From assembly GCA_030272585.1 (NCBI GenBank), contig BSYQ01000013.1, positions 124,001-188,000 on the forward strand: a stretch of DNA of 64,000 nt, read 5' to 3'. The DNA is from Bryopsis sp. KO-2023. Its lineage: Eukaryota > Chlorophyta > Ulvophyceae > Bryopsidales > Bryopsidaceae. Position 1 is the stretch's first letter; every line of letters begins with the position of its first letter. The notes under the pieces are model-generated. The model did no database searches. It saw only the letters and a program-made list of their open reading frames with translations, and had not been told where the DNA came from. The position numbers and the translations under genes were made by a program. Of this stretch, positions 1 through 64,000 are shown one piece after another.

Positions 1-2481
1 TTCTTGGGAAGCTTCCGTCCAGCTTCCCAATTTCACGGCGACTGGATGATCGGTTGAACGGTTTTTTATCAGCCAAAAGGGAGCCGAAAATTCCTCTGAT
101 GTTCTCCAAACATCACAGGCCGAGCAAATCTTCATGATGAAAAAAATAAAAATAAATAAAAATAAAAATTGACATGGGATGTGATGCGCTGAAGAAAAAA
201 AAACAAGAGGATGTGTGGAACGTTTTAGGAGACAAACTCTATAAAAATGAAAATGAAAAAAAATAATAACTAACTGATTAATCAATTGATTGCAGAAGAC
301 TGGACTTCCATTTTGAAAGTAACAAGGCATTTTTGGCACAATATCTGTTGTTGTCATATGGAATGCACAGGTGCTTTTTTGGTGTTTTTTTTTCTACCAA
401 TACCTTTGCTGCTTGGTCCTCTCCTAAAGCTTCCGATAATCGTTGAATAGGGGATGCTGTGAATGGTGAAGGTGGTTTGATAACTGGAAAAGCAAACCTG
501 AAAACAAAACAAAACAAATTCATGCACAATTCGAAAAATGGGAAATAAAAAGAAGTAAAAAAATTGAATTGAGATTGAAAACAAATAATATTGAGAAAAG
601 AAAAAGCAAAATCTATAGATCTAAAAAGTCCAAAACTTTGTCAGCAAAATTCTGGACTGTGTGGAAAATTCAAAACAAAATTGCAAAAATATCAACCCCA
701 TCAATGGGGTTGCTTATTTTTTTTTCCAAAAACAAGTACGAAAACGAGAGGAAAAAATATTATGATTATTTCGGGAAAACAAAAGAGTTTGGCAAGCATC
801 GCCACCTATAATGGTAATGATATTTTTTGAGGTCAGCATGAGTCATCAGAAGAAATCGACACAGCAGCGACGGATTTTCGATACAAGCTCCGCTTGAAAT
901 TGCATCCCAAATTTCCCTAGCCACCTAAACACCCCCACTAGGAAATTCTGAATGCCAAAAACATTCAATAATGATATTACATAATATAATATGTCAAAAT
1001 TAACATCAACAGAGAATAGGCAGAGCTCGGATTATCAAAGGGCTTCGTTCGGCAGGTGCTTCGTAAACAATTTTTTGTGTATTTTTTTTGTACTTTCTTC
1101 AACGTGGTACTGGAACTATCCAACAAAATTCTGTCGGAAGAATTTGACTGAAATTTCCAATGGCTGCCCCAAAATTTGCTAAGAAGCATCACATCCCAAC
1201 AGAAAGCCGAAAAAATAATTAAATAATTAATTAAAATGAATAAATAAATAAAATAGAATAAATAAATTTGCTGCTACCTTTTCAGCAGCCGCCTTTCTAT
1301 CGAAGGCTTTGAATCCATCGATGCTGTTTAAATTGTAAAGAGTTCCGGGTGCTTTATGATATCCCTGCAATCAAATGACCAAAAAAGAAATTCAATAGGT
1401 GGAGAAAAAAAATGCAAAGAAAGCTAAATTGGATGCAGAATCCTTTTTCCAGATTGATTGGTGCTTTTTATCAACCTTTATTATATTTCTCGATGCGTTC
1501 GATGAACTTGTAGTTTTCTGCCAATGGGGCATAAGTTCAGAAAATACGATATCATTAAAAATAATAATACAGTATATACACTCATCCACATATCTATGTA
1601 TATGTTGGTTCTTGTTTTTCCCCAAAGTTTGCCTGAGCAATGGTTGCATCAAATTCCACAATAGAAAACAAACAAAGGAAGTTCATTGTTTTCATTTTAA
1701 CCAAAAAAATCAAAATCATGAACAACAATTAAATATATACACATCTGAAAGAATTACCTTCCTGCCCTGTAAGAGTTGCTGTCCAAAAGCTGATGAATCC
1801 AGCTCCAAGGGGGAGGGGGTTCTGTCATGATGGGATGGACAGTAGAATCCTATTTTCACAGCCACCCCCGCAAAAAAAACATAAATAAATATATAAACAT
1901 CAAAAATTTCAAAATGGTACGAACAGGTTGAAAAACAAACTGATGCAAAGAACATGGTCATGGATTTCTGAAAATCCACAACAAAGAAATATATTTTAAA
2001 AATAATAAATGAGTATGTCTGCCCCCATATCACTCATTTGCATAGTGGATAGGGTACAAATCCCCCCTCGATGTCAGACAATCGAAATAAATAAGAGAAA
2101 AAAGACATCAAATGAAAAAATGAACGAATAAAAAAAAAGTAAGTACAAATCCAATCAAATAAATAAGATAGAAAAATATGGCCTCACCTGAAATGCAAAT
2201 GGGCTCCTCAGACAGCTTGAGTTCATCCAACTTCTTTATGTTCAGCTCCCTCCAGAAGCTGGTATCAACACAGCTCTACACACAACCCCCCCCAAAAAAT
2301 CACCTCCAAAATATTACTAAACTCAGATCGAGCAGACGACACGCCGCATTCGAATTTTGCACGATCCTCCGTGCGCTGCGAAAAAAGGGGTTTGTTCGAA
2401 AAAAGGGGGAAAAGAAAAGAACATCACCTGCCATGGAGCGAATCCTAAATTCTGCATTCCGTGCCAATGGAGACGACACAT
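1..2481 (-). CDS. ATG7: ATG7, E1-like autophagy enzyme (N-terminal part, runs off left edge)
   Basis: ATG7 is the cytosolic E1-like enzyme that activates ATG12 and ATG8 in autophagy; only its N-terminal domain is in the window. Exons on the minus strand: 2481-2428 (ATG at 2481, alternative ATG at 2457), 2275-2188, 1849-1758, 1364-1278, 924-806 and 497-404, all with GT/AG borders and continuous phase. Seen motifs that align in order with plant ATG7: [74 protein letters not shown] and [15 protein letters not shown] further coding stretch near 347-281 (reading [12 protein letters not shown]) probably belongs, but its junctions are unresolved. The catalytic ThiF-like domain with the active cysteine would lie left of the window. 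Introns are 150 to 350 bp and AT-rich. Head to head with the LanC-like gene. Family call is strong; exact start is less sure. Confidence 0.88.
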
Positions 2482-2619
2482 TCTTGCGATGTGTTTTTCA
2501 AGGGGTATGTTACGTAATCACCCTGATGCTTCATTTTTTTTCGGGGGGGGGAGGGTTGTGTTAGCTATTTCGCTAGGTCGGGTTTTTCTTCCCAACCACA
2601 GCTTAGAGGAGAGTATAGG
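2482..2619. promoter_or_regulatory. Bidirectional intergenic space between ATG7 and LanC-like gene
   Basis: Only 138 bp separate the two start codons (ATG7 leftward from 2481, LanC-like rightward from 2620), so both 5' UTRs and core promoters must overlap here. The stretch holds a run of G residues near 2548. No clear TATA box is visible. A shared promoter is inferred from spacing alone. Confidence 0.55.
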
Positions 2620-4005
2620 ATGTCGACGGTAACTTGTTTCGAAAACAATTTGGACGAAAACGCGGAGAGGCTCGCAAATCCCGGGTTGGCTTCCAGGTTG
2701 TGGCGAGCCGTGGATGGCGTCAGTGCGCGAATCAACCAGTACGTCTACGCCGCAGGGAAAGGATATCGAGGTCCTGGTGTGTACGTGGGCGTCGCTGGGA
2801 TAGCTTTGATGTGGCTCAAACTCGCCGACGCGGCGAATCGAGGCGAGAAGCCCCCACCTGAAGCGATGAATCTCTATTTGTCCGACGAAAACGCGTTGTT
2901 AGCCAACGCGTTGAAGCTTGTCTGTTCTGGGGAGGGGGAGATCGATAGATTGAAGCGCCACGGTCGGGTAACGTTTTTGGAGGGCGCCAGCGGTTTGCAC
3001 GCGATAAAAGCGTCGGTTTTGCACCGGTTGGGACGTCACGACGAGGCTGCGAAAAGCGTCAGAGCTCTAGAAGAGATGGCGGCGGAGGTTTTGGGAATGG
3101 ACAGCGGAGAGTGCGAGGTTCTCTACGGTCGATGCGGGTATCTGTACTCGCTGCTGTTCATCGAAAGCCGACTCGGCGTCGGCACCGTGGACAGCGGGAT
3201 CTTTACCAAACTCGTCAGCCAGGTTAAGACAGCGACGTACCCAATTGAAAAGCAAATGCTGCGATGTTTTCGTTGAAAGTGGATTTCAGTTTGGCCTGCT
3301 GCTGCCCAGGTGTTGGAGGAGGGGATGGGGTTCGCATCGGACCGCGGGAAGAGCGACGAGTTCGGGTTGATGTACGCTTGGCATGGAAAGAGTTACTTGG
3401 GTGCGTGCCACGGTTTAGCAGGGATTCTATACGTGCTGAACCTCTGCCCGCACCAAGTCCGGCAGCTGTACCCAAACGGAGAGGCTCGCGATGCGCTGTT
3501 TCGGGCGACGCGATTTCTCCTGAAGAGAGCGCTGCCATCCTGGAATTTCCCCTCGTCCCTGGGTAACGACAGCGACAGGCTGGTTCAGTTTTGCCACGGG
3601 GCGCCCGGCGTTGTGCTGTTTTTTTCTCAACTCCTGGGGGCGACGGAAAACACGGTTTTGCATTCGCATGGGGATTTCCCGGCTCTAAAAGAAGCGTGCG
3701 CTCGAGGCGCGGACCTTGGCGCCCAGTGCGTGTGGGAAAGGGGGCTGTTGACGAAAGGCGTCGGGCTGTGTCATGGGATTTCAGGCAACGGCTACGCTTT
3801 CTTGAGTTTGTATAGGCAGACTGGGGACGAGCGTTACTTGAAACGCGCGCGGGCGTTCGCGGATTTCACTGCAGAAAACTGGCACGCTTTGGAGGAGGTC
3901 CCCGATAACGAGGCGTCGTTATACGAAGGATTGGCGGGGGCGGTTTGCTTTTGGGTAGATGCGATGTACCCCCAGCACTCCAGCTTTCCAGGTTTCGAAA
4001 TATAG
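2620..4005 (+). CDS. LanC-like protein (LANCL/GCL family)
   Basis: Eukaryotic LanC-like proteins are zinc-binding alpha/alpha-barrel proteins related to bacterial lanthionine cyclases; animal LANCLs add glutathione to dehydroamino acids, and plants have GCL homologues. Two exons: 2620-3222 and 3310-4005, separated by an 88-bp intron (GTTAAG...CCCAG), both phase 0, giving 432 aa, normal for the family. The barrel repeats end in Gly-rich signatures. The zinc ligands are visible: Cys in QFCHGAPG (about residue 296) and the Cys-His pair in GLCHGISGNGY (about 355-356). Other repeats are WHGKSYLGACHGLAG and YEGLAGAVCFW. The coding sequence is markedly GC-richer than the flanks. It is head to head with ATG7. 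This is a spliced nuclear gene, not a bacterial lantibiotic operon gene. Confidence 0.93.
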
Positions 4006-4661
4006 GTTAGCTCGCGCTGAATGAGGGGTGGTGGTGGGCAGATCGAAGGAGGCTCGTCTGGCAAGGAGGGGTTCTTTTTCTTCAAGAAGGAAAGTGATAT
4101 GGGCTCCACCGCTTGGGCCAGTTTTGAAATTAGACGAATTCTGGATGTTGTGCAAGGAATGATTGAATGTAGAATGCATACAGCCTAAAAAGAAAATCCA
4201 CCAACAGAGAGAACCACAGCCGGAGTAAAGCAGCAGTATTGGACATGGTCCATGTCCATTTACGAGCCCATCCACCACAGGGAGTGTTGTGAAAAGGGTA
4301 AATGGACAGAATGGGATGGTGGGATGAATATTATTGTTAAGGGAAAATGGGGGGGAATAGAACAAACAGATTGGAACATGGGATATTCATATGGCAGCAA
4401 AGTGTGAAGCGGCACGGCGGTTGTAACTGTAAGCCGTGCCGTCTCAGCTGCATTACTCATTGGCGTTTTTGGCGGGGACGACGAACGGTCGCGCGCCAGA
4501 AACTCTTTGTGCTTAAAAGAGCGAAACACAACACATGTAAACGAACACATTTACAGCGAGTCGCTAGTGAACAGAGCTTGTACTCGAGAGGTGTTCCAAC
4601 CGTTGAGAGTGAAACGGCGTCGAGTGGACGTTCGTAACGGAAAACAATCACACAGACAGTC
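4006..4661. other. Intergenic stretch after LanC-like gene
   Basis: No gene recognised. Contains the presumed 3' UTR of the LanC-like gene and a short inverted repeat (GGCACGGC at 4411-4418 and GCCGTGCC at 4433-4440, 14-nt loop). Short ORFs here have no recognisable domain. Confidence 0.4.
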
Positions 4662-4940
4662 ATGGGCTGCACAGAACAGGGTTCTGTACGGGTTCTATGC
4701 ACCCTGTGCAGGTCTGTCCTGTGCAGCGGAATTGCACAGGCCAGAACAACACAGACTGTCTGTGCACGGAGCAGGGTCGTGAATCTGCACAGAATCTGCA
4801 CAGAATCTGCACAGACAGTGCACAGACCGTGCCTGTGATGTGCTGTGCAGTCTGTGCGACTGTGCAGCACAGGTCCGACCCTGTCCTGTGCACAGACAGT
4901 CTGTCCTGTCCTGTCCTGTCCTGTGCACAGGGGTCTCAGC
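4662..4940. repeat. CTGTGCA/TGCACAG short-motif repeat cluster
   Basis: About 280 bp built from alternating CTGTGCA and its complement TGCACAG, with local tandem runs (for example three AATCTGCACAG units at 4783-4815 and repeated CCTGT units near 4903-4922). Because the 7-mer occurs in both orientations the strand can form many small hairpins. Open frames across it (Cys/Thr/Ser-rich) are repeat artefacts. No transposon ends are visible. Confidence 0.75.
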
Positions 4941-5240
4941 CCATGTCTGCACACAGAGTGTCGACTGACGAGAGACGTCAGTGAAGTGCGAGATAAGATG
5001 AGCGGAGTTAAGAGAGTAACACAACAGGGAGCAAACGAAACATCCCCACACACGAAACGCACCCGTCATTAAAAGAAATGAAGCATCAACGGACACGGAA
5101 TGCATATTAGTCACGATGTCGACGACAGAGTCAGCTGGATGGATGCCAGTAGGAGTCATTTCGATTCTGCTGGTTTCTGTCTGCTCCAGTGGTATTTTTC
5201 CACAGAACGAGAGAGGAGTGCGTTTGGCTCGATCGTCCCA

Positions 5241-6393
5241 ATGTTCGAAAGTCCCTGCGCTAGACGCGTAACGAATGGAGCTGCCCTAGGAGGTGCTTTG
5301 GGCGCATCTGTGGGTACGACTGGCTGGGAAGAATCTCCCCCCAGAAAAACACAGAAACGAAAATATTCCTGGTGAACGGTGTTGTCGTTTTTCTTGGGAA
5401 GCCGTGTATGGAGGATAGGGGATCTGTTATAGATCTAGATCTGGTTTTTGGAGCTGATTGCCAAAAACCAAGTGGTTTAGAGTTGGGGTGTGTGTTGAAG
5501 GTGCTATGCTTGGAACATATGAAGCTTTTAAATACAAGGTGAGGTTTTTTTCTGCTTTCTTCTTAAAAGACTTGAGGGGAGTTTCAACTGAATTGTTTTT
5601 TCCAGTGTTTTTTTTATACATTTACTTTTGTTTATTTCTTTTTTCTGCTATAGATTATACGAAAAATTAGTTTGAACTAAGAAAGAAGCTCCAGAAATGT
5701 AACAGTTTGATATATATATATATATATATCATTTTTTTGTGTTTTTGTTCTGCCATGTTTTTTTCAGGCTTCATAGAGCATCCTATTTTGACCATCCTGT
5801 GCTGAATTAGCTAAATAGGAATATGTTACTGAAGATATCATTCATTTTATTTTATAATATGATATAATATATATAGGTACCTGGAATTTACAAGATTCGA
5901 CATGTGGGTCAGACAACCCTAGCTTATACTGCGGTAAGGAACTCCAAAATTAACCTCACATATTGAACATTATTTCTTCTTTTTTTTATGAAGTGTGCAA
6001 AGGGGATAGAGAGGGGAGGAGGGGTTCAAAGAAATTCATAGATTGCCCAAAAATCCATGGAAATTTTGCCAAGAAAATTAGTTTTGGAATGCTGGCAGCG
6101 ATTCTGAAAACGTTGGAGAACGGTTTCAAAATTGTCGACTTCAAAATATAAAAATAACAATTTTTGTGACGAGGCCAATTCGTTTGTGGATTTTTTTTAT
6201 TATTTTTTTTCTATCTTTTACTTTTGTTAATTCTTTTCTGGGAGGGTTGGAGGTGGTGGATTGAAATGAATTGGAACAAAAAACAAAAAATCAACGGATT
6301 GACAAAAAGTACTGGATTGAAATTTTGTTGCAGTTATTCGGTCTGTTTTTGGCGGCTGGATCCCTGCTTCATTGTGGAAAAGATGGGATGTGA
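5241..6393 (+). CDS. Small Gly-rich membrane protein, Tim17/OEP16-like (candidate)
   Basis: Four exons are inferred: about 5241-5313 (ATG at 5241), about 5479-5538, 5877-5933 and 6334-6393 (ending in TGA). The last two have clear AG/GT borders; the exon 1 to exon 2 junction does not close in phase with the obvious sites and is unresolved. The product is about 80 aa with small-residue hydrophobic segments: NGAALGGALGASVG, CVEGAMLGTYEAFKYK, VGQTTLAYTALFGLFLAAGS and a short tail with a Cys. Gly-spaced helices followed by a Tyr-Lys-rich loop resemble the Tim17/Tim22/OEP16 superfamily of mitochondrial and plastid membrane proteins or small complex I membrane subunits. I do not recognise a specific orthologue. 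Confidence 0.5.
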
Positions 6394-8612
6394 TTCGATT
6401 TCGTATATAAAGGTGTGGTGCTTTTGAAAAATTATTTTATTTTATATAGATGAAATATAGATGACCGATTTTTTGGTGGTGAATGAATGGCGTTGAAAGC
6501 TGCAAGTTCACAATGTACTGATTGATGCTCTATACCCTTTGGTTTGTCGTGACAGAAACACATACCTGATGTATTTACAGATGTTCATGTGTTAAAAATG
6601 ACGTTTGAGCCGAACGTGTGCAACCCTAATTTAAAAAAACAGAAGTGGTATTCATTATAAGCTATTTATCGTTGTTAACCGATAAACAAACTTACTTTGC
6701 AAACTCACAGGTACTTTTCGGAGAAGAAACCTCAGCGTCAAAGTCATGACAGCGTGTTTTTTTCTTGCCGAGGGAAAAGAAGGTTCAGCAAAACACATTA
6801 TTGAGTTAACAACGCAGGTTTTTCAGGATGTATAGATGGGCAATGTAAATGGAATGCATTTCGTCCATTTTACCGCTTTTTTCATGAGTTTGAAAACGAA
6901 GCAAAAAATGAGCACATTTATGAGGTCCAGTCGCACGTTTTTCTTTTCCTTCCCAAAACACGATGCCGATATTTCTTGTGGTTGCTTACTCTCTGCAACA
7001 GCAAAAATTTTGGATAGAAAAGTTGGCTGAGAATTGAGTCGCTGGTTCTGGTTAATGCATGGATTTGAATGCTGCTCAAAACTCTGTTTCGGTGCCGAAA
7101 TATCTCTTGAGATATGTAGTGTTTAATAAGTAGAAATAATGTATTGCAGAACGTAAACAGTATGGGAAGTTATTGTGTGCTGTATTCGAATTTAGCCTGC
7201 CTTGCACGAAACAGTAATTTCGATGCTTGGGGTGATTTAGGGGGTTTCTCTTGCCTACATCAAGGGGTGGACTTGTACCAGGGGCTAAAATATGATATGT
7301 TCCAAAACCAATGCAAATTTTAGGAGCTTTTTGTCAGTATATATGTATGTATATATATCCTTGCCAGCCTTGCATCATGCAAGACTGTGATAGCCTCTAG
7401 TCCTGTGCTAACACCCTCCTCCCCTGCTGTATGGCTGCAGCACAAATCAAGGTGAACTCAATGTATGGATTTGCTCACGAACACACCAAGAAATCGTAAC
7501 AGGGCACTTGATGCACCAAGTGCAGTTGAAGAGAAGCTGAGTGTAGAAAGCTGCATGGCCAACTAACACACACTTTTCCTGTTTTCCATATAATGGTTCC
7601 AACCGATTAAAGAGCATGCTCTTAGTCTCTAGGAAGGAAGGGGGGGGGTGTATGAGTAATAACATACGTTTTGATGCAATTCAAGGAGGGTCCAATGATT
7701 GATTGATATTTTTAAAAATCCATTTTTTTTAATTTCATCGGGGTTGCATGTCTTGCATATCTAGTGCAGTATCCAAATGTAAATTTGCGTTTGTTTGCAG
7801 TATCCAGCAAACCAAACCAAACCAAAAATTACATGCGTAGTATCCAGCAACGGGTTGGCTTGTTCAAGATTTCGTAACCGATTGTCAATTATTGTCAATT
7901 TGTTCACAGATGCAAACCAGCCAGCCAATGGCTCGTGGGCCCTTGTGTTTTATGCGTTTCATGAAAGGAATTCTTGTTGTGGTGTTTGTGGGTCCTGACT
8001 GCGGCTTGTAGATGAACTCCTCAATTGTCACAGTGCTTTCAATTATCTTTGACTTAATCATGTTTATATGAGGATGGACATGAGGGTTGATATGTCTGGC
8101 CAAGACTGGGAACTTCTGAACATGCATTCTGTCTCAGTAAAAACGGTCGACCCTTGCTGATAGATGGCTGAATCCTCACCATTTGCTTCTTCTTTTCTGT
8201 CTTAATATCATGTGTGTGTTCATATTTGTAATTGAATCCATTGGGATGGTTCTGCAATTGTGCTCTGACCAAGAGGAGCTGCCACACATTCGAAGGACAG
8301 CCAACATCATTTTGAGATGCCTGCTCTGAAACAATAAATTCCTCTTGTATACATTTACACCTGCCACAACGTTAATGCCACAATCTGTCCCTCATCAATT
8401 TCCACAGATCTGTTGCAATCATGTGTGCAAATCATGTGTGGTGGCTGGAGTGATTTCCCCTGTTAACAGAGCTGTGGCCAAGGCAAGAATTGGTTTTTTG
8501 CTAATTAACAGTTGAACTAAATGCTTTTTTCTTGTAGACTTCTGTACATAATGCCCATCATTCAAATTCAACAAATGGTGCAGTTATGGGGATTGGTCTA
8601 GGAACAGTTACC
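6394..8612. other. Intergenic AT-rich stretch, no gene recognised
   Basis: About 2.2 kb of AT-rich sequence with T-runs and a G-tract near 7641. Short open frames exist on both strands but none shows a domain or a convincing exon chain. Contains the 3' side of the preceding gene and the left flank of the CACTA element. Confidence 0.4.
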
Positions 8613-9385
8613 ACTCACTAGTAAAAAACACGCTAGAATACACAATTTCAAATTTGAACACAGTTTTGAATTGTGTATTTGTGTGTATTTGCGTGTAGCT
8701 TTCCGTTGCACCATGATTTCAGCAAGAAAAACTGTGTATCTGTGTGTATTTGTGTGTAGCTTTCCGTTTCACCATGATTTCGTGAAGACAAAATTGTGTA
8801 TCTTGCTGGATAAGCCGTACTTTTCCTTGTCAGATCGCAAGCGTGATGTGATTGCGGGCCGAGGTTCCCAAGCGTCGGCGTTGGCGCTGGACGTGAGAAG
8901 AAGAAGCGCGGATGGAAGTGAGGACGTGCTCAGTTTGAGTGAACAGGTTGGGCGCAGTGCTGTGCTGTTGTACCGTGCTCTTCAGTTTTGTTTTTTTTAG
9001 AAGAGGAACGCGAGATCAAAAACGAAGCGCCCAACGCACGCGACCATGCTTACTGACGGGCGGGGGGGGGCCTACAACCGAGATCGAAACCCTGGGGTCG
9101 TCAGATTTAATCGCTGCCTTTCCTTGGTCGGAGTGTGCTTGGCTTGGTAAGAGTGTTGGACTCTTTTTCTGTATTTTCACACTACTTTTGTATTGGTATA
9201 AAAAAATTGGACTGGCAAAATTTGGGGCCACTTCAGGGGCCCAGGGAAATTGAAAAAAAAAATTCACACTGTTGTGCACCATAGCCTTACCTCATTTTTC
9301 CTCAGATTCTGTTCTAATCAACTATTTTGGTGATGTTCACAACGTGATTCTTTACTTCCCAGCAATCTGTTTTTTGTATTTCAAG

Positions 9386-9588
9386 CTGAAAAAGAGGCCG
9401 CCCAGGCAACCAGCAGTCGAAAGGCAGGGAGTGAAAGCAGTGGGAAAATCACTAGTAAATGCCGAGTCAATACTCCTGTTTCCAATCCCCTTCTATTCAA
9501 AAATTGGAGAAGCCCCCAAGAAATAGCCGCCATCATCCACTGGGATTCTAACACAAGTGAGCTTGTCGGTTGCTTCGTTGTCTGAGGT
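9386..9588 (+). other. Exon-like open frame inside the CACTA element (first)
   Basis: After a TTCCCAG acceptor-like site the frame stays open for about 67 codons to a TGA near 9586 and encodes a Ser/Lys-rich then hydrophobic segment (…QAEKEAAQATSSRKAGSES…; …EIAAIIHWDSNTSELVG). No domain is recognised. It may be an exon of a captured gene. The annotation rests on open frame and composition only. Confidence 0.3.
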
Positions 9589-10123
9589 ATGTTATTCCTA
9601 ATTGGTCAGTTGAAGAGATATATCTGTGTGTGAGAGACATTCATACAAGTCCCTTGTACACTTGGAATATTGTTTGATGTGAAATCTGCTGGGTTCAATA
9701 AAAAAAGCTTACAAAAAGATTGATGCAGATGTCCTGCCTTTTTAGTCCTATTACGCAACGCAACTTTTTGCTGATCAGAGAATCCTTCCTGTAAAAAAGA
9801 AGTGTGGTGTGGTTTCTACCTACACTGCCAGTGAAAAGGTCGGTGAAAAGTGTCCCTAGAAAAAAAAATCAGCCCAACAATTCGGTTGGTCGTGTGATTG
9901 GCACAGAATCCTGGCCAATGCAAAATACCAGAGAACCTGTTGGACCTAGTTACTGTCCCAACCCTGGCTGCCACAGGCTGGGTTGGATGTACAACTTACA
10001 CTGCGACGCTTACTGTGGTGAGTAGAAGGAAAAGGTCTTCCCCCGACGTACGTTCACTATTCCCTTCGTCTTTTCCCCAAGGTTGCAGCTGTACTCACGC
10101 TATCCATTTGTGTTTGTGAATAG

Positions 10124-10567
10124 GTGGCGCCTCCAAGGCCAACTCAGTTCCGAATGACCCAGCTTGACAACTGTTGCATGGAGAATGAGAAGCCCCTCCC
10201 AGGCCGAAAGGAGGGAATCCCCTCCACCGACTCCAAAACATCCGGCCCTAGCACCGACTCCTTGGACGATCCCACCGTTTCGAGCTATGTCGATAACACT
10301 GTTTGCTCTAGAAACCAATCAGCACCATGTTATGGGAAAACAGAAGAGGAGATAATGTGTGTGTGTGTGGAGGAGGGGGGCGGGGGGGATCATTGGCTGA
10401 TATCTCCAATGACCCTGTTTGACAGCAAGTCCTTGCACAAGCTAGCTTGGCAAAGGAGGGCCTCCATATTCGAGCGATTAGAATCGCTCTGGAAGCTTTC
10501 TTATATATATCGAAGAGGCTTCTGTCTTAGAGGGTCATTGCAGTTTTGCCAGTTTCGCCTCTGTTGA
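10124..10567 (+). other. Exon-like open frame inside the CACTA element (second)
   Basis: A GTGAATAG acceptor precedes 10124 and the frame is open for 147 codons to a stop at 10567. The first half is Ser/Thr/Pro-rich and polar (STDSKTSGPSTDSLDD), the second basic and aromatic. An upstream open stretch at 9898-10020 (hydrophobic, Thr-rich) could be the preceding exon, with GTGAGT at its end. No family is recognised. Captured host coding sequence is the simplest reading. Confidence 0.3.
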
Positions 10568-11517
10568 GTGCTTTTGACTCAAAAAGTTTTGAGCAGGGGT
10601 GTTGTGGATCTTGTGAGTTGGGTGGTGGTGGTTTTTGGCTCTGGATTTAATCTTTGTAAATTGTTTTGAAAGAATATCTCCGGCTTCACTACAGAAATAC
10701 ACTATCCCAGTTGTCATACACATAAATACACACTTGAATACACAATTTCCCATGCCCAACAAATCTCCCGTTCACCTACACAGAAAGACACAATTAAATA
10801 CACACTTTCGAGTGATCACCATATCTCCCGTCGCTGCACACAAGAATACACACTATAAATCCACATTTTCGTGGACACCAGCAACATACACAATTTCCTG
10901 TAAATACACAGAGATACACAATTAAAACCCTTAGAATACACAATTAAATACACGAAAAGCGGTCAAGAATACACCATTTAAATTGTGTTACACAATTGTT
11001 CAGATACACAATTTCCGAAAAATACACAACAAAACACAGTTTTTCGATATGAATACACACTTTAAAAAATGTGTTTTCTAGGCGTTTTTTTACTAGTGAC
11101 TTGTGATTGAAAAGGGGAGAATATAAGTTATATTTTGCTACAATATCAATATTGCATTTATTTATTGTGCACTTCATAATACATCGTAGCAAATCTTATA
11201 TTGTTTAGCAAAATCTTTGCCAGTCATAAAACATGAAGTCCCAACACAAATAAGATTCTATTAAATCGGAACTTTACTTTCAACAAAGAAATGAACGAAC
11301 TCAGTAGACCTCATATTTGGAAATCCCAGGTTCATTTTCATTTCGCATACTTCATGATCGCATTGTTTGACAAGCTTGAAAATTTGGTTTCCCTCACGAT
11401 GTCGAAATCAAAAGAAAACTGGGCTGCGCTGGATCTCAAAAATTCCGCAGCAAGCACACTAAAAGAAGTAAAAAAGAATTGATAAGAGTAGGTATTCATC
11501 CCCTGATGCACGAGTTT

Positions 11518-12755
11518 TCAACCATGACTGGACGCCGAGATTTGGATGTGGCTGCTGCTGCGGGAAGACCCGCTAGAGAATTGCGACTTGTGGATGGCGC
11601 CGCCGCCGCCACGAGAGCAGTGCGACTCCTCACACTTCTTCTCTGGCACGCTCTCACACTTTTTCTCAGAGGCCTGGCTGCAATCCTTCTCGTAGACGGT
11701 TTTGCATTCGTCTTGGTACACCTTTTTGCACTCATCCTTGTACTCCGTCTGGCAAACATCCTTCGTCACATCCTTGCAGACGTCCTTCTGGACCTGCCAT
11801 GCAAGCCAAATTTCGATCATTCCCCATGCCAGAAATCCACTGCCTCAAAAATTGGTCTTAGAAATTCTCCCAACCGGATAAATGAAGGAAGGGACCCCAC
11901 CGTTGTGCAGACATCGTCATAGTGGGGAGTGCATTCCTCTGAGTGGGTGGTGTGGCACTCTTTTTTGTACTCAGTGCGACACTCGTCCTTGTATTCCACA
12001 TGGCAATCCACGTCTGGGAAGTCCTTGCATTTCTCAGGGAGGGTGTGGCATTTGCCATGACCGCCGCAAACCTTCTTTGCAGGCCAGCACTTCTTCTGCG
12101 ACCCCTTCTTGCACACGGTGTGGGGCGCTTTCTTGCAAACCTGGTGTGGCACGTCCTTGCAGGTTGCATGGGGGACCCTCTTGCAGTTTTGTTTCTCGAT
12201 CTTTTCACAAACCTGCGCCGAACAAAGGCCAATCGAAAGATCCACTCCACAATAAATAGCCCTATAATGTAGGAGGGAAAACAAAGATGATCGATTACCT
12301 CTTCCGGGACCTTGTGGCACTCCTGCTTGGTCTCCGGGTGGCACTTGTCGAAAGGCACCCTCTTACACTCGTCCTTTGGGACGCTGTCGCACTTTTGCCT
12401 GGGTACGTCCTTGCAATGCTCTACCGGGACGTCGTGGCACTTTTCCACATACTCGGTGCGGCACTTGGGCTCTGCGTGGAACGATCAAATGCACAAAAGT
12501 CAACCACCTCCCTTGCGTCTCGTCGGATTAACATGAATCCGACAATCGCATGCCATGAGCACGTACCGCATTTGTTGCCATAGCTCCCCAACAAACGACG
12601 ATCTGAACAGGCAGCGAAAACAAGGAGCCATAAGTGCAGGGCGCTCAACAACAGACGAAGGGGCAGTCTTCCTGGGCAGGGATCCTGAACATACCCGCAG
12701 CCGCCGCCACAGTGGCGATTCCGAAAACAAGCAATACTGCGAGAGCGAACTTCAT
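11518..12755 (-). CDS. Secreted cysteine-repeat protein, left paralogue
   Basis: Five exons on the minus strand: 12755-12695, 12602-12567, 12471-12299, 12212-11901 and 11793-11518 (TGA), all GT/AG and in phase, giving 285 aa. The N-terminus is a signal peptide (hydrophobic LAVLLVFGIATVAAA type), then a short linker, then a long array in which Cys recurs every eight residues in units such as CKDVPRQK, CDSVPKDE and CKRVPFDK, then longer spacings with a CxxxxxxxCHTLPEKC segment, then YKDECKTVY-type units, a Gly run and a Ser-rich tail. High Cys and Lys with no catalytic motif suggests a disulfide-rich extracellular matrix or wall protein. It has three fewer codons than the right paralogue, in the Gly run and nearby. 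Family not recognised. Confidence 0.85.
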
Positions 12756-13358
12756 TTTTTTATGAGATATTTGGACGTGTGCAGAAAAAGAGGCAAAGTA
12801 GCCAAAGATGGTCGCGAAGGAGATAATTTCCTGTGTGTTACTATGTCTTTACAGCAGCTTTTGCTTTTTCTTGTTGAAAATCACCAGTTGTGCAGTATAA
12901 ATACTTCGACCAGGCGGCGAATCTTCAAACGCTGGGCAGACCACAAGAAAAGCGCAGACAACCTGTCTTCCAGCTTCGCAAATCAAATCAAATCGTGTCA
13001 CTAATCAATCAATTATTCCACGTTTCCGAGGAGCCACGTGGTTGTGCAGCCGCGCTGTTCTGGGGCATCAGTTATCAGTGGTGGATCCTGGAAACAGAAT
13101 TTGGGCTGGCTGTGCCAAGCTTTGAGTGTGATCGGCGAGCCTCCATTTACAAGGCAAAAAACCCTTTTTCTAACCGTGTTATCTCCTGAGAGTCAACGTA
13201 ATCACCCGACACAAGCAATACAAGAGCATCCTCTGTGCTTGGATTGCCATCCGCGAACGAATCTTTTCAGTGCACTGAAGGCTTGCGCACTGATTCCACA
13301 TTTATATCTTTCTGGCAGACGAACAACCGGCTTTAGTTTTAGAAAAGTTTTAGGAACA
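12756..13358. promoter_or_regulatory. Shared 5' region of the duplicated divergent gene pair (left copy)
   Basis: 603 bp between the ATG of the cysteine-repeat gene (leftward) and the ATG of the small membrane-protein gene (rightward). The equivalent 643 bp in the right unit (37971-38613) is recognisably similar, so regulatory sequence was duplicated with the genes. A TATA-like TATAAATA lies at about 12896-12903, some 140 bp upstream of the cysteine-repeat start. A bidirectional promoter is inferred. Confidence 0.45.
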
Positions 13359-13900
13359 ATGCGTCAGTGGCGCCTTTGGGCGGAGATACTCCTGACGACA
13401 ATTAGCGGTGAGTAATCAAGCAGCTGTGATTGAAAACGTGCATGCTACTTTTGCGAAATGGTTTCAAAATTTGCTGTGTTGTGTGCAGCCGCCATGGCGA
13501 TAGACATCATCAGGGATTCCGTCAAGGCGAAGACGGATTTAGGTAAGTTTTGCACTTTCAAGCTCTGCTCCAGTCCTGAAGGTCACTGAGAATCCTTTCA
13601 AGCTTTTTGTGGAGACATGTTGAGAACAACGATGAACTAGTTATCTTCTAAGAGTACAGGATCCTGAGTCTCTGGTGCCTGTCGAAATGGCAACCCAACC
13701 CCCAAGCCGAAAGTCGTTGGGGCGTGGCGACCCAATTGGTTGCAATCAAAAGCAAAAGAATGGAACAACAAAGCCAAAAGAAAGGCGGAAGGAATATCTG
13801 GCTTCACTGTCAGACTCCGAGGTGGCCAAAAGAGAGATAAGAAAACTCTAGAACCTCCCCCGTCCATGGCCAAGAGGAAAACGCCTCAGATTTCCCCGGG
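13359..13900 (+). pseudogene. Small membrane-protein gene, left copy, broken
   Basis: Exon 1 (13359-13407, ATG) and exon 2 (13489-13542) match the right copy almost exactly, with intact GT/AG borders. The next exon, which in the right copy supplies the hydrophobic segment, is missing because the intervening DNA is shortened by about 400 bp. The last exon survives in degraded form around 13665-13900: the reading KAKRKAEGISG...RGGQKR is conserved but the upstream join is lost and it ends early. Frame conservation over part of the last exon shows that region was coding before the loss. A shortened functional product cannot be excluded. Confidence 0.6.
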
Positions 13901-13945
13901 GTAAAAAAGCGAATAAAACTGGGCGGCTTCTTTTCGAATTTTTAA

Positions 13946-16306
13946 ATGTGTCCCGTTGTACATGAGGGGGTGGGAAGGAGAAGTTTGACATTTGTTTCTC
14001 TATTCTGTTATTTTTTATGTGTGTACACTCTGTTCGATAAAAAACGAATTTGTTATCTTTGTAAATTCTTATACGCTTTGTGATACTCGTGCAAATTTCA
14101 AATTCTTCCAGCTTGGAAAAGCAGTGATCGATCGTAAAATTTTGTGAAACCTCGTATTGCACTGTCTGGTTTTCCACAATCAAACCGAATTTTTAGGAGT
14201 AAGAATCGAAGAGCCCTTGACATGGTCGCATGTTTCTTGCAAAACATTATTGCAAATATTTTCAATAAAATTGTGCCCGGGTGCGTACTGATGGAACAGG
14301 ATTCGATCGAACGATAAAGCTTACACCAATGTGTTCGAGTACAGGGCTCACTGCCAGCCTTCCCTAAGTATGATTCTGTAACTTCCCAGCCACCTGTGCT
14401 AGTTCCCCACTTCCAACCAGTGCTAAGTTCATCACAACATTCCCCACTTTGAAAGCCGAACTACAAATCGTCCCAACAAAAATCAAATTCTTTCAGTACT
14501 CTGTCGAATCCATTCATGAATGATCAGGGAAGTGTTGAAGGCCATGTCTGCTTCCAAAAGTTTTCAACAAAGTCTTATGCACATCATTTCCTTATCTCCC
14601 CCTTCTGCCCGTTTCTCCTCCGTTGATACTGTTGTTTGCTGTAGTATGTACTGACTAGAAACTAATTAACCCCGAAGTAAACGTAATGATTTTTTTTCAG
14701 GGGGAATTTTGATCAAGGCCCTACGGCCTTCAGCCTCAGCACTTGAAAATTGGAACACGAAATCCTATAAATATGAATAGGTATGCATATACTCGACAGT
14801 GCTGAATTCACATTCTTAGAGGTAGAAAGCACGACCTCTGCCCAAAGCCCCTTCAGCCAGCCAAGAATCTTAACTTTACAAACTGCACAACTTTCCAACT
14901 GAATTACTCCTTTCCACAACAGGGATAAATAAATAGACAAGCAAATAGACAACAAATAGAATATCCAGACTGGGCTCACAATTTGATCCTCTCCCAAGGG
15001 TGTTTAAAAAACGATTCTGACTTCACGATTGACAAAAAAAAAGAAAGAAACGAAGAAAAAACATCACCTCAAAGCAATCAAAAGAAAACAGGAAAAATCG
15101 ATTGCCTCTGCTGGATAATTTGAGTTGGGTCTTTTAAATAATCCTTGCCGCCATATAACGACTTCCAGACTAATTGTTGCTTCTCTCTTTGGAATTCTCT
15201 CGGGAAACAATTAATAGATCTACTTTGAATCGATCCCTCCAGCTCTCGTGCTTTCATTCACAAATGAGGGTTTGAAGAAAAAAGCAGGGTGTCAGACAGT
15301 GTTCAATCTTGAGAAGATGGTGCCAGATCCTTAAAAACAAGGAGTTTGAAAAAAATATTTGTTTAGATCTTGCAGAAGGCTGTTTTGGGGTCTTTAAATA
15401 TAAAAATATGCTTCAAAAAAGAATGGAAAAACAGTGGCGGTTTCGTTCTGCATCAGGATTTTTTAGCAATGGAGGGCAGGAGGGATTTTGTCTAAATCTG
15501 ACTCGAGTTTTTTAAATTTTGGAAATGGGGTCAATGGGGATGGACATGTTATTCGACTTTAGATTTTTTTTTCTGATGGATCGTTTCTTCTTAAACTGCA
15601 CTGAAAAAAAAACTGCCACCTCACACTTTTTCACATGCATGTCATATCACCTCATCGGTTCACCACAAAAACTTACAGTTACACAGATCATAAACATACA
15701 TAAGCATGAATAACTGTTTAATTAAATGATTCCCAGCAGGAGTAAAGCATCTCTCTTAACAGAGTTTGATTCTTGTACTTCCCCAGGTTTCCCCACAACT
15801 ACGCACCATATCTTAAAAACCCCTCATTCTCTCCAATAAGAATGCCTTTCCTGTTCACAGTCTGCTCTCAATGCTCAATGATTCATAAATCTCCAGCAAC
15901 CACCCCAATGAAATTCAGTATTTTCTTGGTAGCCTTCCTAGCTCTTCAGTGATGAAGCCATACGCTTGGAAGCATATGAAAGTTTTGTCAAAACACCTGC
16001 CAATCGATGCGGAAAAACTAGTCAGTATTTTTCTTCTTTCCATTGTCCTTCAACAAGCTGACCCCAGAAAAAACCGAAAACTCAGAATCCTACCTTTGGA
16101 CCGAGTCGGCTCCCTCCACCAGAGTTGAACTCGAAGAAAAAAGGAAAGAGGGGGGGGAGGATTGTTGCACCCCGCTCCAGCCAGCGCGGGGTGCCGTGGA
16201 GACCTCCTAACCTAACTGTCTCCCCCTCCCCGGGGCCGGCGAGGAAAAAAAAAAGAAAAAACCTCCACCGACCCCTATCCTCCCCCCCCCCCTTCCTGGT
16301 GACCCC
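13946..16306. other. Intergenic stretch, no gene recognised
   Basis: About 2.4 kb of AT-rich sequence with scattered short frames on both strands and no domain or consistent exon chain. A G-tract sits at 16150-16160 and a pyrimidine-rich C-tract at 16281-16292, just beyond the pseudokinase stop. Probably the 3' UTR of that gene plus spacer. Confidence 0.4.
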
Positions 16307-18766
16307 TCACTCAATGCAGGGCTGAGCCTCTGCAAAGAGGATCTTGTTGATGGGCCCATTGATAGCCCGGCGTCTTGGATGGAGATTCTCCAAGGGGACT
16401 AGGGTGATCTTGTTGCCTTCCACCTTGCTGAGAAGGGGGTTGTTCTCACCAAGGTTGTGCCAGTTGATCCCATTGAAGAAAGAATGGCAGCAGATCTCCT
16501 CAACACTTGGCCTGTCTGCTGGCCTCGCCTGCGAAAACATCAATCACGAAAATGCCAAAAGTGAATCCATGGTTTCCATGCAACGAACATCTCAGGGAGG
16601 TCAGTGTTGGGGAATCAGTCCCAAACAAGCATCAGGGGACAATGAGTCACATCCTTTTTTTTTACACCTGGAATAAGTTTTTGAACCTGTCAAGCTTGTC
16701 TTACCCGGAATATTTGACGGAAGAGATCATACACTGGGGAGTGGCACAGGATCGGGGGGGCACTCCACTCCAGATCAAGGAAGAGTTGGTCAGTGAGGTC
16801 GAAGATGGGGTTAGTCAAATCCCGGAAAGGGAACCTCCCAGACAGAATCCTGTGCAAGATGACTCCGAAGGCCCAAACATCTGCTGGAACGTTCCCTTCC
16901 CCGACCCTCACGACCTCTGGAGCCTAAATTCACCACAGTCACTCTTAGTCATGTCCTGAGCTGGATAGAAGTGTAGCCAGTTCCCTGAACATCATGGTTT
17001 TTTTTTTTGCCCTGGGGATTCTCAGGAGGTGTTTCAAAAAAGAAGGGAATTCATCATAAATGTTTCTTGGAACATTCAAGGGGTGCCATCGACAATAAAA
17101 TCTCGAGCAAAACCATGTGACTCTCTCTCACTGAACAAGCATAATTTTTTTGGCTATTAAATTCATTCGATTTTGTATGTCAATTAATCCTTAGTTCAAC
17201 TCAGATCACTTGAAATTTAATCGAAAGGCAGATGATTACCCAGTAGAGTGAGCAGGACTGGGTTGACTTGCTGCTGCCTGTGCTGTCCCCCTGGATTGCA
17301 TCCCCAAAATCTCCTATGCAAACATTGCCAGAGCTGTCGACATGGAGGGTCTGCAGCGTGAGGGCTCGATGGGCGATTTGAAACCTGTGCAGGCTACTGA
17401 GGCCTGACAGGATCTGGGCACCCACAATCCTGAAATATGCAAAAAGATATCACAACCCGACATCTCCGCAAGCTACCTATCCTGGATCCTTGGCAGAGTT
17501 TTCGAGCGTCAAGTCAATATCGGGCAAATGGATTAGTCAGGCACCGGTCAGTCCAGTGTTGTGGGAATTCATTGAGAAAAATGCTATGTTTCTGCATGTG
17601 TGAACCACCTCAGAATTCAGTGCCAACGATGAGGCCTTTTTATACAAAAAAATGTCTGACCTGCAGACATCGACATCGCCAGCCTCGCCTAAAGGGAAGA
17701 ATCCTGAAAGGCTGCCACCAATGGGAAGGCTCTGCGTTCAAAATTCAGGAGAAGGGACAGAATCAGCAAACATATTCACAATCCATCAGAGGATGATTTT
17801 AGAAAAAGAAGAGGATATTGGGTAAAGAGTAAGCAAAAGGAAAAGCAGTCACCAATTGATCAATCGATACCGACATAGGAGGTAATTATTCAAAATCTCT
17901 AAGCGTCCCGTGATCGATATGTGTATCTGCATCCAAGGCCACGAGACTGTCCAGCGACGCACGCCAGTTTCTGTCGGGGTGGCGCGATTTTAAGAAACCT
18001 TGCATCAGGGTGTCTCGTGCCAACGTCTCTCGCTTCTCGACAGCGTGAAGTCAAAGAAAAATAGCCACAGAACTTAACTCACCGTCAGAGTGTAGGTCGT
18101 GACACGGTCCATGCAGCAACAAAGGGCCCCCAAAAGATGGCGCGTGCGGGGGGCCAGCTGCATGGATATGTCCCTCTCAAGGTCGTCGTGCCCCTGGTTG
18201 GGGTAGGACTTCAGGCGGAAGTGGTGGCCAGTTAGGCCGCACGTCACCACCCTGACGACGCCATGCCCAACGACCTCCGACGAATGCTGCCTGTACAGCT
18301 CTCCTAGAATCTATATCATCGACACAACCACACCTGCTGATGCTGTGTGAAGTCGAGAAATATCGCACGCCGACCAAAATCAGGTTCAAACGCTCGACTT
18401 CCCCACCACAGACTCGAGAGCACGAATCTAAATGCTGCTTTCTCTAGCGACGCTCATGAAACACAATATTCAGTTTTTGCTCGACAGGAACGAACCAAGA
18501 GTGTGGTTCTTTCGTTACGTCAACATCGTTCCAGCACGTTTTTCGAATCTTACCTCGAATAATGATGGGGGCTGTAAAACAGGCCCTATCATCATCCCTT
18601 GTGGCGAACTCGGGACCAGAACTTTTTGTGGCCCCGAGTCGGTGGTTCCCTGGCTGTGGTTGGCGTCCCTGTCACGCTGCACCACATCGTTCCGTCTTCG
18701 GCGCCATGCGCCGATGACGGTGTGGAACAGGGCGGCGGTCGCCACGATACACGCCAAAACCTTCAT
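16307..18766 (-). CDS. Membrane-anchored kinase-like protein, predicted pseudokinase
   Basis: Seven exons on the minus strand: 18766-18554, 18310-18083, 18035-17963, 17688-17661 (28-bp microexon), 17429-17240, 16923-16705 and 16528-16307 (TGA); the phases close to 390 aa. An N-terminal hydrophobic segment (ACIVATAALFHTVIGAW) is followed by an Arg-rich stop-transfer, a linker and a kinase fold. The N-lobe has HHFRLKSY with the ATP-site Lys; then IVGAQILSGLSSLH, a catalytic loop reading HRALTLQT, IGDFGDA, LYWAPEVV, DVWAFGVIL and a C-lobe ADRPSVEEI. The catalytic Asp of HRD is Ala and the loop Asn is Thr, so phosphotransfer is unlikely although Lys and DFG remain. The 46-bp intron between exons 2 and 3 is short, and that join is the least certain. 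Subfamily unknown. Confidence 0.75.
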
Positions 18767-19731
18767 TGTTCGACTTCCTTGCTCAAAGTATTGCTTGACT
18801 CCAGGCAAAGAAGCTTGTTCGCAGGTGATTTTCCTCGCAGCGTGAGCTCGGTTTTGCTTGCTGCAGAACTGTTAGTCGTTACTGGACATAACTGTAGTCT
18901 GTCTCTGTGAAGAAGAACTGCAGTACACTCACGTAGGCTTTGTCGCTGTTGAACAGGGGGATTTATTTCCCCCAAAACGGGTGAGGGAAGGAATATTAGG
19001 AATCTGGGTCAGGGATGGCGAAGCCCCTTTCATCTGCAGTGTTTTGGCAAAATAAGGCGAACCGTAGTGGGTTCAACTGATTGCCTTTCTATTTTTCTGA
19101 AAAGCGCTTCTGTGAGATTCATGCAGGGGGGAGACCATGGGGGAAGTGCCTCAAAACAATTTCAACCCTTTGATGACCAATTGGCAGAATATCTCAAAAA
19201 ATCCACATGATGTGAACAAGGTTCGATGGAACAACATCATGTGTATTTTCACCACCTATGTACCATGCGGGGGAACTATTCTGATCAATAATTATTATCC
19301 ATTATAATGGATTCAAATCAAAGATTTAATTTTACATGCATCAGCTGGGCATCATGCATCATCCATATGATGCTTGATGGTGCAGGCATCCCAAAAGCGT
19401 GTCCCGGTTCCCAGAAAAACCTTATCATGAAACTGAGGCGATCAGCAACAACACTCATAAATTCAATAGACAAACAAAATCTTGAGGAATCGATTTTTCC
19501 GTTACATTGAATTCAAGTCGTAAAGAAGCTCTGTACAAAGTCTTGTGGAAAAATATAGGGTTCGAACCCTTTCCAAGTCTGAATCAAACAGCGAAAAGGG
19601 AGAAAAATATCTCTCCTAGCGCCAGCAACCAGCGCCAGTAACTTTTGGACGCTCTTCGATGACACTCGTTGTCTTGTGGCTTCTTTCGAAAAGTCGATGG
19701 CTGAACCTCCTGCCAGTGGCTGGTTCTTCTA
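18767..19731. other. Intergenic stretch, no gene recognised
   Basis: Holds the 5' flank of the pseudokinase gene and the 3' flank of DPCD. No additional gene or repeat is seen. Confidence 0.4.
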
Positions 19732-22031
19732 TTATTGCTGTTTACATTCCACGTCTCCGTCCGCTTTGACTCCAGCTCTGAGCTCCTCCAAATCTCGTTT
19801 TTCCTGGAAATGGAAGACGCACGCTCATCCTTCGGCACTCTATATGAAATCAGATTATGTTTCACACACCCTAAAAGAATATCGTGTTGGGGGATGCATA
19901 TACCGACATATGGCACTTGCTGCGTTTAAACGCACAAAAAAAAAAAAAGAAAGCTAAGAAATAAAGAAATTTCTTTATCGTGTTTCAACCACCTGTTCCA
20001 AAACCTGGGACGGTTTCGAATAGGAAACAATCAATGTATTGTTCGCATGGCTGAAAGATAGCCGACGTCCTTCGTATTCAATACCCAATATATCCAGCTC
20101 CGGTATCTTGAAACGTTTATAGTACCTGTTTCAGAAGAGAGGCCAGCGTTTTCATTAGTTGAATCAAAATCGATCATCAAGAGTCCAAATTCAGTAAAGT
20201 GCATTCTTCTTGTTGTATGAAATATATTTAATTTTGAATGTCCTTCAACTGAATATTTGTGTTTAGCATTGGACTTGAAATAAACCGTTTCAACCCCACA
20301 TCCCAATCTTTCTTTTCTTATTCCTGATTTTGATTTGTACATGCACCTGTGCTGGCCAGAATCACAGAGGGTGAACTTGCTGCCACTCACTTTTTATTGA
20401 CGGTGGATATAATAACGTCTCTGGTTTTGGTGTCTGTGTGGACTTTGAAGATATCAGAAGGGTATGGCAAATTCCGAATCCTCCATCGGAATTCCCCTTC
20501 AGTGTCTTTCCGACAGAATTTGGGCTGAAATAAATCAAGATTCCACAAAAAGAAAGAGTATAAGAAGAAAATATAGCAATCATCTTGTAGCCAGGAAAAA
20601 GGCTGATATTCATTTATACACATTAGCCTATTTTGGGATCTCTACATGTCAATCGACGAATTCCAACTCCGCGTCTAAGAAAACGTCCAATGATCACCAT
20701 CCACGACTACAGGATGCTGTAGGCTCTGGCCTGGCATGTCTTGTAATATTTTTGGTTGTTTGACTGCAGGCCAGTCCGCAAATTGATAAGTATTGATAAG
20801 TGAGTGGATGCGTGTGTGCATACATTTTGGTGGCTGGGGGCTAGCCCACTGCTAGCATTGTGTTGTTCGTCCTCGTCCCCATGCAAATATTCCCACTCAC
20901 TAGTTTTGGATAGGACGTTGCTTCTCTTACGCTTTCGAACTGCAGTCAGATCAAACAAATTCAAAACTCCATTCCTTCAATGCATAGTGCTGCTCATTGC
21001 ATATTTTGATCTAGAAAAACGTCTGAAAGGCTGAAAGTCAACCACTATGGCAGTCTGTCCACTGTGCAACTGAGTGATATCGACCTTTTTTAGTGTTTAT
21101 TTGCAAAAAACAACTAAAACAATTTGAAAATCAAATCTATGAAAATAAATAAACAGTTGAGGAGTTTTTTTTTGAGAAAAACATGAAAACATTTCGGAGG
21201 GGGGGGGGGATCTTTGAGGTCTTCCCATGTGAAAAACTGAAGGGTATGTTTGGATCATTCAATATCGATTTTTTTCAGTGCGCCGGACGACCACTTAATG
21301 TCAAGTCCTTCCAGGAGCCCTTCCCAGAGGCTGTGTGTAAAAATGCATTGGGAAATATAATATCCAGAAATAGTATTTTCCGTAGCTGCATGTTCAATGC
21401 ACCACTATGAACAAAGTATCCCCCATCTCGCTTTATCAAGTCTTTCGTGGAAAAACGATAAAGCATCCTCTATCAGGAGAAATCAAAATTTCGATTTGGG
21501 AAAGATACAGATATTTGAGCATTTATTGCTTATTTTGATTTTTTCTTGGGGGGGGGGGATGATTGGAGGCCTAGACAATTTATGGTTGAGAGTGAATCAT
21601 TACTTAATATGTCCCCAGTGTGCAGGCTGTATTCTTCCACCAGTTCGGATCCATCTGTTTTCCACAAACACCAATTTAAATATAGTATCAATTAGTCATC
21701 ATATTAGGTAGTCAGCGATCAATCAACTGATTGGCCATCTCACTTTGGTGTGAATTGGGAATCCAATGAATAAAAACAAAATCAACTTGAAACCCAGGTG
21801 GTTTGATCTTTCTTGTGGTAATTTTTGCTACCATTTGCATCGGTTGAATAACGCCCGATTGAAAGCTTCACTGGATTTGTTGTGTAAGGCAAACCATCCA
21901 TTGGTGAAATTTTTGGGGGGTTCGGCTAAATAAAGATGATTTTTTTTGGAAAACTTACCCGGGAAGGTGGTTTGAAGGATGCGTTTTCCTCTGGAGTTGA
22001 TTGCGGTCGTTTCTCCGTTCCGACGGAACAT
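19732..22031 (-). CDS. DPCD: DPCD, ciliary protein
   Basis: DPCD is a small CS-domain-like protein needed for motile cilia (named from deletion in a mouse primary ciliary dyskinesia model) and linked to R2TP-type dynein-arm assembly. Six exons: 22031-21959 (ATG), 21654-21604, 20939-20824, 20524-20391, 20125-19993 and 19803-19732 (TAA), giving about 192 aa against about 203 in human. Motifs in family order: SRGKRILQTTFPGDGSELVE, EEYSLHTGDIL, CRKDTEGEFRWRIRNLPYP, NKKYYKRFKIPELD, LSFSHANNTLIVSYSKP and a C-terminal DGDVECKQQ. The exon 5 donor may instead be 12 bp upstream (20005); both keep phase. Presence of DPCD implies flagellated cells. Its start is 169 bp from the divergent mL60-like ORF. 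Confidence 0.93.
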
Positions 22032-22200
22032 CGTTTCTGACGAAAAAGTTGAACGATCAGCCCTCGAGCGTCAGAAAAATGACAGCCTACTGATGCTTCC
22101 TTGATACAAATTAACAGAAGAAATCAATTTTCTTTTTTGGACTGCACAAACGCTGGACAAGAAAACGAGGGGTTTCTGGCGATTTCGAAAACGACGAAGT
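22032..22200. promoter_or_regulatory. Bidirectional intergenic space between DPCD and mL60-like ORF
   Basis: 169 bp separate the ATG of DPCD (leftward) and the ATG at 22201 (rightward). Both 5' UTRs must lie here, so shared promoter elements are likely. No TATA box stands out. Confidence 0.45.
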
Positions 22201-22398
22201 ATGGTGTTTTTTTCGCGAGCGGTGTTCGAGGTTTTCAAAGTGAAGGGTGGGAGGCTGTGGAACAAGCCTTGGGGCATTCCTAAAATGACGCGCACCCAGA
22301 AGGCAAACCGAAAGAAAAACCGACACCAGATCAAGTTTAATCTTGACGTTTTGAAAACGGCGGAGAAAAGGGATCCGAAACGACCAGCGAAGAAGTGA
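22201..22398 (+). CDS. Putative mitochondrial ribosomal protein mL60 (MRPL31-like)
   Basis: Single-exon ORF of 65 aa from ATG to TGA. It is very basic and contains GGRLWNKPWGIPKMTRTQKA followed by a run of Arg/Lys. The fungal and plant L31/mL60 mitoribosomal proteins share the same layout: a short hydrophobic start, LWK-x-PWR, then xTRKAxxRKR. Length is also in the family's range. The similarity is short, so a different small basic protein is possible. A 174-aa frame on the opposite strand over the same DNA has no recognisable domain and is treated as a shadow. Confidence 0.55.
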   Translation: MVFFSRAVFEVFKVKGGRLWNKPWGIPKMTRTQKANRKKNRHQIKFNLDVLKTAEKRDPKRPAKK

Positions 22399-23194
22399 TC
22401 ATCGAGGAGGTTCTGCGCTTTCTTGTCTTGATTCACCTTTTTTACGAGGGCTATGGCTGAGACGGTTACGCGACGGTTGGCTTCAGTTTTATTCCAGCCT
22501 GGGATGGGTGATGGAGGTGACGGTTTTGGCTTGTGTTGGGAGGGGGGTGGTCGCGCGTTTAGCCCCGTTCCAGTTTGACGACTTTGGTATTGCATAAAAG
22601 CGTCACACCGCGCCGTTTGACGGTTAAAATTTCATCGACGTAAGGTGTTCATTGGAGGTTTCCCCCAGTGTTTTCTTGTAAGACTACAAGCATTTTCTTG
22701 AACCAGAATTTTGGAGCCTTCCAATAGGACCCACAGCTAATCCATGATTTGACCTCAATACCAAAACCAACACATGTGTTTCTATGTTTTTTGGCAATAG
22801 TAGTTTTGTTTCTATTTGAAAACAAATAGCTTTCGTGGAGATCCGGCACTTTTCTATGGGCATCGATGCAACTACGGTGGTGGTTTTTTTCCCCTTTTTT
22901 TTCCTCTTTTTGGAAGCTTGATATCTGGCAAATGGGTTGGAGACCTGTTCATTAGTCATCCTCAATTGTCAGGAGGAACATGCAAACAAAACTTCCAAAT
23001 GCTATTAGGCTGAAAATAGGTCCGTTCCATTGCCAATGACTTCCATGGCCCACTATGTATGAATTTTCCCCCTCTATGTCCATTCCCAAGAAACTCCCAC
23101 TTATTCCAAATCGAATTTCCCCCCTCCAAAAAAAATTGAAACGAAAAAAATTCAACACCACAATATTCGGGTGTTGCAAAACTTTCCCTCCCGT
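22399..23194. other. Convergent 3' intergenic stretch
   Basis: About 800 bp between the mL60-like ORF and the end of the DCD-Kelch gene, expected to hold both 3' UTRs. No gene recognised. Confidence 0.4.
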
Positions 23195-26100
23195 TCAACA
23201 AAATCTTTTGACGATGCAAGTCGTGTGGAATGCCCTTTGTTGGCTGAAACCTGAAATCACACAGTCAATTTCAAGAGGCTGTGTTTTGGGCGTCCCATTT
23301 TCAGGAAAGACATTCATTCTCTCACATGGGTTTTCCACAAAGCACTCCGTAAGTTTCTATCATTACCCAAAAAGCACTCAAAACCAGGGCCGAGGGTGAT
23401 TAGTAATACAAAAGCCACAGTGTGTCGCCGCCGCAGAGATGCAACAGGCGATGATGATGTACTTTTGATATATTTTTTCCGAATTGATGGGTAGGGGTTG
23501 CGAGAATTCCCAGCCGGTGGAGCCCATGTCTGACCTGCTAGATAACCGCTTTTCCATTTGCCCTCTCTGATGTCGAATCTCTCCATGGCCAACATGCTCC
23601 CAACATCATCCATGGATCTCCTCCCTCCTATAGCCCAAATGTAGCCACCCCAATACTCAGCGCTGCCGAAAGCCCTGGTGTCTGACATGGGAGCAATCGT
23701 CGTCCACTTGTTCGCCCTACCATAACATAGTTCAGCATTAGTCATCCTCAACCAGAGTCCAAACTTGACGGTGTTTCTTCTAGAGAGAAAGTGGGCGACA
23801 GTCAAAGTGTGTTTTGATCATTCGCTCAACATCTGGCAGATATTTCCCCACCTGGGGTCGAAGGTTTCTACGGATGCTTGCGTTTCCAGTCGCCTTTCCA
23901 TATTGACGTTTTGCTTCAGCCCACACCCTCCCAGAGCAAATATCGATTCTCCATAGGCGGCACAAGACAAAAAACCTCGCTTGACCTCCATCGATTTCAC
24001 AGTCTGCCACCCTTTCTACAAACCACCACCCCAAACACACACAGATGTATCAATACCGCCTGTCCAGGTCGATGCTGAAGAGCAGTTTTTATCAACGGAG
24101 CAACAGGGAAACCCTTCATACTTCGCTTAGAATGCAGAAGGGCCGGGAAAAAAAAATTGACTTATGTGGTGTTGATTTGGTGTTTTGAGTTGGGAAACCT
24201 CCACTACCTGTCTCAAATCCCAAAGCTCCACGGTGTCCAAAGGGGTGCCTTTGTCTTGCTGGCCTCCAACAGCAAACACACAGGAAGCCACGCACACAGC
24301 ATCAAAGCAAAACCTTGCCTGGTTCATATTAGGCCCCTAACCAACCAACCAAAAAGAAACAAACAAACTGAAAATGAATAATACCTGGACAGTTTCAGAA
24401 AATCAAACCGATCGGTGAAGCCTTTGATGTAGATTTTGAAGTTCCACAAAGTGTAGGGACAAAAAAAAGTTGAAAGGTGGGGAGGGGGGGGGGGTGCAAT
24501 GAAACCTCGATACAATCCACAACATCGGCAAATCAGTGAACCCGATTGTGGAAGGAAAACCCTGTACAGTACACCCTCAATCGTATTAAGTGGGGGGTCT
24601 TCAAGTGCTACCCCAGTAATAGTGCAGGCCACACTAATTCATGGAAAACCAAAACATGAACAAGAAGTGCAGATTTCGGAAATCCTGCGGCCCACACTAT
24701 TTTCTATTGTCTGAAATTTCTGCCATTCATGGAAATGATGTAGACTGCACTGAATGGAATTAAGGGTGTAGCTTGGTTGCCAAGCAGAGGGGCTCACCAT
24801 TATCCAGGTGTTCCGTTCTGGATCATAGATTTCCACGATATCGGAAGCTTCCTGGAATCCTGGTTTCTGGCCCCCCAATGCCACAACTTTTCCATTGCAC
24901 ACGGTGCAGCTCAGACTCTTGCGTGGGTTCTTCAAGGTAGCCACTCGATCCCAACCCCCTACAATTTTATTGAGGAAAAGTATAGACTGGGTTGGATTGA
25001 ATTCAAGCCAGGAAACCCAATGACACATCAAGGGGGACCTCTAGATGTGGTTGAACGAGTGCCTACAGATTTCCCTTTCACTTTGTCCCTCCACTGAATG
25101 CTGTTTTCGTGAAAGCCCCTCACGAAAGTATTCCAAAGAAGGCTCGAATCCCAGGGGAAAGCGAACTTGGAAAAACACAGGGGAAATTCATGATGGAGTC
25201 TTTTGAGTGTGTGTGTGTGTGTGTGTTTTACCAGTGCGCGTGTCGAATCTATGAACAATGCCGACCTCTTCGGGAGCCTTTTGCCCTTCCAACCCCAACA
25301 CGAAAATGTTCTCTTGCAAGCAGCATGCATCACCTCCCAAGGGGCTCACCCCTTCAGGCAATTCGCCCTTGACTTCCCACATCCCATTGTTGTTGTATTT
25401 TTCGACCTAACCACAACCAAAACATAATGCAGATTGCAAAAAAAAAAACCCACCCCACATCAGGAACTTAACAGTCATGAGGCTCCTTTTTGATGTCGAC
25501 CAAATGCGGTCCCAGGATCTCACTAATTTCTCAAGATCTCACTCATTTCCAAAGATCTCACTCATTTCCAAAGATACATAAGAAATGTGAGTTTTTTTTT
25601 CATTGATTCGATCGGTGCACAGAACTCAAACTGAGACGCCCCCGCTACCCACCCCAACCAGTTCAGGATATAAAGAAAAAACACAAAACAAAAAAATCAA
25701 AGATGCCTTGATGAACAAAAGCAGAAAAAAAAAAAAAAAAACACAATCAAAATATACAACCCTACCATGCATTTGTTCTCTCCATGATTCATTCCTCCCA
25801 GTATGTACATGTCTTCCTCCCCCGTCGGTTGAGGTGTAGTGTTTTCGCTGTTCGACGGGCAAAACCCCATGCTGTGCATTTCCCGAGGGGTCGCTGATCC
25901 GCATTGAGAAGCAGGAGGCCGAGCCATGGTTGGAGGTGGTGCACCCCAGTTTGGCTGAAAAAACAAGGAAAATCCCGACACTCATCTCACTCGTTATTGA
26001 AAGGTGGATGATGTTGGCTGACTCTCAAATGCGAAACATTTGCTAAAAAGAAAATTATTCTCTGCTTGGAGGTAAGGGGTAATCCAGTACAAGCAACACT

Positions 26101-29100
26101 GGTGGGGGGATAAAATAACTGAAAAGTAAATAAAAATGAAATAAATAATATACATAATATTAAAACAAAAATACAACTGCTGAGAGAATGCATCTTAGTA
26201 CCTGAGGTGTTCGAGCCCATGCTTGTTGGAGGTGAGGCTGTGGCAGCGATTGGGGTGGATTCAGAGGGGAGGTAGCATGCGGTTGACCTCCAGAATTCCC
26301 GAATTGCTGTCGAGGCACAGCGTTCCCCTGGAAAGGTGTGGGCAGGTGCATGTTCTGAGGTGCACCCTGATGTACTGGCGGCATGCTATGATGTCCAGGC
26401 GGTGCGTTTTGATGTCCAGGCAGTACATTTTGATGAACAGGCAGTACGTTTTGAGGTCCTGGCTGTGGAAGTACATGCGATGTGTTGTGGTGATGTGCAG
26501 GGATTGGGGGCATGCTTTTCACTTGAGGTGCTTGCATTGGTTGAGGGGCAGTTGGACTGATGGGAGGTGGCAATGTAGATGTGCCAAACACGATATTATC
26601 GATTCCTGGACCCTAAAAAAAAAAAAAAAAAAACCATTGTTGGCCGACACAATAATGATCCACATTTATCAATATCAATGAAAATGTTGATCGATCAAAT
26701 CATGTATCTGGCTTTTGAGCTGTTTTCTTGATGCTCAGTTTTCGCACAGCAGATGGGGTGCATGACCGAAAAAATTTGCTAGTTACGAACATATATATTG
26801 ATATATATTTCAATTCTGCCAGTCAAAATTTTCCATCTGTTCCCTTTTAACCAAATTTCATAAAAACACTGTAACAACATGGCACCTGGTGTAACACCCC
26901 CTTCCCCCCCCAAATCAATAAAAAAATAAGCTTTCGACAAAATAGAAAAAAAAACTGTATGAATATGTTGGGTGCATCCCAGCATTTTGAAATTTCATTG
27001 GGTCTGACATGGCATAACCAAACAACCAAAAAAAACAAAAAACAGTCACCTGTTGCTGAGATATTTGTGGGGGTACGCTTCCATTTTGATGCAACAGATG
27101 TTGGCCAGGAATTGAAGGGGCATTGCTCCTTCCCAGAGTGTTACCACAGCTTGCCATAGCGTTTGGAATGCAAGGTGATGGTAGCCCATTGGAAACAGGA
27201 TAGGGGGAAGCTTGCGCCGGTGCTGGATGAACATCTTGACAGGCATTTGGCGGCACCATGTGATTTCCCTAGATTTCATTCCACATACACACTCATATTT
27301 GCTCCTGTCGCCCGCCATGACTAGAGGCGTTTTTTTTTATGGAATGGAGGAACCCATGAGGATGTGGAGGGGGCCGAAAAGCTGTGGGATTTTAAGGGAG
27401 CCCACCTGAGCAGGATGACTTCCCCACTGTTGCCCAGCAGAGCCCCTTGGTGTCAGGGGTGACTGAGGCCTCATGGATTGAGGTTCGTGATTTCTGGACC
27501 TCATCCCCATATCATTCGCTGCAGCTCCCTGACTGTGAGTCCAAACTCTGTTCGCTGCCCCAGAACCCCCCACACAATGCCCTTGAGGTGCCGGAGAAAT
27601 CGACTGTGGAGGCGGGTGGTATACTTGGGGTTGGGGCGATTGCATCCTGGGAACTTGGTTGGTTTGAGCGTACATCTGCGGTGAGTGCAGGGGGGGGGGT
27701 TGGGGTGCTGGAGATTGGGCTCGGGGCGTCTGGATCCTGGGGGATTGATTGTGTGGTGTGGGCATGTGGGACTGCATCCTGGGGGATAGCATGTGGGGGG
27801 ATTGAGGTCGAGGGGATAGCAGCTGAGGGGACTGAGGCCGGGGGGATTGCAGCCGAGGGGATTGCAGCCGAGGGGATTGAAGGGGTGTGCTCATCATTGA
27901 ATGGACCTGAGGTGTATGCACCTGAAGTTTTGGGGGCAAAACCAGCAAAATTAGTCCTATTTCTGCAAGGGAAAATACATTTGGGGGGGGGGGGAGCAAG
28001 AAAGCAAGAAAGCATGCATGATTCAAATACAGTGGAGAATTTGCTCAGACTCTTCAGGTGGAATTCTGGGCACAGTTTTTTTTGTTTCTTCTTTTTCAAT
28101 TTCTATGGTAAGGGATTTATCATAGTGGAACCATCGCTGTTTGTCGTTTTCAGAGAAAAAAAGAGTGGCAAGATGCCAGTGCATATTACACTTTGTTCAA
28201 AAAAAAGTGAGAAAGTTAGAAAAAAATCATGAAGGCTGAGGGTACCTGATATGAAGGAGCATTGATGGGAGGAATATTTTCCAGAGAGCATTCCACATCT
28301 GCACTCATCCCTGGATTAAAAAAACGTAAAAATTTAAAGATTTTTTTTTCTTCTACATAAAATCAATACAAAGCAGTACTTTGATTGCTGAACAGTCAGG
28401 TACGAAACAAGAAAGTGGAAAGAAAAAAAAAAGTGGAAAGGAGAAGACCACATAGTCCATATTTTTTTCTCTTAAAAAAAAAGAAAAATAGATAGCTCAT
28501 ATTTTTTAAAAATATCGCCTGAATAATAATTTTTCAACTAACCAACCTCGAGGCGGGGTGTAAACGTGCCTGCAAAAGAACTCCGCAGAAGTTCCAGTTC
28601 TTTTCCCATCCCGGCTTCCTTCGAATCGAAATGTCCCAGCTTCTCTTCCACCGCTTCGTTTTCTTTTTGAATGATGCTCAAGCTTTCCCTGTTTTTGGAT
28701 CGAAGCTCAGACAAGCTGGTTTCCAGCAATTCCACTTTTTCCCTGAGGACCTCGTTCTCGTCTCGAAGCTTAGCCTTTTCTTCCAGTGAATCACACTGAA
28801 AAACATCCAGCCATTGTAAGAAGGAAAAAAAGAAGAAGAAAAAATAACACCGTCCATCTACGTCATCCTAAGCCAAATGCCAACACCGTGTGCATCCATT
28901 GTACTAAAGATCTTTATTCAACAAAAGGAAAAAAAACGAAAAGAAAGAAATAGATGATTTATCACGACCCTCCTCTCTTACCTCGATTTCTGTTTTTCTG
29001 TTTCAGGTGTCTTTTTCTTTCACAAGGTTGAGGGGGAAGGGTTCGGCCAAACTTCCTTGGGAATTTTTGAGGTTTTTTTTTTTTAATTGCCGAATCGGTG

Positions 29101-30948
29101 ATTCGACCCAAAAGAGGACGTAGCTTTCACTGGAGTGCTTTTTATGGCAAGGAAAAACCACTCACCTCGACCTGTTGTTGCCTATGCTTTTCCCCAGCAT
29201 CGCTAGCATCGGAGCCTTGCCGGTGGACAGACCCACTCAAGCCGCTGTCACTGCCAGCGTGGGGATGCCCATTCTGAAACCTTCCAAACGAAAAAAAAGA
29301 AAAAGAAGGGAAAACCCCATTAAAAAGAATAGAAATACATATACATAATAGAAGGAGATACTTTTTCTTTCTCACAAAAAAGAAACATTTTGAAAAAATG
29401 ATTCGCTTGTTTCCTCCAGGCTTCCCATCAACAAAAAAAAAAGAAATAAAAATATACAATACATTCTTGGTCAAATTCTCAATATAATTAAAAAAAACAC
29501 GCACATAAAATGAAAAACTAAACATTTTCTTTTGTTTTATTTTCAAACCTTGGCAATGGAGGTTGGCTTGATTCCCCTCGGCTCCAGTAATCGTTTTCCC
29601 AGCGGCTCCTGGGAAAAAAACAACAAATGGAATTGTTTAGAGAAGCTAAGCCACCCCCCACTCCCCACCCCCCAAAAAAGGCAAGCAATTTCCTGGTGGG
29701 AATTTTCGGTGGCAGGGCTATTACAACAGCTTAACATTCCAAAAAATATCTCCATCCAACCAGCATCCGTATTCCAACCGAAGCATTTTTACTAAGTTCA
29801 TCCCACCTGTGCCAGGCAGCGTAAGGAATCCACCCCCTTCCATCCCAAACGTATTCATGGCTCGAATAAGGCCCTGGTGGTGGAGGATAGCGACCATACA
29901 TCCCAGTATCCATGGGCAGTCTGCCAACATTCGGTGGAGGGGGTGGTAGAGCATGTCTAGGGGAATGTATCGACCCCCCATAGCTCGATGAATCCCTGTG
30001 CCGACGATCGGATGGGGGCGGTGGGTACGCCCCACCATGCATGACCGAGTCTGACATAGGCACATGGTGATGTGATGCATGGGTTGCATGTGCATGTCCG
30101 CTAGCGTAGGGATGTGGGGATGCATTCGACATGGGGTTCTGCCCGTGGCTGTCTTCGTAGAATCGAGCAGTTGGTGGAGGTCCGTTGTGCTGGGCTGGAT
30201 GTACCGGCGGAGGCGGTGGAGGTAGGGTTCGAACTGGGGGAGCTTGTGGTGGGGGCACCGGTTTGATCAATTTGAAGGAGGTCCAGAGGGCAGCCCTCTG
30301 CTTGTGGTTGAGGAGAAAACTGATGGCTCCAGTGGAGTCCGAAATTAGATGCTTATAGACCTCCTCCGGAAGTGGAGAACAATTGTGGCCCTCAATGAAT
30401 GACACCTGGGTATACAACAAAAAGCAATGAAAAAAAGTGCCGGGAAATTAACATTAGAGTTACCTCAATTTGCTGAAATGGAATGTTTTTCTCAACTCGC
30501 TTCAATATTGTAAAAAGATATTTGATTGTCAGTCTCTGAAGTGGAATTCAACACCTCACATGAAAACTCGGAATCTTGAAATGCATTAGGAAAAAGCTTC
30601 CCATGGAATTTTGATCCGGGAATGCGTGCGTTGCTTTTTCAGTTTTCCTCCTCTAGACGAATTTCGTTTTAGTTGAAAGTCGTCTGTTTCCCTCACCCGA
30701 GCGCAGTGGTCGCATGACGGACCCGACGTGTCGATCTGGACGTCTTGCGTAGCTTTGTAAATGCCCCAAAGTCGTCTGGTTTCTTGAACGAGGACGAACA
30801 GAGGATCGTCCGCTTTCACGTGTCGAGCATGGTCGAAGCGCGCTCGTGGCCACTCGAAAACGCCCCTTTTCAGAATTTCGCGTAAGGTGGCATCGTCCAG
30901 ACAAGGATACACCACCGCCACGACGTCCTTGCTGTCTGTATGATTCAT
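23195..30948 (-). CDS. DCD-domain, coiled-coil, QSP-repeat and Kelch protein
   Basis: Sixteen exons, all GT/AG and phase-consistent, give 1175 aa: 30948-30697, 30405-29807, 29608-29549, 29280-29166, 28795-28543, 28310-28246, 27921-27406, 27268-27050, 26612-26202, 25954-25766, 25406-25232, 24958-24798, 24318-24208, 24015-23852, 23716-23535 and 23250-23195. The N-terminus (residues 1 to about 135) is a DCD (Development and Cell Death) domain: GVFEWPRARFDH, PLFVLVQETRRLWGIYKA and CSPLPEEVYKHLI. A Pro/His-rich segment, a coiled coil (about 345-425), a QSPRL/QSPRP repeat tract and Pro/Gln-rich linkers follow. The last 330 residues hold about six Kelch blades (YILGGMNHG, VVALGGQKPG, FAVGGQQDKG, FALGGCG, WAIGGRR). 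DCD plus Kelch is a known plant architecture linked to stress and cell-death signalling. The unusually long low-complexity middle is notable. Confidence 0.9.
25208..25228. repeat. GT dinucleotide microsatellite
   Basis: Uninterrupted GT repeat of about 20 bp lying in the intron just left of the Kelch exon 25232-25406, a few bases from its donor site. Confidence 0.85.
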
Positions 30949-33079
30949 CTCCACCTTGAAACTTGAAAAGAAAAGCGCACGTCGGACAACTTTGACAAAA
31001 AAAACAACAGCTCTTGCTGGCGGCAGGTCTCCCCGGAAATTGCAGGAAAAACGTCAGAAATAAATCCACCACTGCAATGCTGAGGGCGACGGTGTTAAAA
31101 AAGTCTCAAGTTTGCGTATGTTATCGGTGAGATCCGTGAAACGCAGTCACCTCCGCTGGATGCGGCGCTAAAGAATTTTGTTGTGACCTGCAAATATACG
31201 TTTCAGCAATAAGGTCGAGCGTCGCGCTCGAAATTCACGGCGCACGGGTGTTCACGCCGCGAAGAGAAGCTGATATGGCAACTGCTGCGAAAACCCATTT
31301 GCTGAACACTGACAGAAACTAGACGCTGACGTCAAGATGATGCATGACGTAACCCTGTCAATCTCCTGATATATCTTCTTGTGAAGTTGATCTTAATGCA
31401 AACCTCACCAATCAATGATCAATACATTATGTATTACATGATGTAAGGTTCCCCAATTTTCTAGACTTATGGTTGACTGGATGTCAGTCCTGGATGCAAG
31501 AATAAAATGTCTTAACCATCTCTTTGGCAGCATTTTTTTTTGGAAGAAGAACTGTGTGAAACCCCTCTGGGGGCAGCTGCTGATAGGAGTTCAATGTTAC
31601 TGGGGGTTGTGGCCAATTCAGGATAAACCACTGGAGGATGCACAAAAGCCCAGGCCACCACAACCTCATGGTGGATTCTTTTGGGTCTCTTTTGTGTGTG
31701 TCTATTTTTTTGAATCAAAAGGTTGCAATGTTAGCAATGGTGGGGGCAAGGGACGATCCTAGGTTTCACCTCAGCTCATTGATTGAGACTTGAAACAGTT
31801 CCTAGGTGTTCAGCCAGAGCTACCCACTCAAGTGGGTAAAAGATTCCTAAGATTCCTCCTCCCCTTTCTACTTTGGACCAAATTTGGGGACTCGAACTCG
31901 TGCATGTCATTGTGAAAACTATATCGATGACTCACCCTGCTGTCTGTATGTCTGTCCTTCGTTCCGTAATGATCAGGAGGCTTCCTCTGAATCCCCAAAT
32001 CACCCCCACCATAAGTTACACTAGCAGTGTTTGCCAACCTTCCAACAACGCAATCTCGTTCGTTTTTTTTTTTTTGTGAGTGTCTTCTCGTTTTTCTTAT
32101 TTTTTTTCATCTTTCTTCGACTACCACAGCTTTTTACACTTCAAATTCTAACTACATGGAAACGCATGCAAAAGGAAGACCCCAAAATCCCTGAACCCTT
32201 CTTCCAGCCGATTGTGGAACTGATGAGATGTCTCAAACAGGGACCTATTTTTCCCCCATGTTTTGCCCATCCCGAGATTTCTCCAGCACTTTCTTCCTTT
32301 CCCAGGCTTTTCTTTTTGTCCGTTCGGTCCATTCAGCTTGAAACTTTCTCACTTTTTTTTTCCCTCTTCGAGTAAATCAAATGGATTTCTTTTTGTTTTT
32401 TTGTTTGTTTTTTTGGATCAGGATCAATGATACAAATCAAATTGCCCTCGCAATATATCTGGGGTAAAAAAAAAATAGAAAAAAAAAACGGAAAGAAAAA
32501 GAAAGAAAAGAATCAAGCGCTCAGCGAGATTTCCCTCCCCCCTTCTCTCTCCTTCAAAGCAAACTGAAAAGAACAACGAAAGAAAGAAAAGAAAACCCCA
32601 CCCCACCCCCTCTTTCAATAAAGCTGAGCAACAGAACAAATTAAGCAATCCCAATTTTTTTTTTCTCACCCTGCCCCCACCCCCCCTTTTTTTCTTTTTT
32701 CTAATCTTTTTTTGTTTTTTTCAAATCTCCACCCTCCTTCAGATAGCTCCAAGCCAAACCCCCCCAAATCCCCCAAGGTTGCAAAAATCAGGCAAAGAGT
32801 ATCGCTATCCAAAATATTAAAAAAAAAGAAAGAACAAACAAACATACCTCAAACAAAACCAAGCAGAGGAGTGAGAGCGATTTAAGAAAAAGCAAACCTA
32901 GAAAATTACATGAAGCAAAAAAAAAAGAAACAGAAAAAAAACATAAGTTTCTTCCCCATCGGCCCCACCATAAAGTGAGAGAGCGCCTGACTTGATGGAC
33001 CTCCCAATACTGAAAGAATTTTTTCGGAACTGAACGGAGCCAATCCTGTTGATTGTTAAAAGAAGCCATTCCGCTCCGC
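30949..33079. other. Intergenic stretch, no gene recognised
   Basis: Upstream DNA of the DCD-Kelch gene (GC-rich around 31090-31330), then a long pyrimidine-rich zone at 32040-32760 with many T, C and A runs. A 3' extension of the IPK2 gene may lie at about 32950-33050, where an AG acceptor precedes an open stretch, but it has no family support. Confidence 0.4.
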
Positions 33080-34171
33080 TCAGGGCTGCGAGGAAAATGA
33101 ACCACACACCATTAACAGATCTTGATTTTTGGAGAATTTCCTGCTACTCGGAGCAGGGGGGACCTCACCGATGGGGGAATCAGTGCATGCCCTGTTGGAG
33201 CATCGGTCCCCCGCCACCAACCCCAGATGGTCGATCAGCGAAGTCAGACCCTCCAGATAATTTTCATCCCATCTTCCTTCAGCCGGGAAGGTGTGTGCAA
33301 AATCCACCATGGAAACGCGCACGTTCAGATCCTCGGGGCAAGCCGCGGAGCCCTCGTAGAAAATCAGCACTGAGCTGGAGTAGAAATGGAACATCCGCTG
33401 GTGCTGAAACCAGCTGTGCAACTCCAACAGCTGAGGGATTGCCCCAAACGTCCCTCCGAACACGGACTCGGGCCCCAGCCCGGTTTCGTTATCGGCAAAG
33501 TCGCAGAACGCCCTATCCACCTGCCCCTCGGACATCGTTTTGCAAAAAGATTTGGAGCCCCTGCAGATTTTCTCCTTGGAGTGCTTGTACACTTGCCAAC
33601 CGCAGATTTTGAACCCTAGCGAAGCTTGGGTGGTGGCCTCGTCTTTGGCGCGAGCTCTTGCCACGTATCGTTCATCAGACGAGTTGTACCAGGTTCGATA
33701 GCCGATCTTAATGTCGATAACGGAAGGTTTCGAGTATCTCGCCCCCACGTCCTCGAGCGCGAGCAACTTTCTTCCCCCGATATCGATGGTCCCCGAAAAC
33801 CGAGGCACGAACTTCAAATGGATGTCTTTCCGGTTCCACCGCGTGTCAATGCCCTCCTCCTCCTCGCTCTCCACCGCGGTCCTGCGAGTTTTTTGTGAGC
33901 CCGACGAGCTCGCATGACAAAAGACGTGTTCGTAGAACGCGAGCTCCCGCGCGCCACGCGGTCCTGGTTGAAGGGGTTTGTAAAAGTTTCCTCGATCGTC
34001 GACCAAGGAACCGGCTTTCCCGGCCTCGAACAAGTGCCCAGCGACTTGGTGCTGACACGGTCTCAGCACAGGGGGTTTCGACAGCGAGACGCCCGCCTGT
34101 GCATCCGTCGTCGGGTCAGAAGCAATCAACCCGACCTGAGAGTTCTCTGAATCGAACAGAGTGCTCCCCAT
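33080..34171 (-). CDS. IPK2: Inositol polyphosphate multikinase, plant IPK2 type
   Basis: IPK2/IPMK phosphorylates inositol trisphosphate to IP4 and IP5, upstream of phytate and pyrophosphates. The frame is open from 34402, but the first ATG is at 34171, giving about 363 aa. Visible motifs: HQVAGHLFEAGKAGSLVDD and FYKPLQ near the N-terminus, the family signature PSVIDIKIG (PxxxDxKxG), GFKICGWQVYKH, the SSL-like box SSSVLIFYEG, the metal-binding SMVDFAHTF and DENYLEGLTSLIDHL. Order and wording match plant IPK2 better than animal IP6K. An internal Lys/Arg-rich insert follows FEAGKAG. The end may be a splice donor (CCCATCGGTGAGG near 33165-33177) leading to another exon, or simply read on to a stop at 33080. 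It faces DPH4. Confidence 0.9.
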   Translation of the reverse strand: MGSTLFDSENSQVGLIASDPTTDAQAGVSLSKPPVLRPCQHQVAGHLFEAGKAGSLVDDRGNFYKPLQPGPRGARELAFYEHVFCHASSSGSQKTRRTAVESEEEEGIDTRWNRKDIHLKFVPRFSGTIDIGGRKLLALEDVGARYSKPSVIDIKIGYRTWYNSSDERYVARARAKDEATTQASLGFKICGWQVYKHSKEKICRGSKSFCKTMSEGQVDRAFCDFADNETGLGPESVFGGTFGAIPQLLELHSWFQHQRMFHFYSSSVLIFYEGSAACPEDLNVRVSMVDFAHTFPAEGRWDENYLEGLTSLIDHLGLVAGDRCSNRACTDSPIGEVPPAPSSRKFSKNQDLLMVCGSFSSQP

Positions 34172-34654
34172 CGGCTCTGTCGCTACACTACTCTGTGGCG
34201 TCACCGCTGCGCCTCGCCCGGTGCTTTCCGACGCGCGTGGCTGTCGAGGTCGTGGAAGGTTTGCCTGTCTCGCTGACGGTTGTTGGGCGTTGGACGCAGG
34301 AATGTTCGAGCCAATCGACGAATGGCCTTTTCCTGGTTGGCGAGGCACCGTGCGAGCAGGACAGCAATTCAGATCAGAACGGAGGCTGTTGTTTTCCCCC
34401 AATATGAGTATCTCGAGCGAATGATGCTCGTTTGAAAACGGAGGATGCGCGAAGAACGCAAACGTAACAACGGTGCCTCACCCCCCCCGAATAAGACACA
34501 TCTCGTTAAAGTCGCCAGGGGTGTGCTCACTTGTCTGACGAACGATCCCTATGTCGGTCAGATGATCCCAGACAAACGGCGAAAAAATACCGGTACTCTG
34601 GTGGATTCGTTTCCAAACCCTCCTTGGATTTCTGGACCTTTTTGGAAGGGGTCA
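34172..34654. promoter_or_regulatory. Intergenic space between IPK2 and DPH4, divergent
   Basis: 483 bp between the chosen ATG of IPK2 (leftward) and the ATG at 34655 (rightward). The IPK2 frame stays open through 34402 without an ATG, so part of this is probably transcribed 5' leader or an upstream coding exon with an unseen start. Shared promoter inferred from spacing. Confidence 0.4.
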
Positions 34655-35735
34655 ATGGAGACCCTTTATGACGTCTTGAATGTCGAGCGCGACGCAACGT
34701 CGCAGGATTTGCGTCAAGCTTACCTGGCGGCGGCCAGGTCCCTGCACCCTGACAAAGTCGGGGAAAACGGAAAGCGCTACGCAGAAGAAGGCTTCAAAAA
34801 ACTGCAAGCCGCTTGGCAGGTTTGTTGCATATGTTTTTCTTTTTGCCTAAAACTTAAATTCGTTGCCTATGTTTTTCCTTTTCCAAAAATATTAAATTGC
34901 TACAAAAAAACCCCACTAAAATGCTGCAATGTTGAAACTGTTGATCATTTTGTACAAGAGCAAGGCAAGCTAATGGAAGTGGGGGACAGTCGCCAATATT
35001 TGAAATTGAAGAATCGCTCCAATACAATGTTTGTTCGTTCGTATTGTTTACTCAAGAGAAGCCCCCCCCCCTCCTAAAACTCTATAAATGTTTAGCTAGA
35101 CCTAGTAAATCCATATTTTTGAAATTCGTTTTTTTCACCTTCGATGCAGGTACTTTGTGATGATGAGAAGCGGAAGGCATATGACAGACAATTGAATTTA
35201 TTGCTCAGCTCCAGCACCATGCCGATTCAGGAAACCTTAGGACTGGATGAAATGGACGAACAAGGTGCTCAGAAAAAAAAGCGCCCCCCCCCCAAAAAAA
35301 AAAATATATATATATATATATCTATTTCATAATTTTAAAACTTAAAGCTGAGGATACCCTATTTCTTTTTCCAATAACCCCAAAAATCTCATCTTTATAT
35401 CGAAACGTTTTAAGCAGGAGGAAAGATTTTCGGATTGCATTCTTTTTTTGCCAACGTGTGCCCCTTTAAGTTTAAAGAAATATATAATGTATAGATGTTT
35501 TTTTTTTTTCAGAAACGAGTTAAGCCAAGAATAAGAAGAGGTTTTTTTTTTAGTTCTCTTGGATCAATTTTTTTTTGTGTGTGATTTTTTCTTAAAAGAA
35601 TTCGTGCTGTTTTCGGTTAGGAAACGGTGATTCGTTTTCCTACCCTTGCAGATGTGGGGACTTTTTTATGATCGATGGAGAAGACGTTTTGAAATGCAAG
35701 CTTGCATTGTTGGCGAATCTTATCTTGCCCTGCAG
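34655..35735 (+). CDS. DPH4/DNAJC24-like J-domain protein
   Basis: DPH4 (JJJ3) is a J-domain protein with a CSL zinc finger that feeds electrons and iron to the first step of diphthamide synthesis on elongation factor 2. Exons 34655-34819 and 35150-35264 are clear, joined phase 0. They encode a J domain with the HPD motif in ARSLHPDKVG, YDVLNVERDATSQDLRQAY at the start and DEKRKAYDRQL at the end. A third exon, about 35652-35735, reads CGDFFMIDGEDVLKCK in one frame, like the first half of the CSL finger, but its phase with exon 2 does not close and the second Cys pair is not seen. A short intervening exon is probably missed. Flank to 35.6 kb is T-rich with a TA microsatellite at 35305-35322. 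Confidence 0.7.
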
Positions 35736-37018
35736 GTAAGGAGAAAAACCCTGGAGTGTGTTATTTTTTTTCATAAAACGTATTTTAACGAGGGAGTGCT
35801 TTTTTCCATTTTCCATTTTTTTTTAATAATCTTTTTGACAACCGTCTTCAGCAGGGGAAAGGTATATATACACACCGGATATCGAACTGCTCCTTTTTTT
35901 TTCAACATATAATGAAGCTGAAAGCCTTCATGCATTGTGCCCGTGAGCGATATTTGTCTGTCAAAGAGTATCGATCGGAGATTAAGTGACTCTCAAATGA
36001 TTGAAAAAACCCTGGTGAAATCAGGCAGTCTGACCGAGTTGTGGTCGAATTGTGGTCAGGAGTTGTTCGCTTCATGTCGAAGTAGTCTTGAGTGGGTAGA
36101 GATGCAACCGCTCCCCACAGCAAAATTAGTCATATCGCTTTCTCTCGGACCGATTTGAACCCCACACAGTGGAGGCCGATCGACTCCAGGACCGATTTGA
36201 ACCCCACACAGTAGAGGCCGATTGACTCCAGTACAGTGCCAGCGAACCATGATGTCATCTTGGTTGCACACCCAACCACCGATGTTCAGCTGATTATTTT
36301 TGTTGTGGTTGCTGGCACAAAAAAAGAAAAGAAAAGAAAAGTGCAGGGTGACCACAGCCCCAGTTTTTTAAGGTGCTGGTGTGTCATTGGATTGGAAGCT
36401 GGCCTGGATGCAATTTGCTAAGAGGATAATTCTTGCTGTTGTAACATGGTTACCATTGACTTGCAAATGAGGGTCGTGTTCTCTGAATTGGCAGTATAAA
36501 ACCAATTGCTAAATATACCTTTTTTTTATTTGTAAGAGTTTGCTGAAAACCTTATGGAAGCAGGCATGGCCTTCAAAGCTTCCCTGAATGGATTTGACAG
36601 AGTACTCAAATATTTGCGATATCGTTTTGCAAGAAACATGCAACCATGTCAAGGGCTCTTCGATTTACCTAGAAAAGTTTTTTGTGCAAACCAGACAGTG
36701 CAATATGAGGTTTCATTTTGATTTTCCTACAAAATTTAATGATCGATCACTTCTGAAAATTTATTTTTCAAACTGGAAGAATTGAAGAGCTGCACAAGTG
36801 TTGCAAAGTGTACAAAATATTACAAGAATAACAAAATCATTTTTTTATCGAACGAACTGTACACACACACACAAAAAGAACAGAATAGAAGAGTCAATGT
36901 CACAAACTCCACAAAAAGCTTCTCTACCCCCCAATGTACAAAGAAGAAGAAAAAACTAATCAATGGAACAAAATTGAACAAAATTGAACACAATGAACAA
37001 CCGATATACGGGACACAG
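35736..37018. other. Intergenic stretch with a tandem duplication
   Basis: No gene is recognised. The 3' end of the DPH4-like gene probably lies in the first few hundred bases. A 42-bp tandem duplication at 36147-36230 is listed separately. Confidence 0.4.
36147..36230. repeat. 42-bp tandem duplication (two units)
   Basis: Units 36147-36188 and 36189-36230 both begin GGACCGATTTGAACCCCACA and differ at only two positions (CAGTGGAGG against CAGTAGAGG, and CCGATCGAC against CCGATTGAC). No function is evident. Confidence 0.9.
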
Positions 37019-37970
37019 TTAACGACTCGAAAAGAAGCTGCAGAGTTTTATTCGCTTGATCACATTAGGGAAATCTGAGGCGTTTTTCCTCTTGAATACG
37101 GACGGGACAGGTTCGAGAGTTCTCCTGATTCTTTTTTGTCCGCCCCTATAGACCACAGTGTGACCAGATATTCCTTCCGCCTTTCTTTTGGCTTTCTTGT
37201 TTTTTGACGCCACCCCCCGACGACATTCGGCAGCCTTGCTTGGGGGTTGGGAATACCAACTCCCAGTCAGTGGAGAATCGGCATCCTCAGACTTCAACTT
37301 CTCCGCGGTACTGTCCCATTTTGTGCTCTCCAAGCCGTTTCCTAAGACCTGTTCGACGGAAAAGGCGACTCAACTTTGAGGCTCCAGAGTCTTAGCAAGC
37401 CACCACATTCCGCAATCCTTATAGTTTGTAAACTACAAAAAAAAGTGATTGCCGAATACAGGCTACTCATATGTCGTTGTGTAGCAACAGTGACGTTCAC
37501 ATTGTACCGTGGATACAACAACATAAACACAAACGTTCGTAAGGCTGGTGGAGAAGACTGTGCCAAGAGTTTCTTCCTTATTTTATTTTCGAGGAACTCA
37601 CCTCCAAGGTCGCCCACACTAAGCAAAAGACTAAAGCCACTTTCGCTGCCAAAACTAAAATCTCTACTACAAACCCCATCCCTAGACCTGTGAAAAAGAG
37701 AAAAATAGTTTGCAGAGGCATTCTCAAAGCATTGATTGCACAGAAGAGAACTAGTTGAGGCAGAGATTGAAAGTGCAAAACTTACCTAAATCCGTCTTCG
37801 CCTTGACGGTATCTCTAATAATATCTATCGCCATGGCGGCTGCGCACAAACACAGCAAATTTTGAAACCATTTCGCAAAAGTAGCATGCACGTTTTCAAT
37901 CACAGCTGCTTGATTACTCACCGCTAATTGTCGTCAGCACTATTTCCGCCCAAAGGCGCCACTGACGCAT
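37019..37970 (-). CDS. Small membrane protein with basic tail (intact right copy)
   Basis: Four exons: 37970-37922 (ATG), 37839-37786, 37687-37602 and 37348-37019 (stop), all GT/AG and in phase, giving 172 aa. The N-terminal half has two hydrophobic stretches, EIVLTTISAAMAID and the stronger VEILVLAAKVALVFCLVWAT. The C-terminal half is hydrophilic and strongly basic (KNKKAKRKAEG, RGGQKRIRRT), so a membrane anchor with a positively charged tail is likely. The reading frame of the tail is conserved in the degraded left copy, which supports the exon 4 choice over an alternative short exon at 37417-37370 that would end the protein at 78 aa. No family recognised. Head to head with the cysteine-repeat gene. 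Confidence 0.65.
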
Positions 37971-38613
37971 TGTTCCTAACACTGTTCTAAACTAATACTA
38001 AAAACAAGCCGGTTGCTTGTCTGCAAGAAAAATAGAGACTCGGATGTCGAATCAGTGCGCAAGCCTTCTGTGCACTGGAAAAGATTTGTTCGTGGGTGGC
38101 GATTCAAGCACAGCGCATACTCTTGTATTGCTTGGGTCGCGGTGGTTACGTTGACTCTCAGGAGATAAAACGGTTGAAAAAAGTGTTTCTTGCATTGGAA
38201 ATGGAGGCTCGCCGATAAAACTCACAACGCAACTAAGATTTGCGCCAGGTTTCACTGGAAAACAACACGCAACCTGCACTACTTGGGAGCCATCTCAAAT
38301 TCTGTTTCCAGAATCCACCACTGATAATTGATGCCCCAGAACAGCGCACCTGCAAAACCACGTGGCTCCTCGGCAACATAATTTGATTTGCAAAGCTGGA
38401 AGACAGGTTGTCTGCGCTTTTCTTGTGGTCTGCCCAGCGTTTGAAGATTCGCCGCCTGGTCGAAGTATTTATACTGCACAACTGGTGATTTTCAACAAGA
38501 AAAAGCAAAAGCTGCTGTAAAGACATAGTAACACACAGGAAATTATCTCCTTCGCGACCATCTTTGGCTACTTTGCCTCTTTTTCTGCACACGTCCAAAT
38601 ATCTCATAAAAAA

Positions 38614-39861
38614 ATGAAGTTCGCTCTCGCAGTATTGCTTGTTTTCGGAATCGCCACTGTGGCGGCGGCTGCGGGTATGTTCAGGATCCCTGCCCAGGAA
38701 GACTGCCCCTTCGTCTGTTGTTGAGCGCCCTGCACTTATGGCTCCTTGTTTTCGCTGCCTGTTCAGATCGTCGTTTGTTGGGGAGCTATGGCAACAAATG
38801 CGGTACGTGCTCGTGGCATGCGGTTTTCAAATTCATGTAAATCCGACGAGACGCAAGGGAGGTGGTTGACTTTTGTGCGTTTGATCTATCCCTGTAGAGC
38901 CCAAGTGCCGCACCGAGTATGTGGAGAAGTGCCACGACGTCCCGGTAGAGCATTGCAAGGACGTCCCCAGGCAAAAGTGCGACAGCGTCCCAAAGGACGA
39001 GTGCAAGAGGGTGCCTTTCGACAAGTGCCACCCAGAGACCAAGCAGGAGTGCCACAAGGTCCCAGAAGAGGTAATCGATCATCTTTGTTTTCCCTCCTAC
39101 ATTATAGGGCTATTTATTGTGGACTGGATCTTTCGATTGGCCTTTGTTTGACGCAGGTTTGTGAAAAGATCGAGAAACAAAACTGCAAGAGGGTCCCCCA
39201 TGCAACCTGCAAGGACGTGCCACACCAGGTTTGCAAGAAAGCGCCCCACACCGTGTGCAAAAAGGGGTCGCAGAAGAAGTGCTGGCCTGCAAAGAAGGTT
39301 TGCGGCGGTCATGGCAAATGCCACACCCTCCCTGAGAAATGCAAGGACTTCCCAGACGTGGATTGCCATAAGGAATATAAGGACGAGTGTCGCACTGAGT
39401 ACAAAAAAGAGTGCCACACCACCCACTCAGAGGAATGCACTCCCCACTATGAAGATGTCTGCACAACGGTGGGGTCCCTTCCTTCATTTATCCTGTTGGG
39501 GGAATTTCTAAGACCAATTTTTGAGGCAGTGGATTTCTGGCTTGGGGGGTGATCGAAATTTGGTACGGTGCGGTAGGTCCAGAAGGACGTCTGCAAGGAT
39601 GTGACGAAGGATGTTTGCAAGACGGAGTACAAGGATGAGTGCAAAAAGGTGTACCAAGACGAATGCAAAACCGTCTACGAGAAGGATTGCAGCCACCAGG
39701 CCTCCGAGAAAAAGTGTGAGAGCGTCCCAGAGAAGAAGTGTGACGATTCGCACTGCTCTCGTGGCGGCGGCGGCGGCGGCGCCATCCACAAGTCGCAATT
39801 CTCCAGCGGGTCTTCCCGCAGCAGCAGCCACATCCAAATCTCGGCGTCCAGCCATGGTTAA
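38614..39861 (+). CDS. Secreted cysteine-repeat protein, right paralogue
   Basis: Five exons: 38614-38674, 38767-38802, 38898-39070, 39157-39468 and 39577-39861 (TAA), giving 288 aa. Residues 1-20 form a signal peptide (MKFALAVLLVFGIATVAAAA). After a 12-residue exon the protein is an array with Cys at every eighth position for over ten units (CHDVPVEH, CKDVPRQK, CDSVPKDE, CKRVPFDK), a middle part with CGGHGKCHTLPEKC, then YKDEC/YQDEC/YEKDC units, a six-Gly run and a Ser/His tail. Units favour V-P after Cys and are Lys-rich. Introns fall between units. The regular CX7 spacing, secretion signal and lack of catalytic residues suggest a disulfide-linked extracellular structural protein. Also seen intact in the left unit. 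Confidence 0.87.
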
Positions 39862-40135
39862 AACTCGTGGATTAGGGGGTGATACCTACTCTTATCAATT
39901 ATTTTTTACTTCTTTTATGTGCTTGCTGCGGAATTTTTGAGTTCCAGCGCAGCCCACTTTCTTTTGATTTCGACATCGTGAGGGAAACCAAATTTTCAAG
40001 CTTGTCAAACAATGCGATCATGAAATATGCGAAATGAAAATGAACCTGGGATTTCCAAATATGAGGTCTACTGAGTTCGTTCATTTCTTTGTTGAAAGTA
40101 AAGTTCCGATTTAATAGAATCTTATGTGTGTTTGG

Positions 40136-41609
40136 ATTTTGAGTGTGTTGGTTGGCTGCTCCATCTTGTTCCATCTAAGTGGTAAATTTTCCTAAAGCAA
40201 TCCCCACAACTGCACCTTTACTGAATGATAAGCATCATGTGTGAAGGAAAGTCAGAAAGCATTGAGTTCAATTAATAATTAATAATTGATAATAATTAAT
40301 GAAATTGCTCCTCTTCCAGGTCTTTGTCAATTGCTTTGTCGTTCAGTTCTTTTGGAGCCCCACATACTCGTTCCGGTTCTCAAGTATAAGAGTAGATAAA
40401 TTGGACACTACGGGGAGAGGATCCTTGGTGTCAGGATCGACAGGAGTTATCGAGGGGTTTACTTTGGTGGTGTGTTTTTGTTTCTTGCTGAAGGGCTTAT
40501 GGATCCAGTTTATTTTTAATTTTTTTGGCTCCTCAGGCAACATGTAATCATTGATTGATTGATTGACAATCAAACCAATTGAGATATTGGTGTATTGAGA
40601 TTTCTGGCTAAGGGTTTTCTTTGTATTGCCCCGATGTTGCAGGCTCTGGAATGGTATGTATATGTCTTGTAATATTTTTGGTTGGTTTTACTTCCGTCCA
40701 CGATGCCACAGGCCTCAGTGTATATAGAGGATCGTAGATTGTCACATGTCGTAGTGGGTAAAGGATGGAGGCGGGTCCGATCATTGAAGTTGAGCCTTTT
40801 GATTGAATGAAAAGACACGACGAAAGATACCAACACTCCAAATATGGGCAGTTTGACAGGATACGATGTTTCGAGTCCTGTCACAATGTGGAAGGATTAG
40901 TTACAAACAGAATCGACATACCATCGGTGTGCATATCTCGACAGAACAAACTGTTCCGACACACTGTCTCGACCCATTACGATTTCTATGGTGCATTGCC
41001 TGTGCTGCCAGTCGACTTGCGGGATTCTTACTCACTCGTTGTCCACACGAAGTAATTCTCAGTCACATTCTGGCAGCATCCCGTTCGCTCTCTCGCAGCA
41101 TCCCGGATCCTGGTGAGCAAATGATAAAGGTGGTCTCGAACATTGAAAGCTAGGTCACGTCCTCATCCACGCCGCAAAAGGGAGAGGCACTGGGAAAAGT
41201 GTTGGGTTAATGAATAACTGCACAAAGAGTGATGACGCAGCAATAAAGGATGCCCCCCATGTTCGAAAGGTTTCAACGATTGCAATGGTCGTGTCCTCGT
41301 TAGGACATGGAACTTACAAATACAATCGGATCAGCTTGCTTACATTGTGACGGAGAAAAGCCTCCAATCGGCGGCAGAAAGCGTTTGAAAATCCCATGTC
41401 CGCATCTTCATGAGCACAAAACCAAATGAAGACACTGTTTTCAGTCATTCACGTGACTGGGTCTCGGAAGACAGCTGTCAAACCGCGTTCCACGGCACTG
41501 ATACTTATGCAGGATGTGAAGTTGTTTTACGGAAGCTTGCAATCCGGCTCTAACTAACTCGGCGTTTTAGTAGGGCGTGCTTTCCTTATTTTTGCGCAGT
41601 TCGATCGCG
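40136..41609. other. Intergenic stretch, no gene recognised
   Basis: Contains AT-rich AATTAATAATTAATAATTG repeats at about 40270-40300. A sequence at about 40657-40690 (TGTCTTGTAATATTTTTGGT and surroundings) recurs at about 20737-20760 inside a DPCD intron, so both may be fragments of one dispersed repeat. No gene is supported. Confidence 0.4.
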
Positions 41610-44419
41610 ATGGACCTTAAGGGGACTCTCGTTCGCTATATCTTCTTGTCGGCGATCGTGTTTTCCAGCTTCCCAGAAAGTTCGCATGGAAAGGATATCA
41701 CGAGGGCCGAGCTTTTCAAACGCTCTCTCGGAGACCTTCCCGCCGCCACCACCAGGGCGTTAAAATCGGTCCGAAAGCTCACGAAGGTGCGACTGCTGAT
41801 CAGCATATTCCCTCCGATCGTTCGGTCATGCGACCGACGGGTGGAAAAAAATCCCACAGCGGTCCACACCAAAGGATCTGTCATATCTCCACCGCAGGAC
41901 ACCATATTCCACACCACACTTATCCTTTTCTTCTCATTCTGTGCATGGATTCTGCAGGGCTTTTCTGGTGGTTCTAAGGAAGATCTCTTCAGCAGCCGTC
42001 GTCTGTTACAAGGGACTCAAGACTGTGCGTTTGTTGATGGAGAGTGTTCTGTCACCCAAGCAAAGGCACTGCAATTGCTGTCTTCTGAACTCTCTCAGTT
42101 TGTGCTGGAGATCGTTGTGAGTAGTGAAATCAGTACCACTCGACAGTGACACCGAGATAATGCATTGCTTTGATTCTATTTGATGCTCCAGTTGACTGAC
42201 AATGAGTTTTTTCCCCCCTCAGAAATGTGCCGAGGCGGAGTCCGAAGCAGAGTGCTCCGCGCCTAACTGCGTCTGGTGGGTAATGCTTTGAAGAGCTGTA
42301 TAGAAGTTTTCCCCCTTACCCTTTAAACCAATGTTTGGCTCATATATGGGGTACTAGGATGGACGTCTGTCATGTGATTTACAGTGGCCCCCCATAACGA
42401 TTCAGCTCAGGGCAAAAGAAATGCATGGTCTCAGAATCAATTGAGTTGTCGATTCATGTTGCTGCAGGTTGGATGGTGACTGTGATACATCAGAGGAATT
42501 CCTGGGGCCTGCTGCTTTCGAGGAGTGCATTGGGGATGCAGCTGTGTTCATTGAAACTGACGACAGGAATGATGCATGCCAAAGCTCGCATTCAGCCGAG
42601 AATGCTTGCAATGCCGATGAGGACTGCACATGGTAGGCATCAAAGGGGTTGCTCAATGTTTGGGGTGCTCAGCCAATATCCTGTGTCTCAGTTTTGAAAT
42701 GCAACACAATGTGCAGACAAGATATTTCATTGTGTTGAGAAAATCAGCCCTGGCGAAGGAGGAGATGGGAAGCCACCCCCTGACACGTTATCACTGTTCA
42801 AGGACAGCACCAGAGATGATTGAACAGGAATGTAGAGATTAAACCGATTTCACTCGTGGCAGAGTGGTCTGACGATGTAACCCAACAAAAGGCTGAGTCA
42901 TTTTTTCCACTGTCTCAGGGATGCCGACGCTGGTGAATGTGCATTCGATATTTTCAAATACCTTATCGGAGTGCCCAGTGCCGGTGGATTGCCCTTAGGC
43001 TTCGAGGAGGTGCAGTGTCGAGCGATGCGTAACATCACTACGGATGGACTGTTTTTCTGTTTGTTCTTCTGAGCGATCCAAACCTTGCGTCCAAGAGCAG
43101 ATATCATATCTTCATATCATATCTCTGCATGGTTTTTGAAAACGAAGTTTTCCATCGGCCCAAAACGAAGTGTTTGGATTTCAGCTGCGGCTTCGCTTCT
43201 TGCCAGGGTCTCGACAGCATTGCCCTCAACGCCTGTGACCTCGCTGATATTTCTTTCGATTTTTGTTGCTTTTCAGGTTATCGATGTTTACGTGGAGTTT
43301 CTAGGGGCCACAGCCACCGACGACGGTCTCTTTACGTCCACGGATCTCGATGCAATCCTAGCATGGACCCCACCCCCCTTCCAGTGCCCTGGAGACACCA
43401 ACTCGCTAAGCTGCGAGCTTGTGGTGTTCTTCCAAGAGGTCTTCGTCGACTCGGTCTACTGTCAAACTAAATTCCCGACCGGCGACTTCTCGGCCGAAGA
43501 CTGCAACAACGACCCATTGTGCGGAGTTAACGAAGATTCCGAGTGTTTCACATCTGAAGAGGAGACGAGTCGGGTTCAGCGAAAGGTCCTGACTTCGTTC
43601 GCGGCATCCGTGGAGAGCCAAGTGTTCCGTGATATCCTGGAGCCCTCTTTCCAATGTGCGTTCCTAGAAGAGGCCGAATGCGAGGACTCGTGCGTGTGGG
43701 ATGCGTCCGAGGGTGAATGCGGATTGAATCTCCTTGAGGTGTCCGACATCCTGGGGAAGACCGCCATCGGTAACCCTAAAGCGGAGTGCCAGGTGTTGGG
43801 AGCTGTGTTCAAAACCGGATGTCCTTTATCAACTGCCAGCCAATGCGATAGCAATCCTGTGTGCGAAATTGATGGAGGTAGGACCGTTTTTGTGTTGATG
43901 GAGGGTGCAGGGAGACCCCCCCCCCCCCTACACACACACACACAAACAAACAAACAAACAAACAAAACTTGTTGTTCTTTTAAGGTTAGGTGGTTTGAAG
44001 GCAACTTCAGGTGTCCTGAGTGTTCAATCACTTTTGCAGTTCAAACAAAACTAAATAAACAAGCCAAATATTCGAGATTGGTTGTGTTTTAATGGAGAAA
44101 TGTCGACACTGATCCTGTGGATTGGAGAATTATTATTTAGCTGGAAAGTTAAATGTGAAGAGAGTTTACACCCGGGTCTTAAAACAGACACCGAAACACA
44201 AAAAAAAACAAGGTTTTTCCCTTTTGAATACCTCAAATATACTAATTTTTTTATTGAGATATGTGTGTCCTTTTCTGTTTCACAAAACCAGATGGCGACT
44301 GTGGACCCGCAGAAGATATTCTCGTCGATATCGTCTTGAACGCAAATGATAGCACTAGAGACCGCTTCGCTAAGGCAGTCACAGAGTGCGGTGCCAAGTC
44401 GGAAGCAAATTGTCAGTGA
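41610..44419 (+). CDS. Secreted modular cysteine-rich protein, family not recognised
   Basis: Seven exons with consistent phases: 41610-41786, 41958-42116, 42223-42275, 42468-42632, 42919-43009, 43277-43877 and 44292-44419 (TGA), giving 457 aa. The start has a signal-peptide-like hydrophobic stretch (LVRYIFLSAIVFSSF). The rest repeats a module of roughly 90-100 residues: an acidic helix-like segment, then a Cys cluster of the form C-x4-C-x-W-x4-7-GxC (ECSAPNCVWLDGDC, ACNADEDCTWDADAGEC, ECEDSCVWDASEGEC, QCDSNPVCEIDGGDC). Several introns cut the module at the same place, splitting the Trp codon TG/G, a sign of exon duplication. No transmembrane segment or enzyme motif. Probably an extracellular disulfide-rich protein. 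I cannot assign a family. Confidence 0.8.
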
Positions 44420-45631
44420 ATGGACAACCATCAGCACATACAGTGCATTTTTTTCTCTACTATATATTTTTCTATTTATTTTTTTTCCCCTTCTCTCTGG
44501 ATGTGAATATTCGACGACAGTTCATCTCAGGTGCGAATTGTCGGACAATTTTGTTCATGGTCAAAAGCAAATCGTTCCAGATGAAACCAAGAGTGGCTCT
44601 TGTGGCGATTTGATATTGATTGATTGATTGGTTATGGTAGATTTTGCTTTGGTTGGTGTAGTATGGGGTGTTTTCCTCGATTTTTTAAATATATATATAT
44701 ATATATATATATTTTCTTGTTATGCTCGATCTCAAACCTTGTCTGTTCTCATTACGCATTCCAACTCATTGATCATTAGTTGTAAAGCTCTGCCATCATG
44801 TTAGTAGACAAGGTCTGAAAATGCTGAAACGCCGCTATTTTGCATCTATTTCTTGTACGTTGACGTAAATGGATAAAATATTAAAGCAGACAAAATATCT
44901 GCAAATGCTTCTCCACCTTACCGTGCTCCAGATTTGACCCATATTTCATCTAGTAGATGCATGTATGGATATATATGAAATCAATATGCAACAACTGAAG
45001 TCGTTCGCAGCGTGCAACAACAAAAAGTGTTCAAACGAGAGGGAAGGAAAGTCCTGGTGTTTATGGAAAAAACTGGCTCGAATTACCCACCCCAACACAA
45101 CCACACAGACACTCCAAGAAATCATTCATTCAACCTTTAAAAAACTGTCCCATATGTTCGAAAAATCAAATATGCCTTTGTCCGAAAGAGATTACCCCCT
45201 ATACAAAATCCTCATTCATTTCCCTGTAACTCTCTTTTCCCCGTGCAGGACTTAAACAAAAAACTGCACAAAATACCAAAGAAAAACGGGCCGGGTGGGC
45301 GGGAAAAGCAAAAAGGTGGCGAGAACATAAGGACAACGCCTTTTAAAGTGTGGTGAAAAAAGAGAGTCGAGAATAGATGAGCGAAGTAAATGAGATGAAT
45401 TGGGACGCGAGGGTGTTTGCGGCTGAATAGCCGAGTTGTGGTGACAGGAGAAACTTGTGGTGAATGTGTGTTGTGGAATTGTGGCTGGAAATTCGGGAAG
45501 GGAGAAGGGAACGATATATAGAGGAACTGTTGTTGTTGTAAGGATGCCTTATTTGCTTTGAGTTAACGGAGCGACTTGTTTGCGAACGTTTCGTGTCAGT
45601 GTTCCAACACAGTTTCAGTAAACTTTATTCT
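44420..45631. other. Intergenic stretch before the Gag-like element
   Basis: Holds a (TA)n microsatellite at 44689-44712 and, near 45510, a TATATA box about 120 bp before the Gag-like region. The last 300 bases are GC-richer and may be the 3' part of an LTR whose left end I cannot find. Confidence 0.4.
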
Positions 45632-45632
45632 A

Positions 45633-45644
45633 CATGGTTTCGGA
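45633..45644 (+). other. Primer-binding-site-like sequence of a second LTR element
   Basis: TGGTTTCGGAGC follows directly after a TTCTACA end, as an LTR ending in CA followed by a tRNA primer site would look. The same core, GGTTTCGGAGC, lies right after the 5' LTR of the intact Ty3 element at 54070. The plant initiator-Met site TGGTATCAGAGC is similar. The matching upstream LTR start was not found. Confidence 0.45.
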
Positions 45645-47007
45645 GCGCAACCCCCTGGGGTTTTTACTCCTGTTATATGGACTTCTCTGGCTCACTATGA
45701 CGAGCCCTTTCGCACCGCATATTCTGGTCGAAAGAACGACACAATTACGTCGCAAGGAGCGGCGAAAAATATGGAGCACGTCACTTGCTCCTTGTCCGGT
45801 AACACTTGTCGAGTTTTTGCGCTGGGTTTCGAGGGCGTTGCTGTTAACTCTTCTACAGATAGGAGGTGTCGAACAGCACCCTGGACCTTCGTCTGGGGAA
45901 CGGCGCTACTCAGCCTGGACGCAAGAACTGGACCAATGGCTGTGGGCAGTGGTGACTGCGGCCAACACTTCGTTTGGTTCGCGACTCAAGGCGTTGCTCA
46001 AGTATTTCGATTTGGACACGTCTGGTGGTCAGGTTATCGCCAGAATCGCTGCTGAAATCGCAGAGAAGGACGCAACTGAGTTGGTAAACGAATTTCACGG
46101 AGGGACGGTTCCTGGGGGAGGATTTACGACGACACACCGATGGGCCTGCTTACGAAAACGCTTGGAGGAGACTTTGCCGCATCCAACAACACTGGATGTT
46201 GAGCGGATACTGACTAATATGAAGAAGGGACCCCACGAATCTCTGCGAGGTTTTGTTAAAAGATTCGTTTTGAGAGCACAGTCATATCCTACCTCTCAGT
46301 TGGATGTGCAACGTGCTGCGCACATATTATATCGAAAGCTGCCCTCATCCCTTCAACAAGGTTTAGCAGTTACTCCTCTGACTAATTGCTCTCTCGATAA
46401 ATTGGAGGAAACGGTTGTGACTTACGTCAATTGGAATACAGTGTCGACTTCTCCAGGCAAACTCCCGGCGCCTGATTACATGGATCTGGATCAGTTACAG
46501 TTGGGTGCGCATGATTTGGCGACAGAAGAAGGATTAGGAATGGAACAGCACGCGGAGGGATTAAAATATCAACGAGGGAATTCGCGACCCCCAGTCGTGG
46601 AAGGAGACAAAATACATTTTGATCGCATTGATGGTCCGATGTCTCTGGTCGCAGCATGGAAAGCGCTGGTGACGACAGGCCGCTATTACCGACAGCTTTC
46701 TCAGGAACATCTGCAGCGTTTGGGGAATAAAGACATGCATCGTCACATGCGTGACATGGGGATTCAGCAAGTGCGTTTTCGTGATCACACTGTGGTGCCA
46801 GACGATTACGCTGACGAACACTCGGTCCAAGGCTCCGATGATGCAGACCAAGTGGGACGTGTGACCGAGATACACGATGACGACGCTGATGCGTTGTTTC
46901 CTATGACCAGAGATAGGACTTGGGCCAAATTTTTGGTCCGACTCCGGTCCGGTCCGGTTACGGTCGGGTTACGGTCACCGTACTACGGCCGTAACTCCGT
47001 ACCGTAA
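45634..47007 (+). CDS. Retrotransposon Gag-like ORF with a 2A-like motif, 3' end replaced
   Basis: Open frame of 457 codons starting at an ATG that overlaps a primer-binding-site-like sequence. The N-terminus is hydrophobic (GFLLLLYGLLWLTM) and Arg-rich, followed by LLTLLQIGGVEQHPGP around residue 85, which resembles 2A ribosome-skipping peptides (consensus ending ExNPGP) but has His for Asn. The middle reads like a retroelement capsid domain: LRGFVKRFVLRAQSYP, AAHILYRKLPSSLQQGLAV and LDKLEETVVTYV. From about 46925 the sequence changes to TACGG-rich repeat and the last 25 codons are not Gag. No zinc knuckle, protease or RT follows on this strand, so the element is broken. Confidence 0.6.
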   Translation: MVSERNPLGFLLLLYGLLWLTMTSPFAPHILVERTTQLRRKERRKIWSTSLAPCPVTLVEFLRWVSRALLLTLLQIGGVEQHPGPSSGERRYSAWTQELDQWLWAVVTAANTSFGSRLKALLKYFDLDTSGGQVIARIAAEIAEKDATELVNEFHGGTVPGGGFTTTHRWACLRKRLEETLPHPTTLDVERILTNMKKGPHESLRGFVKRFVLRAQSYPTSQLDVQRAAHILYRKLPSSLQQGLAVTPLTNCSLDKLEETVVTYVNWNTVSTSPGKLPAPDYMDLDQLQLGAHDLATEEGLGMEQHAEGLKYQRGNSRPPVVEGDKIHFDRIDGPMSLVAAWKALVTTGRYYRQLSQEHLQRLGNKDMHRHMRDMGIQQVRFRDHTVVPDDYADEHSVQGSDDADQVGRVTEIHDDDADALFPMTRDRTWAKFLVRLRSGPVTVGLRSPYYGRNSVP

Positions 47008-47270
47008 CCGGAGTAATATGTTGTTTTTACGGTACGGAACAGGTACGGTATAACTACGGTAGGCCCTAAATCATCGTGAAGTAGCGTGGTTCAGTGCTAA
47101 AGCGTTAGGCTGCAGTCAGTAGGGTCGCGGGTTCGAATCCCCCTGGGTTCCTTTGGAATCGCGGGACCCTGCGGGGGTCACTTTCTACGGTTTACGGTTG
47201 TTACGGCCGTTACGGTCGTTACGGTCCGGTACGGAGCGGTACGGAGTGGTTACGGCCGTAAAAGTACGAT
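46925..47270. repeat. TACGG-rich repeat segment interrupting the Gag-like ORF
   Basis: Two blocks (46935-47062 and 47188-47262) are made largely of TACGG, GTACGG, CCGTAC and ACGGCCGTAA in both orientations, producing many short palindromes. A tRNA-like sequence lies between them. The abrupt switch from Gag-like coding at about 46925 suggests a discrete insertion. No target duplication was recognised. Confidence 0.65.
47082..47155 (+). repeat. tRNA-like sequence, probably a SINE head or tRNA pseudogene
   Basis: Contains a perfect Pol III B box, GGTTCGAATCC (47130-47140), and a D-arm-like GTGGTTCAGTGCTAAAGC about 45 bp upstream in place of the A box. The T stem has one mismatch, the anticodon stem does not pair and the acceptor arms are not complementary, so a working tRNA is unlikely. 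Confidence 0.6.
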
Positions 47271-47874
47271 TTTCTGACGAAAATTGTACTCCGGTTGATA
47301 GGGGCCTTCCCCCAGAGGGGGAAGGGTAAAGAGGGGCCCTCCTCCAAGTCGAGGAGGGTAGAACGTGGGAACACAACACTTGAGCAAACCCAGCCCCAAA
47401 GGTTACACAATGTCAAAAATACAACCCCTTTTATACCGTCCACAACACACTAACCCCTTACTCTACAGTGACACACCCACTCACCGATGGGACATCTAGA
47501 CACTAACCTCGTCACCTCGTATCAACTACTCCCCCCCCCCCCCCGAGTGGTGTCCTCAGCACTCAAGAAAGTTAATCGCGAAAGAAAAACCCGAAAGAAA
47601 TAAAGAATAAGTACTTTGATTGGCCGCTAAAAAGAGAAACAGGGCCATCCACTGAACAAAACACGAAGAAAAATAGAAAAATAGAAAACAAACTTCACAA
47701 TCATGCAAACAAGATGATTTTCAAACGGCATAACAGATCCCATACTCTGTGAAATCCAAAAACCTTGTGTCTCTTGCTTGGACGGAGGCCCGCATCTTCG
47801 TCTGCTTGCTTCATCAGGGCATTTGGTAATAGCCCGCTCAAGCCTCTCCTAACTCGTGGTTCTATGGTGCGGAT
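47271..47874. other. Spacer between the TACGG repeat and the TCCGC domain
   Basis: About 600 bp with imperfect inverted repeats around 47300-47345 (CTTCCCCC and GGGGGAAG; CCTCCTC and GAGGAGG) and a run of about 15 C at 47528-47543. No gene seen. Confidence 0.4.
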
Positions 47875-49104
47875 GTGGATTCCGCCCACGAGTACCGCAA
47901 AGGAGAAGGTTAAACATGGCATCAGCATTGCTTGCACTGTCTTCTTGCTCGTGATTCAGCACACGAACATGAAGAAATGCCCGCTATGTTTTATCCGTTC
48001 AAGACTCCAAGTCCGCGCAAGCTTAGATTATAACTTCCGCTCGCTATCTCGCTTCGCAGTTTCACTTAGGCGGAAACCATAAGCTTCGCTCCTGTCAGAC
48101 ACTCTCCTGTAGTCCGCTGCTGTTGTTATCCGCTGCGGCTTTTCATCCATTGCAGTGTTGGTCAATTCCAATTCCGCTGCAATTCCTTGGTCAGATTTCC
48201 ACTTCCGTTTCCTTCATTTACAACTGATTTTTTTCCTTCCTTCCACGGTACATCTTTGTTCTTCGCTCGGTAAAACTCTTGGTCGGATATCACTTTGGCA
48301 CAATACTCCATTCGTTACGTTTATCCGCTAGTATCTAAGCGGTCATCAGCATAGAGATTTGTCCGAGGCCAAATCCTTCCGGATACCCCCGGGATCTCAC
48401 TAAGCTGGATGATGACTAGAAACCCTACATAGCGATGATTGCCAGTACACCGATGAGAAGTCCGGCTGATCTCTCAGCTTCTTCTCTCTTCAACGTCCCC
48501 ACGAATATCCCTTGAGTTTGTCCGCCGCAACACCTTAGAACAATAACCGCTCGAGCATATCCATAACGTGTATGGCCACTGCTATAGAGATTTGTCCGAG
48601 GCCTACATTTTCCTCAGGATCTCACCACATCGTAATGCGCTGGTTGGCTACTAGAGTCCCTACATAGCAGCGAGAGCCAGTATATGCAGCAGAGCGTACA
48701 GCCAATCCCTGACCTCTTCGTCCTTTCCGCTCCAGTGTTATTGTCTTCAGTGGTCCGCTCCAATGTTTTCCGAGTTTGGTCTTCAAATAATGTCCGCTCT
48801 TTTTGTCGGCGGTTTGAATTAATCCGCCCTGGTGGTCCAATTTAATCCGCCCTGGCGATTCTTTGTTGTCTTCGGCCAATCCTCTGATGCTTTGGTAAAA
48901 CTCCCATAAGTCTCCATTACATCCTTAGCTTCAGAACATCCATAATCCGCTCGTGACTGAGTCAATCGTTGCATAGCTACCTTCACGCCTCCAAGTCGGT
49001 TGTTGATCAGAACTTCCGCTTAGTGTTGTTCGCTAGGTCGCTTCAACGTTCGCTTTGACGCCCTTTCATTCGTTCCTAATTGTACGTGCGACCGTGATCC
49101 TCAA

Positions 49105-49256
49105 ATTCCGCTTTGGCTGATATTTTCCGCCTTGGCTGATATTTTCCGCCTTGGCTGATATTTTCCGCCTTGGCTGATATTTTCCGCCTTGGCTGATATT
49201 TTCCGCCTTGGCTGATATTTTCCGCCTTGGCTGATTTTTTTTTCCGCTTTGGCTCT
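49105..49256 (+). repeat. 19-bp minisatellite inside the TCCGC domain
   Basis: About eight units of TTCCGCCTTGGCTGATATT, nearly identical, with one TCCGC per unit. The first and last copies have TCCGCTTTGG, the inner ones TCCGCCTTGG, pointing to recent local expansion. Confidence 0.92.
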
Positions 49257-49316
49257 TTGAGATCATCAATTCCGCCTTCATATTCCGCTCACTGGAATTG
49301 TGTCGCTTCCTCAGGC

Positions 49317-49408
49317 ACAATATCCGCTTCTGCAGGCACAATTTCCGCTTCTACAGGCACAATTTCCGCTTCTGCATACAATATCCGCCTCTGCAAGCAC
49401 AATATCCG
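49317..49408 (+). repeat. About 21-bp minisatellite inside the TCCGC domain
   Basis: Four to five degenerate units of the type TTCCGCTTCTGCAGGCACAA, again one TCCGC per unit, starting some 60 bp after the 19-bp minisatellite. Units alternate ATCCGC and TTCCGC and one is shortened. Confidence 0.85.
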
Positions 49409-51901
49409 CCTTAAGTACTGGATTTTGTCCGCCCAAATGCCTCTTGTCTTCGTATCCGCTAGCAATTTGATTCCGCCAATATTAACCCGCCAGTCACATT
49501 CCAACAGGCTTAATCCGCTGGTCACAATCCGCCAGTCAAATACCCTTCAAGTTCTCTTCAGAACTTCGCTTCTTCCGCCGTAGTCGAAGTTGCTTTTCTC
49601 CTGACAAGTGCATTATCCGCTTCAGTTGCTGTTTCCGCCAACTGATGTACAATTTATCCGCCCGAACGAATTCAGTCACTCAGCTGTATGTGTCTTCCGT
49701 CTCCACGGGTCATAGTTCAGGATTTATTTCGGTTTCTTTCTTTGCTCGGCTTCTGTGGTAATCCGCCCTTCGGTGAGTTCCACGTCCGCTCGAGGTTCCT
49801 TCTTTGGAGAAGAGTAATTTTTGAATGTCCGCACATTCCTTCTTTTGTTTTCCATTGCATGAGCCGCCACCTCCGTCGTCTTTGGATCCTTCTCACGGCA
49901 TCGCTTTGTATGTAAACTTCCCAAAGTTTCACGGTTGCGTCTATAGGTAGTAAATAACCAACTGGGTATCTCCATTTACTCCATCCCTATAGAATCGCAA
50001 TGTGTGCTCATTTTTCGAGTCCGCTATCTCTTCGATACTGTCTAGATCCAAACACGAGTCGATTCTTTTCACCGCAGATAGTCCGCTCTCATCAATGCTC
50101 GGTTAGTCCCCAAGTTCCGCCACTTCAAACTTGTTGACTTCCACGCGAAATATACTCCATATACCTTCCGCCACAGAGATTACCTTTTAACCCCCGCCTT
50201 CCAAAGAACCTTGGAAATAGTCCGCCAGCAACAAGCCAATTTTGTCCGCACTATCCATTTAGATACCACTAAATAGAAAGTTCCGCAAGAAAGAGTTAAA
50301 GGAATGTCAGTCCGTCGACTTCCGCTCCTCAGACAAATAACTCGGGTACCACTTGGCAGTGTTCACCTTCCCCGATAGTTTTTGTCTCTCTTTTACCTTG
50401 CACGTCCAAAGTTAAATCGCCTTTGGATAATCCCCTTGGTCCTCCTTCTGCGCGCTTGTGGCTTGGCAAATCCGCTCTTGATCCTATTTTCAGCAGAGTT
50501 TAGTTTGCTGGAAGTCAATGCACGCCTTCCCGAGAAGAAAGTATCCGGGTAACCCCCGTCGGGTTGCTCCTTGTTCGAACAGCAGTTCCGCCTGAGGGGA
50601 ACTGTGCATCCCTGCTCGCCCCTTGACAAGCGACTTCCCGACGTAACTAATCCGCTTAGCGGGTTAGCACATCTTGATTTTGGCTCCGGCTTGAGCCTCA
50701 TCAAGTGTCGGAAGTCCTCCTCCTTTTCCTTCACGCTTGACTTGCCTCTGGAGGAAGACCTTCGTCTTCTCTTTAGTACCCTGAACGATAATCTCCAGCT
50801 CAACCGACTAGCGGGCCAGTGTTCGTACCACGGCTGTCCAGAACACTGGTTGAGGAGCTTGCCCCCGTTTTCCTGCTGCAAGACATCCCCGTCAGAGTTC
50901 CCGCTTTGTCGCCCAAACAGTCCCCTCTCAACTGTTGGTATTTCGCCCGAAATCTTGAGCTCTTCATATCCTCTTCTGTCCGCTGGTTTCTGCACAATAT
51001 GTGGCACTTTCGCCCTTGGTCTTGTATTGAACGAAAGCCTGTTAATCCGCATTCCAAATCAGCATAGTCGTCCCTTCTTGTAGTTCCACGCAAGTTCACC
51101 TTCAAAATCCGGCTCTAGCGGTCGTATGTAACCCGCTCTGGCTGTCTGATTTCATCCGCCCTTGGAATTTGTTTTGAAGTCCGCCCTTGAGCCTTTCATA
51201 GTCCGCCTGATGAAGCTTTAATCCGCCCGAAGGCTAAACTTTTAGTCCGCCCTCCAGGTGTTTAATCCGCTTGAGGGCTTAGTCCTCTTTCGTCCTCTTT
51301 AGTCTGCTCTCCAGGTCCGCTTCTCAGGTCCGCCTTCCTCAAGGTTGCGGTCTTGGACTTCCTACTTCAAATTATCGTGTTCCTTCTTGTCCAAGTTGAA
51401 CTTTGCTTTGCTGATATAAGGAATCCTTCGGAAGTTTAATGTCGAGTAAAGGCACACACCTTAACACAGGCGTTCAAAACAACCAGGAATAGACCGTTCT
51501 CCCTATGGACAAGGGTGCCGACGGATTACCCGGTTCTGCACATTTCACTGAATGGGCTGTCAATGCACAATACTCGAATTAAATTCTTCATCCACCCATC
51601 TTTGCAGTCCGCTGACAGAGCTTGAAGCATCTTCTTTTTGTCGAACTTATTAACATCTTCAACAATCCGCCACACTCAGATGACTCTAAGGAGTTCTGGT
51701 GTGCGTTCCAACGCTTCGTTCTTAGCTCCAAGGTACTTGGTTTCCCTCTTAGTCCGCCTTTTGAAGAGGTTCACCACTTCTCTCTCGACTGGTATATTTC
51801 TCCACTTCAACAAATCTGCCCGCTCACTCGCCTTTAAGTGTAGCATCCAAGGAAACTCTGTTTCCCGCCCTGACCACCTGTCAGTGGATGCTCCGCGGTC
51901 G

Positions 51902-52186
51902 CTAGTTTGGACCTCTAGCGCGATTTGTTTGTTTGTCAACCTTCAACCAGATTGCTTCGCCTGGTTCAAGCTCTCCTAGCTTGGGTCTCTCAGTATACAC
52001 CATAACAGTCTTGCCAGACTGATTGAAACTACCGCACCTCAATAGTCTCCCAAGCCTTTTTGTCCACGTGGTGCTCATTGCTTGGTATGGCGTTTTAGGC
52101 TGCTCTGGTTGCTCCACAAAGTTAGGCCTCGGCGTGGATTGCGCCATCCCTGGTCTTTGGGATTTGTCCGGCCTTCTGGCATCCAT
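51902..52186 (-). pseudogene. Degraded retroelement pol-like fragment (integrase C-terminus type)
   Basis: The minus-strand frame contains YTERPKLGELEPGEAIWLKV, like the LxxGDxVWLKV segment after the integrase core of Ty3-type elements, then runs into stops. The upstream part is Pro/Gln-rich without family signal. TCCGC is almost absent across this stretch. It suggests that an old element on the minus strand was part of the domain's source material. Short similarity, moderate to low confidence. Confidence 0.35.
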
Positions 52187-53471
52187 CCATCGTGCACACC
52201 TGGATTTCCGCCTCTTTGTTGATTATGCTCCACGCATAACCGCCGCTTCCACGCTCAATCTTTATCTGCCTCCTCTCCAGCCAATCCGCGTTCAGCTATG
52301 CTTTTCGCCATTCCAGGAAGTCCCCATCCCCTGTTTCCGCTTGACAAGTAGCCAGCCAAATCTCTTTTAAAATATCCGCTCAGGAAATCCGCCCCAACTC
52401 TCTTTGAGGTGGGCGTTATCAGACCCGCTTCCTTGCGATTGTCCGATTGATTCGCTGCTTCCTTTGTCCGCGTTTTGGGTTTTTCTGGTAATGGTCTCTT
52501 ATTTCTCAAGCATTTCTTATCTGCCCAGGAAACTATATATCACACAAAGTGTAGTGGCACTTAAATTCCGCCACTTGCCCTCCATTGATCAGGCACTAGC
52601 CGCCTGTCTTGTAGTCTAATTCATCCTTCCAGGCTTGTTACCAAGACGTAGTATTTCCGCTCTTGGTGACCACTATTCGCTGGAATCCGCTCTTGAGCAA
52701 TGCTCAGTCAAGATTTATCCGCTTTAAGCTTCAAATAAGAGCTGTATTCCGCTTCTTTGATCGTGGTTCTTCCACCCTCTCAATGTTGGACAACTTCTTC
52801 AGTATACGGAATCAAAGCACTCCTTGTCCCGACCACAAAGCTTCAAAACTTCCATTTACTCGCTTCTCGGTGTCTAGGATAGTTTGGAACCTTATAGTCC
52901 GCTTTGGAGTCAGCTTTGGAGTCCATTCTCCCCATCATCATTGCTGGATCCATCCATTCCATGCCTGCTTCAGTATTGTCCAGTTTAGGTCGAATCTGCT
53001 GGCGCCATAGGCTGCTCAAGCTAGTAATCCGCCTATACACTTTAGTGTTCCGCCATCTGAAGCAATATCCGCTCATGTCGTGGATATCTGTCGTTAGCTT
53101 CTTTCCAATTCCAATTCCAGTCAATCTTTCGCTTGCTGGTCCTTCAAGCTTTGGATTAAGCTCCTGGAAATCTCTATTTAGTGGCGCCCTTCTTAGGTCG
53201 GCCTACTTGTTCAAAATTTCCGCTTTAATCCCCAACTGACAGTAGTATTCCGCCTCCAGCAACTCTTGAAGTCTTGGTGATGATGCAATTCCGCTCCTTC
53301 ATCCAAATGTGTCTTCTGTGGTAGGACTCATCTCCCTGGCACTAAATAATCCGCTTCTCTGACAAGTTTCCTCCACTCCGACATGCTCTTATGCATCTTT
53401 TTCCGCATGCTTTGTCATTTGCAGGACCTTCCATAATTTTGTCCGCTTGTCAGCAGTAGAATCCATTCTTC

Positions 53472-53477
53472 AGCGCT
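53472..53477. repeat. Target-site duplication, left copy (AGCGCT)
   Basis: AGCGCT directly before the 5' LTR matches AGCGCT at 62190-62195 directly after the 3' LTR. The site is itself a 6-bp palindrome. Confidence 0.85.
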
Positions 53478-54073
53478 TGTAACCCCAAACCACGTCGCCT
53501 CGACCAATTTTGTCACCTCCAGGGCTAGAGTGATATCAGGGGAGGGAATGCTGCTTGAGGCAGTCCCAGACGGATTACGTAGGGTTAGCAGTCACCCCGG
53601 GGCAGTTCTGCCATAGCAGTTCCGCCACAGTTTAGAGGTAGCAATTTGGCTACAGCTGTGACTAGGTTGGACAGTCCTAGGAAGTGGTGCTGTATGAATA
53701 GACTAGGGATACTTTTGAAGGATCAGATGGGTTTGATAGCTTGGGTTGTCTACTCGGGGATTGGGATCATGGAGGATCAATGGGACAGGGATGAGTCAGT
53801 CTAGAGCCTATTTAAGTGGCTGATCTTAGGGTATTGGAGGGACTTCTGACTTTTGCTTCTTCTGTTGTATTCTTTGGGTTCGAGGTCTTTGTAAGATCTT
53901 TGGAAAGAGTGTGGTCTCGTGTTTACCCATTTCTTGTGAGAGGGTGCCCAAGTGCTTCGTTTAAAGGGGCTGTCCCCACTTCTTCCGTTCCATTTCTGCA
54001 AAGAACGACTCTGCAACCGTTACTCCCGCTGCAGGGGTGACCCCAACGGTCAGGACGACGTAATTTGTTGGTT
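53478..54073 (+). repeat. 5' LTR
   Basis: Starts TGTAACCCC and matches the 3' LTR at every position seen up to GTTGGTT. It lacks the final ACA present in the 3' LTR; the sequence passes straight into TCGGAGCCC. A TATTTAAG box at about 53810 could be the promoter. Confidence 0.92.
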
Positions 54074-54081
54074 TCGGAGCC
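54070..54081 (+). other. Primer-binding site, apparently truncated
   Basis: GGTTTCGGAGCC follows the LTR. The second element at 45633 has CA then TGGTTTCGGAGC. The expected junction TTGGTTACA/TGGTTTCGG appears collapsed to TTGGTTTCGG by loss of 8 bp between two TGGTT copies. Confidence 0.5.
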
Positions 54082-54547
54082 CAGGCGCGCACACTTTTTA
54101 GCTGTGCTGCAGCAGACGTGCACTACGGCTCTGGCAGTCGTTATAAGTGGGCAGTCTGGACGAGCAAGACCTGAGAGTGAGAAAAGAAGCGGAGTAAGCT
54201 CTTGCAAGAGTGAAGAGAAGGACCCACAGGGGTGGATACGTTTCAAAAGGGTACAAGGTCGAGCTTGGGTCGCTCACAAGGGTGAAGAGAAGGCGAAAAA
54301 GCTTTGTGGGTTTCGGGATCTTGTGGGATCTTAACCTAAGGTTAGGTCAGAACTGCTGTTGGGTCGCTTTTGTCTTGTTTGGGCTGCAGCAAGGTCGAGA
54401 ACAAATACAAGAAAGAGTGACGAACTGCATAAGGTGGAAAAAGAAGCAAGGGCAGTACTTATCCGAGGTTTGGAGGAGAACAGAGGGTAAAAGAGAAGGA
54501 TCACGACCAGAAGGGAGACTTGCCACTCAGATCTGTGGCGGCGCTGA

Positions 54548-57500
54548 AGGAAAAAGAAGATCTTGACGGAAAAAGTGAACGAGGAAGAAGAACCAAACGA
54601 GGAAGAAGGCCTTGGTGGTGCAGAAGGAGTGAACGTTGAGGTTTCTGAGGCACAAGGAAGTGTTGGTGCTTTTTCTGAGGCTGGTCTTGTTGACGACGAA
54701 GGGGTGTTGAAGGAAGACTTTCTTGGCGGCTGGGACAACGAGGAAGTGAACGAGGTTGACGAGAAAGAGGTTGTGATGGTCGAGAGTGTTCCTGAAGAAC
54801 GAGAAGCAAGACAAGAAGACAGAGCTGCTGGAGACGAGGTTACGAGGGCAGAGGTAGACGACGAAGTGGTTGCTGTCGTTAAAGAAGAAGAAGAGCAAGC
54901 AAGTGTTGACCCCACTGGAAGGGAGGTACAAGAAGGAAACCTCGTTGGCGTTACTGACCAAGGAGAAGCCGAGGTTGTCCAAGAGGAGGAAGAAGTGCTT
55001 GCGGAAGAAGTAAAAGAAGAAGACGAAGCAAGACGAGTGACCAAAGAAGAGGAGGAAGCCTTTGTTGAGCCAGAAGTTGTGGTTAAGGAAGAAGTCAAAC
55101 AAGAAGAGGAAGAAGAGAGCAGTGTTGCTGCAGGGAACGGAGGAAATGGAGGCGCTACCAACGAGCCCTCGAGTTCCAGTTCCGACGAAGACAAACCTGA
55201 AGGGGAAAGAGACAAGAGGGAGACATCCTCTAGTTTCGAGGAAGAGCCTGTGCCCCCAGTACATCCACCACTGAACCCATTTGCCTTTGCTGCCAGTCTC
55301 CCCCAGATTCCTCCAATTGTGCCACCTGGTCCAGTTGTTCCACCCGTTCCACCAAGACCTCCTGTTCCACCACCAGTTTGTCCACCGACTCCAGGCAGTG
55401 GCGGCGCCATGATACATCCAGCAGAAGGACTTCCTAATCGGTTGACTAACAGTCATTTACCCGCATTTACGGGTGCAGAGGCAGAAGATGTGGCCACCTG
55501 GTTACGTTCCTATGGGATCCTCGCTGAAGGCTCTGGCTGGAACGTACCCCCAGCAGTGCAGCCACACGAAGACGAGAGGATAGAGAGACTGGTCCGCTAT
55601 ACAACCAGGGAGGCTCGGTCATGGGTTGACAATTGGATATCCAGACATCCAGCCCTTGTGGAAGGAGTGCCAAACCCATTGAGGACGTGGCAGAAGTTGC
55701 AAACGGACATGCTGGCCTGGTTTGGAGTTGCCCCAGCAACACCAGTAGCCCATACCTTGGAGCAAAGCCGGAAGGGTGATGAAACAGTGGACGAGTATAC
55801 ATCCTTGCCATCCCAAGGGCAACAACAAGTGGAAGCGAACAGAGTACCAGGCAATGCAGCCGTGGCAGATGGGTCCTTACTTCGATTGAACAAGAATGGT
55901 GCTCAGGGGGAGTTGACACCCATACTTCATGCACCCACGGAGGATACTTTGGAGGGAGTCAGTGCCAGAGCCAGACAAGTCGAGAAGAGACAAGGGGACC
56001 CAAGTCCCACCCAGAGAGAAGTGACGGTCCCAGCAACCGAACTGATGGGAGAACTGCAAGAGCATGTCGCATTGGAGCCTGTTTTGGCAGAAGTGAACGT
56101 TATGGATCGGAGAGTAAATGGGCAAATTGACAGCCTAAGGAAGGAAATGCGTGATCACAAAATTGTGACGGACTCAAGACTTCGAGGAGTGGAGCAGCAA
56201 GTGAGAATATCTGGGCGGCAGTATAGCGAACTCAGGAGGATGATCTCTGCCTTGACGGAAAGGGTAGCAGATATGCGACAATCGGAAGAACCCGAGCTGG
56301 CAGGGGTGAGCCATGGCATTACTGGAGACGCTGGAGTGGATCGAATACCTACCAATGGGGAAAGAGGCCGGGGAAACCACAGAGGAAGTGAATGGAGGAG
56401 AAGGAGTGGACGGATAAACATGAGCGAAGTCACGTGTTGGCATTGCTTACGCCTTGGACATTACAGAAGAAATTGTCCCAACCGGGTGCAGAGCTTCCAA
56501 GCAGAACTTGACGATGAGTTTATTATGGATTTCGAGCAGACCGACCCAGTGACAGCAGCCATGGAGGAACCAGAGGAAGTTCTGGCATCAATCATGTACT
56601 CTGCTATGGATGTCGATAACGGAGCAATGGACAGTGTCGAAGGAAGCAATGGAGGGACTCCGATGGATACCAGTCCAATACCCTCAGATCCGCAACCAAC
56701 CACTGCAGAAGATGTTGAAATGGAGGAACCGAAAGAAGAGCCAGACCCTGAAACAAAGAAAGAGCCAAAAGAGATTCCAAAGCAACTGCCTGAACTAGAA
56801 GATGTGCCGAAACCAGAAGATGTGCCGAAGCCAGAAGATGTGCCACAAGGATCCAAACCAGTTGTGATGCCGCTAGTGATGCATAGACCGATGCAAGTAC
56901 CATCGCCGAGAAATACCATGGCAAAGAAAAAGAAGATGGTCAAGAAATCAACAATGGAGCCAAAGAAGAAGCGCATGTTTACTAAGGCGGAGGCCAAGAA
57001 GTTTGTGGAAGGACTGACGGCGGAAGTTTCCATGGCCAAACTCTGTCAACATCATCCGGAGCTGATTGATGCTTGGCTGAAAGCATTGAGGGTGCCCAAG
57101 GCAAAAGTCCCGGCAGTTACCACCATGGCAGGAGTGGACAGGACAAGCACATTTGCAGTCACAACAGCCACAGCCAAAGTGATGGAAACTAAAGTGCCAG
57201 GAGCAATCATTGACACCGGAGCGAGTGCCTGTGTGATATCCAAAAAACTCCTAACACAAACGGGGTTAGCACACCTTATGGAGGAACCAAGAGGGCGTTA
57301 CCGCGACTGCAATGGACAGACTCGGCAGGCAGTAGGGTACATCCCCGCCCTACCCATCGGCCTTGGACAATGCAAGCAAAGGGTACCGTGCCATGTGGTG
57401 GAGAACAGCCACTTCTCCTTGATCATTGGGACTCCGTGGCTAGCGAAAACGGGGGCGGAAATCGACTACGGGCTCAAAAAGCTCACTCCATACATGGCAG

Positions 57501-58138
57501 GACAGCGCATGGATGGCGTGCCGATCGAGTTCATCCACTCTGTAACGCCTGCAACCGCTGCAGTCGTCTCTGTCTACCAGACCCTCCGCCACATCGAAGA
57601 GCCCAGTCCTGCACCAGCCCAACCACCCTCTTCTACCGGGGAACTTTTGCAGCCGAACTCAAGGACAATTCATGATGGCCTGAACCAGCCCACCGCCGCC
57701 AGTCGACATCCACCGACCCTCCGGCTTACATACTACCAAGCAAGGGTGCTGCAAGAGTGCTACACCATGCGTCGGGAGAACGGGATGAGTGAGGCAGCAG
57801 CCTCACACCTCCACCAGCAAGAGATGGAGTTACTGGATGCAAGAAGAGGGCACCATTTGAAAATACAAAAAGAGAACGAAGGGAGTTGGGAGGAAACACT
57901 GCAAAGGGAAGGAAAACAGGGGAGAAGGAATGGTGTAACAGAGGAATACATGCGGAGGCGGGAGGCACTGAAACAACAAGAAAAGGAGGAGCTCAAAAAG
58001 CTTTTGGATTACTTCCGGGAGAGTGCACAAGCATGGAGACCGAAAGGAGTGCCTGCAGCAGGAGTGCCAGCAGCAACGGCCGCAACCGGAGGGAAAGGAG
58101 GGAGTGAGGTGATAAGCTATACCACTTCGGATTTTTGA
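54548..58138 (+). CDS. Gag-protease ORF of the Ty3-type element
   Basis: The frame is open from 54548 to a TGA at 58136-58138; the first ATG is at 54776 (about 1120 aa). The N-terminal quarter is extremely acidic (Glu-rich) and then Pro-rich, which is unusual for Gag. A capsid-like region follows (PAFTGAEAEDVATWLRSYG, then AWFGVAPATP), then a helical segment, a zinc knuckle CWHCLRLGHYRRNC (CX2CX4HX4C, nt about 56435), a Lys/Pro/Glu linker with PEDVPKPEDVP repeats and an aspartic protease with IIDTGASACVIS (nt about 57206-57241) and a LIIGTPWLAK flap-side motif. The frame ends at GATTTTTGA, where a -1 slip would enter ORF2. Long antisense frames of 359 and 309 codons over the acidic region are composition shadows. 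Confidence 0.9.
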   Translation, partial: RKKKILTEKVNEEEEPNEEEGLGGAEGVNVEVSEAQGSVGAFSEAGLVDDEGVLKEDFLGGWDNEEVNEVDEKEVVMVESVPEEREARQEDRAAGDEVTRAEVDDEVVAVVKEEEEQASVDPTGREVQEGNLVGVTDQGEAEVVQEEEEVLAEEVKEEDEARRVTKEEEEAFVEPEVVVKEEVKQEEEEESSVAAGNGGNGGATNEPSSSSSDEDKPEGERDKRETSSSFEEEPVPPVHPPLNPFAFAASLPQIPPIVPPGPVVPPVPPRPPVPPPVCPPTPGSGGAMIHPAEGLPNRLTNSHLPAFTGAEAEDVATWLRSYGILAEGSGWNVPPAVQPHEDERIERLVRYTTREARSWVDNWISRHPALVEGVPNPLRTWQKLQTDMLAWFGVAPATPVAHTLEQSRKGDETVDEYTSLPSQGQQQVEANRVPGNAAVADGSLLRLNKNGAQGELTPILHAPTEDTLEGVSARARQVEKRQGDPSPTQREVTVPATELMGELQEHVALEPVLAEVNVMDRRVNGQIDSLRKEMRDHKIVTDSRLRGVEQQVRISGRQYSELRRMISALTERVADMRQSEEPELAGVSHGITGDAGVDRIPTNGERGRGNHRGSEWRRRSGRINMSEVTCWHCLRLGHYRRNCPNRVQSFQAELDDEFIMDFEQTDPVTAAMEEPEEVLASIMYSAMDVDNGAMDSVEGSNGGTPMDTSPIPSDPQPTTAEDVEMEEPKEEPDPETKKEPKEIPKQLPELEDVPKPEDVPKPEDVPQGSKPVVMPLVMHRPMQVPSPRNTMAKKKKMVKKSTMEPKKKRMFTKAEAKKFVEGLTAEVSMAKLCQHHPELIDAWLKALRVPKAKVPAVTTMAGVDRTSTFAVTTATAKVMETKVPGAIIDTGASACVISKKLLTQTGLAHLMEEPRGRYRDCNGQTRQAVGYIPALPIGLGQCKQRVPCHVVENSHFSLIIGTPWLAKTGAEIDYGLKKLTPYMAGQRMDGVPIEFIHSVTPATAAVVSVYQTLRHIEEPSPAPAQPPSSTGELLQPNSRTIHDGLNQPTAASRHPPTLRLTYYQARVLQECYTMRRENGMSEAAASHLHQQEMELLDARRGHHLKIQKENEGSWEETLQREGKQGRRNGVTEEYMRRREALKQQEKEELKKLLDYFRESAQAWRPKGVPAAGVPAATAATGGKGGSEVISYTTSDF

Positions 58139-60150
58139 GTGGGCCGGCCACCGACGTCCTCCTTCGGCGACACCTGAAGGGGTGGCGGGAGTGGGTCGGT
58201 CCAGAAAAACGAAATAAAAGGAAAAGGAAAAGGAGGAGACGTGGCAAACGTGGGGGACGGAAAGAGCAATGGCGTCGATCAGGGAGGAGGATCAAGGAGC
58301 AGGAAGAGAGAATGCAACGCCAAACACAAGAGGTAGAAAGGGCCAGAAGTCTGTGGCCAGACTCATGGGCCATGCAGTGTTTGAACCATAGCAAAACAGT
58401 GGAGGCCGAAATTCTGATGAGGGAGGAAATGGGGGAAGAAAAAGAAAAAAAAGGAATGGAAAATTCAGGGGAAGGGAAAGCCAAAGAAACAGAAAAAGGA
58501 GGAGAAAAGAAAGAAAGAGGAGAAGGAAAAGAAAAGTTTGGGTTGAAGGAAATGGGACAGGCAGCAGTTCAGCTGCAGGAAAACCAAATTTGGGCAGGGG
58601 TGGTTCCCCTTGGGACTTCTGATGTAGAAAATAGAACGTTTGCCACAGAAAAGGAAAGAAAGGAGGAAAAGGTGTCACTTAGAGAAAAATTGGAAGAACT
58701 GAAAATTAGTCCCCATCTAACCCCCCACCAAAGAAAGGAACTGCTGGATCTTCTGCAGCAGTACCCCGATGCCTGTGCTTGGTCCTCGGATCAAGTGGGC
58801 CAAACCAACGTCCTATACCATGAGATCCCAACCGGTGATCACCCTCCTATCAGGCAGAACCCCTACCGCTTCAGCTTCGCGGAGAACCAAGTGGTGAAGT
58901 CAGAAGTGGCGAAGATGCTCTTGGATGGAGTGGTCCGGAAGTCGAAATCCCCGTGGGCCTCACCGATTGTTCTAGTGCCGAAGCCGGATGGAGCCGTGCG
59001 ATTTTGTGTGGACTACCGCAAGCTAAACAAGATCACGACCCGGGATAGCTTCCCTCTTCCACGGATAGAGGATGCCATCAACCAGTTTTCGGAGGCGAAG
59101 TTCTTCTCGGCCCTGGATCTGCGATCGGGATACTGGCAGGTTCGCATGAGTCCTGCTGCCGCAGAAAAGACGGCCTTCATCACGCAGGAGGGACTATATG
59201 AATTCGTGGTGATGCCCTTTGGGCTCAGTAACGCCCCAGCGACCTTCCAGAGGATGATGAACGAGGTGCTGGGACCCATGCTGTGGAAGGGAGTCATTGT
59301 GTACCTGGATGATATCGTCATCTATGCAGATACGTGGGAGAAACATCAGGAGCTTTTGGCAGAAGTGCTGCAGCGGTTGAAGGAAGCCAACTTACGGATC
59401 AGCCCAAGCAAATCGGATTTTGGGTTTGATGAGCTGCTATACTTGGGCCATGTTGTGGGCAAAGGGGAGATAAAAATGAATCCAAAGAAAGTGGCGACGG
59501 TGGAAATGCAGGTGCCACCGGTGGATGTGTCTACTTTGCGGTCCTTCCTTGGCCTAACTTCTTACTACAGGAGATTTGTGCGCGACTACGCGAAGATCGC
59601 TGCACCCCTGACAGAGTTGCTGAAGAAGAATGTGCCGTTCGTGTGGGAGGAACGCCATGATTGGGCCTTTGAAAAGTTAAAGAGGAGTATCACAGACCAA
59701 CCTGTCCTAACCCCACCTCAGCCACATCTGCCCTACATCCTACAGACAGACTGGAGCAGTAAGGCTGTTGGAGCGGTGTTATGCCAGAAGGATGAACAAG
59801 GACTGGAGCATGTGGTAGCTTATGCCAGCAAAAGTCTCAATCCTGCTGAGAGGAATTATTCTGCAGTGGAAGGGGAGTGCCTAGCAGTGGTGTGGGCTTG
59901 CACCTTATTTCGGCCATACATCTACGGAACGGAATTTGTGCTGCAGACTGATCAAAGAGCCTTACAATGGTTGATGACGGGTACCAAACTGACGGGGAAA
60001 CTGATGAGGTGGGCACTCCGCCTACAAGAGTTTGATTTTACGATTGAGTTCCGCGCTGGGAAGAGTAACGCAAATGCGGATGCACTGACAAGGCTTCCAG
60101 TTCCGCTGGACCATCCAATAGTCAGTGGTTCCACAGCGCTTCGTCCATGA
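58108..60150 (+). CDS. Reverse transcriptase-RNase H ORF of the Ty3-type element
   Basis: Open in the -1 frame relative to ORF1 from 58108 and with no ATG near the start, so it is probably expressed by -1 frameshifting on the T run at 58132-58136. A basic/acidic charged linker comes first, then the RT: PYRFSFAENQVVKSEVAKML, RFCVDYRKLN, FFSALDLRSGYWQV, PFGLSNAPATFQ and the catalytic YLDD box (nt about 59302). RNase H follows with LQTDWSSKAVGAVL, EGECLAVVWA and QTDQRALQWL carrying the acidic residues, and the usual NADALTRLP end. The stop comes at 60150, before any integrase. RT and RNase H look intact. Confidence 0.93.
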   Translation, partial: GDKLYHFGFLSGPATDVLLRRHLKGWREWVGPEKRNKRKRKRRRRGKRGGRKEQWRRSGRRIKEQEERMQRQTQEVERARSLWPDSWAMQCLNHSKTVEAEILMREEMGEEKEKKGMENSGEGKAKETEKGGEKKERGEGKEKFGLKEMGQAAVQLQENQIWAGVVPLGTSDVENRTFATEKERKEEKVSLREKLEELKISPHLTPHQRKELLDLLQQYPDACAWSSDQVGQTNVLYHEIPTGDHPPIRQNPYRFSFAENQVVKSEVAKMLLDGVVRKSKSPWASPIVLVPKPDGAVRFCVDYRKLNKITTRDSFPLPRIEDAINQFSEAKFFSALDLRSGYWQVRMSPAAAEKTAFITQEGLYEFVVMPFGLSNAPATFQRMMNEVLGPMLWKGVIVYLDDIVIYADTWEKHQELLAEVLQRLKEANLRISPSKSDFGFDELLYLGHVVGKGEIKMNPKKVATVEMQVPPVDVSTLRSFLGLTSYYRRFVRDYAKIAAPLTELLKKNVPFVWEERHDWAFEKLKRSITDQPVLTPPQPHLPYILQTDWSSKAVGAVLCQKDEQGLEHVVAYASKSLNPAERNYSAVEGECLAVVWACTLFRPYIYGTEFVLQTDQRALQWLMTGTKLTGKLMRWALRLQEFDFTIEFRAGKSNANADALTRLPVPLDHPIVSGSTALRP

Positions 60151-60440
60151 TTTACTATGGAACCCCAGATCAGAGCTGACAAGGTGCAACCATTGTTGTC
60201 CCAATGGAAGTACTCAACAGTGGTAGGGGACACTTGAATTTTGTGAGGTTTTTGCATATTTCTTGCCTACCATTGTTGTTGCAAAAGATCAAGGGGGAAA
60301 AAGTGGATCAATGGATGGATAAGGATCAAATGAAATATTTGGAAAGAAAGGATTTGCCTGCTGGGAGACAAGCTGAGGCGAAAGTGCACAGAAGAAGTCG
60401 ACGATATTGAAGGGTAGCAGGAGATGCTCACCCACTCAAG

Positions 60441-60660
60441 TACTTGAGCAGAGAAAGAGAATGGCGACAGGTGCCAAATGAGGAACAACGATAGTCTGTG
60501 GTTCGAGATATCCACAGACAGAATGCGCACATCGGCGGGAGAGGATTAAGCCAGAAGAGTGCAGCAGCTGCACAGCAGCAAGAGTTATATATCAAAAGAG
60601 GAAGAGCAAGTGTGGCAGACGTGCCATAACTGCAGAGAGAGTTAAAAAGCGCCTAAGGAA
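60441..60660 (+). pseudogene. Integrase zinc-finger remnant, frameshifted
   Basis: One frame reads VVRDIHRQNAHIGG (from about 60498), the His-His half of the HHCC integrase finger, with a stop just before it. A second frame reads VWQTCHNC (60610-60633), the Cys-Cys half. At least one frameshift separates them. The DDE catalytic core and C-terminal domain that should follow are missing; the next 900 bp is non-coding. Confidence 0.75.
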
Positions 60661-60849
60661 CTATATCCGCTACGGCAGCATGAGAGAGAGAAAGCGCCTA
60701 AGGGACTTCATCCACTACGGCAGCATATACCGTTGAGAGCTTGGGAGAAAACAAAACAGCGGAAAAAGGGGAAAGAAATGAAGTGGCAGAACTTCTACAG
60801 AAGCCGGGCGTTCAACTAAGGAAAGGACGACTATACCATTCGGAGACCG

Positions 60850-61560
60850 ATTGATTAGTGGTACGGATGGATCGCGAAATACAATATGGTATTTTCTGGT
60901 TTTGTTTTGTTTTGTATTGTTTGTTTTGTTTGGTATTGCTGTATTTCTGCAGCAGCAGTGGGTGGGTTTTTATTTTGTTTTTGGTTCTATTTTGTTCTTG
61001 GGTACTATTTCTGCAGGAATAGTATTCAGTCAGTCGATAGGGAAAAGGATTTTTCTTTTGATACTTTTTGAGCTCAATAGAGAACTGGGGAATGAAAGGG
61101 GGATACACAAGGGACAAACAGGGACAAACTGGTCACTTTGACCTATAGGGGGTGAAAGAATAGCTGATGGCTATGAGGAAAAAAAAGAGAAAGGGGGAAC
61201 TGATTGAAGTGCAGCACCACTGGTTTACATTCGAGTGCTCTTTGAACAGTCCCGCTGGGTTTAAAGAACAGCTGATGGCTGTGATTAAGAAGAAAGGGGG
61301 GGACCTGTTTGAGGAACAACATTGTTAGTTCACATTTTGATATCCTTGGATAGTTTGTTGTGGAAAAATAGTAACAGTGGGCACTTGTTTTGTGTTTCTG
61401 AGCACTACGTCTACAGACATAGTAGCCAGTCAGGCAGTTAAGAGAAAGATTTTCTTGTTGCTACTTTTTGGAAAAGTTCTGGGAACAACTAGCTAACAAC
61501 TAAAAGACCAGGGACAGAAGAAGTTCAGTGGGGGAGGTTGAGTTTAACTTTTGGGGACAA
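60850..61560 (+). repeat. Non-coding 3' region of the element with an internal duplication
   Basis: Two diverged copies about 390 bp apart share the order: an ACTATTTCTGCAG/CTACGTCTACAG-like segment, AGTCAG, GGGAAAAGGATTTTT or AGAGAAAGATTTTC, then CTACTTTTTGG. Another pair, AATAGCTGATGGCTATGA at 61160 and AACAGCTGATGGCTGTGA at 61270, is also related. The duplications stand where integrase should be. Confidence 0.55.
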
Positions 61561-61566
61561 AAGTCA

Positions 61567-61580
61567 AGGGAGGAGGGGAG
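61567..61580 (+). other. Polypurine tract
   Basis: AGGGAGGAGGGGAG sits 10 bp before the 3' LTR, the expected plus-strand primer. Between tract and LTR the sequence GGTTACAGCTGTAACC forms a perfect 16-bp palindrome across the LTR border. Confidence 0.8.
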
Positions 61581-61590
61581 TGGTTACAGC

Positions 61591-62189
61591 TGTAACCCCA
61601 AACCACGTCGCCTCGACCAATTTTGTCACCTCCAGGGCTAGAGTGATATCAGGGGAGGGAATGCTGCTTGAGGCAGTCCCAGACGGATTACGTAGGGTTA
61701 GCAGTCACCCCGGGGCAGTTCTGCCATAGCAGTTCCGCCACAGTTTAGAGGTAGCAATTTGGCTACAGCTGTGACTAGGTTGGACAGTCCTAGGAAGTGG
61801 TGCTGTATGAATAGACTAGGGATACTTTTGAAGGATCAGATGGGTTTGATAGCTTGGGTTGTCTACTCGGGGATTGGGATCATGGAGGATCAATGGGACA
61901 GGGATGAGTCAGTCTAGAGCCTATTTAAGTGGCTGATCTTAGGGTATTGGAGGGACTTCTGACTTTTGCTTCTTCTGTTGTATTCTTTGGGTTCGAGGTC
62001 TTTGTAAGATCTTTGGAAAGAGTGTGGTCTCGTGTTTACCCATTTCTTGTGAGAGGGTGCCCAAGTGCTTCGTTTAAAGGGGCTGTCCCCACTTCTTCCG
62101 TTCCATTTCTGCAAAGAACGACTCTGCAACCGTTACTCCCGCTGCAGGGGTGACCCCAACGGTCAGGACGACGTAATTTGTTGGTTACA
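61591..62189 (+). repeat. 3' LTR
   Basis: 599 bp, TGTAACC...GGTTACA, with complete inverted termini. Offset to the 5' LTR is constant (8113 bp), so there are no indels between them. Confidence 0.93.
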
Positions 62190-62195
62190 AGCGCT
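62190..62195. repeat. Target-site duplication, right copy (AGCGCT)
   Basis: Matches 53472-53477. Sequence beyond it returns to the TCCGC pattern. Confidence 0.85.
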
Positions 62196-64000
62196 CAACT
62201 CTCCCAGACACATAGCTTTTTCCGCTGATCCTTGAGTTTGCGCTTTTCCTTTAAATTATTTTGTCAGTAGCACTCCTTATCCGCTTGGTAGCTTTTTCCG
62301 CTCTTCAGGTTCGGTTAACTCAATGCCTTACACTGGCTAATACGAGTATAATCCGCCCTTACTTCCAATCCACTTGATAATCCGCTTGTTCTCTTGCTTC
62401 TGACAAAAATCCGCTGACTCTTTGCTCGCGCTCCATTTGACAGAACACGCTTGTCGGTGATCAATTTGAATGCTCCATATGATATATTGTCTGTCACTTA
62501 GTCCGCTTGCACCTTTGCTGCATTGGAATTTCCGCTCAAGACACACCCCCTCATCGCCTTTGCATTCTGCCTCAGCAGTCCGCGCTGACAGTCCGCCTTT
62601 GCCTTAGCTTTTAGTCCGCTTAGTGCAATAGTCTGACGGCTGTAATTTGGTCGATGAATACTCCTTAGACTTTTGGGTGTTGTTCTTGGCGCTAGACTTC
62701 CATGTATGGCTAGTATTGTGAGCCATATCCGCTCAATGGTTTGTGGTAGTGTCCGCCCTGACCAGACGTATGATTCCGCTTAGTCTTTCAGCCAATAGTC
62801 CTTGGACCTGATCATCCAGGTTGGCTCTTTTATTTCCGCTCTGGCTCAGGTTCTTGACGGTCTAATTTAATCCGCCTGACGGTATAATTTAGTCCGCCTT
62901 GACGACCTCATTTAGTCCGCCTCTGCTATTCCGCTGTTGAAAAGAGAATGAATTTTTCCGCTCGTGATCCTCGGTTGGTTCCATGGAAACTCGGTTAGTT
63001 CCAAAGAATACCACCATACACTTCCACGGCAATAACCTCTAATTCTTCTTCTTCACTCAGCCCGGAATATCACAATCCGCTACCACATCCATTAGACCTC
63101 AAAGTTTACCCACAAGATATCCGCTCAGAGCTTCAACAATGCTTCACTTGCCCGTTCATAACATTAAGTCACAAACATCCAATGTGGCACTGCTATTGCG
63201 TGCTCCTTAGTCAGATTCAAGCTCTCGAGAATGCTCGATAGCTCGCGGCAAGCTACATTTAATCCGCTCGTCTTATATCCGCTTGTGTGAGGTCTTGGCC
63301 TATTGAAAGTCCATTCCAAACGAACTATACTCTCCAACAGCTCCTTCTGCAACAAATCATTCTGCATACTTAATAGCTTAGCAGATGATTCCTTCTCTTC
63401 CGCCCTGCGTACTTAGCAGCTTTGCAGGCGGTTTAATCTCCCTCTTGGGTGCGTTGAACTCCACTATCGCTTGAACTCGGTTTGTAGGTAACTGGCAGGC
63501 CGCTCTTCCGCTCTCTATTAGCCTGGCGACTTCTTTTCTCTCTTTGTCTTCTTGTCGCTAGTTGTGCTTACATTCTTCCGCTATGGTCCAACTCTTGGCA
63601 GTATAAAGTCTTAAGATCTTCGTCTTCTTCTCTTCGCACTGAAAATCCGCTCTTTTGCGGTTGCTAATCCGCTGGGTGATCAGCCCAGGCGGTTTGTGCG
63701 TTGATACAGACTCGTTTCTGCTCCTGCCGTGTAACACAACCTCCAGCTTCTGTTTCATGACCGCCTCCAACTCTTGATGTATTAAAATCCGCCTCCAACG
63801 CGATCGTGAAACTACCGTAGTTCTAGCCTCGATAGTCCGCTGATATTCCGTGTTGTGTGTCCGCTGGTGCTCCTCCAAGCTCAACCGCTTCAGCTCACAA
63901 CAACACCGCCTATTCTTCCTTCTCGTTGGAATATCATTGTCCGCCCAGCAGAGTGTAAGGGCAGCGGGTCACTGGGCCACTTTGCCCGCCTTCTGCCTCT
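62196..64000 (+). repeat. Strand-polarised TCCGC pentamer domain, right part
   Basis: Continuation of the left part after the LTR insertion, with TCCGC again frequent on the plus strand (for example near 62219, 62279, 62352, 62381, 62410 and 62501) and no reading frame of note. It runs off the right edge, so the whole domain exceeds 7.4 kb without the LTR element. Confidence 0.8.

Follow-up and report, generated by a model that had tools for sequence, protein, structure and literature searches.

What makes one short word, TCCGC, crowd a single strand of a stretch of the Bryopsis genome, what kind of DNA carries it, and at what level might it act? The stretch analysed here (the window) is 64,000 bases long and corresponds to positions 124001–188000 of contig C13 (BSYQ01000013.1), in a genome of 91 Mb and 28 contigs. 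Split genes and LTR elements mark this genome as eukaryotic, and a search with one of its pyruvate-kinase exons gave a best hit of 84%, with algae among the lower named hits. A preliminary description reported a domain at 47875–64000 in which TCCGC is dense and its complement GCGGA rare on the same strand. Counting bears this out: positions 47875–54000 and 61900–64000 together hold 122 TCCGC and 1 GCGGA, against 4.4 expected from window positions 1–47000. The 16 copies of TCCGC noted earlier at 49261–49680 were recovered exactly, with no GCGGA among them. The 47,295 bases that precede the element described below contain 22 TCCGC and 23 GCGGA; the pentamer is thus neither equally frequent on the two strands of the domain nor equally common outside it.

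The element that carries the pentamer

The TCCGC-rich region is, with near certainty, a non-autonomous LTR retrotransposon of the LARD (large retrotransposon derivative) type, located at window positions 47296–65142. Discounting a nested insert it measures 9,135 bp, of which 1.1 kb lies past the window end. The two LTRs are 229 bp each and 100% identical (47296–47524 and 64914–65142, the latter being L009:1914–2142), and a target duplication, CCGGT, flanks both outer ends. Since its LTRs are identical, the element is young. An old retroelement had been suggested as the setting of the pentamer; a retroelement it is, but the pentamer sits in the interior of a young, non-autonomous one. Nor is the region a single domain, as positions 53478–62189 are a nested retrotransposon that shows no strand bias (9 TCCGC and 9 GCGGA), and the host element runs on to 65142. 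The features are as follows.

47296–47524, minus strand: 3′ LTR of the LARD-like element, TGATACG...CCTATCA in sense, containing TATAAAAG on the minus strand
47525–47555, minus strand: polypurine tract, sense GGACACCACTCGGGGGGGGGGGGGGAGTAGT, read directly, adjoining the 3′ LTR
47881–53477, minus strand: motif-array domain, part 1, with 88 GCGGA in sense (TCCGC on the plus strand)
49106–49240: TCCGC tandem array, 19 bp, seven units
49304–49409: TCCGC tandem array, 21 bp, five units
50393–51058, minus strand: 221-codon open frame, the longest in sense, taken to be non-functional
53478–62189, plus strand: nested Ty3/gypsy retrotransposon, 8.7 kb, with LTRs at 53478–54073 and 61591–62186; outside the array
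62190 to about 64362, past the window end, minus strand: motif-array domain, part 2, with 46 GCGGA sites in all
62853–62922: TCCGC tandem array, 22 bp, three units
From about 64362 onward, after part 2, minus strand: motif-free leader, 551 nt
About 64893–64910, minus strand: putative primer-binding site of the LARD-like element
64914–65142, outside the window, minus strand: 5′ LTR of the LARD-like element, 100% identical to the 3′ LTR

The nested element has Asp protease, RT and RNase H domains (Pfam) and terminal repeats of 596 bp that are 100% identical; AGCGCT is found on both sides of it. Its insertion site is empty in four of four LARD copies (L031–L034). These copies align with the window copy in two main blocks, 47296–53477 and 62190–65142, the intervening stretch being missing from all four; L033 has further indels relative to the window copy.

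The minus-strand LTR contains TATAAAAG and is followed by TTTTGGTTTCGGAGCTTGGGCG. Closely before GGCG, TTGGTTTCGGA occurs 239 times in the genome (the LARD copies counted in) and never in the reversed arrangement. It lies directly after the LTR both in the LARD and in a second element, C12, and overlaps the LTR in the nested gypsy element. We take TTGGTTTCGGA...GGCG as the putative primer-binding site (PBS). A G14 polypurine tract (PPT) precedes the 3′ LTR. Together with the TATA box, the PBS and PPT identify the minus strand as the sense strand of the element, and the motif at the RNA level is therefore GCGGA.

A 2.4-kb piece of the array has about forty close copies, with longer matches of 92–97% (40 scored of 47 candidates). 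Main matches of 92–100% were obtained with a second piece (40 scored of 45 candidates), and for a third piece 40 of 47 candidates were scored. The family comprises around 40 dispersed copies, which occur in both chromosomal orientations. Additional stops interrupt the 221-codon frame in 10 of the 19 other copies compared (insertions ignored), and neither of the two LARD ORFs searched gave a Pfam match above the cut-off. We treat the interior as non-coding, an assessment that covers the longest frames.

LARDs have been described for barley, where the LTRs are kilobases long. The present element has what the class comprises: a pair of LTRs with a target duplication, PBS and PPT, a long interior devoid of gag, pol and env, many dispersed copies and a presumed need for a helper. 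It differs from the barley LARDs in that its LTRs are only 229 bp and a single pentamer, arrayed on the sense strand, dominates its interior. The LARD class is an established one, defined in PMC7215508, which also credits its members with well-conserved RNA secondary structure.

The motif, its spacing and its conservation

The whole element (9,135 bases) contains 134 TCCGC and 3 GCGGA on the plus strand. The 134 sense copies of GCGGA compare with 12.1 expected from composition and 13.4 from dinucleotide shuffles (4.2 + 9.2), and correspond to a density of about 17 per kb in the would-be LARD RNA. The pentamer is part of a longer consensus, RGCGGAHWW: a purine precedes it in 91% of cases, the next base is not G in 98%, and A or T occupies the following two positions in 84% and 81%. 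In 7,773 bases the extended form RGCGGAHW has 103 sense occurrences and a single antisense one, and so makes up 103 of the 134 GCGGA. On the plus strand, the base before TCCGC is T in 36 cases, A in 29, G in 23 and C in 1 in the first stretch (n = 89), and T in 10, A in 13 and G in 10 in the second (n = 33); C or T follows in 80/89 and 32/33. The context [A/T]TCCGC[C/T] given in the preliminary description is consequently slightly too narrow, as G also precedes the pentamer and C hardly ever does.

Taken modulo 3, the positions of TCCGC divide as 33/29/27 (first stretch) and 9/11/13 (second stretch) and have no codon phase. Coding bias, to which the 221-codon open frame might have pointed and which had been discounted from the outset, is rejected as the source of the pentamer by this lack of phase together with the stops and the Pfam result given above.

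Each of the 15 one-base variants of GCGGA is found 0 to 21 times, and together they give 156 occurrences where 167 are expected. GCGTA is missing (8.5 expected), and three variants are mildly raised: GCAGA (21 vs 13.3 expected), GTGGA (19 vs 12.7) and GCTGA (17 vs 8.5). With the variants together at background there is little support for a strand-specific mutational product, another of the early suggestions.

The spacing of the sites is also distinctive. Intervals below 13 nt number 2 of 132 where 17.4 are expected (the lowest of 2,000 simulations gave 6.4), and intervals of 19–25 nt number 32 where 11.3 are expected (the highest of 2,000 simulations gave 23). Part of the latter excess is due to the short tandem arrays of 19, 21 and 22 bp; a minority of sites lie in these, while for most the earlier statement that the repeats are not tandem holds. 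The persisting arrays and the excess of 19–25-nt spacings would fit a neutral relic, that is, an old minisatellite whose unit of about 19–23 bp contained TCCGC and which has since decayed, the pentamer being left by chance or biased duplication and serving no function. Such decay should however leave an excess of words with one mismatch, and overall there is none; moreover the flanks are unrelated while the five core bases are exact.

No GCGGA lies within 551 nt downstream of the 5′ LTR or in the ~356 nt that lead up to the 3′ LTR. These motif-free ends are where the reverse-transcription signals lie. A 432-bp segment present in L033 and missing from the window copy carries 8 TCCGC and no GCGGA, which is the same density. 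Motif counts in the examined spans of L031–L034, several of them cut or partial, are 110, 123, 129 and 123.

The predicted unpaired probability at the motifs (0.415 and 0.392) reveals no preference for loop or stem when set against permuted pentamers (0.401 and 0.409); base-matched controls gave 0.441 and 0.432. As the motif is about as often unpaired as its permutations, the folding predictions give no indication of an MS2-type packaging signal presented in a stem-loop.

Conservation was assessed in 19 copies over ~5.2 kb, with the main tandem arrays left out and longer indels, which break the alignments, uncounted; on this basis the motif is intact in 1,059 of 1,180 site–copy cases, the others being 120 substitutions and a single short gap. 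The preliminary description had considered many small insertions as the origin of the sites. One short gap against 120 substitutions, in the part compared, speaks against insertion units, and we regard these and coding bias as having practically no chance of being correct. TCCGC is intact in 88.2% of site–copy cases, compared with 87.6% for other CpG pentamers pooled and 84.9% for non-CpG pentamers; polymorphic motif columns number 34 where 53 are expected, and singletons 19 where 20 are expected. In the intact-site and polymorphic-column tests four copies are counted twice (L031–L034 overlap L016, L012, L020 and L015). Per base, mismatches are rarer at motif positions (187/9,442) than overall (4,011/129,664). 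The shared/single effect has an odds ratio of 0.6 (p 0.13), with singletons commoner in motif columns (p 0.04), in a test that counted a column as motif if even one copy had it there, a definition that draws in polymorphic columns.

Among changes at the motif (identical copy L022 dropped), singletons comprise 14 losses and 5 gains and shared changes 16 losses and 4 gains. The gains are 5/19 of singletons against an expected fraction of 0.096 (p 0.03) and 4/20 of shared changes (p 0.12); the share of gains does not differ between singletons and shared changes (p 0.72). The retention of motif sites no better than that of other CpG pentamers and the near-neutral appearance of losses and gains would both suit a functionless relic, against which the singleton gains lie slightly above the neutral share, the shared changes not being significant. 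Selection tests among copies gave mixed results and have little power because the present copies are young. We consider a neutral relic unlikely.

A role at the DNA level, whether as sites for a transcription factor or chromatin protein or as an effect of the replication strand, would account for the same motif counts, and the core does contain a CpG. Most proteins that bind double-stranded DNA nevertheless need no orientation bias of their sites, let alone one of 134 to 3. The polarity is tied to the element, copies of which are inserted both ways round in the chromosomes, and this speaks against a replication-strand effect. A DNA-level role thus seems very improbable. The motif is exact, extended and strand-fixed, has a footprint-like spacing and is absent from the terminal signals, all of which suggests a binding site; its polarity, constant with respect to the sense strand of the element, favours action on RNA. 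GCGGA therefore likely marks a maintained array of binding sites that acts at the RNA level. A dense array for an orientation-sensitive DNA- or RNA-binding protein was among the possibilities raised at first; it fits best of these, with RNA favoured.

Related retrotransposons and the candidate binding protein

The C12 element, on the contig of that name, is a chromodomain-bearing Ty3/gypsy retrotransposon whose gag-pol frame is open throughout. It resembles the LARD in its PBS (TTTGGTTTCGGAGC), its PPT (GACACC...CTCG..G-run) and the end of its LTR (...TATCA). In a 143-nt stretch preceding the 3′ LTR the two elements are 62% similar (E 3e-4, from a small comparison of T-rich sequence made with no low-complexity filter). 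C12 differs in coding for Gag-Pol, in an LTR start and body that have no BLAST match to the LARD, and in its leader, which is enriched in GGCGA (8 to 0 in one 500-nt bin) and not GCGGA. The LARD is probably to be placed near the C12 clade. A template switch was considered for a hybrid LTR at C2:124074 and discarded, since at this place a C12-type element has inserted into the LTR of a LARD.

The extended motif was also encountered in a second family. L006 has a gag domain, and the leader of L046, which has 8 GCGGA in the 800 nt after the PBS, is nearly identical to that of L006. The L006/L046 leader (580 nt, PBS to gag) contains 6 RGCGGAHW, in sense only, where 0.14 are expected. Four sites are left once the two GCGGA of the search pattern that found L006 are subtracted, and not even this number was attained in any of 20,000 simulations. 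The family is thus like the LARD in having the extended motif in sense only, in this case in the leader, and unlike it in sequence, there being no BLAST match between them (L006 over 3 kb only). Sense GCGGA is absent from the 800 nt after the PBS in 11 of the 12 leaders sampled, the twelfth being that of L046; the twelve were chosen by PBS variant, and as several are alike they represent fewer than 12 families. The nested gypsy leader (800 nt) has one sense GCGGA, not of the extended form. GCGGA was accordingly rejected as a general feature of leaders, and a general motif code in leaders is suggestive only, as the pattern was picked after looking.

Two observations point to Gag as the binder of the array. 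An RNA that lacks genes could have attained some forty copies only by entering the particles of a helper, and the single further dense occurrence that was found lies in the leader between PBS and gag. Packaging signals are usually located there. We view packaging by Gag as a plausible role for the array, at slightly less than even confidence. The main rival is a host RNA-binding protein, which might export, stabilise or hide the intronless non-coding RNA, or might itself be titrated by the element, with the array as decoy. Strand, extended consensus and spacing suit a host protein equally well, as does the lack of GCGGA in 11 of the 12 other leaders; against it, the only other place found with a similar density of the extended motif is a retrotransposon leader, in a survey that covered retrotransposons. 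Binding by a host protein appears unlikely, although it deserves to be taken seriously.

In the packaging proposal, LARD RNA made from the minus strand of the window would carry 134 GCGGA over nearly the whole of the non-coding interior. An RNA-binding protein would attach at each of them, the likeliest candidate being the Gag nucleocapsid (CCHC) region encoded by a helper Ty3/gypsy element. Together the sites would form a polyvalent, dispersed packaging signal by which the gene-less RNA is captured into helper particles, to be reverse-transcribed and reinserted. Local tandem duplication is probably how the sites multiply, with the spacers then diverging and the motif being kept; the gradation from perfect through degenerate to absent tandem structure suggests this origin. 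A more specific and distinctly tentative version is that the 8-kb non-coding interior has evolved into a polyvalent array of ~130 exact copies of one Gag-recognition word, with which the parasite RNA out-competes helper RNA for particles.

Relation to known packaging signals and significance

Dispersed packaging signals are established for some small RNA viruses and for the HBV pregenome (PMC6281560). The likeness to the present array lies in the many copies of one short motif along one RNA. The viral signals described there are largely stem-loop motifs in viral genomes, whereas the LARD motif has no predicted preference for structure, lies in a non-coding RNA and is a packaging signal only by proposal from the sequence. 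Our literature search found no description of a single-motif array filling a LARD. LARDs themselves are known; an array that fills one appears to be new.

The array bears on two questions about gene-less LTR retrotransposons: how they enter particles, and for what reason many of them retain long "empty" interiors. If the array is a packaging signal, the interior would gain a purpose and with it a readable recognition code (RGCGGAHWW), and competition between helper and parasite could be tested directly by means of a short synthetic RNA. If a host protein is bound instead, the element would represent a very dense natural RNA decoy built from a single motif.

A probable outer element around the LARD

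The LARD-like LTR retrotransposon (LARD), the gypsy element nested inside it and an outer element probably form a three-level nest. The outer element would lie within 45060-47295 and 65143-70396, the latter in L009, a stretch spanning the window end. Its features are as follows.

45622-47007, one flank of the LARD: gag-sized ORF, same strand as the protease and RT/RNase H ORFs across the LARD
45635, LARD flank 45060-47295: PBS-like ATGGTTTCGGAGC
within 65143-70396 (L009), other flank: protease ORF and RT/RNase H ORFs, same strand as the gag-sized ORF

A Pfam search of the gag-sized ORF gave no match; on the flank with the protease and RT/RNase H ORFs, an integrase match fell slightly below the cut-off. 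The two flanks share a 117-bp repeat (100%) and a 231-bp repeat (99.6%); these are arranged differently on each side and thus do not delimit the outer LTRs.

The nested gypsy element

The 5′ LTR runs into the PBS (TTGGTTTCGG) without a gap (54060-54075). The 3′ LTR ends in TTGGTTACA (62180-62189), unlike the 5′ LTR-PBS junction; TTGGTT is common to both LTR ends and is overlapped by the PBS. RT and RNase H are present and the LTRs are identical. Despite this identity the element lacks an integrase-sized frame, since no plus-strand ORF between 60150 and 61590, up to the 3′ LTR, exceeds 119 aa.

Repeats upstream and in leaders

Upstream of the window, a tandem array of ~193-bp units, mostly 97-98% identical, occupies positions 1-3183 of the stretch L010, with further, more diverged pieces at about 4660-5190.

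The palindrome AGATCT recurs in the leaders (the stretches after the PBS) of several families, those at L038, L041, L043 and L044 and the LARD; the repeats are possibly dimerisation signals. GGCGA is sense-only in the leaders of L041, L044 and C12, a chromodomain Ty3/gypsy element (L054, bases 500-1000), with 8 against 0 in C12. Chosen post hoc, GGCGA is possibly the chromodomain element's own leader motif.
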